A stretch of 39,381 nucleotides of DNA from a virus. The number at the start of each line of letters is the position of its first letter. Within the stretch, counting starts at the first letter, position 1. The stretch spans positions 1-39,381 of the IMG/VR virus record IMGVR_UViG_3300009506_000096; one strand, given 5' to 3'. Below are positions 1-39,381 of the stretch, one piece after another. Both the position numbers and the translations under genes were made by a program. The notes below the pieces were generated by a model, which saw only the letters and a program-made list of their open reading frames with translations, was not told where the DNA came from and did not search any database.

Positions 1-144
1 TGATGAGCGCAGCTATGAAATACAAAGGCTCAAGGATAAATACGAAGCTTTATACCGAAAAGTTATCTTAGAGCTCACCCACATCAAAAACAGAATTAAA
101 ACACTTGAAGAAGCTAAAAAACTAGGAAGGCCTAAGAAGAATGA
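1..144. repeat. Direct terminal repeat, left copy
   Basis: These 144 bases are identical to 39238-39381 by direct reading. The repeat cuts through an open reading frame that is intact only when the two ends are joined. This indicates a circular or circularly permuted molecule, or an assembly overlap of one, rather than a functional long terminal repeat. The sequence alone cannot separate these cases. Confidence 0.95.
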
Positions 145-163
145 AAAAGACAAAACTACTTAA
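1..163 (+). CDS. Small membrane/coiled-coil protein, C-terminal part
   Basis: This is the 3' part of the gene whose start lies at 39152; codons are in frame from base 2 and the stop is at 161-163. Across the joint it encodes 82 residues. The start carries a hydrophobic segment (residues about 3-24), followed by a charged helical stretch (about 26-72) and a basic tail. It overlaps the next gene, which starts at 141, in another frame. A single N-terminal membrane segment followed by a coiled coil is the shape of inner-membrane spanins, but nothing here proves that role and no partner outer-membrane spanin was seen. Function unknown. Confidence 0.75.
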   Translation, partial: DERSYEIQRLKDKYEALYRKVILELTHIKNRIKTLEEAKKLGRPKKNEKDKTT

Positions 164-449
164 AAAAGACTTGCTTGGCATGGCTGTTCTCTCTTTTGAC
201 TCAGCAGTCGAGTTAACCAAAAGTCTCTTTGGTCTTTATAAGAATGAGCAATTAGACCTAGAAACATATAAATACATTGTGGGTGTTATAAGCTTGGTGG
301 TGAATAATTTTGGCCAATACGAAGAGATATATAAAAACGATACAGATATGCTTACTTGGGTGAAAACATTTGAAGAGGCCTCAAAATTATTCATAAAAGA
401 AGGTAAAGAGAATGGCTTTATTAGCAAAGAAGATCTGGTGGAAAATTGA
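141..449 (+). CDS. Hypothetical 102-residue helical protein
   Basis: An open frame of 102 residues starts with a lysine-rich end and continues as an apparently all-helical protein with no signal peptide or membrane segment. Its ATG lies within the last 23 bases of the preceding gene, which suggests translational coupling. The upstream purine run (aagaag) is a weak ribosome site. It sits between the small membrane protein and the large terminase, in the rightward packaging cluster. I do not recognise the family. It could be a packaging accessory, but only its position suggests that. Confidence 0.6.
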   Translation: MKKTKLLKKDLLGMAVLSFDSAVELTKSLFGLYKNEQLDLETYKYIVGVISLVVNNFGQYEEIYKNDTDMLTWVKTFEEASKLFIKEGKENGFISKEDLVEN

Positions 450-486
450 AGACTCTTGTTTCAAAAAATAGCCGAAAAGTGAAATA

Positions 487-726
487 ATGAAAAAAGAATA
501 TAATGTGCCATGGGCGAATGAAGAGTGGTTTGTTGAGGCCAAAAAGCGTCAACTCAAGATACGTGAAGAATACACTAAAAATGAGATAGAAGAAAAATGT
601 GAGGATCTACGCGCGCGTATAGAGTTGTTGAAGAGTGAGCATAGTGACTGGTCCGGAGCGTTAACAGAAATATATTGCGAGGAGTTAAATGAAGCTAGAC
701 ATAGAGACAAAGATAAAACTAAATAA
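487..726 (+). CDS. Hypothetical small helical protein upstream of terminase
   Basis: Encodes 79 residues, highly charged and predicted helical by eye, with two tryptophans near the N-terminus (WANEEW) and one near the middle. Its 3' end overlaps the start of the large terminase by 38 bases in another frame, and it carries the strong terminase ribosome site (gaggag) within its coding sequence, so the two are likely co-translated. Position directly before the large terminase would fit a packaging accessory, but a better small-subunit candidate lies at 38201-38671. Family not recognised. Confidence 0.55.
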   Translation: MKKEYNVPWANEEWFVEAKKRQLKIREEYTKNEIEEKCEDLRARIELLKSEHSDWSGALTEIYCEELNEARHRDKDKTK

Positions 727-2065
727 GTTTCAGCCTCGCTCATACCAACTTCCGCTTTTTGATGCTATAGAAAATAAAAATTATAAACGAGTGCTATGTA
801 TTATGCCTCGGAGGGCGGGGAAAGATATAACTGCATTTAACCTAATGTTAAGAGCAGCACTTAAGACAGTAGGTGTGTATTATTACGTTTTCCCTACCTA
901 CGCGCAGGCGAAAAAATGTGTCTGGGACTCCATTACCAACACAGGTGAACGCTTTGTCGACTACATATTACCAGATCTTGTTGTTTCAAAAAACTCCCAA
1001 GAAATGAAAATAACGCTCAAAAATGACTCACTAATTCAATTGGTAGGTTCAGATAATATAGACTCTCTTGTAGGGACCAACCCCCGGGGAGTTGTTTTTT
1101 CTGAATATGCTCTACAGTCTCCTTTAGCATACCAATTCCTCCGACCCATCCTCCTAGCCAATAATGGCTGGGCCTTATTTATCTCCACTCCTCGGGGGAA
1201 GAACCATATGTGGGAGCTTTATAACATAGCTAGCAATTCAGAAGACTGGTATGTCTATAAACTTTCGGTAGACGATACGCAGCACATCCCAATTGAAGAG
1301 ATAGAAAAAGAGCGTAGAGAAGGTCTCATGTCTGATGACCTTATAGAGCAAGAATATTACTGTTCATTTAATGCTGGAGTGGAGGGCGCATACTACTCCA
1401 AGTACATGAATAAAATGCGTCTTAACGGCCAAATTGGTGTTGTACCATGGGAGCCTACCTTCCTCGTACATACCGCGTGGGATCTAGGTGTTAACGATCC
1501 TACTGCCATTATATTCTTCCAAATATCTGGGCAAGTAGTTCGGATAATTGACTGTTATCAAAAGTCCGACGAGGGGCTTGCCCACTTTGTTAACTATATC
1601 AAGTCAAAAGACTACACATACGGCAAGCATTTTGCACCACATGATATTCAAGTTAGAGAGTGGGGAACTGCTCTTACTAGATACGAGCAAGCCAAGCGTA
1701 TGGGTCTCAAATTTACTCCTATCATTCAAAAGAAAGAGCCACTTATTCCTCTTGAGGATGGTATTGAGTGTGTTCGTGCATCCCTCAGTAAAATATGGAT
1801 AGACGAGGTGAAATGTAAGGAGCTTATCCGCTCTTTGGAGAACTATCGCCAAGAGTATGATCAGAAGCGCAAAGTCTATAAACCCAAACCACTTCATAAC
1901 TGGGCGAGCCATTTTGCAGACGCTATGAGATACCTATGTATTTCGCTTCCTAAGACACGAGATGGCATGACATCAGAAGATATAGAGAGAAACTACCGAA
2001 AAGCCGTCTACGGGACAGATATGGAGCTTCCTGAATTCTTCCGCGATCAGACAAGAAAATACTAA
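689..2065 (+). CDS. Terminase large subunit (ATPase/nuclease)
   Basis: The DNA-packaging motor subunit, which cuts the concatemer and drives DNA into the prohead through the portal. The 458 residues match the family's usual size. The N-terminal ATPase shows a Walker A-like PRRAGKD (40-46), a Walker B strand ending in an acidic residue (GVVFSE, 134-139) and the coupling motif STPRG (166-170). The C-terminal RNase H-like nuclease shows WDLGVND (264-270), APHD (316-319) and a final HFADAMRY acidic motif near residue 410. The ATG follows a strong site (gaggag) by four bases. It ends the rightward cluster that crosses the contig joint; a promoter for the next genes follows at once. Confidence 0.96.
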   Translation: MKLDIETKIKLNKFQPRSYQLPLFDAIENKNYKRVLCIMPRRAGKDITAFNLMLRAALKTVGVYYYVFPTYAQAKKCVWDSITNTGERFVDYILPDLVVSKNSQEMKITLKNDSLIQLVGSDNIDSLVGTNPRGVVFSEYALQSPLAYQFLRPILLANNGWALFISTPRGKNHMWELYNIASNSEDWYVYKLSVDDTQHIPIEEIEKERREGLMSDDLIEQEYYCSFNAGVEGAYYSKYMNKMRLNGQIGVVPWEPTFLVHTAWDLGVNDPTAIIFFQISGQVVRIIDCYQKSDEGLAHFVNYIKSKDYTYGKHFAPHDIQVREWGTALTRYEQAKRMGLKFTPIIQKKEPLIPLEDGIECVRASLSKIWIDEVKCKELIRSLENYRQEYDQKRKVYKPKPLHNWASHFADAMRYLCISLPKTRDGMTSEDIERNYRKAVYGTDMELPEFFRDQTRKY

Positions 2066-2082
2066 ATATATCGCTAATATCA

Positions 2083-2110
2083 TTGACATTATTAATATAT
2101 ATGGTATTAT
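2083..2110 (+). promoter_or_regulatory. Strong sigma70-type promoter after terminase
   Basis: A perfect -35 box TTGACA (2083-2088), a 16-base spacer and a -10 box TATTAT (2105-2110) preceded by TG one base upstream, an extended -10. It lies just past the terminase stop and faces the small regulatory genes at 2.2-3.0 kb. This is the best match to consensus that I found in the window. Confidence 0.7.
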
Positions 2111-2129
2111 ATATACGATGTTAAAGTTG

Positions 2130-2174
2130 CAGTGGGATAGGCAGGCTTAAGTGTCATAGAGTTTCTTCCCACTG
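2130..2174 (+). promoter_or_regulatory. Inverted repeat in transcript leader
   Basis: CAGTGGGA (2130-2137) and TCCCACTG (2167-2174) form a perfect 8-bp stem around a loop of about 29 bases, starting about 20 bases downstream of the -10 box. No T-run follows, so it is not a simple terminator. It would form a large hairpin in the leader of the mRNA, ahead of a 16-codon ORF. Role unknown; mRNA protection or a regulated leader are possible. Confidence 0.45.
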
Positions 2175-2200
2175 TTAAAATATAGTACATAGGGGAAATT

Positions 2201-2251
2201 ATGACTGAGAAAGAGATAATATTTTATGCATTAATGGGGTCAAGGGTATAG
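2201..2251 (+). CDS. Possible 16-residue leader peptide
   Basis: A 16-codon frame, MTEKEIIFYALMGSRV, preceded by a good ribosome site (aggggaaatt) at correct spacing. It sits in the leader between the strong promoter at 2083 and the first sizeable gene at 2272, after the inverted repeat. The good site argues that it is translated; the length is too small to judge as a protein. It could be a leader ORF that governs the downstream gene, or a chance frame. Confidence 0.35.
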   Translation: MTEKEIIFYALMGSRV

Positions 2252-2271
2252 AAAGTGGAAAATTGAAAAAT

Positions 2272-2460
2272 ATGCGCTTGGTTGAAAAACAGCGTAATTA
2301 CTTTATGATGCGTGTACAATTTAAAGAAGAAGATAAAGAAGAAATATATGCTATATTAAATAAATTTCATGATGATAGCGGCAAAAAAAAGACATATGGC
2401 GCCATTCTATATGACGCTCTCTGTAAATATTATAAAAAAACATATGCAAAAGAAGAGTAA
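2272..2460 (+). CDS. Small basic protein, ribbon-helix-helix-like
   Basis: About 62 residues from this ATG; a TTG at 2263 in the same frame would add three residues, and the ribosome site (agtgga) does not decide between them. Residues about 10-18 look like a short strand (YFMMRVQF), followed by two helices rich in K and E, the pattern of ribbon-helix-helix DNA-binding proteins. That fold is inferred from pattern only. It is the first full gene after the strong promoter at 2083, in an operon with a coiled-coil protein and a second, clearer ribbon-helix-helix protein, so an early regulatory role is plausible. Confidence 0.55.
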   Translation: MRLVEKQRNYFMMRVQFKEEDKEEIYAILNKFHDDSGKKKTYGAILYDALCKYYKKTYAKEE

Positions 2461-2486
2461 ATGGTGATAAATGAGGGGTTATTATT

Positions 2487-2870
2487 ATGAATTATGTACA
2501 AAAATTAGAGGAATTAAAATATAAACGTCAGAAGACAAAGAAGGCACTCATGGAAATGAGAGAGTGTGTTAAAGAAAAAGAGCAACAAATAAAGTTTGAG
2601 CAGTATAGAATTCGAATAGAGCATGAACATACTATGAGAGCTGCAACTGACTCTGATCTTAAGACAAAATATCCTAATGCTGAGCGTAGAAAACTTGAGT
2701 ATGAGAGACTCATAAATTCTGATGAAACACTTAATAAGTATCAACATGAGTTGGTCGACCTGCGCGACAAAGAGATAAAGCTAGAAATAAAGAATGAGAT
2801 AGAAAAAATAGAAGAGCGTTATATCTTTAAGCAAATAGAAGTGACTATAGGAGAAAAATGTGGAGAATAA
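2487..2870 (+). CDS. Coiled-coil protein of 127 residues
   Basis: Almost the whole protein is heptad-like, with alternating K/E/R and L/I positions. A break near residues 53-65 contains a YPNAERRK segment that resembles small proteins found beside phage recombination genes; that resemblance is from memory and not tested. There is no membrane segment or signal peptide. Its last 11 bases overlap the GTG start of the next gene, and the ribosome site of that gene (aggag, 2849-2853) lies inside it. Likely cytoplasmic and possibly a partner of a DNA-processing protein. Function unknown. Confidence 0.65.
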   Translation: MNYVQKLEELKYKRQKTKKALMEMRECVKEKEQQIKFEQYRIRIEHEHTMRAATDSDLKTKYPNAERRKLEYERLINSDETLNKYQHELVDLRDKEIKLEIKNEIEKIEERYIFKQIEVTIGEKCGE

Positions 2871-3030
2871 GAAGCAGCAAACTATATACGTGACAAAAGA
2901 TGAAGAGGAAATGGTCCAGAAATTGCAGGCACAGAAACTTTATATGGGCAAAAAAACATCTATCAGTGATATATATAGTGAAGTATTAAAAGAAGCGTAT
3001 CGTGATCGAATAATATTAAATGATAAATAG
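2860..3030 (+). CDS. Ribbon-helix-helix regulator, 56 residues
   Basis: A frame opening with GTG at 2860, six bases after the ribosome site aggag (2849-2853), and ending with TAG at 3028-3030. The 56 residues fit the ribbon-helix-helix layout: strand QTIYVT (6-12), helix of about 13-28, then a second helix starting TSISDIYSEVL (33-43). Such proteins bind DNA as dimers through the strand and usually repress their own operon. The out-of-frame ATG two bases upstream of the GTG would read only 11 codons. It closes a three-gene operon, and a terminator follows at 3099. Confidence 0.65.
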   Translation: MENKKQQTIYVTKDEEEMVQKLQAQKLYMGKKTSISDIYSEVLKEAYRDRIILNDK

Positions 3031-3054
3031 CAAACAAAACTAGTACAAGGAGAA

Positions 3055-3084
3055 ATGTGTAAACATAATATGCTTTTGCCTTGA
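3055..3084 (+). CDS. Possible 9-residue peptide before a terminator
   Basis: A nine-codon frame starts after a strong ribosome site (aaggag) and ends 14 bases before the terminator stem at 3099. Such an arrangement can be a leader peptide of an attenuator, or a leftover of a former gene. The frame is too short to support by itself, and the site is reported because the ribosome signal is unusually good. Confidence 0.25.
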   Translation: MCKHNMLLP

Positions 3085-3098
3085 ACTTTTCATGGTGT

Positions 3099-3144
3099 CC
3101 TAGTGTAGGGTTAGAACTGTTATATACACTAGGCTCCTTTTTTT
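3099..3144 (+). terminator. Intrinsic terminator after the regulator operon
   Basis: CCTAGTGTA (3099-3107) pairs perfectly with TACACTAGG (3125-3133), followed within two bases by a run of seven T. It would stop transcripts from the promoter at 2083 before the nuclease-like gene, or allow controlled read-through. Confidence 0.75.
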
Positions 3145-3186
3145 ATATATTCTCTCCAGAGTAGAAGATAATAGCAGGAGAGAGAA

Positions 3187-3711
3187 ATGCGAGTAGTAGA
3201 GTTTAAAGAGGCAAAAGAAAAAGAAGAGCGTTTTTTTAAGAAATTTTTTTATCCTAGAATGGTAAAAGCTGGGATCCCTGTCACTTATCTTCGCCACAAT
3301 AGAAATAATAAAAAAAATAGTGCACAAGAACTAATAAACCTTCTTCAAAAGAAAGACGTTGACTGTATCCTAGATACGTGGACAGGCAATGTTACGGTAT
3401 CTTTAAAAGTCGTCAGAAAGCTATGGAAGAATATCTTTTTTGAGATGGTTTCGAACGATAAAAAGGGGACGCCTGGATGGGGAAAATATTGTGAGGCGGA
3501 TATAGTTTGTTATGCTATGCCTCTAGACAAAGATAAAAAAAGATATCGAATGCATCTTTTTAATATAGAGGATGTGAAAGCGCTTGATGTTTTAAAATTT
3601 CCCAAAGCTTTTGCACAAACACCGGTCAACAAAGATAGAACAAAAACATACATGTCTGAGGGAAGGTTGATACCCTTAGACCTATTTCCACACTTAGTTT
3701 TAGAAATATAA
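3187..3711 (+). CDS. Putative PD-(D/E)XK-fold nuclease-like protein
   Basis: Encodes 174 residues after a strong ribosome site (aggagaga). A central block shows an acidic residue in DVDCIL (57-62), then a predicted strand with SLK, then FFEMVSN, a GTPGWGKY turn and an EADIVCYAMP strand (about 103-112). This order resembles phage proteins of the restriction-endonuclease-like fold, in which a GW turn and an AD-hydrophobic strand follow the catalytic core. The expected (D/E)XK is not cleanly present (SLK in its place), so catalysis is uncertain. It lies alone between the regulator operon and the portal, and may trim or resolve DNA. Confidence 0.5.
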   Translation: MRVVEFKEAKEKEERFFKKFFYPRMVKAGIPVTYLRHNRNNKKNSAQELINLLQKKDVDCILDTWTGNVTVSLKVVRKLWKNIFFEMVSNDKKGTPGWGKYCEADIVCYAMPLDKDKKRYRMHLFNIEDVKALDVLKFPKAFAQTPVNKDRTKTYMSEGRLIPLDLFPHLVLEI

Positions 3712-3750
3712 TTTATTGCTATCAATTTCCCCATATCCTAGACTGTCTGT

Positions 3751-3793
3751 GAGCAACTTTAGAGTAAACACCATCCCACTCTTTTTGTTGCTC
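3751..3793 (+). promoter_or_regulatory. Nested hairpin upstream of portal gene
   Basis: GAGCAAC (3751-3757) pairs with GTTGCTC (3787-3793), and inside it AGAGT pairs with ACTCT. The hairpin lies between the nuclease-like gene and the portal. A short T-run lies inside rather than after it, so it may be a processing or stabilising structure, or a weak terminator. Confidence 0.4.
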
Positions 3794-3835
3794 TTATAAA
3801 AATTATGAGTCAAGTTGAAGCAAAGGAAGGAAGTA

Positions 3836-5911
3836 ATGCTATTTCCACAGTTAGGGCCAGAATATTATGGTGAAAATAATAAGGCCATATTATCCAGGAT
3901 GGAGTCTTTCTATGCGGAAGCTATCTCCATCAACCAGTCTTTTTGGGGAGAAGCAGATGTTGATACTCGTTTTGAGGCAGGAGATCAGTCTGTATTGAAT
4001 GACTTATATGGCAACCTTCCAGCAAATAGAGGTCGCCAATTCAGCTTTAATAGAATACGTCGTGTTATAAACATGATAGATGGCTACCAGCGCAGAAATA
4101 GAAAGTCTACGATCGTCACCCCAGTTGATAATGGAGATGCAATAACAGCTGACCAATTTACAAAAATTCTTATGTGGATCAACCAGCGAGAAAATGTCTT
4201 AGAGACAATATCTGACTCTTTTCACGGAGCTCTTGTTACCGGAATGAACCTACTCCAAGTATGGGTTGACTATAGAACTGACCCCGTTTCAGGGAATATA
4301 AAAGTTGATAACTGTAACTATAACAGCTTCTTAATTGACCCTTACTTCAGAAAGCAGGACCTATCTGACTGTAACGGCTTATGGAAGCGCTCATTCTTAA
4401 CAAAGAGAGAGTGCGTATCACTTCTTCCTGATCACGCAGAAGAAATTATGAGTCTTTCTGGAAATGATACGAGAGATAATAAATTCCAATTCATGCCTGA
4501 AAATTACAATTATGGCATGAAGAACTTGCTAGTTTATGATGAGTTCTATTATAGGGACTATCGAACTCAAAAAATGCTTGTTGATAGTGAAACAGGCGAA
4601 ACAATGGAGTGGAAAGGTAAAAGAGAAGAAGATCTTAAAGCATTCCTTCAGATGTACCCTCAAGTAACCGTTATGGATCAAGAAATTCCTACTGTACGTG
4701 TTGCGATCGTGGTGCAAGGAAAGGTAATGTATGATGGTCCGAACCCAATTGGCATTGATGCTTATCCATTTGTGCCAGTATTTAGTTATTATAACCCACA
4801 AATACCGTACTTCCCTACACGTGTACAAGGTGTTGTTCGTGGACTTCGTGATGCGCAGTATCTATATAATAGAAGAAAAGTTATCGAGCTTGATAACCTA
4901 GAGAGCACCGTCAATTCTGGATGGATATATAAAGAGAATGCGCTAGTAGATCCAAAGTCTGTCTTCTTGACGGGACAGGGTCGTGGGATAGCAGTTAAAG
5001 AAGAAGCGCAAATGACTGATGTACAACAAATACAGTCTCCACAAATACCACCAACTACCATTCAACTTTCAGAGATATTAGCCAAAGAGGTAGAACAAAT
5101 ATCTGGTGTGAACGAAGAATTGTTAGGCTCGGCAGTTGATGAAAAAGCAGGCGTTTTGGCAATGCTACGACAAGGCGCTGGACTTACAACATTGCAAATA
5201 TTATTCGATCGGCTTGATGCATCGCAAAAGATGTTGGGCAAATTAATGATAGATATTATCCAGACCAATTTTACTCCTGGAAAAGTGAAAAGAATTTTAG
5301 AAGAAGAACCTGCACCTCAGTTTTATAGTAAAGCATTTGGAACTTATGATGCAGCAGTTGAAGAAGGGTTAAATACAACAACACAAAGACAGATGCAGTT
5401 TGCTCAGCTTATGCAGATGCGAGAAGCTGGTGTTAACGTTCCTGATAGTGTACTTCTTGAAGCTTCTACAATGCAAAACAAGAAAGACTTAATGGAAGCA
5501 ATTGAGGCTCAAAACCAAGCGCAACAACAGGCAGAGCAAGAGGAGAAACAAGTAGCAATGCAAGAACAACAAGCAAGAACAGAGTTAGCGCAAGCTAGAG
5601 CAATTGCAGACAGAGGCCTAGGTCTAGAAAGAGTTAATAGGGTGGTAACAAATGAAACTCAAGCTATTGAGAATTTGGCGGAAGCACAACAAGCTAGAGA
5701 AACTGGGTTCCTTAATTTAATTAAAGCGCTCAAAGAGCTTGATGAGATGGATCTTAACCAAATAGAGAAACTTCTACGAATTCAACAAACTATAAAGGAA
5801 AAGGATACGGAGGCTAAACATGAAAAGAGAATGCAGGAGGAAACGGTTCGCGCAAAGATGCAAGAAAATTTACAAGCAGCTCAAAGAACTCCTGGAGAAA
5901 TGGCGCGGTGA
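3836..5911 (+). CDS. Portal protein, P22 type
   Basis: The dodecameric ring at the unique capsid vertex through which DNA enters and leaves. The N-terminus carries the block typical of P22-type portals: a Y/F-rich helix, then INQSFWGEADVDTRFEAGDQ and DLYGNLPANRGRQFSFNR, then MIDGYQRRNR. Residues from about 560 onward are a long Gln/Glu/Ala-rich helix, as in the barrel of such portals. I chose ATG 3836, eight bases after aaggaagg, giving 691 residues; a TTG at 3815 would add seven. It lies downstream of terminase and upstream of scaffold and coat, the usual order. The C-terminal QA-rich tail is longer than the minimal portal core. Confidence 0.92.
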   Translation: MLFPQLGPEYYGENNKAILSRMESFYAEAISINQSFWGEADVDTRFEAGDQSVLNDLYGNLPANRGRQFSFNRIRRVINMIDGYQRRNRKSTIVTPVDNGDAITADQFTKILMWINQRENVLETISDSFHGALVTGMNLLQVWVDYRTDPVSGNIKVDNCNYNSFLIDPYFRKQDLSDCNGLWKRSFLTKRECVSLLPDHAEEIMSLSGNDTRDNKFQFMPENYNYGMKNLLVYDEFYYRDYRTQKMLVDSETGETMEWKGKREEDLKAFLQMYPQVTVMDQEIPTVRVAIVVQGKVMYDGPNPIGIDAYPFVPVFSYYNPQIPYFPTRVQGVVRGLRDAQYLYNRRKVIELDNLESTVNSGWIYKENALVDPKSVFLTGQGRGIAVKEEAQMTDVQQIQSPQIPPTTIQLSEILAKEVEQISGVNEELLGSAVDEKAGVLAMLRQGAGLTTLQILFDRLDASQKMLGKLMIDIIQTNFTPGKVKRILEEEPAPQFYSKAFGTYDAAVEEGLNTTTQRQMQFAQLMQMREAGVNVPDSVLLEASTMQNKKDLMEAIEAQNQAQQQAEQEEKQVAMQEQQARTELAQARAIADRGLGLERVNRVVTNETQAIENLAEAQQARETGFLNLIKALKELDEMDLNQIEKLLRIQQTIKEKDTEAKHEKRMQEETVRAKMQENLQAAQRTPGEMAR

Positions 5912-5929
5912 ACCTAAAAGAATTTAGTC

Positions 5930-5998
5930 CGTGACATTTTGTCACGACTTGAAAAGCTTAGACCTCTGCGGTTAGAGGTTGTTAACCTTGCTCTTAAC
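5930..5998 (+). promoter_or_regulatory. Three consecutive hairpins between portal and next gene
   Basis: CGTGAC/GTCACG (5930-5935 with 5941-5946), ACCTCT/AGAGGT (5962-5967 with 5974-5979) and GTTAA/TTAAC (5981-5985 with 5994-5998) follow each other in 70 bases. None is followed by a T-run. They may protect or process the late mRNA between the portal and the small structural genes. Confidence 0.4.
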
Positions 5999-6021
5999 AG
6001 GGCAGTTTCCAAAGGGAAGAA

Positions 6022-6273
6022 ATGGCAAAAAAACGCTATTATTCTGAAATGTATGCAGGCAAAGAAGATCGCCGCATGCAAGAAAAGATGGACTCTGGCA
6101 TGATCACAGACAGTGGAAAATTTGCTAACATGCCACAAAATGTTATTCACAGAGAATGGCCTAAAGTTGGTTACAATATGCCTGAAGGACTCAATGACAC
6201 AATTTCTGGAATTGATCGTCAAATGAGAGAAGATATGAAAGGCAAAAAGCCAATAAACAGCGAGAAGTACTAA
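6022..6273 (+). CDS. Conserved-type small phage protein, 83 residues
   Basis: A soluble protein, basic at both ends, with the order AKKRYYSEMYAG, then an S/T-rich turn, then MPQNVIHREWPK and a GLNDTISGIDRQM helix. I recognise this as the pattern of small proteins that sit between portal and scaffold in many podovirus-like metagenomic phages, where no function is assigned. The start follows aaagggaag. Its stop overlaps the start of the next gene (TAATG), indicating coupled translation. Possibly a minor virion or assembly protein. Confidence 0.7.
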   Translation: MAKKRYYSEMYAGKEDRRMQEKMDSGMITDSGKFANMPQNVIHREWPKVGYNMPEGLNDTISGIDRQMREDMKGKKPINSEKY

Positions 6274-6425
6274 TGCCTATAATGGTAAGAAAGAAAGGAA
6301 AAGGAACAAATATAGCATTCGATGTTTTAGGAGTTCCTGCAAACCTTAAAAAGCGACGTCGTTCTAAGAGAAAAGCTTGGATCGATAAAAAACTTACCAG
6401 TGAAGAAACTTCTAGGGTAAAATAG
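6273..6425 (+). CDS. Very basic 50-residue protein
   Basis: The frame starts at the TAATG overlap with the preceding stop and ends with TAG at 6423-6425. A second in-frame ATG at 6282 could also serve. The protein is rich in Lys and Arg (KKRRRSKRK at 26-34) with a short hydrophobic centre (IAFDVLGVP). It forms a coupled trio with the genes on either side. The charge suggests binding to nucleic acid or to the acidic scaffold; no family recognised. Confidence 0.6.
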   Translation: MPIMVRKKGKGTNIAFDVLGVPANLKKRRRSKRKAWIDKKLTSEETSRVK

Positions 6426-6445
6426 AAGAAATATCCACAAGGGTT

Positions 6446-6482
6446 GGGAAGTGTTTTTAATGAAGCAGCACTTCCCGCTCTT
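6446..6482 (+). terminator. Hairpin with short T-run
   Basis: GGGAAGTG (6446-6453) pairs perfectly with CACTTCCC (6469-6476), followed by gctctttt. The 8-bp stem with a weak T tract could attenuate transcription between the 50-residue protein and the next gene. Confidence 0.45.
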
Positions 6483-6495
6483 TTAAAGGAATAAA

Positions 6496-6705
6496 ATGGC
6501 GAAAAAGAAAAAAGCAGCTAATAAGGTTGCAAAAAGAAAGAAGAAGTTTAAAAAAAAAGTTGAAACTGTTATGCGTGAATATAAAAAAGGTGAACTTCCA
6601 ATAGGTAAGAGCAAAAAGAAAGTTAAAAATAGAAAGCAAGCTATAGCAATTGCTCTTAGTGAAGCAAGGCGTGCAACTAAAAAGAAGCGCAAAAAGAAAA
6701 AATAA
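6496..6705 (+). CDS. Lysine-rich protein, DUF6496-like
   Basis: A 69-residue protein of which nearly half is Lys or Arg. The central block VMREYKKGELPIGKSKKKVK followed by NRKQAIAIALSEAR matches the DUF6496 pattern (short helix, GxL turn, QAIAIALSEAR helix), found in phages and bacteria as histone-like small proteins of unproven function. The ATG follows aaagga. A strong terminator directly downstream closes this set of genes. It may coat or condense DNA or be packaged; this is inferred from charge. Confidence 0.7.
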   Translation: MAKKKKAANKVAKRKKKFKKKVETVMREYKKGELPIGKSKKKVKNRKQAIAIALSEARRATKKKRKKKK

Positions 6706-6725
6706 TATCTTCCTTTTTTAGAGGT

Positions 6726-6767
6726 GCTCTCTGGGTTTTTTTAGAATTTCCCCCAGAGGGCTTTTTT
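6726..6767 (+). terminator. Strong intrinsic terminator
   Basis: GCTCTCTGGG (6726-6735) pairs with CCCAGAGGGC (6752-6761), with one G-U pair, and is followed directly by six T. It ends rightward transcripts from the portal block and also separates them from the oppositely oriented gene whose stop lies at 6766. Confidence 0.85.
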
Positions 6768-7095
6768 ATAGAGCAATTATAATTTGAACGATGGCTATAA
6801 TAACTGGGACACTTATAGTTACCACAGTTGCTAGGCCTTTCCCAATATCTTTTGCTGTAATGTTTCCACAACAAGTAGCTTCTTGATCTTGCCTTCTGTA
6901 CTCTTCTAATTGCTTTTGGTCCTCTTTGTATTTTTCTAGGAATTGTTGGAACTCGCTTTTTTTCTTTTTCTTGAGTTGCCGTTCACTTAAAAAGCGACGT
7001 TGATAATATCCACATGTTCTTTTTCTAAAACCTTTTGTAAGTCCCCGGGTGGGTGCGAATAGTATAAGAATAACCAGTGGGATAAGTTTTTTCAT
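6766..7095 (-). CDS. Small membrane protein, leftward cargo gene
   Basis: Encodes 109 residues from the ATG at 7095, which has gaaaggga just upstream; an ATG five codons earlier is in frame but lacks a site. The N-terminus is a short signal-like stretch (MKKLIPLVILILFAP), the middle (about 33-75) is basic and coiled-coil-like, and the C-terminus (about 84-109) is a strong membrane segment. A CC pair lies just before it. It runs against the late genes and is flanked by a terminator for the opposite strand. The two-ended membrane design could suit a lysis or superinfection-exclusion protein, but no family was recognised. Confidence 0.65.
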   Translation of the reverse strand: MKKLIPLVILILFAPTRGLTKGFRKRTCGYYQRRFLSERQLKKKKKSEFQQFLEKYKEDQKQLEEYRRQDQEATCCGNITAKDIGKGLATVVTISVPVIIAIVQIIIAL

Positions 7096-7187
7096 AATAT
7101 CCCTTTCCATTTTTGGTATTTCAAGGCTTCACTATTGAGCCTTTCAGTATTAGTATAAAGCAAAATAAAGCAGAGAAGGAAGCATGT

Positions 7188-7682
7188 ATGGAAAAAAGAG
7201 ATACAGTAGGGAAGCTGGCACATGATCAGATCATCAAGGACTTAGGAGAGACTAAAACACCTACCTACAACGAACAGTCTCAAGATATGCTCAAGGAGTT
7301 TATACCGAGAGTTCTTGAATGTGTAGATATCCACAAGAAAAAATACCCAGCTGACTTTTATGTTGAAACAATTACAATAGAAGTGCCATTAATGCGCGGG
7401 AAGGTGTACAGGTTTAAATACCTAGGTAAGCTTGCCTGTCCCACCCCCACGTACGACCAAACCGTCTTTAAATACCACAAAAATGATGATCGTCTAGAGT
7501 ATTTATGGACCATTCCAGATAGAGATACATGTGCATATTTAAAAAACAATGCACTTCTTATCCCACCTGACCAGAAAAAATTATTAGAGTTTGTTTTAGA
7601 TGACAGCAGTAACGACTTATTGCGCAGAGCAAAAAGACTTAACGGAGAAGAGATGGAGTCTCCATTACTTGTAAAAGGATAG
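7188..7682 (+). CDS. Conserved-type virion-region protein, 164 residues
   Basis: Chosen start is ATG 7188, eight bases after agaagga; upstream in-frame codons overlap the opposite gene and have no site. The sequence shows a paired strand block (YVETITIEVPLMRGKVYRFKY in outline), then LACPTPTYDQTVFKY, then YLWTIPDRDTC and a C-terminal FVLDDSSNDLLRRAKRLNGE. I recognise this layout from phage genes placed just before the scaffold in related podovirus-like genomes, with no assigned function. The stop is two bases before the scaffold start, so the two are co-translated. Likely an assembly protein. Confidence 0.75.
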   Translation: MEKRDTVGKLAHDQIIKDLGETKTPTYNEQSQDMLKEFIPRVLECVDIHKKKYPADFYVETITIEVPLMRGKVYRFKYLGKLACPTPTYDQTVFKYHKNDDRLEYLWTIPDRDTCAYLKNNALLIPPDQKKLLEFVLDDSSNDLLRRAKRLNGEEMESPLLVKG

Positions 7683-7684
7683 AG

Positions 7685-8440
7685 ATGGAAGCAGAAAATG
7701 GACAAGTTGCTAATGAAGCTACAACACATGATCAACCGGGACCGCAGACTGATCAAGCGAATGAAGAAGTTAATTCGCAGGATAACGAGGCTGCAGGAGA
7801 AAAGTGGAATGATAGAAACTTCAAACAATTGCGAGAGGAAAGAGAAGCGCTGAAAAGAGAGCGTGATGAAGCACTTTCCCAAATGCGAGAACTTGAAGCT
7901 AAAATACAGCAACCACCACAGCCAGAGCCTAAGCCTGAACCAGAGGAAGACTACAACTTTGATGTGCAAGAAGACGATCTAATTGAAGGTCGACACATCA
8001 AAAAAATACTCAAGAGACAAGAGAAGCTGGAAAGTGAGTTAAAACAATATAAAGAACAAAGCTATGCTCAAACTGCAGAAACGAGGGTAAAAGCTGAGTT
8101 TCCTGATGTAGAAAAAGTACTATCACAAGAGAATATAAAGCAATTTGAGAAGGACTATCCAGACTTAAGTTATTCTATCTCGTCAAACCCAGACACATAT
8201 AGCAGATATAGAGCGGCTTATAAGGCAATGAAGCAATTTGGCATCTACAAAGAAGATAAATTTGCTGATGAACGTACACGCGCAGAAGACAATATGAAGA
8301 AGCCACGCCCTTTAACAAGTGTTGCTCCACAGCAAGGTGAAGGTCCTTTGTCTAGAGCAAATGCATTCGCAAGTGGTTTAACAGAAGAACTAAAAGCTCA
8401 ACTGCGAAAAGAGATGTCTGAAGCTAGAAAAAATTATTAA
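7685..8440 (+). CDS. Scaffolding protein
   Basis: A 251-residue, highly charged helical protein directly before the coat gene, the standard scaffold position. The N-terminal 35 residues are Glu/Asn/Gln-rich and disordered-looking, followed by a coiled coil (about 40-75), a proline/glutamate spacer (PQPEPKPEPEED), a second helix (about 105-130), and a basic C-terminus that in P22-like scaffolds contacts the coat. No protease motif is visible. It would form the core that shapes the prohead and then leave. A strong terminator and then a separate coat promoter follow. Confidence 0.8.
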   Translation: MEAENGQVANEATTHDQPGPQTDQANEEVNSQDNEAAGEKWNDRNFKQLREEREALKRERDEALSQMRELEAKIQQPPQPEPKPEPEEDYNFDVQEDDLIEGRHIKKILKRQEKLESELKQYKEQSYAQTAETRVKAEFPDVEKVLSQENIKQFEKDYPDLSYSISSNPDTYSRYRAAYKAMKQFGIYKEDKFADERTRAEDNMKKPRPLTSVAPQQGEGPLSRANAFASGLTEELKAQLRKEMSEARKNY

Positions 8441-8450
8441 TTTACGTTTT

Positions 8451-8495
8451 CCACCCTTACCTTTCCTCCTTGTTGAGTAGGGGTGGTTTTTGTTT
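8451..8495 (+). terminator. Strong terminator between scaffold and coat
   Basis: CCACCCTTAC (8451-8460) pairs with GTAGGGGTGG (8477-8486), one G-U pair, followed by five T, G and three T. Some transcripts would stop before the coat gene, which has its own promoter just downstream. Confidence 0.8.
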
Positions 8496-8521
8496 ACTTC
8501 AGTTTTTCTCCCTTATATATT
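8493..8521 (+). promoter_or_regulatory. Probable coat-gene promoter
   Basis: TTTACT (8493-8498), a 17-base spacer and TATATT (8516-8521). It follows the scaffold terminator and faces the coat gene, which fits the need for far more coat than scaffold. Each box differs from consensus, so this is a prediction. Confidence 0.5.
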
Positions 8522-8540
8522 TCCAAATGACTGAGATGGA

Positions 8541-8603
8541 GCTCGTCACTCCCGGTATAGTGAGCCGTAATTCATAGGACAGAATAATGAAGCGTCGTCC
8601 GGC
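8541..8603 (+). promoter_or_regulatory. Structured leader of the coat mRNA
   Basis: The leader of about 120 bases between the promoter and the coat ATG can pair as GCTC-gt-CACT with AGTGAGC (8541-8550 with 8559-8565), and as GGAC with GTCC (8577-8580 with 8597-8600). The two structures are adjacent or overlap. A long folded leader could stabilise the most abundant late mRNA. Confidence 0.4.
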
Positions 8604-8647
8604 TTAAATATTAGTAGTTCTTATTAATTTTTAGGTGAAGGATAATT

Positions 8648-9598
8648 ATGCCTATAACAACAACCTCAACATTGCCTGCACCAGTACAACAGTCTTTTAG
8701 CTATAAGCTATTGTCTGTTCCTGTACCTAACATGATCCACAAAATACCGGCAATGAAAAAAAGAATGCCTGCTAAAGGTGGTACAACCTTGCGCATGAGA
8801 CGTTACAATGCGCTCGATACCGCAATGGTTCCACTTGGAAACACAGGTATTACGCCTCCTCCTCAACAGTTAACTGCTGTTGATATTGATGCAAAAATTG
8901 ACTTCTACGGTACCTACATCGTGCTTAATGAGCAAGTAACACTTCAAAACCAAGATCCTGTCTTGAATGAAGCAGCTGCTCGTCTTGGTGTTTCTCTTCG
9001 TCAAACCGAAGATCAACTAACCAGAGACATGCTTGCAGCAACTGCTGGCTTTATTAACTGCGTAGGTGGTGTAAATGGTGATAACCCAACAGAAATAACA
9101 AGATCAGACGTTGATGAAGTTGTGAGAACACTTCTCAATAATGATGCATACACCATCACAGATAACATTGAAGGTGAAGATAAGTTTGGTACTGCTCCTG
9201 TACGTGATGCTTACTTTGCACTATGTTCCTCTCAATTGACAGGAAACTTAGATGCAACAGCTGGCTTCATCCACAAAAACCAATATCCATCTCCAATGAA
9301 TGCACTTAGATCAGAATGGGGTTCCATTGGAAACCTTCGTTTCCTCGTTTCCTCAATTGGATCTACAACAGCAAACTCTTCCAACTTGGGCAACGATGTA
9401 TACAACATCTTTTGCGTAGGTATGGAAGCATATGCTTGCGTAGAGCAAGATCAATACAGTGCTCAATTCATCTATCGTCCACCAATATATGATGGACCAT
9501 TGGCATTGAATGCGTCTGTGGGCTACAAGTTTGCTGAAGTTCCTAGAATTACAAATGACTTGTGGGTAATTAATTTGCGTGCAACCAGAGCAGTTTAA
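8648..9598 (+). CDS. Major capsid protein, N4-gp56-like family
   Basis: The main shell protein with the HK97 fold. The 316 residues start after ggtgaaggataatt. The N-terminus has the family's helix FSYKLLSVPVPNMIHK; then GGTTLRMRRYNALDTAMVPLGNTGITPPP, where an RRY strand precedes a loop, then a DFYGTYIVLNEQV strand and a helix RLGVSLRQTEDQLTRDMLA. The C-terminus carries SVGYKFAEVPRITNDLWVINLRAT, the last strand typical of this family. It lies after scaffold and a separate promoter, before a decoration-like protein. N4-type coats with a P22-type portal occur in several podovirus groups. Confidence 0.9.
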   Translation: MPITTTSTLPAPVQQSFSYKLLSVPVPNMIHKIPAMKKRMPAKGGTTLRMRRYNALDTAMVPLGNTGITPPPQQLTAVDIDAKIDFYGTYIVLNEQVTLQNQDPVLNEAAARLGVSLRQTEDQLTRDMLAATAGFINCVGGVNGDNPTEITRSDVDEVVRTLLNNDAYTITDNIEGEDKFGTAPVRDAYFALCSSQLTGNLDATAGFIHKNQYPSPMNALRSEWGSIGNLRFLVSSIGSTTANSSNLGNDVYNIFCVGMEAYACVEQDQYSAQFIYRPPIYDGPLALNASVGYKFAEVPRITNDLWVINLRATRAV

Positions 9599-9620
9599 CT
9601 AATTAAGATAAGGAAATAAT

Positions 9621-10589
9621 ATGGCTGACACAATAATTCAACAAGGCCGGTTTACTGCAGACGGAAACGCAAAAGTAATTGAACTACGTTCTGACGTAGA
9701 CTGGATGAAAGTATATAACAATACAACTCGTGCTGCCGGTGGTGCTGGTACCGGTGTAGAATTTTACTGGCAAAGAGGAATGGCAGCTGACACTGGGTAT
9801 GAATACCAAAAACTAGCAGCAGATGACTCAATAACAGCAGTTGTCTTAGCTAGCGGAGGTTTTACTCTTGTAGATAGCTCAGGAAACCCTCTTGGAGCAT
9901 TAAACTCAACAGTTACAGCGGTCTCTACTGCTGCAACGCCTGTAGTTTCTGCAACATCCACAGCTACACTAGTAGATGGTGATATTGTAAGAATGATCAA
10001 TGTAACTTCTGCGCAACAACTTGGTGGAATTGACTTCAGTATTGATAATGTCGTGGCAAATACATCATTTGATCTTACTCACATGTCACAATTAGCGTTG
10101 GCTGGTACAACCGGTTCCTTCTATCCTGTTAACTATGATCCTCTATTCTACCCTCGTCGTCGCTACATCTCTACTATTACACAAGCAGCTAGCGCAGTCG
10201 TAACACTTACTGTTACACATGGGTTCACAGCAGGACAAGAAGTAAGGTTCCAAGTACCTTCAGCTTATGGAATGACAGAAATTAACAACCTTACCGGAAC
10301 AATTACAGCAATATCAACTGCTAACAACACAATTACCGTTGATATCGACTCCTCAGCATTCACAGCATTCGCATTCCCAGCAAACGCAGACGTTCCATTT
10401 ACACCAGCGCAGGTAGTGCCTGTAGGTATGGCAGGTGATGACACTTACGCCAACCTTCTAGACGATGCAACTGACAACCAAGGCTTTATTGGTATATCTC
10501 TTGCAGCAGGTACAGATAGCCCAGCAGGTGCAACGAATGATGTCATTTATTGGATAGCTGGCAAGTCACACAGAGTAGATAACGAATAG
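9621..10589 (+). CDS. Virion protein with E1-FCCH-like domain
   Basis: Encodes 322 residues rich in Thr, Ala, Val and Asp, predicted all-beta. Residues about 190-250 read VTLTVTHGFTAGQEVRFQVP, then YGMTEINNLTGTITAIS and DIDSSAFTAF. This is the pattern that databases call the ubiquitin-activating E1 FCCH domain, which in phages marks beta-sandwich virion proteins and has nothing to do with ubiquitin. The ATG follows aaggaaat. Position directly after coat suggests a capsid decoration or a head-vertex protein. The same pattern recurs at 11030 and 13076. Confidence 0.7.
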   Translation: MADTIIQQGRFTADGNAKVIELRSDVDWMKVYNNTTRAAGGAGTGVEFYWQRGMAADTGYEYQKLAADDSITAVVLASGGFTLVDSSGNPLGALNSTVTAVSTAATPVVSATSTATLVDGDIVRMINVTSAQQLGGIDFSIDNVVANTSFDLTHMSQLALAGTTGSFYPVNYDPLFYPRRRYISTITQAASAVVTLTVTHGFTAGQEVRFQVPSAYGMTEINNLTGTITAISTANNTITVDIDSSAFTAFAFPANADVPFTPAQVVPVGMAGDDTYANLLDDATDNQGFIGISLAAGTDSPAGATNDVIYWIAGKSHRVDNE

Positions 10590-10595
10590 CATAAT

Positions 10596-10617
10596 GGGGG
10601 CCTTGTGCCCCCTTTTT
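10596..10617 (+). terminator. Compact intrinsic terminator
   Basis: GGGGGC (10596-10601) pairs with GCCCCC (10607-10612) around a five-base loop and is followed by five T. It would end most coat and decoration transcripts. Confidence 0.85.
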
Positions 10618-10636
10618 CAGAAAAGGAAAGAAAAGA

Positions 10637-11026
10637 ATGAGTACAACTGACAAAGCAAGAGCTGCCAAAAGTTTAAAATTTCAACGTGACAAAGATCGAG
10701 AAATGGTAAAAGGGATATTTCACTATTATGAGTGTCCTGGTGGGTGCATGAGCTTTAACTTCAAAAAATATAAAGGTGATAATGTACAACGTTACGACCT
10801 CGTGGATGGACAAGTGTACACCATTCCGCTTGGAGTAGCTAAGCATCTAAATACTAATGGCAGCTACCCAATTCATAAATATGCTCAAGATGAGACTGGT
10901 AAGACTTCCATGAAAATAGGACAAAAAGTTAACCGCTTTGGTTTTCAAAGTCTAGAATTTATGGATATCGATGACCTACCAGAGAGATCTGAAAGAGATA
11001 AAATTATTACGGTAGAAAAGGTATAA
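10637..11026 (+). CDS. Conserved-type structural-region protein
   Basis: A 129-residue mixed alpha/beta protein starting after aaaggaaaga. Features include a short Cys pair (CPGGC, 34-38), a block DLVDGQVYTIPLGVAKHLN and NRFGFQSLEFMDIDDL near the C-terminus. The HLN plus YPIHKYA and FGFQSLEFMD pattern recurs in podovirus-like phages between coat and connector genes. No function is assigned there. The CPGGC pair might bind metal but only two Cys are visible. It ends four bases before the next gene. Confidence 0.7.
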   Translation: MSTTDKARAAKSLKFQRDKDREMVKGIFHYYECPGGCMSFNFKKYKGDNVQRYDLVDGQVYTIPLGVAKHLNTNGSYPIHKYAQDETGKTSMKIGQKVNRFGFQSLEFMDIDDLPERSERDKIITVEKV

Positions 11027-11029
11027 GAG

Positions 11030-11395
11030 ATGGCCAGGTTTAATGCGATACAGAACCCTACTTTTCAGCGTGCTCTACGTTTAATTTCTGCTATCACAAA
11101 AGCAAACCCAGCCGTAATTACCACCACGTTTGATCATGACTATGAAACAGGTGATATTGTCAGGATAACAGTTCCCAAGGGATATGGAATGCCGGAAGCA
11201 AATAATTTTGCTGGAAAAATTACTGTAACAGCTTCTGATGAGTTTGAAATGGATGACTTGGACTCAACTGGTTTTTCTACTTTTAGTATTCCTGGATCAA
11301 TTGACTGGAATATAGGAAAGTATCCAAGTGTAATTCCTGTTGGTGAGATAAGTGCTAATTTAGGAGGCGCCACACAAAACACTTTGCCTCACTAA
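11030..11395 (+). CDS. Small virion protein with E1-FCCH-like domain
   Basis: A 121-residue beta-rich protein starting three bases after the preceding stop, with ataaga as site. Its core, TTFDHDYETGDIVRITVPKG then YGMPEANNFAGKITV and LDSTGFSTFSIP, matches the domain seen in the gene at 9621, reduced to one copy with a short N-terminal helix (FQRALRLISAITKA). Likely an accessory head or connector protein sharing the same beta-sandwich. Duplication and divergence from the 9621 protein is inferred. Confidence 0.7.
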   Translation: MARFNAIQNPTFQRALRLISAITKANPAVITTTFDHDYETGDIVRITVPKGYGMPEANNFAGKITVTASDEFEMDDLDSTGFSTFSIPGSIDWNIGKYPSVIPVGEISANLGGATQNTLPH

Positions 11396-11472
11396 CTACA
11401 ATTGCTACCCTTGTTGCAAGGGATGAAATTAAAGTTTTGAAGCTACGCTTCGATGAAGCATGGAGAATAGTT

Positions 11473-12417
11473 ATGGCAGATACCACTCTCGCTGCGATAC
11501 GAACCAAAGTTAGAAGACTTACAAGAAGTCCATCAACAACGCAACTAGCAAACGCAGATATTGATGAATATGTAAATACTTTCATATTGTATGATATGCC
11601 TGAGCATTTACGTTTGCACACCTTAAGAGACAACTTTGTTTTTTATACTGAGCCAGACATTGATACATATGGATCTTCGTATATCGATCCAAATACATAT
11701 ATCAATACTCTTAAGCCTGCATATATTGCCGGAAGGCGTGTTTACTTTACTCAGTCACAAGATGAATTTTACAAGTTGTATCCAAAGGTAAATAATATTA
11801 CATCAATTGGTACAAGTGGTGATGGTGTAACGGTTGCTTTTTCGGGAACGCTATCTTCTGTGCCAGTTTTAAAAAATTCTGTACTCTTTAGCTCTATAGA
11901 TGCAAACAACGATGGTCTTGCATTAACTGATGATGGTGCTGGGACATTGGCTGGAGATGGAACTGGAACAATTAATTATTTGACCGGTGCCTTCACGCTG
12001 AACTTTTCAGCAGCTCCTGCATCTGGTGAAGCAATTAATAGTCAAACTGTTCCCTATGTAGCTTCAGTTCCACAAACTATACTTTATTTTAATAATGAAA
12101 TTGTAATGCGACCTATACCAGACCAACCATACCGCGTTGAACTAGAAGTTTACAAAGTACCAACTGAGTTATTAGCTGCAGGCAATTCTCCTGACCTAAA
12201 ACAGTGGTGGCAATATATTGCTTACGGTGCAGCAAAGAAAGTATTTGAAGATAGGACAGACATGGAAGGTGCAGCAATGTTGATGCCTGAGTTTAAAAAG
12301 CAAGAAGCCCTTGTCTTAAGGAGGACATTAGTTCAGCAAGCAAAAGAACGTTCAGCCACCATATATACTGAAACATTATTTAACAATAATAACTGGTGGT
12401 CATGGCCTAGATATTAA
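11473..12417 (+). CDS. Head-to-tail connector/adaptor protein (gp4-like)
   Basis: Encodes 314 residues from ATG 11473, which follows ggagaata; a start at 11437 in the same frame has no site. The N-terminus is helical, with ANADIDEYVNTFILYDMPEHLRLHTLRDNFVFYTEPDID in outline. The middle (about 110-190) is a beta domain with DGAGTLAGDGTG, and the C-terminus (SPDLKQWWQYIAYGAAKKVFEDRTD) is a long helix. This is the build of adaptor rings that sit under podovirus portals (P22 gp4-like role). Assignment rests on context and helix pattern, not on a clear motif. Confidence 0.6.
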   Translation: MADTTLAAIRTKVRRLTRSPSTTQLANADIDEYVNTFILYDMPEHLRLHTLRDNFVFYTEPDIDTYGSSYIDPNTYINTLKPAYIAGRRVYFTQSQDEFYKLYPKVNNITSIGTSGDGVTVAFSGTLSSVPVLKNSVLFSSIDANNDGLALTDDGAGTLAGDGTGTINYLTGAFTLNFSAAPASGEAINSQTVPYVASVPQTILYFNNEIVMRPIPDQPYRVELEVYKVPTELLAAGNSPDLKQWWQYIAYGAAKKVFEDRTDMEGAAMLMPEFKKQEALVLRRTLVQQAKERSATIYTETLFNNNNWWSWPRY

Positions 12418-12428
12418 AAGGAGTTAAG

Positions 12429-13076
12429 ATGGCATGGGATCCTACGAAACCTGGAAGTGCGACACCTGCGGACGCAGACTTAGTTTTTGGTGCCAACCAA
12501 AGTGCAAAAAATATAAGAGATAAATTTGGGGAAACGACAGATAATTTTGCAGCAATTAATACAGCGTGGCAAATTAACCACCAAGGAATAGGAGCGTCAA
12601 ATGAAGGGAAACATAAAGCCATTAATATAAGAGAAGTTGGAACCCCTGCTACAGCCACCCAGGAGGTAGCAATTTGGGCTACAGATCCTGCTCTAACAAC
12701 TGATGGTACAGAGTTATATATAAGAAGAGAAAATAATGGATCTTCATGGCCTTTTACGGCTGCAAGAAGAAACTCAACTGATGGATGGACTGTTTTACCT
12801 TCAGGGATAATGTTTAAGTGGAACCAGGTAACGGCAGGGAACGCAGGTCTTAACACTGAAACATTTCCAGTTAGTTCATCGTATCCAGTTTTTGCGGCTT
12901 TGTATCAAGTTCAGATAACTATTATTAATAGTGCAACAGGATCAGATAGCGATGATGCTGTTAGGGTTGTTGATATGAGCACAACGCAATTTAGATATTA
13001 TTCTACTCCCAGAGCTACCACTGGCACAAAAAGCGGAGTTCAGTTTATGTATCTTGCTATAGGGAGTATTTATTAA
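12429..13076 (+). CDS. Tail protein with gp53-like C-terminal domain
   Basis: Encodes 215 residues after a strong site (aaaggagtt). N-terminal residues 1-60 include AWDPTKPG and a helix ANQSAKNIRDKFGETTDNF. The C-terminal 110 residues, from LPSGIMFKWNQVT to QFRYYSTPR and QFMYLAIGSI, match the tail-fibre gp53-like domain that ends many short tail fibres. The stop overlaps the next start (ATGA-type, one base). It is likely an appendage or a minor tail protein fixed near the connector; which receptor it meets is unknown. Confidence 0.75.
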   Translation: MAWDPTKPGSATPADADLVFGANQSAKNIRDKFGETTDNFAAINTAWQINHQGIGASNEGKHKAINIREVGTPATATQEVAIWATDPALTTDGTELYIRRENNGSSWPFTAARRNSTDGWTVLPSGIMFKWNQVTAGNAGLNTETFPVSSSYPVFAALYQVQITIINSATGSDSDDAVRVVDMSTTQFRYYSTPRATTGTKSGVQFMYLAIGSIY

Positions 13077-15160
13077 TGAAGTATGATCGTTTTTTAATAG
13101 CTCCTATAAACGCAGGCCTTCAAAATAACCTAAGACCATGGATAATTCCAGATGATGCATTTTCTAGACTTAACAATGTATATGTTTTTAGGGGAAGAGT
13201 AAGAAAACGTTTCGGATCTACAACTATGGATCCTGATAAAACAGACAATGAAGAGCAACTTTATTCTCGTCTACGTATTAAGTTGGGCACAACAGATGGA
13301 GCTGGAAACATCTCAGGAACCGCTCCTGGGGCACGTTTCGTGATAGGACAAATGTTCTCTGTGGGATCAGAGTTCTTTACCGTCAATTCTACAGGGACCC
13401 CGGCAGTTATGTTGACTACTGGATCAGCGACAACACATACATATAATACCTCAACAGGAGCCTATGTTATTAATGGAGCAGCTGCTACGACCGATCTTTA
13501 CTTTTATCCCGGTGAACCAGTAATGGGTTTTGCTAACTATGAAGTAGATGCCGATCTTAACGAAGAGTCATTATATGCGTTTGATAGGCAATTTGCTTAC
13601 AAATATACAGATGGAAGCGGGTGGGATCGTGCGGGTACTGCGACTTGGACAGGTTCCGACTCTCAATTTTTTTGGAGTGTTAACTACAGAGGAGCTGCTT
13701 CATCAGATGAGCTTCTATTTGTTTCAAACTTTAATACTGCGGATCAAATTAAATATTGGAATGGAAGTACGTGGACAACTATTAACCCAGCATTTTTGGC
13801 AGCCGCAGGAAATACTATAGAGAGTGCACGCTTAATTGTGCCTTTTAAAAATAGACTTCTTTTTCTTAACACTATTGAAAAAGTAAGCAGTGTTACAACA
13901 GCATTTCCAAATAGATGTCGTTTTTCGCAAAACGGAAGCCCATTGGCAGCTGATGCGTGGCGTGAGGATGTGGATGGTAAAGGAGACTTTATAGATGCTC
14001 CAATTAAACAAGCAATTGTTGGAGCGCAACTATTAAGAGATAGACTTATTGTATTTTTTGAAAGAAGCACTTGGGAAATAGTTTATACAGGTAATAACGT
14101 TCTTCCTTTTGTATGGCAACAAATGAATATAGAACTTGGAGTTGAGTCTACTTTTTCTGTAGTTCCTTTCGATAAGGCTATTTTAGGTATCGGTAATACT
14201 GGTATTCATGCATGTAATGGTGCAAACGTAGAAAGAATTGATAATAAAATTCCTGATGAGGTATTTGACTTTCATGATCAAACTTCAAGTGTATTTCGTG
14301 TTAATGGTATAAGGGACTATAAAAATGAGTTGGTATACTGGGCAGTTCCAAACAAAGATAATAGTGCTGTTTACCCTGATCGTGTACTTGTTTACAATTA
14401 TGCAACTAATACATGGGCTTTTAACGACGATAGTATTACAGCCTTTGGTTATGATGCCCCTATTCATGAAAAAATTGTAGCAGGCAACCAAGAAGGCTAC
14501 ACATTTAGGGTTGATACCAGTGAAGCAAGAAATGCTCCAGCGTTACAAATAACAGATATAACTGAAGCTGGAGGCATAGTTACTATAACGATGATCGACC
14601 ATAACCTAACAACTGGTGACTATATAGCCATTGAATATGCTTTGGGAATTACTGAGCTTAATGATAATATATATCAAGTTACACGTGTTGATGCAGATAG
14701 TGTAACGCTCGTGAACCCCCCTACCGTTACAGGCACGTATACTGGCAGAGGAGTTGCAACGCGCGTTAGTCAGATCGATATATTAACTAAGCAGTTTAAC
14801 TTTTATAATAAAATGGGTGATGGTGTTTATCTCGCTAAAACAGACTTTTTAGTAAATAGAACTGATGATGGGCAAATATTGGTTGATGCTCTTCCTTCAA
14901 CATCTACTGTCTCTACAGTAGACGATGGAACCACCTCAGGATCTATTTTGGGAACTAATATCCTAGAAACAACCTTTGATGATGCTCTTGAAGCTACCCA
15001 AACTCGCTTTTGGCATACAGTATATTTTCAGTCGCAAGGTGAAAATGTCGAAATGCGTCTTTATCTTAATGATGACATGATGACAGATCCTGATATTGCC
15101 TGGAGTTATTTTGAACTTCACGCGATGTTAATTCATGCACTCAAAACTCAAGAGCTTTAA
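13076..15160 (+). CDS. Tail hub/DNA-stabilisation protein, P22 gp10-like
   Basis: A large beta protein of 694 residues. The start (FLIAPINAGLQNNLRPWIIPDDAFSRLNNVYVFRGRVRKR in outline) and repeats of the type LLFVSNFNTADQIKYWNG, NRLLFLNTIE and GIGNTGIHACNG indicate a beta-propeller as in gp10-type tail-hub proteins that plug the head and anchor fibres. Residues about 490-560 insert an E1-FCCH-like domain (GDYIAIEYALGITELNDNIYQV in outline). It is coupled by a one-base overlap to the preceding fibre-like gene and ends against a leftward gene with overlapping stops. Confidence 0.75.
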   Translation: MKYDRFLIAPINAGLQNNLRPWIIPDDAFSRLNNVYVFRGRVRKRFGSTTMDPDKTDNEEQLYSRLRIKLGTTDGAGNISGTAPGARFVIGQMFSVGSEFFTVNSTGTPAVMLTTGSATTHTYNTSTGAYVINGAAATTDLYFYPGEPVMGFANYEVDADLNEESLYAFDRQFAYKYTDGSGWDRAGTATWTGSDSQFFWSVNYRGAASSDELLFVSNFNTADQIKYWNGSTWTTINPAFLAAAGNTIESARLIVPFKNRLLFLNTIEKVSSVTTAFPNRCRFSQNGSPLAADAWREDVDGKGDFIDAPIKQAIVGAQLLRDRLIVFFERSTWEIVYTGNNVLPFVWQQMNIELGVESTFSVVPFDKAILGIGNTGIHACNGANVERIDNKIPDEVFDFHDQTSSVFRVNGIRDYKNELVYWAVPNKDNSAVYPDRVLVYNYATNTWAFNDDSITAFGYDAPIHEKIVAGNQEGYTFRVDTSEARNAPALQITDITEAGGIVTITMIDHNLTTGDYIAIEYALGITELNDNIYQVTRVDADSVTLVNPPTVTGTYTGRGVATRVSQIDILTKQFNFYNKMGDGVYLAKTDFLVNRTDDGQILVDALPSTSTVSTVDDGTTSGSILGTNILETTFDDALEATQTRFWHTVYFQSQGENVEMRLYLNDDMMTDPDIAWSYFELHAMLIHALKTQEL

Positions 15161-15411
15161 CGAGGCACGTATACATGTGCATTCGGAACAAACGTTTGAA
15201 GATGTCTTCTATTTTGGTTGTAGAAGCGCCTATTATGTCCCGGGTTTCCGAGAATTATACGAGATCGCTGCATTCTCGTATTTCTTATGATATTTTGCTG
15301 CCTTCTCCCATGTTGTCTTTTTTCATTGGCTGCTCGTTGTGCCATTTGCTGTGGTGTTACACAATATAAAGTGCTACTTAAAAATAGTAGGGATATACAT
15401 AAACGGTACAT
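15157..15411 (-). CDS. Small exported Arg/Asn-rich protein
   Basis: Encodes 84 residues. The N-terminus is a good signal peptide (MYRLCISLLFLSSTLYC), followed by a soluble part rich in Arg, Asn and Gln, with a His-rich end. A Cys sits at the likely cleavage point, but Tyr before it does not fit a usual lipobox. A strong site ggagg precedes the ATG, and an extended -10 promoter lies at 15449. Its stop overlaps the stop of the tail-hub gene on the other strand. As an independently transcribed exported protein inside the late region it looks like a cargo gene acting on the host envelope; no family is recognised. Confidence 0.65.
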   Translation of the reverse strand: MYRLCISLLFLSSTLYCVTPQQMAQRAANEKRQHGRRQQNIIRNTRMQRSRIILGNPGHNRRFYNQNRRHLQTFVPNAHVYVPR

Positions 15412-15448
15412 AATGATCCTCCATTAAATAATATTATACTCTATCTGT

Positions 15449-15476
15449 ATTATACCATATTTCCCACATAGAGCAA
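15449..15476 (-). promoter_or_regulatory. Leftward promoter for the exported protein
   Basis: On the minus strand, TTGCTC (complement of 15471-15476), a 16-base spacer and a perfect TATAAT (complement of 15449-15454) preceded by TG, an extended -10. It drives the gene at 15157-15411. A second TATAAT lies at 15433-15438 on the same strand. Confidence 0.65.
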
Positions 15477-15480
15477 ATGG

Positions 15481-15511
15481 TAAAAACCTGCTAAGTGACA
15501 AGCTTAGCAGG
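15481..15511 (-). terminator. Leftward intrinsic terminator
   Basis: CCTGCTAAG (15487-15495) and CTTAGCAGG (15503-15511) form a perfect 9-bp stem; read leftward it is followed by five T. It ends the gene at 15552-16193 just before the promoter of the next leftward gene. A second small hairpin at about 15521-15536 (ACCGC/GCGGT) followed by four T may serve rightward transcripts. Confidence 0.8.
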
Positions 15512-15551
15512 CAAAAGGAGACCGCTCATTGGCGGTTTTATATGAACAATT

Positions 15552-16193
15552 TTATTCTTTGATGTATTCCAGTATTACATAACATGCTGTATAGGCGGTT
15601 CTATCGCTTGTAGTTGTTATATTTACATTAGTTCCATCTACATCAATGGATATAGAGTCAATTGTTATTGTAGCAGATCCGCTTCCAGATACTGGAGCGC
15701 TTGTATCAGACCATTTAACAGAACTAAGATCAGTAGTGCCAGTTATAGTGACAGATCCACTTCCAGTAGTATCCGCATATGGAATAGCTATATATGAATT
15801 TCCAGTCGTATCGCTTGCTGTTCCGTATATCCTAGTAAAAGTCCATGTCGAAGCTATCGTAAGGCCATGTGCAACACTTTTTGTTGTGTTGTTTGGAAGT
15901 GCGCCAAAATTAATAACTTTTCTAAATACCTGTCTATAGGTTGCAGTTTTTGCAGTTGTGGAGTTTAATGTTGGATCCTTAAAGAAAAGCTGACTATTGA
16001 GAAACTCTTCTAGTACATAGTATCCGGAGTCTTTTATATTACTAGAAAGGGCCATGTTATTTACTGCGTTTCTTAGGCGTACTAAGAAGTTTTTAAACTC
16101 AGGACTGTCTAATTTTTTAATTTGGTCCAGGTTTTGTATATCAAAAACATTTGATGTAGCTACAAATGAACCATAGTCAGAATTGTCTGGCAT
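15552..16193 (-). CDS. Leftward beta-rich tail-type protein
   Basis: Encodes 213 residues from ATG 16193, which follows aaaggaaag; an upstream in-frame ATG at 16220 lacks a site. The N-terminus is helical (residues about 1-70, VFDIQNLDQIKKLDSPEFKN then RLRNAVNNMALSSNIKDSG). From residue 95 it is a Thr/Ser-rich beta domain with WTFTRIYGTASD and VNITTTSDRTAYTACYVILEYI at the end. Such an N-terminal helix with a beta tip resembles short tail-fibre or virion attachment proteins, yet the gene is antiparallel to its neighbours with its own promoter and terminator. Family not recognised; virion protein is a guess from composition. Confidence 0.7.
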   Translation of the reverse strand: MPDNSDYGSFVATSNVFDIQNLDQIKKLDSPEFKNFLVRLRNAVNNMALSSNIKDSGYYVLEEFLNSQLFFKDPTLNSTTAKTATYRQVFRKVINFGALPNNTTKSVAHGLTIASTWTFTRIYGTASDTTGNSYIAIPYADTTGSGSVTITGTTDLSSVKWSDTSAPVSGSGSATITIDSISIDVDGTNVNITTTSDRTAYTACYVILEYIKE

Positions 16194-16223
16194 TAAACTT
16201 TCCTTTCTTTCGCATCTCAATTT

Positions 16224-16251
16224 ATTATATAGTATAGCCGATGGTTACTAA
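16224..16251 (-). promoter_or_regulatory. Leftward promoter in divergent gap
   Basis: On the minus strand, TTAGTA (complement of 16246-16251), a 16-base spacer and TATAAT (complement of 16224-16229). It faces the gene at 15552-16193. The -35 box is poor and the -10 box perfect. The rightward gene at 16273 starts in the same AT-rich gap; I could not fix its promoter. Confidence 0.5.
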
Positions 16252-16272
16252 AAGAAAGAGAAGGGATATAAA

Positions 16273-17115
16273 ATGCCAGGATGGATGTATAGTAGGACTC
16301 AGACTCCTAGATATTCACCACAAGTACAAGGCCTTATGCAGCAAGCCTATGGAACCGCTGTTCCGGGTTTGATGCAACAAGCTACTGCTAGACCAGCACC
16401 AAGACCATTTACAGATCCTAGAACTAGTCTTCCAGCACCAATTGGAAGCAGAGAAGAGGCTCGCATGCGAGTAGCTATGAAACAAATGGGGAGGCTTGGA
16501 ATTAGTCCTCAGAGCATGTTTCCACAATATGGGTTCGGACAGGCTGGAGGCGGTATGGGTATGATGGCACAAGGAGCTGGAGGAGCTCAAGGAGCTTTTC
16601 CAATGGGGCCACAAATAGGGATGCCAGACATTCCAGATGCGCAGTTTCCAGAAATGGATCTTGCTCCAATTGAACAACAAGCAAGAACACAATTTGCACA
16701 ACAAACGGTTCCAAGCTTAGCCGAACGGTTTACCTCTATGGGAGCAGGAGCTCAAAGTAGCGCTGCATTTGCAAGAAAATTGGGACAAGCAGGAGCAGGT
16801 CTAGAACAGTCTCTTGCTGCAATGAGAGCGCGCTTAATGCCTCAATACGCCATGCAGAGAGCGCAATATGGACTACAAAGAGCTGGACTTGGAATGCAAG
16901 GAGCAGGCCTAGGTCTTCGAGCAGCCGAATTAGGCCTAAGAAGAGAACTAGGAATGGGCGAGTTAGGAATTAAACAGCAGCAATTAGGAATGCAAGCTCA
17001 ACAACAACAAGCACAGCAAATGGGTGAAAGAACAAAAGCATTACAAGCGCTTCTTGGGTTTAGGCCTCCTCAAATGCAAGGAGCTCCTATTGTTAGACAG
17101 AGTGCTTGGCAATGA
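16273..17115 (+). CDS. Gln/Gly/Met-rich internal virion protein
   Basis: A 280-residue protein of low complexity with three parts: a proline/glutamine N-terminus, a Gly/Met-rich stretch at about 85-120, and a long helix from about 140 onward in which Q, A, G and L repeat (LGIKQQQLGMQAQQQQAQQ and similar). The block IEQQARTQFAQQTVPSLAERFTSMG followed by QSSAAFARKLGQAG occurs in many podovirus-like phages before the large ejection proteins. It probably leaves the head with the DNA or lines the portal. The site agaaggga precedes the ATG. The stop overlaps the next start as ATGA. Confidence 0.65.
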   Translation: MPGWMYSRTQTPRYSPQVQGLMQQAYGTAVPGLMQQATARPAPRPFTDPRTSLPAPIGSREEARMRVAMKQMGRLGISPQSMFPQYGFGQAGGGMGMMAQGAGGAQGAFPMGPQIGMPDIPDAQFPEMDLAPIEQQARTQFAQQTVPSLAERFTSMGAGAQSSAAFARKLGQAGAGLEQSLAAMRARLMPQYAMQRAQYGLQRAGLGMQGAGLGLRAAELGLRRELGMGELGIKQQQLGMQAQQQQAQQMGERTKALQALLGFRPPQMQGAPIVRQSAWQ

Positions 17116-17510
17116 GCCGTCCAAAATTAATGCCTGAAATGAGAGCCAAAATTCCTGGCACTGGGCTCGATAAGGCAGAAACTAAACAGCCTACCACAAA
17201 ACCTGAAGCTACTCCGAGGTTAGTTCCGAGCTCGGAACTAAGAAAAACCCCTGTTAAAAGGCAAATTCAGGGTATTAACGATGTTATGAAACTGCGCAGA
17301 AGTGTTATGGATGACCTACGTTCTGGAAAAGTTTCAGACCAAGACATAATGGCACGTATACAAAATGCAGGCATATCAGATCCATTGGCTATGGAAACGG
17401 TATTAAGTGACACATTGAATGATAATGTAATTCGTTATTTTTTGATGAATACAAAGAATAATACAAAAAAAGCCAGAGCTTTAGCAAAGAAATTTGGCTT
17501 TGAGGTATAG
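17112..17510 (+). CDS. Small helical protein between ejection-type genes
   Basis: Encodes 132 residues from the ATG that overlaps the previous stop (ATGA). The first 55 residues are Pro/Lys/Thr-rich and appear disordered; the rest is helical (INDVMKLRRSVMDDLRSGKVSDQDIM, then SDPLAMETVLSDTLND) and ends basic. Overlapped start and a two-base gap to the next gene show a coupled three-gene set with the Q-rich protein before and the giant protein after. Function unknown; an internal or ejection protein is the simplest reading. Confidence 0.65.
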   Translation: MSRPKLMPEMRAKIPGTGLDKAETKQPTTKPEATPRLVPSSELRKTPVKRQIQGINDVMKLRRSVMDDLRSGKVSDQDIMARIQNAGISDPLAMETVLSDTLNDNVIRYFLMNTKNNTKKARALAKKFGFEV

Positions 17511-17512
17511 AT

Positions 17513-20500
17513 ATGGCAGAAGGGATAGTAGAAGGAACTCCTGTTTCTGATGAAGCACTTGAAGAAGAAAGAGAGCGTGAGCGCGAGGAAGAAAAGCGTC
17601 AAGAAGAAGAAGAACGCAGAAAAAAAGAAGAAGAGGAAGAGCGTCGACGCAAGGAAGAAGAAGAAACTCGTAGGCGCGAAGAAGAGGAGCGTCAAAAAAA
17701 GCTAGAAGAAGAATTAAAACAAAAATTAGAAGAAGAAAAAAAGCGAGCTGAAGAAGAAACCAAGGCTCGAGAAGAAGCTGAACGAACTCAAGAAGAACTT
17801 CAAAAGCAACAGTTCGAAGAGATGAAAAAAGTTCTTCCTGAAGAAGATACTAAAAAACTAGAAGATCCTTTTGAGCGAGTTGCAGATGTTCTCGATAAAG
17901 AAAAACAGGTAGAAGAAGCTGTTAAAAAAGCAGAAGAAGTTAGAAAAAAAGATCCCTTTGAAAGAGTTAAGGCTGAATTAGAAGAAGAAGAAAAACCATT
18001 AGTTGATAAAAAAGTTAATAAAGCAATTAAGCAAGCACAAGAAGATCACGAAGAGTATTTAGAAAAACAAAAAAAAGATCCCGAAGAAGTTGAAAAAGAT
18101 AGGAAAAAAGCTGAACAAGAGGCAAAAGATGCAGGTATTCCAGAAGAAGTAGCTAAGCAAGTAGAACCAATGGACGCCTCTGGAGTTGGCGCTGCTCTTA
18201 TGGAGGGTATATCTGAAAGTGCCACAGGAGTAGTTGCTAAGTCTATCTTTGGTGTAATGAAAGATGTTCCCAAAAAAGAACGTAGTGGCTTTGAATATGC
18301 AGCAAAAGTTGCAGGTGAAATAGCTGGAGATATTCCAGCGTTTGCCTTAGGAAGTTATATTGGGGGAATAGGTGGCGCGGCAATTGGAAGTCTTATTGGC
18401 TCAGCAATTCCTGGCGCAGGTACAGCTGCTGGTGCAGGAATAGGTGGCGTAGTGGGAGCTGGGGTAGGCGCAATGGCATTACCTGTTTTAGTAAAGGAGT
18501 CTTATAGAGAATATGAGGACTATGTTCAAAATGGTGGAGAAGCTTCTTTTGGAAACTTTTTAAAAGCTGCTGGAAGAGTTGCACAACAAACTGGAAGAGC
18601 TGGTGCAGTAGGTGGAATATTTGGAATGCTGGCCCCACAAGTATCAAAGTTAATTCCTATGATGAACAAAATGCCTGGCATGAATAAAATACTAGCTACT
18701 CGTCCGGGAAGGTTTGTTGCATCTGTAGGAGCAGAAACAGTTGCATTGACAGGAGCAGAAACTATTGTTGATCGTGAACTTCCCTCCGCTGATAAAGTTT
18801 TGGAAAATGCTGCAATTATAACTGGCATGAAAATAGGTCATAGTATTGCAGGTAAGGCAAAAGAATATGTGAAGCGTCCCCTCGTAGAAACTACTGAAGC
18901 TAAAGCTGCTAGAAAAAAAGTTTTCAAAGAAAGAATGGATGTAGCTAAAAAAATTCTTCCTGAAGGCATTACAGACTTTATAGAAAAAACTGTTAAGTCT
19001 AAGGAAAAAACTGCTAGATACGAAGAGGTTTTAAAAGACTATCTTGGGGCTAAAAACGAAAAGCTTGTTGAAAGTACATTCAAGTGGCGTGAAGAACAAG
19101 CCAAAGCTGAACAGAAAGGCAAGTTTACTCCAGAACAATTAAAAGATATGACAGAATATGTAGCTGGTATAGATGAATTGCCCAGAGATATTCCAGAAAA
19201 TGCAAAGAAGTTTGTAAAGGAAGTTGTTAAACCCCATCTTGATGAGTCTTTAAAGACGTACAATGCATATCCAGAAACAGAAAATGTTGCTACCTATGAA
19301 GATGCATTTAAAAAATTAGGACTTTCTTCCAAGGGCAAAAATGTAATTGACTTAATGAAGCAGTTTGACCAGGCAAACATTAAAATGATGGCCAAAAAAG
19401 AACTTGTTAATATGTTTGATAAGTTCCAAAAAACAACCGGAGAAGACATTATTGTTAATGATAAAAATATGAGTGAATATAAAAAAGCTAAAAAAGCTGG
19501 ATATATTCCTTTTGAAGATCGCTTCTTAAGAACTTATGAAAAAAATGGACGGTACAAAGTTTCAACACGGCCAGCACTCGTAGAGCCAGAATTTGCTAAA
19601 GTATTTCCTGGAGTTTTTTCCAAAGAAGCCTATAAACCTGCTAGTAAGTTTTGGAAATTTACAGACCAATTGCGGCACGAAATGAACTTTGCACGTGTCA
19701 TTGGAAGTTTGTTCCATGGTGTAGCAGAAACTGAGTCTATTTTAGGACAGCGTGGGCTTAGAGGTTTGCGTCTAAAAAATATGGCACAACAGGGAAGAGA
19801 GTTGCGTTCCAACAAGCAGTTTATGATGGACGCAGCCAGACATGGGCTTCAAGTTACAAAAAGAATTGAGCATCAGTCCTTAAAAAAAGGTGGAACCTAT
19901 ATAGACAGAGCGTTGGACTATATAGGCCAAAAAGAGCCGACTAAAGCTGTAAAGGCTATGAAGAGAGCATCTACTTATCTTTTCGATGAATTTATTCCTA
20001 ATGCAAAAGCAGTTTCTTACAATGAAACTGTTCAGCGTGAAATGGCAAAGTTTAAAAAAGCGAAAGGAAGAAGTCCATCACCGCAAGAAACAAAGGCAAT
20101 GAAGAGAATTGTTGCCGAACATATGAATAATATTTATGGAGGACAAAATTGGGAACAAAGTAAGTACTTTAGAGATCCAAAAATAAGAAAACAATTAAGG
20201 CGTATTTTTGCTTTTTCTGACTGGACTGTTTCAGCGCTGAAACAAGCTACAAGTGTTTTAAAGCCAGGACTTCATGGAAAAATAGCTCGACGATATTTAG
20301 CTAAATATATACTAGCAACAGGGACAACAGCTGCTATATTAAGGGCTGTAATGGGAGGTCTTGAACAAACAGATGAAAAAAACCAGTCAATTAAAGGGAT
20401 ACGCTGGAACCGTGATAAAGCGCTTAAGTCTTTAGAAAATGTAAGTGACTTAAAAGGGTTGTTTAGTTTTGTGTTGCCAGATCTTCCAATACGTTATGGA

Positions 20501-21103
20501 CCAAAAGAAGATCAAATTCTTAATATGGGACGTGACGAAAAAGGTAATAGGTGGGAAGGCCACTTTGGAAAGCAACTTCTTGAAGTATTTGGATGGGCTA
20601 AAGCTCCTGTATCTGTCTTTTTTAGCAAAGCTAACCCAGTATTCACAACAGCCTTCAAGCAAGCATTTGGTGTAGCTCCATCTCGATATGGTCCATTCAT
20701 TGAAAGGCGTGGATGGTATAGAGGAAGACAAAAACCTTGGAAAGGCAAAAAGGGAATAGAAGAACTTAAAGAAAGAGTTTCAGCAATAGCAGAAGAGTTT
20801 ATTCCATTTGGCCTTCGTGGTGGCGCAAAAAAATGGCTGGCTACTTTTGGTGGGGCATTTCCGGTAGCAAAACAATATAGTCCATTTAAAGCTGAAGATG
20901 ATATTGAAAACGCTCTATTGACTAAAAACCCTAAAGTGCGTGACGAAAAACTAGCTGCTATTAAAGCACTATTAAAAAACAACAATTATGATGGAAAAGT
21001 TATAAATAGGCGAATTAGCTCTGTGCGCAACCAATTGGTGCGTGAAGGTAAAATAGAACGCTCACCAAGAAAAAAACGTCAGTCATCCAAAAGGCTACGT
21101 TGA
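17513..21103 (+). CDS. Giant internal virion (ejection) protein, 1196 residues
   Basis: The largest gene. Residues about 13-205 are an extreme Glu/Lys/Arg coiled coil. Residues about 259-330 are Gly/Ala-rich and hydrophobic with repeated GxxxG spacing (GSYIGGIGGAAIGSLIGSAIP), able to enter a membrane. The middle and C-terminal parts (from about residue 700) are helical and carry LRRIFAFSDWTVSALKQA and a second hydrophobic helix at about 930-950; the block resembles the C-terminal part of large podovirus internal proteins. It probably forms part of an injection channel across the host envelope. No transglycosylase motif was found. The last residues are strongly basic. Confidence 0.7.
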   Translation: MAEGIVEGTPVSDEALEEEREREREEEKRQEEEERRKKEEEEERRRKEEEETRRREEEERQKKLEEELKQKLEEEKKRAEEETKAREEAERTQEELQKQQFEEMKKVLPEEDTKKLEDPFERVADVLDKEKQVEEAVKKAEEVRKKDPFERVKAELEEEEKPLVDKKVNKAIKQAQEDHEEYLEKQKKDPEEVEKDRKKAEQEAKDAGIPEEVAKQVEPMDASGVGAALMEGISESATGVVAKSIFGVMKDVPKKERSGFEYAAKVAGEIAGDIPAFALGSYIGGIGGAAIGSLIGSAIPGAGTAAGAGIGGVVGAGVGAMALPVLVKESYREYEDYVQNGGEASFGNFLKAAGRVAQQTGRAGAVGGIFGMLAPQVSKLIPMMNKMPGMNKILATRPGRFVASVGAETVALTGAETIVDRELPSADKVLENAAIITGMKIGHSIAGKAKEYVKRPLVETTEAKAARKKVFKERMDVAKKILPEGITDFIEKTVKSKEKTARYEEVLKDYLGAKNEKLVESTFKWREEQAKAEQKGKFTPEQLKDMTEYVAGIDELPRDIPENAKKFVKEVVKPHLDESLKTYNAYPETENVATYEDAFKKLGLSSKGKNVIDLMKQFDQANIKMMAKKELVNMFDKFQKTTGEDIIVNDKNMSEYKKAKKAGYIPFEDRFLRTYEKNGRYKVSTRPALVEPEFAKVFPGVFSKEAYKPASKFWKFTDQLRHEMNFARVIGSLFHGVAETESILGQRGLRGLRLKNMAQQGRELRSNKQFMMDAARHGLQVTKRIEHQSLKKGGTYIDRALDYIGQKEPTKAVKAMKRASTYLFDEFIPNAKAVSYNETVQREMAKFKKAKGRSPSPQETKAMKRIVAEHMNNIYGGQNWEQSKYFRDPKIRKQLRRIFAFSDWTVSALKQATSVLKPGLHGKIARRYLAKYILATGTTAAILRAVMGGLEQTDEKNQSIKGIRWNRDKALKSLENVSDLKGLFSFVLPDLPIRYGPKEDQILNMGRDEKGNRWEGHFGKQLLEVFGWAKAPVSVFFSKANPVFTTAFKQAFGVAPSRYGPFIERRGWYRGRQKPWKGKKGIEELKERVSAIAEEFIPFGLRGGAKKWLATFGGAFPVAKQYSPFKAEDDIENALLTKNPKVRDEKLAAIKALLKNNNYDGKVINRRISSVRNQLVREGKIERSPRKKRQSSKRLR

Positions 21104-21201
21104 TCTTTGCAGTCACCACAAAGCCATTTCATAACGTAACCACCCCAAGCTATCGGGATAAATAAAAGTATTAAAATAGGTGTTAAAATATACCACAACA
21201 T
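21079..21201 (-). CDS. 40-residue single-span membrane protein
   Basis: A frame whose ATG follows the strong site gaggag and overlaps closely with the stop of the ribbon-helix-helix gene upstream (one base between stop and start). The protein has one clear membrane span (LWYILTPILILLFIPIAWGG, residues 2-21) followed by a Cys-containing polar tail (WLCGDCKDQRS). Its 3' end overlaps the giant gene on the other strand. It is translationally coupled to the regulator. Function unknown; a holin-like or toxin-like peptide is possible given the size. Confidence 0.6.
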   Translation of the reverse strand: MLWYILTPILILLFIPIAWGGYVMKWLCGDCKDQRSLLDD

Positions 21202-21202
21202 A

Positions 21203-21343
21203 TTATCTCCTCATCTCGTTAAATATCATACGAATAAGCAATTTAGTTATCGTTATATTGCGCTTCTCTGCTATTTTTTTTAGATGGTTATAAAAGGCAA
21301 TAGGCAGATCGGCAACAATTCGTTTTCTTCCGAACCTGTTCAT
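21203..21343 (-). CDS. Ribbon-helix-helix transcription regulator, 46 residues
   Basis: An Arc/CopG-like layout: basic N-terminus, strand KRIVADLP (7-14), helix of about 15-28 (IAFYNHLKKIAEKRN), turn ITITK, then helix of about 33-45 (LLIRMIFNEMRR). The pattern with T-x-T before the second helix is typical. The ATG has aaaggg upstream. It sits in a leftward mini-operon between two divergent late blocks, with a promoter whose spacer contains the perfect palindrome TGTGTACACA. By family behaviour it should bind that site as a dimer and repress its own operon, and perhaps the nearby fibre gene. Confidence 0.75.
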   Translation of the reverse strand: MNRFGRKRIVADLPIAFYNHLKKIAEKRNITITKLLIRMIFNEMRR

Positions 21344-21416
21344 TGTTTCCCTTTTCTTTATCAATACGTTCTATAGATAACTTTAATAACTCGAGAAGCG
21401 TTTTTTCTTTATTCAT
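21288..21416 (-). CDS. Small hypothetical protein, first in leftward mini-operon
   Basis: A 42-codon frame from ATG 21416, which has ggagaa at good spacing. Residues 1-30 form a charged helix (KEKTLLELLKLSIERIDKEK); the C-terminus, which overlaps the start of the regulator gene by 56 bases in another frame, contains three Cys. The long overlap is odd and raises the possibility that only the first helix matters, or that this frame serves mainly to lead ribosomes into the regulator gene. Confidence 0.4.
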   Translation of the reverse strand: MNKEKTLLELLKLSIERIDKEKGNNEQVRKKTNCCRSAYCLL

Positions 21417-21444
21417 AGGGTTCTCCATTAATTAAGTTACAAAT

Positions 21445-21473
21445 AGAATAACATATGTGTACACAAAAGTAAA
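21445..21473 (-). promoter_or_regulatory. Leftward promoter with operator palindrome
   Basis: On the minus strand, TTTACT (complement of 21468-21473), a 17-base spacer and TATTCT (complement of 21445-21450). The spacer holds a perfect palindrome TGTGTACACA at 21456-21465. Just upstream of the -35 box is another perfect palindrome, AAGAATATTCTT (21472-21483), with its centre 17 bases away. Both are likely operators for the ribbon-helix-helix protein encoded downstream. Confidence 0.6.
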
Positions 21474-21551
21474 GAATATTCTTACATTCACTTTGTAGCT
21501 GTTGTTAGCTTGTGGAGATAGTAATGTAGTAACCTTCTATAGGAGAATAGA

Positions 21552-23765
21552 ATGGCAGTAAACAGGAACCGTAACTTGGCTTACGGGTTCAACGACACAC
21601 TTATTGACTTGGCTCCTCAGCCAATTGTCTCTCAAAGAGCTCCTACTACCTCAGATCAAGCAGAAATAGGAACGGTCTGGATAGATCAGCCTAATGACGA
21701 TGGATATGTGCTTACTAGTGTAGTAGCTAACTCTGCTAGCTGGATAGGAATAGGCGGTGGCACAGGATCTTTTACCTCTGTAACAACAACAGCAGGAATT
21801 ACTTGTGGCACAGCCCTCACAGTTGGAACAACCCTTGAAGTAACTGGAAATACTACCCTCAATACAGGTCGTGGTGTGGTTCAGTCTAGTGCAGCAGGTC
21901 TTATTTCAGCATCTGAGGGAACAGATGGACAATTGCTTATATCTAGTTCTGCAGCAGCTCCAGCATGGGCAACCCTAACTGCAGGTGCAGGTATTAATAT
22001 CACAAATGGTGGAAACAGTATCACTGTTACAGCTACCGGTGCAGTAGCGTCTACCTTTCCAACAGACTCTGGAACAGCAACCCCAGCAGCTGGCGCAACA
22101 ACCATTGCTGGTGGTAGTAATATTAGCACGTCTGGTGCAGCTGCAACTGTAACCATTGACTTGGATAATACAATTTCAGTAACGGGCGGTATAACTGCTG
22201 GTGTGGACCTTACAATGTCTTCTGGTGACTTAACTATTACAGCGGATACCGATGCTGCGCAGACAATATATCTACATGCCAATGGGGGAGTAAGTGAAAC
22301 AATAGATATTCATTCAGATCAAGGAACTGGCGTAGCCTCTATCAATGTGCATTCTGATGTTGGTGGTGTTACAGTGGCTTCTGGTCTTGGCTCTGCAGAC
22401 GCTATTAATATCACAGCTTCAGATGCAGCTGGTGGTATAGATGTAGACTATGGAACTGGCGGAATGTCGGTTGTTGGGGCCAATGGTGCATTCGCACTAG
22501 AAACTGGCACAGGAGCAATTGATCTTGGGGCAGATGCAGCAGCAAAAACCATTACGATAGGTAACGGAACTGGTGCAACTTCAGTAGTAATAGAAGCAGG
22601 TACAGGTGCTGTAAACGTGGGCGCAAATGCTGTTGCACATACAACCACTGTGGGTTCTGCAACTGGTGCGGCAGGTACTGTTATACAAGCTGGCACAAAT
22701 GATCTTGTGATGACATCTACTGATGACATCACCATTGATGGCGCAGGTATACTTGAGTTAAACTCCACTGCAGGCGCAATTGGTATAGGAAATGATGCTG
22801 ATGCGTTTGCAATTAATATTGGGACAGGAGCTGCAGCTAGAACTATTACGATAGGTAATGCCACAGGTGCAACTGGTGTTTCTATAAATACTGGTACCGG
22901 TGGTGTTGCATTAAGTTCTACAGGATCTGGAGATATTGTTATAGACTCAGATGATACTTTGTTATTGGATGCTGATGGAGTATTGGAGCTTAATTCTTCT
23001 GCTGGAGCTATTAGTATTGGTAACGATGCTGATGCTCAGGCCATAAATATTGGAACCGGCGCTGCAGCTAGAACTTTAACAATTGGAAACAATACAGGTG
23101 CAACCGCTGTGGATATAGTAGCTGGAACAGGCAATATAACTGTTGACTCTGGCGGAACATTATTACTTGACTGTGCAGGTGTTTTAGAGCTTAACTCATC
23201 CGCTGGAGTAATTAGTGTTGGTAATGACGCAGTAGCGCAAAATATTAATGTTGGTACAGGGGCTGCAGCGAGAACCATAACTGTCGGAAATGCAACAGGC
23301 GCAACGGCTGTTAATATTAACTGTGGGACAGGTGGAGCAACACTCGGAACTTCAGCAAACGCTCATACAACTACAGTAGGATCTACTAATACAACTTCTG
23401 ATACAACTATTCAAGCTGGAACTGGTGGTATCACACTTACCGCTGCTGGTATTGTTGATATGGTTCCTGCAACTGACACACAAGCAGCTGCAACCGTGAC
23501 TATTAATGCTAACGTTGGATACGGTACCTTCACTGGACTAACAACAGCTTCTGCTGCAACACAAGTGCTTACTGTTACAAATAGTGTATGTACAACTTCT
23601 TCTGCAATACTTGTAACTGTTGCTAACGTAGGTGCTAACGATGCTAAAATGACAATTGAAAGAGTTGAGCCTAAAGCAGGATCATTTGAAGTTGAGTGCA
23701 AAAACAATGGATCTCAAGCGCTCAATGGAGATGTAACTGTTACATTCTGGATCATTAAAGCTTAA
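21552..23765 (+). CDS. Repetitive tail fibre with shared N-terminal module
   Basis: Encodes 737 residues, Thr/Gly/Ala-rich, after a strong site (taggagaat). Residues about 25-70 hold the module RAPTTSDQAEIGTVWID...SWIGIGG, which recurs in three later fibre genes and is probably the virion-binding end. The shaft has several imperfect repeats of 67-77 residues built on GNDADAxAINIGTGAAARTxTIGN and ELNSSAG, the look of an intertwined beta-helix trimer. The C-terminal 110 residues are a distinct beta domain (VTNSVCTTSSAILVTVANVG...). It follows a leftward regulatory unit and opens the long fibre region. Role in host binding is inferred. Confidence 0.75.
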   Translation: MAVNRNRNLAYGFNDTLIDLAPQPIVSQRAPTTSDQAEIGTVWIDQPNDDGYVLTSVVANSASWIGIGGGTGSFTSVTTTAGITCGTALTVGTTLEVTGNTTLNTGRGVVQSSAAGLISASEGTDGQLLISSSAAAPAWATLTAGAGINITNGGNSITVTATGAVASTFPTDSGTATPAAGATTIAGGSNISTSGAAATVTIDLDNTISVTGGITAGVDLTMSSGDLTITADTDAAQTIYLHANGGVSETIDIHSDQGTGVASINVHSDVGGVTVASGLGSADAINITASDAAGGIDVDYGTGGMSVVGANGAFALETGTGAIDLGADAAAKTITIGNGTGATSVVIEAGTGAVNVGANAVAHTTTVGSATGAAGTVIQAGTNDLVMTSTDDITIDGAGILELNSTAGAIGIGNDADAFAINIGTGAAARTITIGNATGATGVSINTGTGGVALSSTGSGDIVIDSDDTLLLDADGVLELNSSAGAISIGNDADAQAINIGTGAAARTLTIGNNTGATAVDIVAGTGNITVDSGGTLLLDCAGVLELNSSAGVISVGNDAVAQNINVGTGAAARTITVGNATGATAVNINCGTGGATLGTSANAHTTTVGSTNTTSDTTIQAGTGGITLTAAGIVDMVPATDTQAAATVTINANVGYGTFTGLTTASAATQVLTVTNSVCTTSSAILVTVANVGANDAKMTIERVEPKAGSFEVECKNNGSQALNGDVTVTFWIIKA
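22774..23340 (+). repeat. Tandem imperfect repeats in the fibre shaft
   Basis: Three copies of a segment that encodes GNDADAxAINIGTGAAARTxTIGNxTGA, spaced 77 and 67 codons apart. Between copies the LLLDxxGVLELNSSAG segment also recurs. DNA copies differ at many third positions, so they are old repeats kept by protein selection and not recent duplications. Confidence 0.75.
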
Positions 23766-23794
23766 ATAAACTCTCTCCTTTTCAGCTGGGAGAT

Positions 23795-23842
23795 GGTGTC
23801 TATAAAAAGTAGGCACCGTTTCCCAAGGATGTTATTATTGGG
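23795..23842 (+). terminator. Hairpin pair after the first fibre gene
   Basis: GGTGTCT (23795-23801) pairs with AGGCACC (23811-23817), one G-U pair, and CCCAA (23822-23826) pairs with TTGGG (23838-23842). The first hairpin is followed by only three T. It may weakly end or process the fibre transcript. Confidence 0.4.
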
Positions 23843-23878
23843 CGAAGCATTTTTTAAATTATTTACAAAAGGGTTTTT

Positions 23879-24091
23879 ATGAAGCAAGAAGGACTAGTAA
23901 AACTTGAAGCCGAAAAAAACGAGAGAAGCTATTCTTTTATTATGCCACTCGGCGCACCATACGGCGAAGCTTACGATATACTTTTTGAGATGATGCAAGA
24001 AATTGTAGATCTTTCTAAAAAAGCTGCTGATAAGTTAAAAAGGGAAGAAGAAGTAAAAACTGAAGAGGAAAAAGAGGAAGAAAGTAATTAA
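23879..24091 (+). CDS. Small acidic helical protein, 70 residues
   Basis: The sequence has a SYSFIMPLGAPYGEAYDILFEMMQEIVDLSKKA core followed by a Lys/Glu-rich tail with no membrane segment. A strand plus MPxGAPxGEAY and helix is a pattern I have seen in small phage proteins among fibre genes of podovirus-like phages. Site is weak (aaaaggg). Possibly a chaperone or minor component for fibre assembly; function unknown. Confidence 0.65.
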   Translation: MKQEGLVKLEAEKNERSYSFIMPLGAPYGEAYDILFEMMQEIVDLSKKAADKLKREEEVKTEEEKEEESN

Positions 24092-24121
24092 TTAAGAAGC
24101 ACCCAAAATAGGGAGGAGAAT

Positions 24122-24451
24122 GTGGCAAATTATATTCTACCAATAGCTAGGGCTACCCTAGACTCAGCAACTTTAGCTGGAGCTTATAAGGCTATTAATT
24201 CAACTGGTCTAGCTAATTCATGTTCAGTTTTAAGAATTATCAATGACAGTGATACTGATATAAACGTCAGTTATGATGGCACAACTGATCATGACTATGT
24301 TAAAACTGGCGAAACGCTCCAACTTGACTTACAGGCAAATTCAACTCCAAACAGCTATGTTTCTTATATAAGAAAAGGAACAGTTGTATACGCAAAGAGT
24401 GCTGCAGGCGTAGGAAATATCTACGTAGCTGGTTATTATCAAGCAGTTTAG
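24122..24451 (+). CDS. Small beta protein, tail-associated, paralog A
   Basis: A 109-residue all-beta-looking protein. The frame must open with GTG at 24122, since the ATG two bases before reads only eight codons; gggaggag lies at correct distance. The core VLRIINDSDTDINVSYDGTTDHDYVKTGETLQLDL and GTVVYAKSA...VGNIYVAGYY aligns strand by strand with the next gene, so they are paralogs. The pattern is typical of small cap-like proteins beside fibre genes. Probably a minor tail component. Confidence 0.7.
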   Translation: MANYILPIARATLDSATLAGAYKAINSTGLANSCSVLRIINDSDTDINVSYDGTTDHDYVKTGETLQLDLQANSTPNSYVSYIRKGTVVYAKSAAGVGNIYVAGYYQAV

Positions 24452-24462
24452 AAAGGATAGTA

Positions 24463-24801
24463 ATGGGTTTGTCTATAAGGTTATTGCCAGAAGACGTGCG
24501 TACGCTCGCTTTTGGCTCAATTGTCGCTGGTTACATGGGAGTTGGAACAGCATTTGAAAACCCTGTAAGAATTTTGTTAGTTCAAAACCTTACAGATGAG
24601 TCACTTATGTTTTCTTTTGATGGGGTTAATGACCACCTTCCTCTTCCTAGAGATGGGTATATTTTAATTGATGTAACTGCAAATAAGTCTATCGAAGCAG
24701 GTATGTACTTTGCTGAAGGGACAAGAATTTATGTAAAACAAATTGGTGCACCAACACTTGGATCGGTATACGTAACAACATTTTATGGTTCGAGGGACTA
24801 A
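24463..24801 (+). CDS. Small beta protein, tail-associated, paralog B
   Basis: Encodes 112 residues with the same fold pattern as the gene before: RILLVQNLTDESLMFSFDGVNDHLPLPRDGYILIDV, then GTRIYVKQI...GSVYVTTFYG. The DG-N/T-DH turn and the GT-x-x-Y strand align. A helix at the N-terminus (LLPEDVRTLAFGSI) is new. The site gaaaggat precedes the ATG, and the next fibre gene starts two bases after its stop. It is co-translated with the largest fibre, which suggests a fibre-base or assembly partner. Confidence 0.7.
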   Translation: MGLSIRLLPEDVRTLAFGSIVAGYMGVGTAFENPVRILLVQNLTDESLMFSFDGVNDHLPLPRDGYILIDVTANKSIEAGMYFAEGTRIYVKQIGAPTLGSVYVTTFYGSRD

Positions 24802-24803
24802 TT

Positions 24804-27800
24804 ATGAGCCAAATGGGTAAATTTATCAGCGCTGCATCCATCGGTGCTGTGACTACCCTTACAGGTAATGCTGGAGGTGCAGTTAGTCCAGATGGTGCAG
24901 GTAATATAGATATTCTGGGTTCCGGTGCTATGACAGTGACCGGTACCCCGGCTTCAAATTTATTAACGATAACAGTCGCAGATGCTAGCACTACTGCAAA
25001 AGGTGTAATAGAAATAGCAACTAATGCAGAAAGTATAGCAGGCGCTTCCGCCCTCCTCGCTATAACTCCTGCATCTTTAGAAGCAAAACTTGGAGCATTA
25101 ACATCAAATAGTGTTCCATATGGAGCGGGTACAGGGTCAGCAATAAGTTGGATGACTCCAGGTACAGACGGTCAAGTTATTATAGGCGCAACTGGAGCAG
25201 CACCGGCCTTTGCCACTATGACATCTTCTGGTGGAACGATAGCTTTCACCCCAGGGGCTAATACCCTAAACTTAGAAGTTGGTGGATCTGTAGCAGTTTC
25301 TTTTCCTACTGACTCTGGAACAGCGGTACCTGCTTTGGGAGCATTAACTATTGCTGGAGGTAATAATATTTCTACATCTGGAGCAGGATCTACTGTAACT
25401 ATTAATGTTTCTGGAACAACTCAATACGCAGTACAAGTTGGAGATGCGACAGGAAGCTTAGACTCTTTACCTGTAGGAACAACAAATACTGTTTTATTGG
25501 GAAATACTGGCGCTAACCCTTCATGGGGTCAAGTAGATCTAACTACAGATGTAACAGGTATTTTGCCGGTACCAAATGGTGGAACTGGTAATTCTACACT
25601 AACTGATCATGGAATAATGCTTGGATCTGGAGCTTCACCTGTAACAGTACTTGGTGTCGCAACAGATGGACAACTTCCAATTGGATCTACAGGCGTAGAT
25701 CCAGTGTTAGCTAATATAACAGCTACAGACCAAACACTAACTGTTACTAATGGTGCGGGAACCATAGATATAGAAGCAGGGACAGGGTTGCGTTTAGCCT
25801 CGGGGTTCGCCTCTTGGGCTGGAGGATCTCCTTATTTTGATGATACTACCCTGGGTCAATTTACGGTTTCACAAGGGGGTACTGGGTATATAGAAGGTGT
25901 TCCGGTTACATGGGCTGGTGGCCAAACTGAAACAGGTCTAACAGCCGGTAATACATATTATATATATATAGATAATACTGGCACCATCGGAAAAACAACC
26001 ACTTACAGTGAGTCATTATTCCAGAATAATATTCTTCTTTTTGAAGTATTAAGAGACTCAACTTCACCTACAAATAACCAATTAACAGTTAAAGAAAACC
26101 ATCCATACCAGTTTCCATGGAAAACATCTGTGTGGGCACATGATACTATTGGTTCTGTTATATCTAATATGTCTGGTGGTGCGAATATAACTTTAAATGG
26201 GACACAAAAAATTGAGATATCCGGCCAAGACTTTTTAGAGGATCACGGCTTAGAAACTACAATACCAGACAGTGGTGGAGTTGCTGAAACATTTGAACAA
26301 TATTACACACTTGGATCTGGCAAATGGGCGCTTCACACTAGCAGTGATACATTTGATGGAACGTGGAATAATGCAGGAACCCCAACAGCGCTAAGCGGCA
26401 ATAAATATTCTGTTAATAGGTTATATGTAAGCAAAGATAATATTAATTCTGCCACGCCTGTTTATATTTCTGTAATGGGAGACGCTGAATATAACAATTT
26501 AGCGCAGGCAGATACAGCTATTGCAAATGACCAAATTCCGACTGCAACAGCAGAACTTGCTGCACTTGAATTAGCCCAGCTGGGATATATTGTTTTCGAA
26601 GAGTCTTCTACATCTATTGTTCAGGTCATTATAGCAAAAGAAACTGTAAGAACCTCTTTTTCTGGTGCTACCGCAACAACAGCTTCTTTGGTTCTCACTG
26701 ATACAACAAACTTTGATCATATATTAAGTGCAGCTGATACAACAGTTCAGTCTGCCTTAGAGACTATAGATGATCTTACATTTTCAGGAGACAGTGGATC
26801 GGCTCAAGCTGCATCTGCTGTATTTACATTTGCTGGAGGAACTGGCATAACAACTTCAGCTGCTGGATCAACAGTAACAATTACATTAGATACACCTGTA
26901 TCAGTTGCAAATGGCGGTACTGGAGCGGCTACATTAACTGATCATGGTGTATTGGTTGGATCGGGAGCAAGCCCTATTACAGCATTAGCTGTTGGAACTG
27001 ATGGACAAGTGTTATTAGGATCAACTGGGGCAGATCCAGTTTTTGCAACACTGGCATCAGCTGATAGTACGATATCTTACACGCCAGGCGCAGGAAGTTT
27101 AGACCTCGCAACTGGTTCAGCTGTGGCAAAGTCATTTCCAACAGACTCAGGGACAGCAACTCCTTCAGCTGGAGCACTAACAGTAGCTGGAGGAAACAAT
27201 TGTTCTACTTCTGGAGCAGGTTCAACGGTTACTATAGATGTTGATGGTAATGTAGCTGATAGTTTTAGCACTGACTCTGGTTCAGCGGTACCATCATTAG
27301 GAGTTTTAACAGTCACAGGTGGAGATAATATAGACACTTCAGGAGCAGGCTCCACTGTTACAATTGCAGTAAGTTCAGCAGTATGTGACTCTGCGGCTAC
27401 AGATAGTGGAACAGCAACTCCGGCAGCAGGTGTTTTAACTTTTGCAGGTGGTACAAATGTAACCACGTCTGGTGCTGGATCAACAGTTACTATTAATGCA
27501 TCAGGGGGAGGAAGTGGAATAACATGGAATGAGGTAACTGGAACATCTCAGTCTGCAGCAGTTGATAATGGGTATATAACAAATAACGCTGCTCTTGTAA
27601 CGGTAACGCTTCCAGCAACTGCATCAGTAGGTGAAACTGTCCGTATTTTAGGCCTAGGAGCAGGTGGATGGAGAGTTGCGCAAAACGCTTCCCAGTATAT
27701 CCGTTGGGATGAAAATAATGTTACAACAACAGGAGCAGGCGGACGCTTGGACTCTACAGACGACCATGACGCTGTTGAGCTAATATGCACAGTAACAAAT

Positions 27801-27848
27801 AATGGTTGGGGAGTTGCGTCAGCCAAGGGAAATATTTCTGTTACATAG
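24804..27848 (+). CDS. Large modular tail fibre, 1014 residues
   Basis: The N-terminal third holds a STTAKGVIEIATNAESIAGASALLAITPASLEAKLG block, typical of phage fibre repeats. Modules recur: VPNGGTGNSTLTDHGIMLGSG and VANGGTGAATLTDHGVLVGSG, then TDGQLPIGSTG and TDGQVLLGSTG, and five or so DSGTAxPxxGxLTxxGGxN-x-TSGAGSTVTI units. Residues about 440-650 are a different, mixed domain (GKWALHTSS, VNRLYVSKDNIN, LAALELAQLGYIVFEES) that is likely globular. The C-terminus (NEVTGTSQSAAVDNGYITNNAALVTVTLP) is a small beta tip. It looks assembled from modules, as expected for a fibre under host-range selection. Confidence 0.75.
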   Translation: MSQMGKFISAASIGAVTTLTGNAGGAVSPDGAGNIDILGSGAMTVTGTPASNLLTITVADASTTAKGVIEIATNAESIAGASALLAITPASLEAKLGALTSNSVPYGAGTGSAISWMTPGTDGQVIIGATGAAPAFATMTSSGGTIAFTPGANTLNLEVGGSVAVSFPTDSGTAVPALGALTIAGGNNISTSGAGSTVTINVSGTTQYAVQVGDATGSLDSLPVGTTNTVLLGNTGANPSWGQVDLTTDVTGILPVPNGGTGNSTLTDHGIMLGSGASPVTVLGVATDGQLPIGSTGVDPVLANITATDQTLTVTNGAGTIDIEAGTGLRLASGFASWAGGSPYFDDTTLGQFTVSQGGTGYIEGVPVTWAGGQTETGLTAGNTYYIYIDNTGTIGKTTTYSESLFQNNILLFEVLRDSTSPTNNQLTVKENHPYQFPWKTSVWAHDTIGSVISNMSGGANITLNGTQKIEISGQDFLEDHGLETTIPDSGGVAETFEQYYTLGSGKWALHTSSDTFDGTWNNAGTPTALSGNKYSVNRLYVSKDNINSATPVYISVMGDAEYNNLAQADTAIANDQIPTATAELAALELAQLGYIVFEESSTSIVQVIIAKETVRTSFSGATATTASLVLTDTTNFDHILSAADTTVQSALETIDDLTFSGDSGSAQAASAVFTFAGGTGITTSAAGSTVTITLDTPVSVANGGTGAATLTDHGVLVGSGASPITALAVGTDGQVLLGSTGADPVFATLASADSTISYTPGAGSLDLATGSAVAKSFPTDSGTATPSAGALTVAGGNNCSTSGAGSTVTIDVDGNVADSFSTDSGSAVPSLGVLTVTGGDNIDTSGAGSTVTIAVSSAVCDSAATDSGTATPAAGVLTFAGGTNVTTSGAGSTVTINASGGGSGITWNEVTGTSQSAAVDNGYITNNAALVTVTLPATASVGETVRILGLGAGGWRVAQNASQYIRWDENNVTTTGAGGRLDSTDDHDAVELICTVTNNGWGVASAKGNISVT

Positions 27849-27857
27849 GAGAAGGTA

Positions 27858-28520
27858 ATGGCAAAAATTAATGCAATAAATAATGAGTCGGAAGAACTAA
27901 CAATAGATCCTGGTGCAAGTGGTGACAGTTTTGTACAATTTGACATTAATGGAACTGGAGAATTTAGGATAGGGGTAGATGACGATGCAAGTGATGCCTT
28001 TAAAATTAGTCAAGGATCTGCACTTGGTTCTAATGATACCTTTATTGTTACAGCAGCTGGAGAAATAACAAAACCTTTAACTCCTGCTTTTTTAGCGGTA
28101 TTAAATGCAGATATTAGTAATGTAACTGGTGATGGTACTATATATACAATTGTATGGGATACTGAAGTTTTCGACCAAAATTCTGACTTTGACGGAACAA
28201 GTACATTTACCGCTCCTGTTACTGGAAGATACCAATTTTCTTGTGGAGTATCTGTAGGAGATGTAGCAGCTGCACATACTTTGATGTATATAAATTTAGT
28301 TACGAGTAATAGAACATATCTTATAGGCCAATGTGATCCAGGAAATACAATGGATGCTAGCAACCAATGGGGGTATTCATTTTCTATGTTAACAGATATG
28401 GACGCATCAGATACAGCAACAGTTCAAGTGGTAGTGCAAAATAGTACAAAAGTTATCGATGTAATTACAAATGGATCTACAGATACATACTCATGGTTCT
28501 CAGGAAATTTAGAGTGTTAG
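27858..28520 (+). CDS. C1q-like tail protein, copy 1
   Basis: Encodes 220 residues after taggagaag. Residues 1-78 are a beta module (MAKINAINNESEELTIDPGASGDSF... GEFRIGVDD... FKISQGSALGSNDTF) that ends at a LTPAFLA hinge. The rest is a C1q/TNF-like jelly-roll pattern: VFDQNSDFDGTSTFTAPVTGRYQF, an NRTYL strand, TDMDASDTATVQV and a final WFSGNLEC strand. Such domains trimerise and serve as receptor-binding tips. The next gene is a close paralog in the same operon with an eight-base gap. Assignment to the C1q-like fold is by motif reading and not by search. Confidence 0.75.
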   Translation: MAKINAINNESEELTIDPGASGDSFVQFDINGTGEFRIGVDDDASDAFKISQGSALGSNDTFIVTAAGEITKPLTPAFLAVLNADISNVTGDGTIYTIVWDTEVFDQNSDFDGTSTFTAPVTGRYQFSCGVSVGDVAAAHTLMYINLVTSNRTYLIGQCDPGNTMDASNQWGYSFSMLTDMDASDTATVQVVVQNSTKVIDVITNGSTDTYSWFSGNLEC

Positions 28521-28528
28521 GAGAATAG

Positions 28529-29182
28529 ATGGCAAAAATTAATGCCATAAATAATAAGTCAGAAGAATTAACAATAGATCCAGGCGCAAGTGGTGACTCC
28601 TTCATTCAATTTGATATCAATACTACAGGAGAATTTAGGATAGGTGTTGATGACACAGACTCAGATAAATTTAAAATTTCACAGGGCTCAGCACTTGGAA
28701 CAAATGATACATTTGAGATAACAGCCAATGGAGAAATAACAAAGGAATTAACATCAGCATTTTTGGCAACTACAAATGGATATACTAACCAAGACAATGT
28801 GACCGGAGATGGCACCGTTCATACTGTTGAATATACCACTGAATATTTTGATCAAAATGCTGACTTTGATGGAACAAGTACATTTACGGCTCCTGTAACA
28901 GGTCGATATAGAATTTGTGCAACAGTATTGTTTGATGAGGCTGGAGCAGCAACAAGCTCTTATATAGAAATTGAAGCTTCTAACAGAACATTTAGAAGTT
29001 GGCTGTGCGATCCAAGTACAGTTTCTCACGCTGCGGGTCAATTTACACCATTTATTACAGCCTTAGTTGATATGGATGCATCAGATACAGCTATTATAAA
29101 AGTTATGGCATCTGGTACCACAAAAGTTGTAGATATAGGGTTTACAAATAGGGGTATTTTTAGTGCAGTTTTAGTTTGTTAG
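28529..29182 (+). CDS. C1q-like tail protein, copy 2
   Basis: A tandem paralog of the preceding gene, 217 residues. The first 80 residues are nearly identical to copy 1, and the C1q-like part keeps STFTAPVTGRY and VDMDASDTA but has diverged in surface loops (CATVLFDEAGAATSSYIEIEASNRTFRSW, and the ending RGIFSAVLVC). The pattern of a conserved base and variable loops is what receptor-driven divergence would produce. Starts after taggagaata. The following gene starts eight bases on. Confidence 0.75.
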   Translation: MAKINAINNKSEELTIDPGASGDSFIQFDINTTGEFRIGVDDTDSDKFKISQGSALGTNDTFEITANGEITKELTSAFLATTNGYTNQDNVTGDGTVHTVEYTTEYFDQNADFDGTSTFTAPVTGRYRICATVLFDEAGAATSSYIEIEASNRTFRSWLCDPSTVSHAAGQFTPFITALVDMDASDTAIIKVMASGTTKVVDIGFTNRGIFSAVLVC

Positions 29183-29190
29183 GAGAAAAG

Positions 29191-29418
29191 ATGGGACTTG
29201 CGGGACTTATTGTTAGCACGGTAATTGTGGGAACTTCAATTCTTATTGGTATAGGATATAAAAAGCTTTTCAAGGTAAAAGATGATCATCCAGTAGAGGA
29301 GATGTGTGAGAAAATTATCAAGGAGAGAACTGGAATAGATATAGACTTTACACCCTCATCAAAAGAAAAAGATGATAAAAAAAAACAGAAGGAAAAAAAG
29401 AATGAAGATAACAGTTAA
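29191..29418 (+). CDS. Small single-span membrane protein, 75 residues
   Basis: From ATG 29191, after taggagaaaag. Residues 2-25 are a membrane span (GLAGLIVSTVIVGTSILIGIG), followed by a basic linker, a VEEMCEKIIKERTGIDID helix and a Lys/Asp/Glu-rich tail. The TG-x-D turn after the helix is found in small proteins of podovirus-like phages near fibre genes; function is unassigned there. The shape (one N-terminal span, charged cytoplasmic tail) is compatible with a class of holins, so it is one lysis candidate. Overlaps the next gene by 17 bases. Confidence 0.6.
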   Translation: MGLAGLIVSTVIVGTSILIGIGYKKLFKVKDDHPVEEMCEKIIKERTGIDIDFTPSSKEKDDKKKQKEKKNEDNS

Positions 29419-29701
29419 TGGAAGCGATGTTCTTGAGCTAACCGAAACACAACAAAAAGTAATTAAAAATGAAATACCATCAAGCATCTTTGAAGAAGAT
29501 ATTAAGCGTAGAGCTGCCTATATAATTCAACATAAGTACGACCAATGCTTTAAAAGACTAAAGCAAGAGTGGGATCCAAAGCTAGAAGCAGCTGGAATAG
29601 AGTCAATTCCTACAAATAAAGATGCATATGCAGAACTAGTGTTTCAACAACCAAGCTATAAAGATAGAGCTGCTAGGGACCTAGAATTAGATAAAGCATA
29701 A
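29402..29701 (+). CDS. Conserved-type small phage protein, 99 residues
   Basis: From ATG 29402, after aaggaaaa; upstream in-frame codons are a poly-Lys stretch inside the neighbour. The order MKITVNGSDVLELTETQQKVIKNEIPSSIFEEDIKRRAAYIIQHKYDQCFKRLKQEWDPKLEAAG followed by a QPSYKDR end is one I recognise in many podovirus-like genomes with no assigned function. It is soluble and mainly helical with a beta hairpin at the N-terminus. It lies between fibre genes and next to the membrane protein. Confidence 0.7.
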   Translation: MKITVNGSDVLELTETQQKVIKNEIPSSIFEEDIKRRAAYIIQHKYDQCFKRLKQEWDPKLEAAGIESIPTNKDAYAELVFQQPSYKDRAARDLELDKA

Positions 29702-29710
29702 GGAAAGTAT

Positions 29711-31060
29711 GTGGGAAGAAGAAGGAAAGAAACGCGTTTGGGAGGAAAAAACCCACTCGCTTATATGGGAATAGAAGCAAGCGACTCTCCTATTTTATTG
29801 CTATCTTATGATCGTGCTCCAACTTCTTCTGATAAAAACAATTTTCGCGTAGGAACAATTTGGCATGATAGAAGTACAGATCCTGTTGATGTATGGATGC
29901 TTGTTGCGCTAGATCCAAATTCTGCTACATGGGTAAAACTTTTAACAACCTCAATGGTGGCAACTCAGTATGATACAGATAGCGGAACAGCTATTCCATC
30001 TGTAGGTATTTTAAATATTCTTGGCTCTTCTGTATTAACTACTTCTGGAGCTGGTAATACAGTAACAACAGCCTTCACTTCAGCAACTGATGGACAAATA
30101 ATTATTGGCGGGGGATCCGCGCCAGCGTGGGGAAATATTACATCTGTGGGTGGCACTATTGTCATAACAGAGACGGCTAACGGCATTAACCTGGAAGCAT
30201 CTGGAACAGCAGCTCTTCTTACATTAACTGCAGACTCTGGAACAGCAACTGAAGCAGCAGGAAATATAAATATTTTGGGCGGCACAAACTTAAATACATC
30301 TGCTGTTGGTAGCACTTTATCTACCCAGTTGGATACAAATGTAGATATTTCTGGCTCACTCACATTAAGTGCGCAGGGCGCCGGTGTATTGCAAGCCAGT
30401 GCAGGAGGAGTAGTATCTTCTAGCGCAGGTGATGATGGAGAAGTTCTAATAGCTGCAACTGGAGGTGCGCCAGCATGGGCCAATATTACATCCTCAGATG
30501 GCTCTATCGCTGTAACAAATGGTCCAAATACAATTAACCTAGAGACAGGATATAGTACAACCCGATATTCATTTATGGCATTTCAGGGAACCGCATCCCC
30601 AGTTATTCTGGGAGGATCTGGATCTCCAGGCTACTATCTTGGAGATAGCTCTACTTTAGGGCAAATGCAAGAAATATTTGATGCATCTGGTGTTTTTGAT
30701 CCTGGATCAGCAGGTACGCCAGCTACATTTACAGCACCTGTGAACGGAAAATATTATTTATGCCTTAAGGTTATTTTCAGAGGAGCAAATGCTTTTCCGT
30801 CTTACGAAGCAAACCATTTTTTTACTTTAAGAATGGAAACAAACAACAGGCAGTATACAAATATTACAAAACTACTCATGGAAATGCAGTCTGGAAGAAG
30901 CTATGTACAGCGAGAAATATATGTGTGTGCTGATATGGACGCAGGAGATACCGCGCAATACTTCGTAAATGTTACAACAAGTGCTACGGCTAATAATTAT
31001 TTTAGAGTTCAAGATACTGCAGGTTTCAGAGATACTTGGGTATGTGGGTACTTATTATAG
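29711..31060 (+). CDS. Modular tail fibre with C1q-like tip, copy 3
   Basis: Encodes 449 residues opening with GTG 29711, since the ATG two bases upstream reads only 21 codons. The N-terminus holds the shared module (DRAPTSSDKNNFRVGTIWHD... WVKLLT), the middle carries DSGTAIPSVGILNILGSSVLTTSGAGNTVT-type shaft repeats and ATDGQIIIGGGSAPAWGNIT units, and the C-terminal 150 residues are a C1q-like domain (PATFTAPVNGKYYL, NRQYTN, ADMDAGDTAQYF). The order anchor, shaft, tip is repeated in the two genes that follow, so these three are paralogs with different tips. Confidence 0.8.
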   Translation: MGRRRKETRLGGKNPLAYMGIEASDSPILLLSYDRAPTSSDKNNFRVGTIWHDRSTDPVDVWMLVALDPNSATWVKLLTTSMVATQYDTDSGTAIPSVGILNILGSSVLTTSGAGNTVTTAFTSATDGQIIIGGGSAPAWGNITSVGGTIVITETANGINLEASGTAALLTLTADSGTATEAAGNINILGGTNLNTSAVGSTLSTQLDTNVDISGSLTLSAQGAGVLQASAGGVVSSSAGDDGEVLIAATGGAPAWANITSSDGSIAVTNGPNTINLETGYSTTRYSFMAFQGTASPVILGGSGSPGYYLGDSSTLGQMQEIFDASGVFDPGSAGTPATFTAPVNGKYYLCLKVIFRGANAFPSYEANHFFTLRMETNNRQYTNITKLLMEMQSGRSYVQREIYVCADMDAGDTAQYFVNVTTSATANNYFRVQDTAGFRDTWVCGYLL

Positions 31061-31067
31061 GAATGAG

Positions 31068-32414
31068 ATGGCAAGAAAAATAAAAAATACTGAGTTGAGT
31101 GGCCTAAACGTATTTTCCTATTTAGGGGCTAACCCTCTTGCATCTTTTTCACTAACTACTATTGATAGAGCCCCCACCAATGATGATCAAGAAAAGTTTA
31201 ATATTGGCGATATATGGATAGAAAGAGATGACCTTATAACTCCACAATTTAAGTCTGTTTGGATGTTGGCAAAAAAAGATGGAATAGTTGCTACATGGAT
31301 AAGGCTTATAACGTCTTTTGATGCTACTCAATATGATACAGACAGTGGCACAGCAACTCCATCTTCAGGAATAATAGAAATTATAGGTGGAACAACAGCG
31401 TTGCTTAGTACAACTGGTTCAGGAAATACCGTCACGCTACAACTAGCGAACGGAACAGCAGGGCAGCTACTCATCGGAGATACTGGAGGAATTCCAGCAT
31501 GGGCAAACCTAACCTCCACAGGTGGAACTATTACGATAACAAATGGAGCAAATACAATTAATATTGAAGCTGTGGGAGTAGGTGGTATATATATTACTGC
31601 CTTGGATGCAGATACTGGAACAGCTACCCCAATATCACAAAATATTGACTACTTAGGGGGTGCGAACATAACGACATCTGCGGCAGGCTCTACATTAACA
31701 ATTGACCTAGATAATGATGTAACTATTCCTGGAACCCTTACAATTAGTCCACTAACAACTGGAGTTGTACAAACAAACGGTGGAGGCCTTGTATCATCAT
31801 CTAATGGAACAGATGGGCAGCTTCTTATCAATGCTACAGGAGGGACCGCAAGTTGGGCAAATATAACATCTACGGGTGGAACTGTAACAATTGCCAACGG
31901 ATCAAATACAATTGACTTAACAATTGCTGGAGGAGCACCTGTTGATAGAGTTCCATTTTTAGCTGTGCAAGCTGCTACAGCAACTGGGGTATTGGGAACT
32001 GGAGTTGGAACTTCATTAGGTGCAAATATTATATTGACCGAGATATTTGATGTTGGAAATGATGTATTTCCAGGTGATGGAGCTGGTGCAGCTGCAACAT
32101 TTACAGCCCCAGAAACTGCAAAATATTTATTGACTGTTAACGTTAAGTATAGTTCATCGTTAACAACAAATTATTCAGCTTCCTTGGTGTTAAAAATTAT
32201 TACAAGTAATAGAACATATGTAATGGATATAACAGCAAAAACAAGTCCAGGTTTAGAGGATATAAGAAATATATCTGTGTTTGCTGATATGGATGCAAGC
32301 GATACGGCAAGTTATTTTTTAGCTGCATCTGAAGCAAGTGGTGCGGCCATTGATATTGCAGGCGCAGCAGTGAACACTCCAGTTACATGGATATCTGGAT
32401 ATAAAACGAGGTGA
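31068..32414 (+). CDS. Modular tail fibre with C1q-like tip, copy 4
   Basis: Encodes 448 residues from ATG 31068; a longer frame starting at 30969 lies within the previous gene and lacks a site. N-terminal module DRAPTNDDQEKFNIGDIWIE then WIRLIT; shaft with DSGTATPSSGIIEIIGG, GQLLIGDTGGIPAWANLTSTGGTITI and NGTDGQLLINATGGTASWANIT; C1q-like tip with AATFTAPETAKYLL, SNRTYV and ADMDASDTASYF. The tips of copies 3, 4 and 5 share motifs but differ in length and loops. Placed seven bases after copy 3. Confidence 0.8.
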   Translation: MARKIKNTELSGLNVFSYLGANPLASFSLTTIDRAPTNDDQEKFNIGDIWIERDDLITPQFKSVWMLAKKDGIVATWIRLITSFDATQYDTDSGTATPSSGIIEIIGGTTALLSTTGSGNTVTLQLANGTAGQLLIGDTGGIPAWANLTSTGGTITITNGANTINIEAVGVGGIYITALDADTGTATPISQNIDYLGGANITTSAAGSTLTIDLDNDVTIPGTLTISPLTTGVVQTNGGGLVSSSNGTDGQLLINATGGTASWANITSTGGTVTIANGSNTIDLTIAGGAPVDRVPFLAVQAATATGVLGTGVGTSLGANIILTEIFDVGNDVFPGDGAGAAATFTAPETAKYLLTVNVKYSSSLTTNYSASLVLKIITSNRTYVMDITAKTSPGLEDIRNISVFADMDASDTASYFLAASEASGAAIDIAGAAVNTPVTWISGYKTR

Positions 32415-32417
32415 GGA

Positions 32418-33773
32418 ATGAGTAGAAAGGATACAAGGCTAAATGGGTTGCAGCCATTATCATATTTAGGCGTAGAGCCTCTAGCCACACCTTATTTTTT
32501 GTCAAATGATAGGGCGCCTACTACCAATGATAAATTTAACTTTCAAGTAGGAGACTTTTGGCTTAATAGAAACACCTTGAACCCTTGGACTCTTGTAAGT
32601 TTAGAAAATAATGATGCAACATGGATAAAATTAGCTACTTCATCCTCTGTGGCGTATGAGTTTGTAACAGATAGCGGAAGTGCAATTCCATCTGGAGGCA
32701 TTTTAAATATAGTAGGGTCTTCGGAGCTATCTACTTCAGGTGCAACAAATGTGGTAGATGTAGATATTTCCAGCAGTAATGATGGAGAAATACTTATAGG
32801 AGCGACCGGAAGCGATCCTGCGTGGGCTAATATAACATCTACTGGGGCTACCATCACTATTACAAACGCAGCAAATAGTATAAATTTAGAGGGTCCTGGA
32901 ACTGGTCAGCTGCAACAATTTACCTCAGATGCAGGAGTTGCAACACCGACAGCAGGTGTTGTTGATGTGGTAGGTGGCGCAAATATAGACACGAGTGCAG
33001 CTTCGGACACCTTAACAGTTTCTCTTTCAGATGATGTAACAATAGCGGGAACACTTACCTTATCTTATCTGGGTGCTGGCGTAGGGGCAACAAACAGCTC
33101 TGGGCTTATATCTTCAAGCACAGGGAACGATGGGCAAGTTTTAATAGGGGCAACTGGAAGCGATCCTGCATGGGCCAATATAACTTCAACCGGCGCATCT
33201 GTAACAATTACTAATGCAGCGAATAGTATTAATTTAGAAGTTGTTCCTCCTGTTGCACCAATAGACTCTGGCTTTTTGGCGGTTTTAACCGGAACACATT
33301 ACTTTCAATATTTTCCTGCATTAACAAGTTTTCAGCTAGGACTAACAACAGGTGCTGTTATGACTGAAATATATGATAATAATAGTGACTTTTTTCCTGG
33401 AAACGGTACAACAACAGGAGCTACGTTCACCGCACCACAAACTGGGAAATATCATCTAACAATGAGAGTAAAATATAATGCAACCATAGCAACAACTGGT
33501 GGTGTTGGATATGTTAGAAGACTCTGGATAGCTACCACAAAATATCTTTACACCGACTATAGGGTAATTTTAAATGGAGCAACTTACCGTGATAGTAGAG
33601 ATAGTATAGGAACAGTGGATGTGCTCGCAGAAATGGATATGGGAGATACCGCTACATATAGCTTTTTCTATCAAGCATTTCTATCTGGAACAGCTACAGA
33701 CTATGACTGCAATATTGAGGGAGGGACAACAGCAGACATGGAAACCTACGTTAGTGGCTCTATAGTTGAATAA
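32418..33773 (+). CDS. Modular tail fibre with C1q-like tip, copy 5
   Basis: Encodes 451 residues; the last gene of the fibre run, three bases after copy 4. Module NDRAPTTNDKFNFQVGDFWLN then WIKLAT, shaft with DSGSAIPSGGILNIVGSS and NDGQVLIGATGSDPAWANITSTG (twice, nearly identical), tip with GATFTAPQTGKYHLTMRVKY and AEMDMGDTATY. The two near-identical shaft units show recent internal exchange. A leftward terminator sits right after its stop, so it ends the rightward late region. Confidence 0.8.
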   Translation: MSRKDTRLNGLQPLSYLGVEPLATPYFLSNDRAPTTNDKFNFQVGDFWLNRNTLNPWTLVSLENNDATWIKLATSSSVAYEFVTDSGSAIPSGGILNIVGSSELSTSGATNVVDVDISSSNDGEILIGATGSDPAWANITSTGATITITNAANSINLEGPGTGQLQQFTSDAGVATPTAGVVDVVGGANIDTSAASDTLTVSLSDDVTIAGTLTLSYLGAGVGATNSSGLISSSTGNDGQVLIGATGSDPAWANITSTGASVTITNAANSINLEVVPPVAPIDSGFLAVLTGTHYFQYFPALTSFQLGLTTGAVMTEIYDNNSDFFPGNGTTTGATFTAPQTGKYHLTMRVKYNATIATTGGVGYVRRLWIATTKYLYTDYRVILNGATYRDSRDSIGTVDVLAEMDMGDTATYSFFYQAFLSGTATDYDCNIEGGTTADMETYVSGSIVE

Positions 33774-33807
33774 AATAAAAAAAAGGGTACACTGTGCGTG
33801 TACCCTT
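33773..33807 (-). terminator. Leftward terminator of the recombination operon
   Basis: AAGGGTACAC (33783-33792) and GTGTACCCTT (33798-33807) form a perfect 10-bp stem with a five-base loop. Read leftward it is followed by a run of eight T. It ends the leftward operon and keeps it from entering the fibre genes. Confidence 0.85.
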
Positions 33808-33837
33808 AAGCAGTGTCTCCATACCACATAAAGGAGA

Positions 33838-34173
33838 TCAATTATCCTTTTTAGTTTTTTTTAACAACTTCGAAAGAGCCAAGAAGGAAGTTGTAGTATT
33901 TTGGTAAAGTTTCAAAGCTTCGTTTATAAACTCTTCATCGTATAATTTGTCATCAAATACTTTGGTAAAAAACTCACCAATTGGTTTCCATTTTGGATGT
34001 TGTTTATTTTCGTTTAGTTGGATGTATAAGTCAAATTTTTCTGTTTCCTCCAAATGTTTTCTGAAATAGAATATGTCGGTTACGATAGGAATATCCTTGA
34101 GTGTTTTGCATATGGTTCCCATCTCATAACGATCATATTTAGTAGGTTTATGGTAGCGTGTTATGTGGCTCAT
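33838..34173 (-). CDS. Hypothetical protein, last in leftward operon
   Basis: Encodes 111 residues from the second of two adjacent ATG codons, which is better spaced from the strong site ggagg; the first would add one residue. Mixed charge, aromatic-rich (HKPTKYDRYEMGT, PIVTDIFYFRKHLEE), with helices in the C-terminal half and a Lys-rich end. It lies directly after the annealing protein gene, with a gap of 13 bases, and before the operon terminator. Family not recognised; a partner in recombination or replication is suggested only by its place. Confidence 0.65.
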   Translation of the reverse strand: MSHITRYHKPTKYDRYEMGTICKTLKDIPIVTDIFYFRKHLEETEKFDLYIQLNENKQHPKWKPIGEFFTKVFDDKLYDEEFINEALKLYQNTTTSFLALSKLLKKTKKDN

Positions 34174-34186
34174 CATTACCTCCTCG

Positions 34187-34927
34187 CTATTTACCTTCTC
34201 TTTTTTGAACTATTTGACGCACGCGTCTTATGGCAGGTAGGAACTTTTCTTTTGGCATATCACTAAGAGTATGCAATTTCATCTTTTCTAATATCTCTTC
34301 TGCCAAGTCGGTATGTTCTCCAAGCTCATACCTAAGTTCTTCAAGCTGCTCTTTTGTTATGGTCTCTGGTGAACCTTTTTTTGGGTTGTACTTATGGTTA
34401 AGTTTTGTTCCTTTATCAAAGTTTTGCCTACTTTCATGTACCGCAGCCTCTCCATCATCATCTTCATCGGAGGCTACGACGCCTACCAATGCAGCGTAGG
34501 AATATCGGCGGAGATATGTTACGTAGCTTCCAAAGCTTTGTATATCCGCCTTTGGTGGAACTATTCTAACTCTCGACTCTATCCATTGACCTGAACTGTG
34601 ACTGAGGAGTGTGTGTAGAATATTTTGTCCTACTTCGTTATGAATTATTTGTTGTGTTACTGCAAGTCCATTTTTAGCGAGAGGCGCGCGTGATGCTTTT
34701 ACAATGGAGGAAAGATCTGCGTAACTAGAAGAGTAAAAAGGGTTAGTGTTATCTCTTCCTGCAATTTTGAATTCAGCCTGCGCTTTTGCAAGAGCGCTAC
34801 ATAATTCATGTATTTCTTCAGAACGTGTCGGAGTTGGCAATTTCGGCTCTTCTTTTTGGATGCTGTCTATCTTTTTGGAAATGGAAGCAAGAGCTTCTAA
34901 TATTTTTATAAGATCGTTATTCTCCAT
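34187..34927 (-). CDS. erf: ERF-family single-strand annealing protein
   Basis: A recombinase that anneals complementary single strands, allowing circularisation and recombination of the phage genome without host RecA. The 246 residues show the family signatures: NPFYSSSYADLSSIV (62-76), a GLAV strand, SGQW (112-115), GSYVTYLRRYSYAALVGV (133-150) and the acidic DEDDDGE (154-160). The C-terminal 85 residues are a charged, helical tail that may bind a partner. It is the third gene of the leftward operon, and its start overlaps the previous gene by 11 bases. No exonuclease partner was found in this operon; the nuclease-like gene at 3187 is distant. Confidence 0.88.
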   Translation of the reverse strand: MENNDLIKILEALASISKKIDSIQKEEPKLPTPTRSEEIHELCSALAKAQAEFKIAGRDNTNPFYSSSYADLSSIVKASRAPLAKNGLAVTQQIIHNEVGQNILHTLLSHSSGQWIESRVRIVPPKADIQSFGSYVTYLRRYSYAALVGVVASDEDDDGEAAVHESRQNFDKGTKLNHKYNPKKGSPETITKEQLEELRYELGEHTDLAEEILEKMKLHTLSDMPKEKFLPAIRRVRQIVQKREGK

Positions 34928-35180
34928 GAATATCTCCTATGAGTTTAACTCTATCGTTAATTTCTTTTTTAATATTGGAGAGAATGTCATGTGTATCTAT
35001 GTACTTATCAAGTTCTTTTCTTATTTTTTTCAGTTCACGCTTCATTTTTTTAGGATATCTTTCCTGTAAATGTTCAACAACAGAGTCAAGAAAATATTGT
35101 CTAAGCAGATCATCTTTTTTTGGCTCTAGAGAAAAGCACAAAGGAGTAATTAATAATGCAAGATATAACAGTTTCCTCAT
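34917..35180 (-). CDS. Small exported protein, paralog of the next upstream gene
   Basis: Encodes 87 residues with a clear signal peptide (MRKLLYLALLITPLCFS, then LEPKK). The mature part is helical and highly charged (YFLDSVVEHLQERYPKKMKRELKKIRKELDKYI). The gene at 35184 has the same plan, signal peptide then a helix with FLKDIVERIRQKNPEKTDKQLKQI, so they are diverged duplicates. Both are transcribed from the promoter that also drives the annealing protein, thus early. They probably act in the periplasm or on the envelope; superinfection exclusion is one guess. The end overlaps erf by 11 bases. Confidence 0.65.
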   Translation of the reverse strand: MRKLLYLALLITPLCFSLEPKKDDLLRQYFLDSVVEHLQERYPKKMKRELKKIRKELDKYIDTHDILSNIKKEINDRVKLIGDIHGE

Positions 35181-35183
35181 TTA

Positions 35184-35411
35184 TTATTCACCTTTATTTT
35201 TAATTGCGTTTTGCGCCTTACATAAAGTCTTTAAGTTTTTATATATCTGTTTTAATTGCTTGTCTGTTTTCTCTGGGTTTTTCTGACGTATTCTTTCGAC
35301 AATATCTTTAAGAAAAGTCTTTTCATCCTTGGACAACTTTGGCTTCTGTATCATTGGCCATATCGCAATTGGAGGACATAGTAGTAACGATAAACACAAG
35401 AGCTTTTTCAT
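35184..35411 (-). CDS. Small exported protein, first gene of leftward operon
   Basis: Encodes 75 residues from ATG 35411, after agaagga; the longer frame to 35480 lacks a site. Signal peptide MKKLLCLSLLLCPPIAI, then a charged helical domain (EKTFLKDIVERIRQKNPEKTDKQLKQIYKNLKTLCKAQ). Paralog of the next gene; they align around FLxDxVE, P-x-K and LKxIxK. Two Cys in the signal region and one in the mature part. As the first gene of the operon it would be the most expressed. Function unknown. Confidence 0.65.
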   Translation of the reverse strand: MKKLLCLSLLLCPPIAIWPMIQKPKLSKDEKTFLKDIVERIRQKNPEKTDKQLKQIYKNLKTLCKAQNAIKNKGE

Positions 35412-35494
35412 AGCATTCCTTCTGGTTAGAAAGTAAAAAGCAATATCCAACAGTAGAACATACATTAAAACACACAGCAAAAGCCTGCTAGATA

Positions 35495-35522
35495 TTGCTT
35501 CACTTAAACTGTTTCATATGAT
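35495..35522 (+). promoter_or_regulatory. Rightward promoter of the HTH regulator
   Basis: TTGCTT (35495-35500), a 16-base spacer and TATGAT (35517-35522). The -10 box lies inside the operator palindrome at 35509-35526. It drives the HTH gene at 35573. Confidence 0.6.
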
Positions 35523-35526
35523 ACAG
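35509..35526. promoter_or_regulatory. Operator palindrome between divergent promoters
   Basis: CTGTTTCATATGATACAG is an 18-base palindrome with a single mismatched pair (positions 5 and 14). It covers the -10 boxes of both divergent promoters, so a bound dimer would block both. The neighbouring HTH gene product is the obvious ligand. Confidence 0.6.
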
Positions 35527-35546
35527 TAAAAAAAAGTAAATAACAA
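35518..35546 (-). promoter_or_regulatory. Leftward promoter of the recombination operon
   Basis: On the minus strand, TTGTTA (complement of 35541-35546), a 17-base spacer and TATCAT (complement of 35518-35523). It faces the exported-protein genes and erf. The spacer includes an eight-T run and overlaps the operator. Confidence 0.55.
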
Positions 35547-35572
35547 TATAAAATTATAGAAAAAAGGATAGC

Positions 35573-35812
35573 ATGGGAAAAGAACCAGAAAGTAGCATCT
35601 ACAGGGATATACTAGACTCAGTTGATGTGTTGAGAGCGAAAGTTTGGAGAAGAATTATCGATGAAAATTTATCAATAATAGGCGCAGCTAAAAAGATAGG
35701 GATCGCAGTGGTTACTCTTAGAAACTTTTTAATACACGAGAAAGATATAAACTTACAAACGATAACAAGGATGACAAATTGGGTTGAAGAACCTAGACAA
35801 ACTAAAAAATAA
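35573..35812 (+). CDS. Cro/repressor-like helix-turn-helix protein
   Basis: A 79-residue protein with a helix-turn-helix at about residues 32-54 (LSIIGAAKKIGIAVVTLRNFL): the first helix ends in AAKKIGI, the turn is short, and VVTLRNFL is the recognition helix. The rest is a helix on each side, with no dimer domain of cI size, so it resembles Cro or a small cI-like repressor. The start follows aaaaagga. It is divergent from the recombination operon, and the palindrome at 35509 overlaps both promoters. The expected role is repression of the early leftward operon and of itself. Confidence 0.75.
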   Translation: MGKEPESSIYRDILDSVDVLRAKVWRRIIDENLSIIGAAKKIGIAVVTLRNFLIHEKDINLQTITRMTNWVEEPRQTKK

Positions 35813-35857
35813 GAGTATCTTGTAACCAAGAAATTTTTATAAAGAATGAAAATTCAA

Positions 35858-35892
35858 AAGGCCTCCCGAAGGAAGCCTTATTGAAATTTTTT
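35858..35892. terminator. Bidirectional terminator between HTH gene and the leftward gene
   Basis: AAGGCCTCC (35858-35866) and GGAAGCCTT (35871-35879) form a 9-bp stem with one mismatch. Read leftward the loop is UUCG closed by C-G, a very stable tetraloop, and TTTTGAATTTT follows. Read rightward, a run of six T follows at 35887. It should end both the HTH transcript and the leftward gene at 36017. Confidence 0.7.
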
Positions 35893-35960
35893 CGTTGAAA
35901 CTGTTTCCTTGAGAACTCTAAGCTGTGCGGCCTGGATGTTTCTCATTGAAACTTTCAACG
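35893..35960. ncRNA. Long structured hairpin in non-coding gap
   Basis: A 68-base inverted repeat: CGTTGAAA (35893-35900) pairs with TTTCAACG (35953-35960), GTTTC (35903-35907) with GAAAC (35948-35952), and TGAGAA (35910-35915) with TTCTCA (35940-35945), 19 base pairs in all with a 24-base loop. No T-run follows on either strand, so it is not a terminator. It lies in a 200-base gene-free gap near the initiator gene. It could be a structured RNA, an origin element or an operator cluster (GAAACTGTTTC and TTGAAACTTTCAA are each palindromes). Whether it acts as RNA or DNA is unknown. Confidence 0.45.
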
Positions 35961-36016
35961 TTATAACATGATAAAGGTAGGATACTGGAAAAAGTAATAT
36001 CTTGTCAAGAAGAAAT

Positions 36017-36463
36017 TCAAAAAAAGTCGAAAACTGAAAAACCCTTAATATCTTGGCCTCTCAATTTATCGTGTAAACCAGCTATAGTTTTTGGATATTT
36101 ATATAGATCTACTCCACATTCAAGTAAAAGTGGAAAAAACACATCAAGGAAGTTTTGTAACACTGGGTGTAGTAGAGGAAAGTTGGGGTCTTCTATAGCC
36201 TTGAGACATTTTTCCAAATGTATTTTAACTTCCTTAGCTAAGATGGTGGCGTTCTCCTTTCTTTCTTTAAGAACGTATTCTATGTCAAACCCATTTTCTA
36301 GATCTATATCTTCTTGGATAGGTGTAGAAATATTTCTTAGTTGCAGGGCGCAAAAAATACTTGAATGCCACCGGAGCAATTTTTCCTTCTCTAGAAATGA
36401 GGAAATAGTTTTATCGCATATAGTTCGTTTAGCGAGTGTTTTTTGTAAGCGTGTTTTTTTCAT
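36017..36463 (-). CDS. Hypothetical protein, leftward, near the initiator
   Basis: Encodes 148 residues from ATG 36463; a longer frame to 36508 has no ribosome site. The protein is basic at its N-terminus (KKTRLQKTLAKRT), helical, with a hydrophobic stretch FLDVFFPLLLECGVDLY near residues 112-130. The site ggagaa lies about 11 bases before the ATG, slightly far. Transcription probably comes from the leftward promoter within the initiator gene and must pass the terminator-like hairpin at 36484. No family recognised. Position suggests a role in replication control. Confidence 0.6.
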   Translation of the reverse strand: MKKTRLQKTLAKRTICDKTISSFLEKEKLLRWHSSIFCALQLRNISTPIQEDIDLENGFDIEYVLKERKENATILAKEVKIHLEKCLKAIEDPNFPLLHPVLQNFLDVFFPLLLECGVDLYKYPKTIAGLHDKLRGQDIKGFSVFDFF

Positions 36464-36471
36464 GCTAATAT
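36443..36471 (+). promoter_or_regulatory. Rightward promoter of the replication initiator
   Basis: TTGTAA (36443-36448), a 17-base spacer and TAATAT (36466-36471) preceded by TGC, an extended -10. It lies in the 5' part of the leftward gene and faces the initiator at 36529. Confidence 0.5.
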
Positions 36472-36483
36472 TTCTCCGTAAGG

Positions 36484-36522
36484 TAAAAAAAATACCCGCA
36501 AGCCTCAATAACTTAACGGGAT
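36484..36522 (-). terminator. Leftward terminator or attenuator
   Basis: Read leftward, TATCCCG...AAG pairs with CTT...CGGGTA (2, 4 and 3 base pairs with a bulge and an internal loop), followed by eight T. It lies between the leftward promoter in the initiator gene and the leftward coding gene, so it could end a short antisense RNA or attenuate the gene. Confidence 0.5.
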
Positions 36523-36528
36523 ATACAA

Positions 36529-37794
36529 ATGTTCTATAATATTAGCACTGTTTTAAAAAAATACAACAAAATTCCTAGAAATAGGGCATTTCACAGAAAT
36601 AAGCATGTTGTTAAGGCTGAACGAGAAATACTAAAATATCAACATGAATACGAGTTGATAGATAGCAGGGTCAAGAAAGACTTTCTTCATTTCCTAGAAA
36701 CTAAAACAGATGCGTATCGAATGGTATTAAGAGCGTTGCTTATACTAACAAACTTTGGGAAAAAACTTTCTTGGTTTAGTCAAAATTCTATCGCAAAAGA
36801 AGCAGGTGTCTCGGTAAGTTCTGTTGGAAGAATGATCGGAGAGTTTATTTCTGATGGACTACTTATAAAGGCAAAGCCAAAATGGAGAACAGACACCCTG
36901 CGCCTTTCAGATATATTTAAAGCAAGTTGGATGAAGAGAAGGTTAAAAGCTTTCTTTGGTCTTATTCTATGTCTTCCAGTGTCAGCTTTATTTTCTTTTT
37001 CTAAAGAAAGGTGTCTATCTGAATATGAAAGACTATTAAAAGAAGAAAAAAATATTTACTTACGTGACTTACATGGTATTAAAAAAAAGAAACGCAAAAG
37101 ACAAAAATTTGAAGCAAAAAAAAGAAAGAGTTGCAGTATGGAAATTTCTGATGAGCATATGGGGTTAATATCGCAGGTTAAGTTTGTAAAACTGACACAG
37201 CGAGGCATAACTGAGCTGGTTAAGTTTTCTGTGGAAGCATTACGTTTTGCTTTGGATCAGACTCCCTACATATCAAAGCACACGAAAAATAAATTCGCTT
37301 GGTTTTGTAAGCAATGTTGGGACTACACAAAAGCTCATGGCGAACAACTCAACCGTGTTCTTTACGATAAGTGCAAGTATGCTGCCATCAGAAATGGGAC
37401 GTGGAGTGAACTTACACATGAAGAGCCTGTTATGAAAAAAATAAAAAAAGAAGAGGAGTACGATCCCTACAAAGACGAAGCATGGCGTTTAGATCTTGAC
37501 CCATTCGAAGAGCTGCTCAAGGCAAAAGAAAGTGGAAAACTTAACCCAACAGGTTTAGCCTTTTTGGAGTCTTGCGGAATTATCCCAAAACCTAGAACCG
37601 TCGACAAAATGTCTACAGTTCCAGTCGTCGACAAATTGGAGACAACTCGAAGAGAAAGAGTTTCGACAACTGAAACTCGCAGTGAGCTCACAAAGACTTC
37701 ACAAGAAATATGTTACACTAATGAATTTGATGAAGAAGAGGATAATGGTTTTGACCCATCACTTGACCCATTTGGAGACAAAGATGTACAATAA
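36529..37794 (+). CDS. Replication initiation protein, winged-helix
   Basis: Encodes 421 residues. A winged helix-turn-helix lies at about 64-120, with FSQNSIAKEAGVSVSSVGRMIGEFISDGLL giving the recognition helix and the wing. Residues about 180-200 are a strongly basic cluster. The C-terminal third is acidic (EEDNGFDPSLDPFGD at the end). Plasmid and phage initiators of this build recruit the host replisome to the origin; that role is inferred since no polymerase or helicase gene exists in the window. ATG at 36529 has a modest site (cggga). Two face-to-face promoters with antisense overlap control it. Confidence 0.65.
   Translation: MFYNISTVLKKYNKIPRNRAFHRNKHVVKAEREILKYQHEYELIDSRVKKDFLHFLETKTDAYRMVLRALLILTNFGKKLSWFSQNSIAKEAGVSVSSVGRMIGEFISDGLLIKAKPKWRTDTLRLSDIFKASWMKRRLKAFFGLILCLPVSALFSFSKERCLSEYERLLKEEKNIYLRDLHGIKKKKRKRQKFEAKKRKSCSMEISDEHMGLISQVKFVKLTQRGITELVKFSVEALRFALDQTPYISKHTKNKFAWFCKQCWDYTKAHGEQLNRVLYDKCKYAAIRNGTWSELTHEEPVMKKIKKEEEYDPYKDEAWRLDLDPFEELLKAKESGKLNPTGLAFLESCGIIPKPRTVDKMSTVPVVDKLETTRRERVSTTETRSELTKTSQEICYTNEFDEEEDNGFDPSLDPFGDKDVQ
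36536..36566 (-). promoter_or_regulatory. Leftward promoter inside the initiator gene
   Basis: On the minus strand, TTGTAT (complement of 36561-36566), a 16-base spacer and TAATAT (complement of 36539-36544) preceded by TGC, the same extended -10 as the rightward promoter at 36443. Transcripts would start near 36532, across the initiator start codon, in antisense. An overlapping TATTAT lies three bases downstream. Confidence 0.45.
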
Positions 37795-37832
37795 GCCAAG
37801 AGTAAAGGCGAGTGAAAAGTGGGAGACAAAAT

Positions 37833-38204
37833 ATGAAGTTTGTCATAAACGGAGAACCGTTTCCTCTCTCTCGAAACAAGTCCATATCTTCATCCCTTTG
37901 GGATCAAATGAAAGATAAAAAAATATATTACCGCGTCGAGCTGGAAAACCAGCGTGGAGAAATTCCTCTTTTTTCAGGGCCCATAGACATAGAGCTTAAC
38001 TTCTACCTAACACCAAAACCTTCCGAGCGAGGAAAGAAATATCACATGGTAAGACCAGACCTCAGTGCTCTTATTTATTTTATAGAGCGAATAGCGCAAG
38101 GGTGTATATACAGAAAATGCTGTACCATAAACAACCTTCATGCTAAAAAAATATATGATACAAACCCTCGAACTGAAATAATAATAACCGAGAGAGTCAA
38201 ATGA
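37833..38204 (+). CDS. RusA-like protein with altered catalytic residues
   Basis: Encodes 123 residues from ATG 37833, after ggagacaaaat; upstream in-frame ATG 37812 lacks a site. RusA resolves Holliday junctions with metal bound by Asp residues in PDLDN and DD-x-QI motifs. The frame here shows the family order: FVINGEPFPLSR, then GPIDIELNFYLTPKP, MVRPDLSALIYFIERIAQG (PD at 75-76), then YRKCCTINNLHAKKIYD. The second Asp of PDLDN is Ser, and the DD pair is replaced by K-C-C-T. It may therefore bind junctions without cutting. The stop overlaps the next start as ATGA. Confidence 0.6.
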   Translation: MKFVINGEPFPLSRNKSISSSLWDQMKDKKIYYRVELENQRGEIPLFSGPIDIELNFYLTPKPSERGKKYHMVRPDLSALIYFIERIAQGCIYRKCCTINNLHAKKIYDTNPRTEIIITERVK

Positions 38205-38671
38205 GTAAGTCTAGCAAGAAAGCAAAAAAACCAACAACCTTCTACGCCGATGGCGAAAAAATGTTTTTCTATCGCCAAAAGCCGCTCAATGACGCAATTA
38301 TCGATGAATATGCGAAGGCTTATCTAGACTGGGGACTAAACAATGAAGATGCTCTTGTTCTTAAAGACTTTCCTATTTCTATAGGTATGTATCCCAAAAG
38401 CTTCCAGCTTCTGATGAAAAGACATGAGGGCCTTAGAGAAGCTCATCAAGTTGTTAAAGCCGCAGTAGCATCCAGAAGAGAAAAGGGAGCCATTAAGCGA
38501 AAATTTGAGCCCGGCATGATAAAGTACATGATGCCTTACTATGCTGAAGAATGGAAAGAGATAGGTGAGTGGCATGCGAAGCTTAAAGAGAAAGAGGAAG
38601 ACTCTAAAAAGCAAAATATCACCGTTGTTATAGATAAAATGCCAGATACTGATAAGGTGCCAACAAAGTGA
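38201..38671 (+). CDS. Terminase small subunit-like protein
   Basis: Encodes 156 residues starting in the ATGA overlap with the RusA-like gene. A Lys-rich N-terminus precedes a helix-turn-helix-like region at about 50-85 (ALVLKDFPISIGMYPKSFQLLMKRHEGLREAHQVV) and a KREKGAIKRKFEPGMIKYMMPYYAEEWKEIGEWHAKLKEKEE-type C-terminal helix in outline. This layout is known from small packaging subunits that recognise the pac or cos site. It is followed by ruvC as a GTGA overlap. The gene is three genes upstream of the large subunit after circularisation, so the packaging pair stays in one transcription unit. Confidence 0.6.
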   Translation: MSKSSKKAKKPTTFYADGEKMFFYRQKPLNDAIIDEYAKAYLDWGLNNEDALVLKDFPISIGMYPKSFQLLMKRHEGLREAHQVVKAAVASRREKGAIKRKFEPGMIKYMMPYYAEEWKEIGEWHAKLKEKEEDSKKQNITVVIDKMPDTDKVPTK

Positions 38672-39138
38672 GAATACTAGGTATTGATCCAGGAACACGC
38701 GTTACGGGTTATGCTATTATAGAGGTTGAGCGTGATAGTGAACATGTAGAGCTGCTAGAGATAGGTGAGTGTAAATTAACACTTGAAGATACAATGCCTA
38801 AAAAAGTTATGCGTTTTTACAAGTTTTTTAAAAAAGCCATTCATCAAAAGCAGATAGATGTTCTAGCAATAGAAACTCCCTTTATGGGTAGAAATGCCAA
38901 AACCTTCCTCAAGTTAGGTTGCCTTAAAGGGATACTCTATCTGTTAGGCTATGAATGCACTATCTTCGAGTTCTCTCCACCAGAAGTAAAGAAGATAGTT
39001 GGAGGAAAAGGGAACCTCTCAAAAAAAGAGTTAGCTAACGAAGTGAAGAAGTATGTGCCGCTATTTGAAGTAAAAAGTACAGATGTTTCAGATGCGCTGG
39101 CTGTGGCACTCAGCGCAATGTTAACCCTCAGAATTTAG
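38668..39138 (+). CDS. ruvC: RuvC Holliday-junction resolvase
   Basis: Cuts four-way junctions in replicating or recombining DNA. The 156 residues show all four catalytic carboxylates: D7 in GIDPGT, E69 in AIETPF, and D139 and D142 in STDVSDALAVAL; the length matches the family. It opens with GTG, overlapping the previous stop (GTGA). The gene lies in the packaging cluster, between the small-subunit-like gene and a small membrane protein before the large terminase. In such a place it would resolve branched DNA before or during packaging. Confidence 0.9.
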   Translation: MRILGIDPGTRVTGYAIIEVERDSEHVELLEIGECKLTLEDTMPKKVMRFYKFFKKAIHQKQIDVLAIETPFMGRNAKTFLKLGCLKGILYLLGYECTIFEFSPPEVKKIVGGKGNLSKKELANEVKKYVPLFEVKSTDVSDALAVALSAMLTLRI

Positions 39139-39151
39139 TAAAAGGAGTTGC

Positions 39152-39381
39152 ATGAGCCCATTCGCAATATTAATATTTCTTATTTTTTGTAGTATGGCCT
39201 TAAATATCTACACTTATTTTTTAGGAAAACAAGAACGTGATGAGCGCAGCTATGAAATACAAAGGCTCAAGGATAAATACGAAGCTTTATACCGAAAAGT
39301 TATCTTAGAGCTCACCCACATCAAAAACAGAATTAAAACACTTGAAGAAGCTAAAAAACTAGGAAGGCCTAAGAAGAATGA
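39152..39381 (+). CDS. Small membrane/coiled-coil protein, N-terminal part
   Basis: Begins at ATG 39152, four bases after aaaggag, and runs off the end of the window; the rest is at 1-163. The first 24 residues (SPFAILIFLIFCSMALNIYTYFLG) are a membrane span and the remainder is charged and coiled-coil-like. Placed right after ruvC and before two small unknowns and the large terminase. The entry at 1 gives the full description. Confidence 0.75.
   Translation, partial: MSPFAILIFLIFCSMALNIYTYFLGKQERDERSYEIQRLKDKYEALYRKVILELTHIKNRIKTLEEAKKLGRPKKN
39238..39381. repeat. Direct terminal repeat, right copy
   Basis: Identical to 1-144. It marks where a circular or circularly permuted genome was opened. 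The repeat lies inside a coding gene, which argues against a natural long terminal repeat. Confidence 0.95.

Follow-up and report, generated by a model that had tools for sequence, protein, structure and literature searches.

Five genes that lie in about 6 kb of one viral genome probably (at roughly three chances in four) provide an uncultured short-tailed phage with five trimeric, receptor-binding gC1q tips borne on two different carriers. The window, the whole stretch analysed, is the complete IMG/VR virus record IMGVR_UViG_3300009506_000096 of 39,381 bases, which is of linear class and so possibly incomplete. This reading is proposed because the tips have gC1q sequence and fold and lie in the fibre region, with a common anchor and shaft in the long proteins; because copy number varies among relatives, ends are swapped, and stems are conserved within genomes relative to tips; and because the short fibre of cyanophage A-1(L) and the C1q genes of pelagiphages offer precedent. 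Within it, we infer the trimer, the place in the virion, the binding of receptors and the different ligands of the five tips. A phage of about 39 kb would thus spend about 6 kb on five versions of one immune-type fold.

The structural and fibre genes follow the head gene and extend to about 33.8 kb. The features needed below are as follows.

689-2065: terminase
3815-5911: P22-type portal
8648-9598: major head protein
21552..23765, + strand: fibre of 737 residues, with an N-terminus similar to the anchor found in long fibres 1 to 3
24804..27848, + strand: fibre of 1014 residues without a C1q tip, directly upstream of the short tips
27858..28520, + strand: short protein 1, 220 residues; stem residues 1-73, predicted gC1q tip residues 74-220 (28077-28517)
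28529..29182, + strand: short protein 2, 217 residues; predicted tip 28748-29179
29402..29701, + strand: conserved neighbour gene of about 99 residues between short tips and long fibres (mechanical ORF start 29372)
29711..31060, + strand: long fibre 1, 449 residues, GTG start; anchor residues 2-81, repeat shaft, predicted gC1q tip residues 284-449 (30560-31057)
31068..32414, + strand: long fibre 2, 448 residues; anchor, repeat shaft, predicted gC1q tip 31944-32411 (mechanical ORF start 30969, but the homologous N-terminus fits 31068)
32418..33773, + strand: long fibre 3, 451 residues; anchor, repeat shaft, predicted gC1q tip 33261-33770, the most diverged

A purine-rich stretch precedes the start of each of the five tip genes, and a sigma-70 promoter scan of the run gave matches no commoner than in shuffled sequence. 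An earlier note on this DNA had described five genes in about 6 kb with a common tip, and a profile built from other viruses only, with the window's own rows removed, bears this out: it matches exactly five ORFs in the window, all on the + strand, and no other (E values in gene order 4e-58, 2.5e-45, 1e-22, 4e-24 and 4e-14), with 0 matches among 5,850 shuffled ORFs. The TFTAP motif that the note had pointed to is present in all five tips, followed by G or A and then K/R-Y, as is the DMDASDTA-type strand with small changes (ADMDAGDTA, AEMDMGDTA). The NRxY strand does occur in the run but is not universal, the last fibre reading TKYLY and the protein at 28529 NRTF. Few tip positions are strongly conserved (F78, G91, D106, F117-P120, G123, Y125, D185 and T186), and these form the core of the fold; positions 126-176 are the most variable.

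The tips are carried in two ways. The first carrier, present in two copies, is a protein of 217-220 residues composed of stem and tip; the second, present in three, is a fibre of about 450 residues composed of anchor, repeat shaft and tip. The three long fibres have their whole architecture in common, beyond the tip that the note had stressed: they are 42-45% identical over their length, and an anchor profile matches long fibres 1, 2 and 3. The same profile matches the 737-residue fibre (E 1e-5, residues 18-71), which is also 33-35% identical to the long fibres by blastp over about 200 residues, and the fibre at 24804 has shaft repeats in common with them (E as low as 1e-17 when the window's proteins are compared by blastp), evident as DNA repeats too. 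A place among fibre genes, a common anchor and a repeat shaft mark these as candidate tail-fibre proteins. The short proteins are without the anchor domain of the long ones; in distant relatives (L045, L053, L069 and L079), however, a single longer protein has as many as three stem modules ahead of its tip, and because of this repetition the short genes look like a fibre end piece that would have been made separate and then multiplied. The suggestion of a mixed set of appendages thus gains support from the two distinct carriers and from the C1q-free fibres in the same run.

On alignments and monomer models, the five tips are gC1q domains. Short protein 1 matches Pfam PF00386 (C1q) at E 5e-4 and 20.7 bits, slightly below the curated cut-off of 23.7, and the window's other four tips gave no individual match to PF00386; across the tip family, a match at E <= 0.01 is obtained for 29 of 56 members, the best at 6.5e-9, and the long tip of relative L005 reaches 31.0 bits, above that cut-off. 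Likewise, the family profile finds complement C1q (9e-9), cerebellin-1 (6e-7) and C1q-like proteins (about 2e-5) among PDB sequences. The F-x-A-P-x-x-G-x-Y strand and the G/S-D strand motif of gC1q are present, TFTAPVTGRY and DMDASDTA aligning with STFIAPRKGIY and IQMEKGDRAYL of cerebellin-1. An AlphaFold2 monomer model of the 27858 protein (mean pLDDT 90.9) superposes over residues 72-220 on the gC1q domain of Caprin-2 with Z 17.5 and rmsd 2.1 (128 residues aligned), and its tip also resembles the phage domains of the phi812 central spike (Z 16.6), cyanophage A4 (14.9) and the A-1(L) short-fibre end (14.6). Long fibre 29711 was modelled with an overall pLDDT of 64.2, its shaft poorly at about 50; its tip (residues 284-449) matches Caprin-2 gC1q with Z 14.3, rmsd 2.5 and 128 residues aligned. 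The structure comparison that had been proposed for all five C-termini thus returns a C1q fold for 27858 and 29711, as monomer models of these two, and the other three tips are assigned by sequence alignment. Profiles, PDB sequence matches and fold (Z 17.5 and 14.3) accordingly uphold the idea of a C1q-like tip. No Gly-X-Y collagen-like run was found in the translations of the five proteins, which are therefore not complement C1q proper. Nor is the C1q fold new on phages, since many phage entries in a viral structure library already bear the name 'C1q domain containing'.

The two short genes had been called short tandem copies, and short and adjacent they are, but not recent: their stems are 85% identical, their tips 49%, and at third codon positions the two stems agree in only 60%. 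In the tip tree, the tip of a short gene clusters with those from its own position in relatives, first with first and second with second (SH-aLRT 92 and 85-94 for the position groups, under the starred level). Over seven genomes, which were chosen from the tip tree and enter some of the same comparisons, so that the figures describe a pattern and are not a formal test, stems average 81% identity within a genome versus 70% between orthologues, and tips 44% within versus 51% between; the contrast runs in the same direction in 7 of 7. Four-fold sites are 40% identical in stems and 38% in tips within genomes, and 34% and 32% between genomes. Given that these sites are near saturation, most short copies must be old, and the short tips are old, retained paralogues with positional orthology among close relatives. 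In L040 and L049 the stem codons are more similar (19 of 29), and gene conversion may have acted there. That the short copies arose by recent duplication or through faulty assembly was rejected on the 60% likeness of stem third positions, the near-saturated four-fold sites and the presence of orthologues for each position elsewhere.

Relatives were surveyed in two sets: 34 loci found with the tip itself and, to avoid a tip-based choice, 46 loci fetched with the neighbour gene, which is 39-67% identical to its relatives by alignment. Of the 46 places counted, made up of 45 loci plus the window, 41 have a C1q-tip gene directly before the neighbour gene by the rule applied, these counts being of records, some fragments and some near-copies, rather than of independent events. 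Copy-number change among relatives, which the earlier note had proposed to look for, was found: searched whole records carry 1 to 5 tips. Five are present in the window, in 3300018080_000063 (2 short and 3 long) and in 3300018080_000052 (3 and 2), where one tip gene is split across the contig ends, as for a circularly permuted genome. Two or three short copies are common among relatives, with a single copy in L038, L065 and L070. The slot for long fibres that follows the neighbour gene bears, on a common anchor, C1q ends in the window, L040, L051, L054 and L060, a glycine-rich end in L039 (a weak Pfam match) and an S74 chaperone end in L042 and L056; the ends of the C1q-free long fibres of L038, L043, L066 and L073 had no Pfam match. 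Viral contigs scanned with the entire long fibre yielded no relatives, and the neighbour gene had none in a bacterial genome scan or among cultured phages and no match among the genes of HTVC010P. Among cultured phages the tip gave a single weak match, in Limnohabitans phage DC33, and four cultured phages that were checked, a small sample, had one tip-profile match each.

The note's suggestion that several diverged tips in one phage form a library for different receptors is plausible, since no part of these proteins has diverged more than the tip and since ends are swapped between viruses. A search for a reverse transcriptase (RVT_1) gave no match in the record, linear and possibly incomplete as it is, where control genomes gave one; a retroelement-made tip library was rejected on this result. 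Similarly, no inverted repeats of at least 40 bases occur in 24800-34000 and all genes of the run lie on one strand, which argues against an invertible cassette of the Mu G-segment type. Given that neither a retroelement nor an inversion cassette was found, any such library would be a fixed set of genes in each genome, with exchange between genomes.

Whether these domains contact hosts at all deserves scrutiny, since the TNF-like knob on the tail needle of Sf6/HS1 seems not to determine host specificity and can be transferred to P22 without a change of host (PMC3741392); by analogy, a gC1q-type fold would not by itself be proof of receptor recognition. The domains could instead act mainly as trimerisation units or end caps that register and protect the fibres, with recognition residing elsewhere, for example in the C1q-free 1014-residue fibre, and with divergence reflecting drift. 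That the conserved tip positions make up the fold core is in keeping with such a role, but a cap has no need of five diverged versions, the tips retain position-specific identity across genomes, and relatives substitute other ends in the long-fibre slot; we regard this account as rather unlikely. An assignment of the short proteins to a site off the tail, as head decoration or as free secreted proteins, is very improbable: although they are small and have no long-fibre anchor domain, their genes are flanked by fibre genes in an order that is conserved, and L045, L053 and L079 have the same stem and tip ending one longer fibre-like protein.

The short copies might also be subunits rather than alternative tips, forming one mixed trimer or ring in the manner of the complement C1q A, B and C chains. 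Stems that in all seven genomes resemble their genome partner more than their orthologues, tips in position-specific lineages and the frequency of two or three short copies are together what would be expected of co-assembling partners. Separate homotrimers docking on one partner predict the same pattern, however, and three relatives manage with a single short copy, so that a mixed assembly is unlikely; that co-assembled short copies give a phage combinatorial C1q heads, as the C1q chains do for complement, is equally doubtful. The simplest account of a stem that is near-constant within a genome remains that the two copies attach to one and the same partner in the virion.

In the receptor-binding reading that we prefer, each short protein consists of one stem module and a tip, and each long fibre of the common anchor, a repeat shaft and a tip. 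Stem and anchor would be constrained by docking and the tip by its ligand, leaving the tip as the part free to diverge, to be gained or lost, or to be replaced by another type of end. The virion would display several host-contact surfaces at once, and the set of tips would be retained because several contacts are useful. With slots that are empty, multiplied or refitted, the relatives offer a natural series in which to learn how host range changes with each additional tip.

Among the well-known phages that have more than one receptor-binding protein, most carry tailspikes. In the Ackermannviridae, several such proteins with common N-terminal parts occur in one phage, and gain or loss of their genes alters recognition (PMC11414711); the present run is similar in its several candidate receptor-binding proteins with common N-terminal parts and in their gain and loss, but those tailspikes are of another kind. 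The nearest tested case is cyanophage A-1(L), whose short-fibre stem and end domain together bind host cells, while the end domain alone did not, and which has different receptors for its short and its long fibres (PMC10966104). The fold recurs in the end domain of its short tail fibre gp33 (PDB 8ke9; Z 14.6), and one virion has both fibre lengths, as would the phage of the window; A-1(L) differs in its contractile tail, in having one short and one long fibre gene, and in an end-domain identity of about 10%. In pelagiphages, C1q-domain genes were proposed in 2014 to be hypervariable receptor-binding proteins (PMC3909814). The HTVC010P-like clusters of that study resemble the present case as small phages with a C1q-domain gene beside fibre genes and with a tip that is most variable and an N-terminus that is conserved, but HTVC010P has one C1q-like match compared with up to five tips on two carriers here. 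C1q tips have likewise been described as recognition candidates in cryoconite phages (PMC7468147). The Sf6/HS1 needle resembles these proteins in that a TNF/C1q-like trimeric knob (the trimer here being predicted) ends a fibre-like protein of a short-tailed phage, but it is a single needle in the tail axis and no fibre set. In extracellular contractile injection systems, C1q and S74 ends alternate on one fibre class (PMC12923769), an exchange like that of the long-fibre slot, although these are bacterial injection machines and not phages. Finally, metazoan gC1q domains (Caprin-2, C1QL, cerebellin, complement C1q) correspond in fold and in the F-x-A-P-x-x-G-x-Y and G/S-D motifs at about 20% identity, but they are mounted on collagen or signalling chains, where these tips have phage stems and repeat shafts.

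C1q tips in phages and phages with multiple receptors are thus already known. What is new is the presence of up to five tips in a small genome, with two carriers for one fold, together with short tips that are position-specific and a long-fibre slot that exchanges C1q for unrelated ends. Such an arrangement would parallel, in a virus of bacteria, the way in which eukaryotes employ a single fold to bind many ligands.

The stem module that precedes the C1q tip in the two short proteins of the run (27858 and 28529) recurs as two to three tandem units ahead of the tip, within a single longer protein, at loci L045, L053, L069 and L079 of other viruses, and is therefore a shaft repeat unit. Other window genes:

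12429-13076, protein whose C-terminal domain is of the Gp53-like tail-fibre type (Pfam PF21882, scoring over the cut-off)
24122-24451 and 24463-24801, two small proteins (109 and 112 aa) preceding the C1q-free fibre of 1014 aa
29402-29701 (ORF from 29372), charged protein of ~99 aa adjoining the C1q-tip genes

The charged protein is conserved beside C1q-tip genes across dozens of viral contigs, and is possibly a fibre assembly factor; it had no Pfam match and no convincing PHROG match, and its relatives were absent among cultured phages, with none confirmed in a scan of bacterial genomes. The two small proteins share 27% identity and lack any family match; in relatives, their order ahead of the 1014 aa fibre is kept. 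The Gp53-like protein, encoded far upstream of the run, is a candidate additional tip of a non-C1q family. Two further structural-region products (9621-10589 and 13076-15160), each weakly matching the E1_FCCH domain model below cut-off, perhaps have a small beta domain in common.

Limnohabitans phage DC33 (PQ492659.1) carries a ~848 aa protein with a C1q domain in a 39 kb genome. Its taxonomy line reads Inoviridae, an assignment that looks wrong given that genome size and that protein.

Cultured Pelagibacter phage HTVC010P carries its own tandem set:

19876-22984, C1q-like gene, then three tandem proteins

The C1q-like gene appears interrupted, because its profile and Pfam matches fall in different frames. 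The three proteins that follow (205-217 aa) look mutually similar, but none of them is matched by the C1q tip profile; the set is analogous to the window's tips, but of another family.
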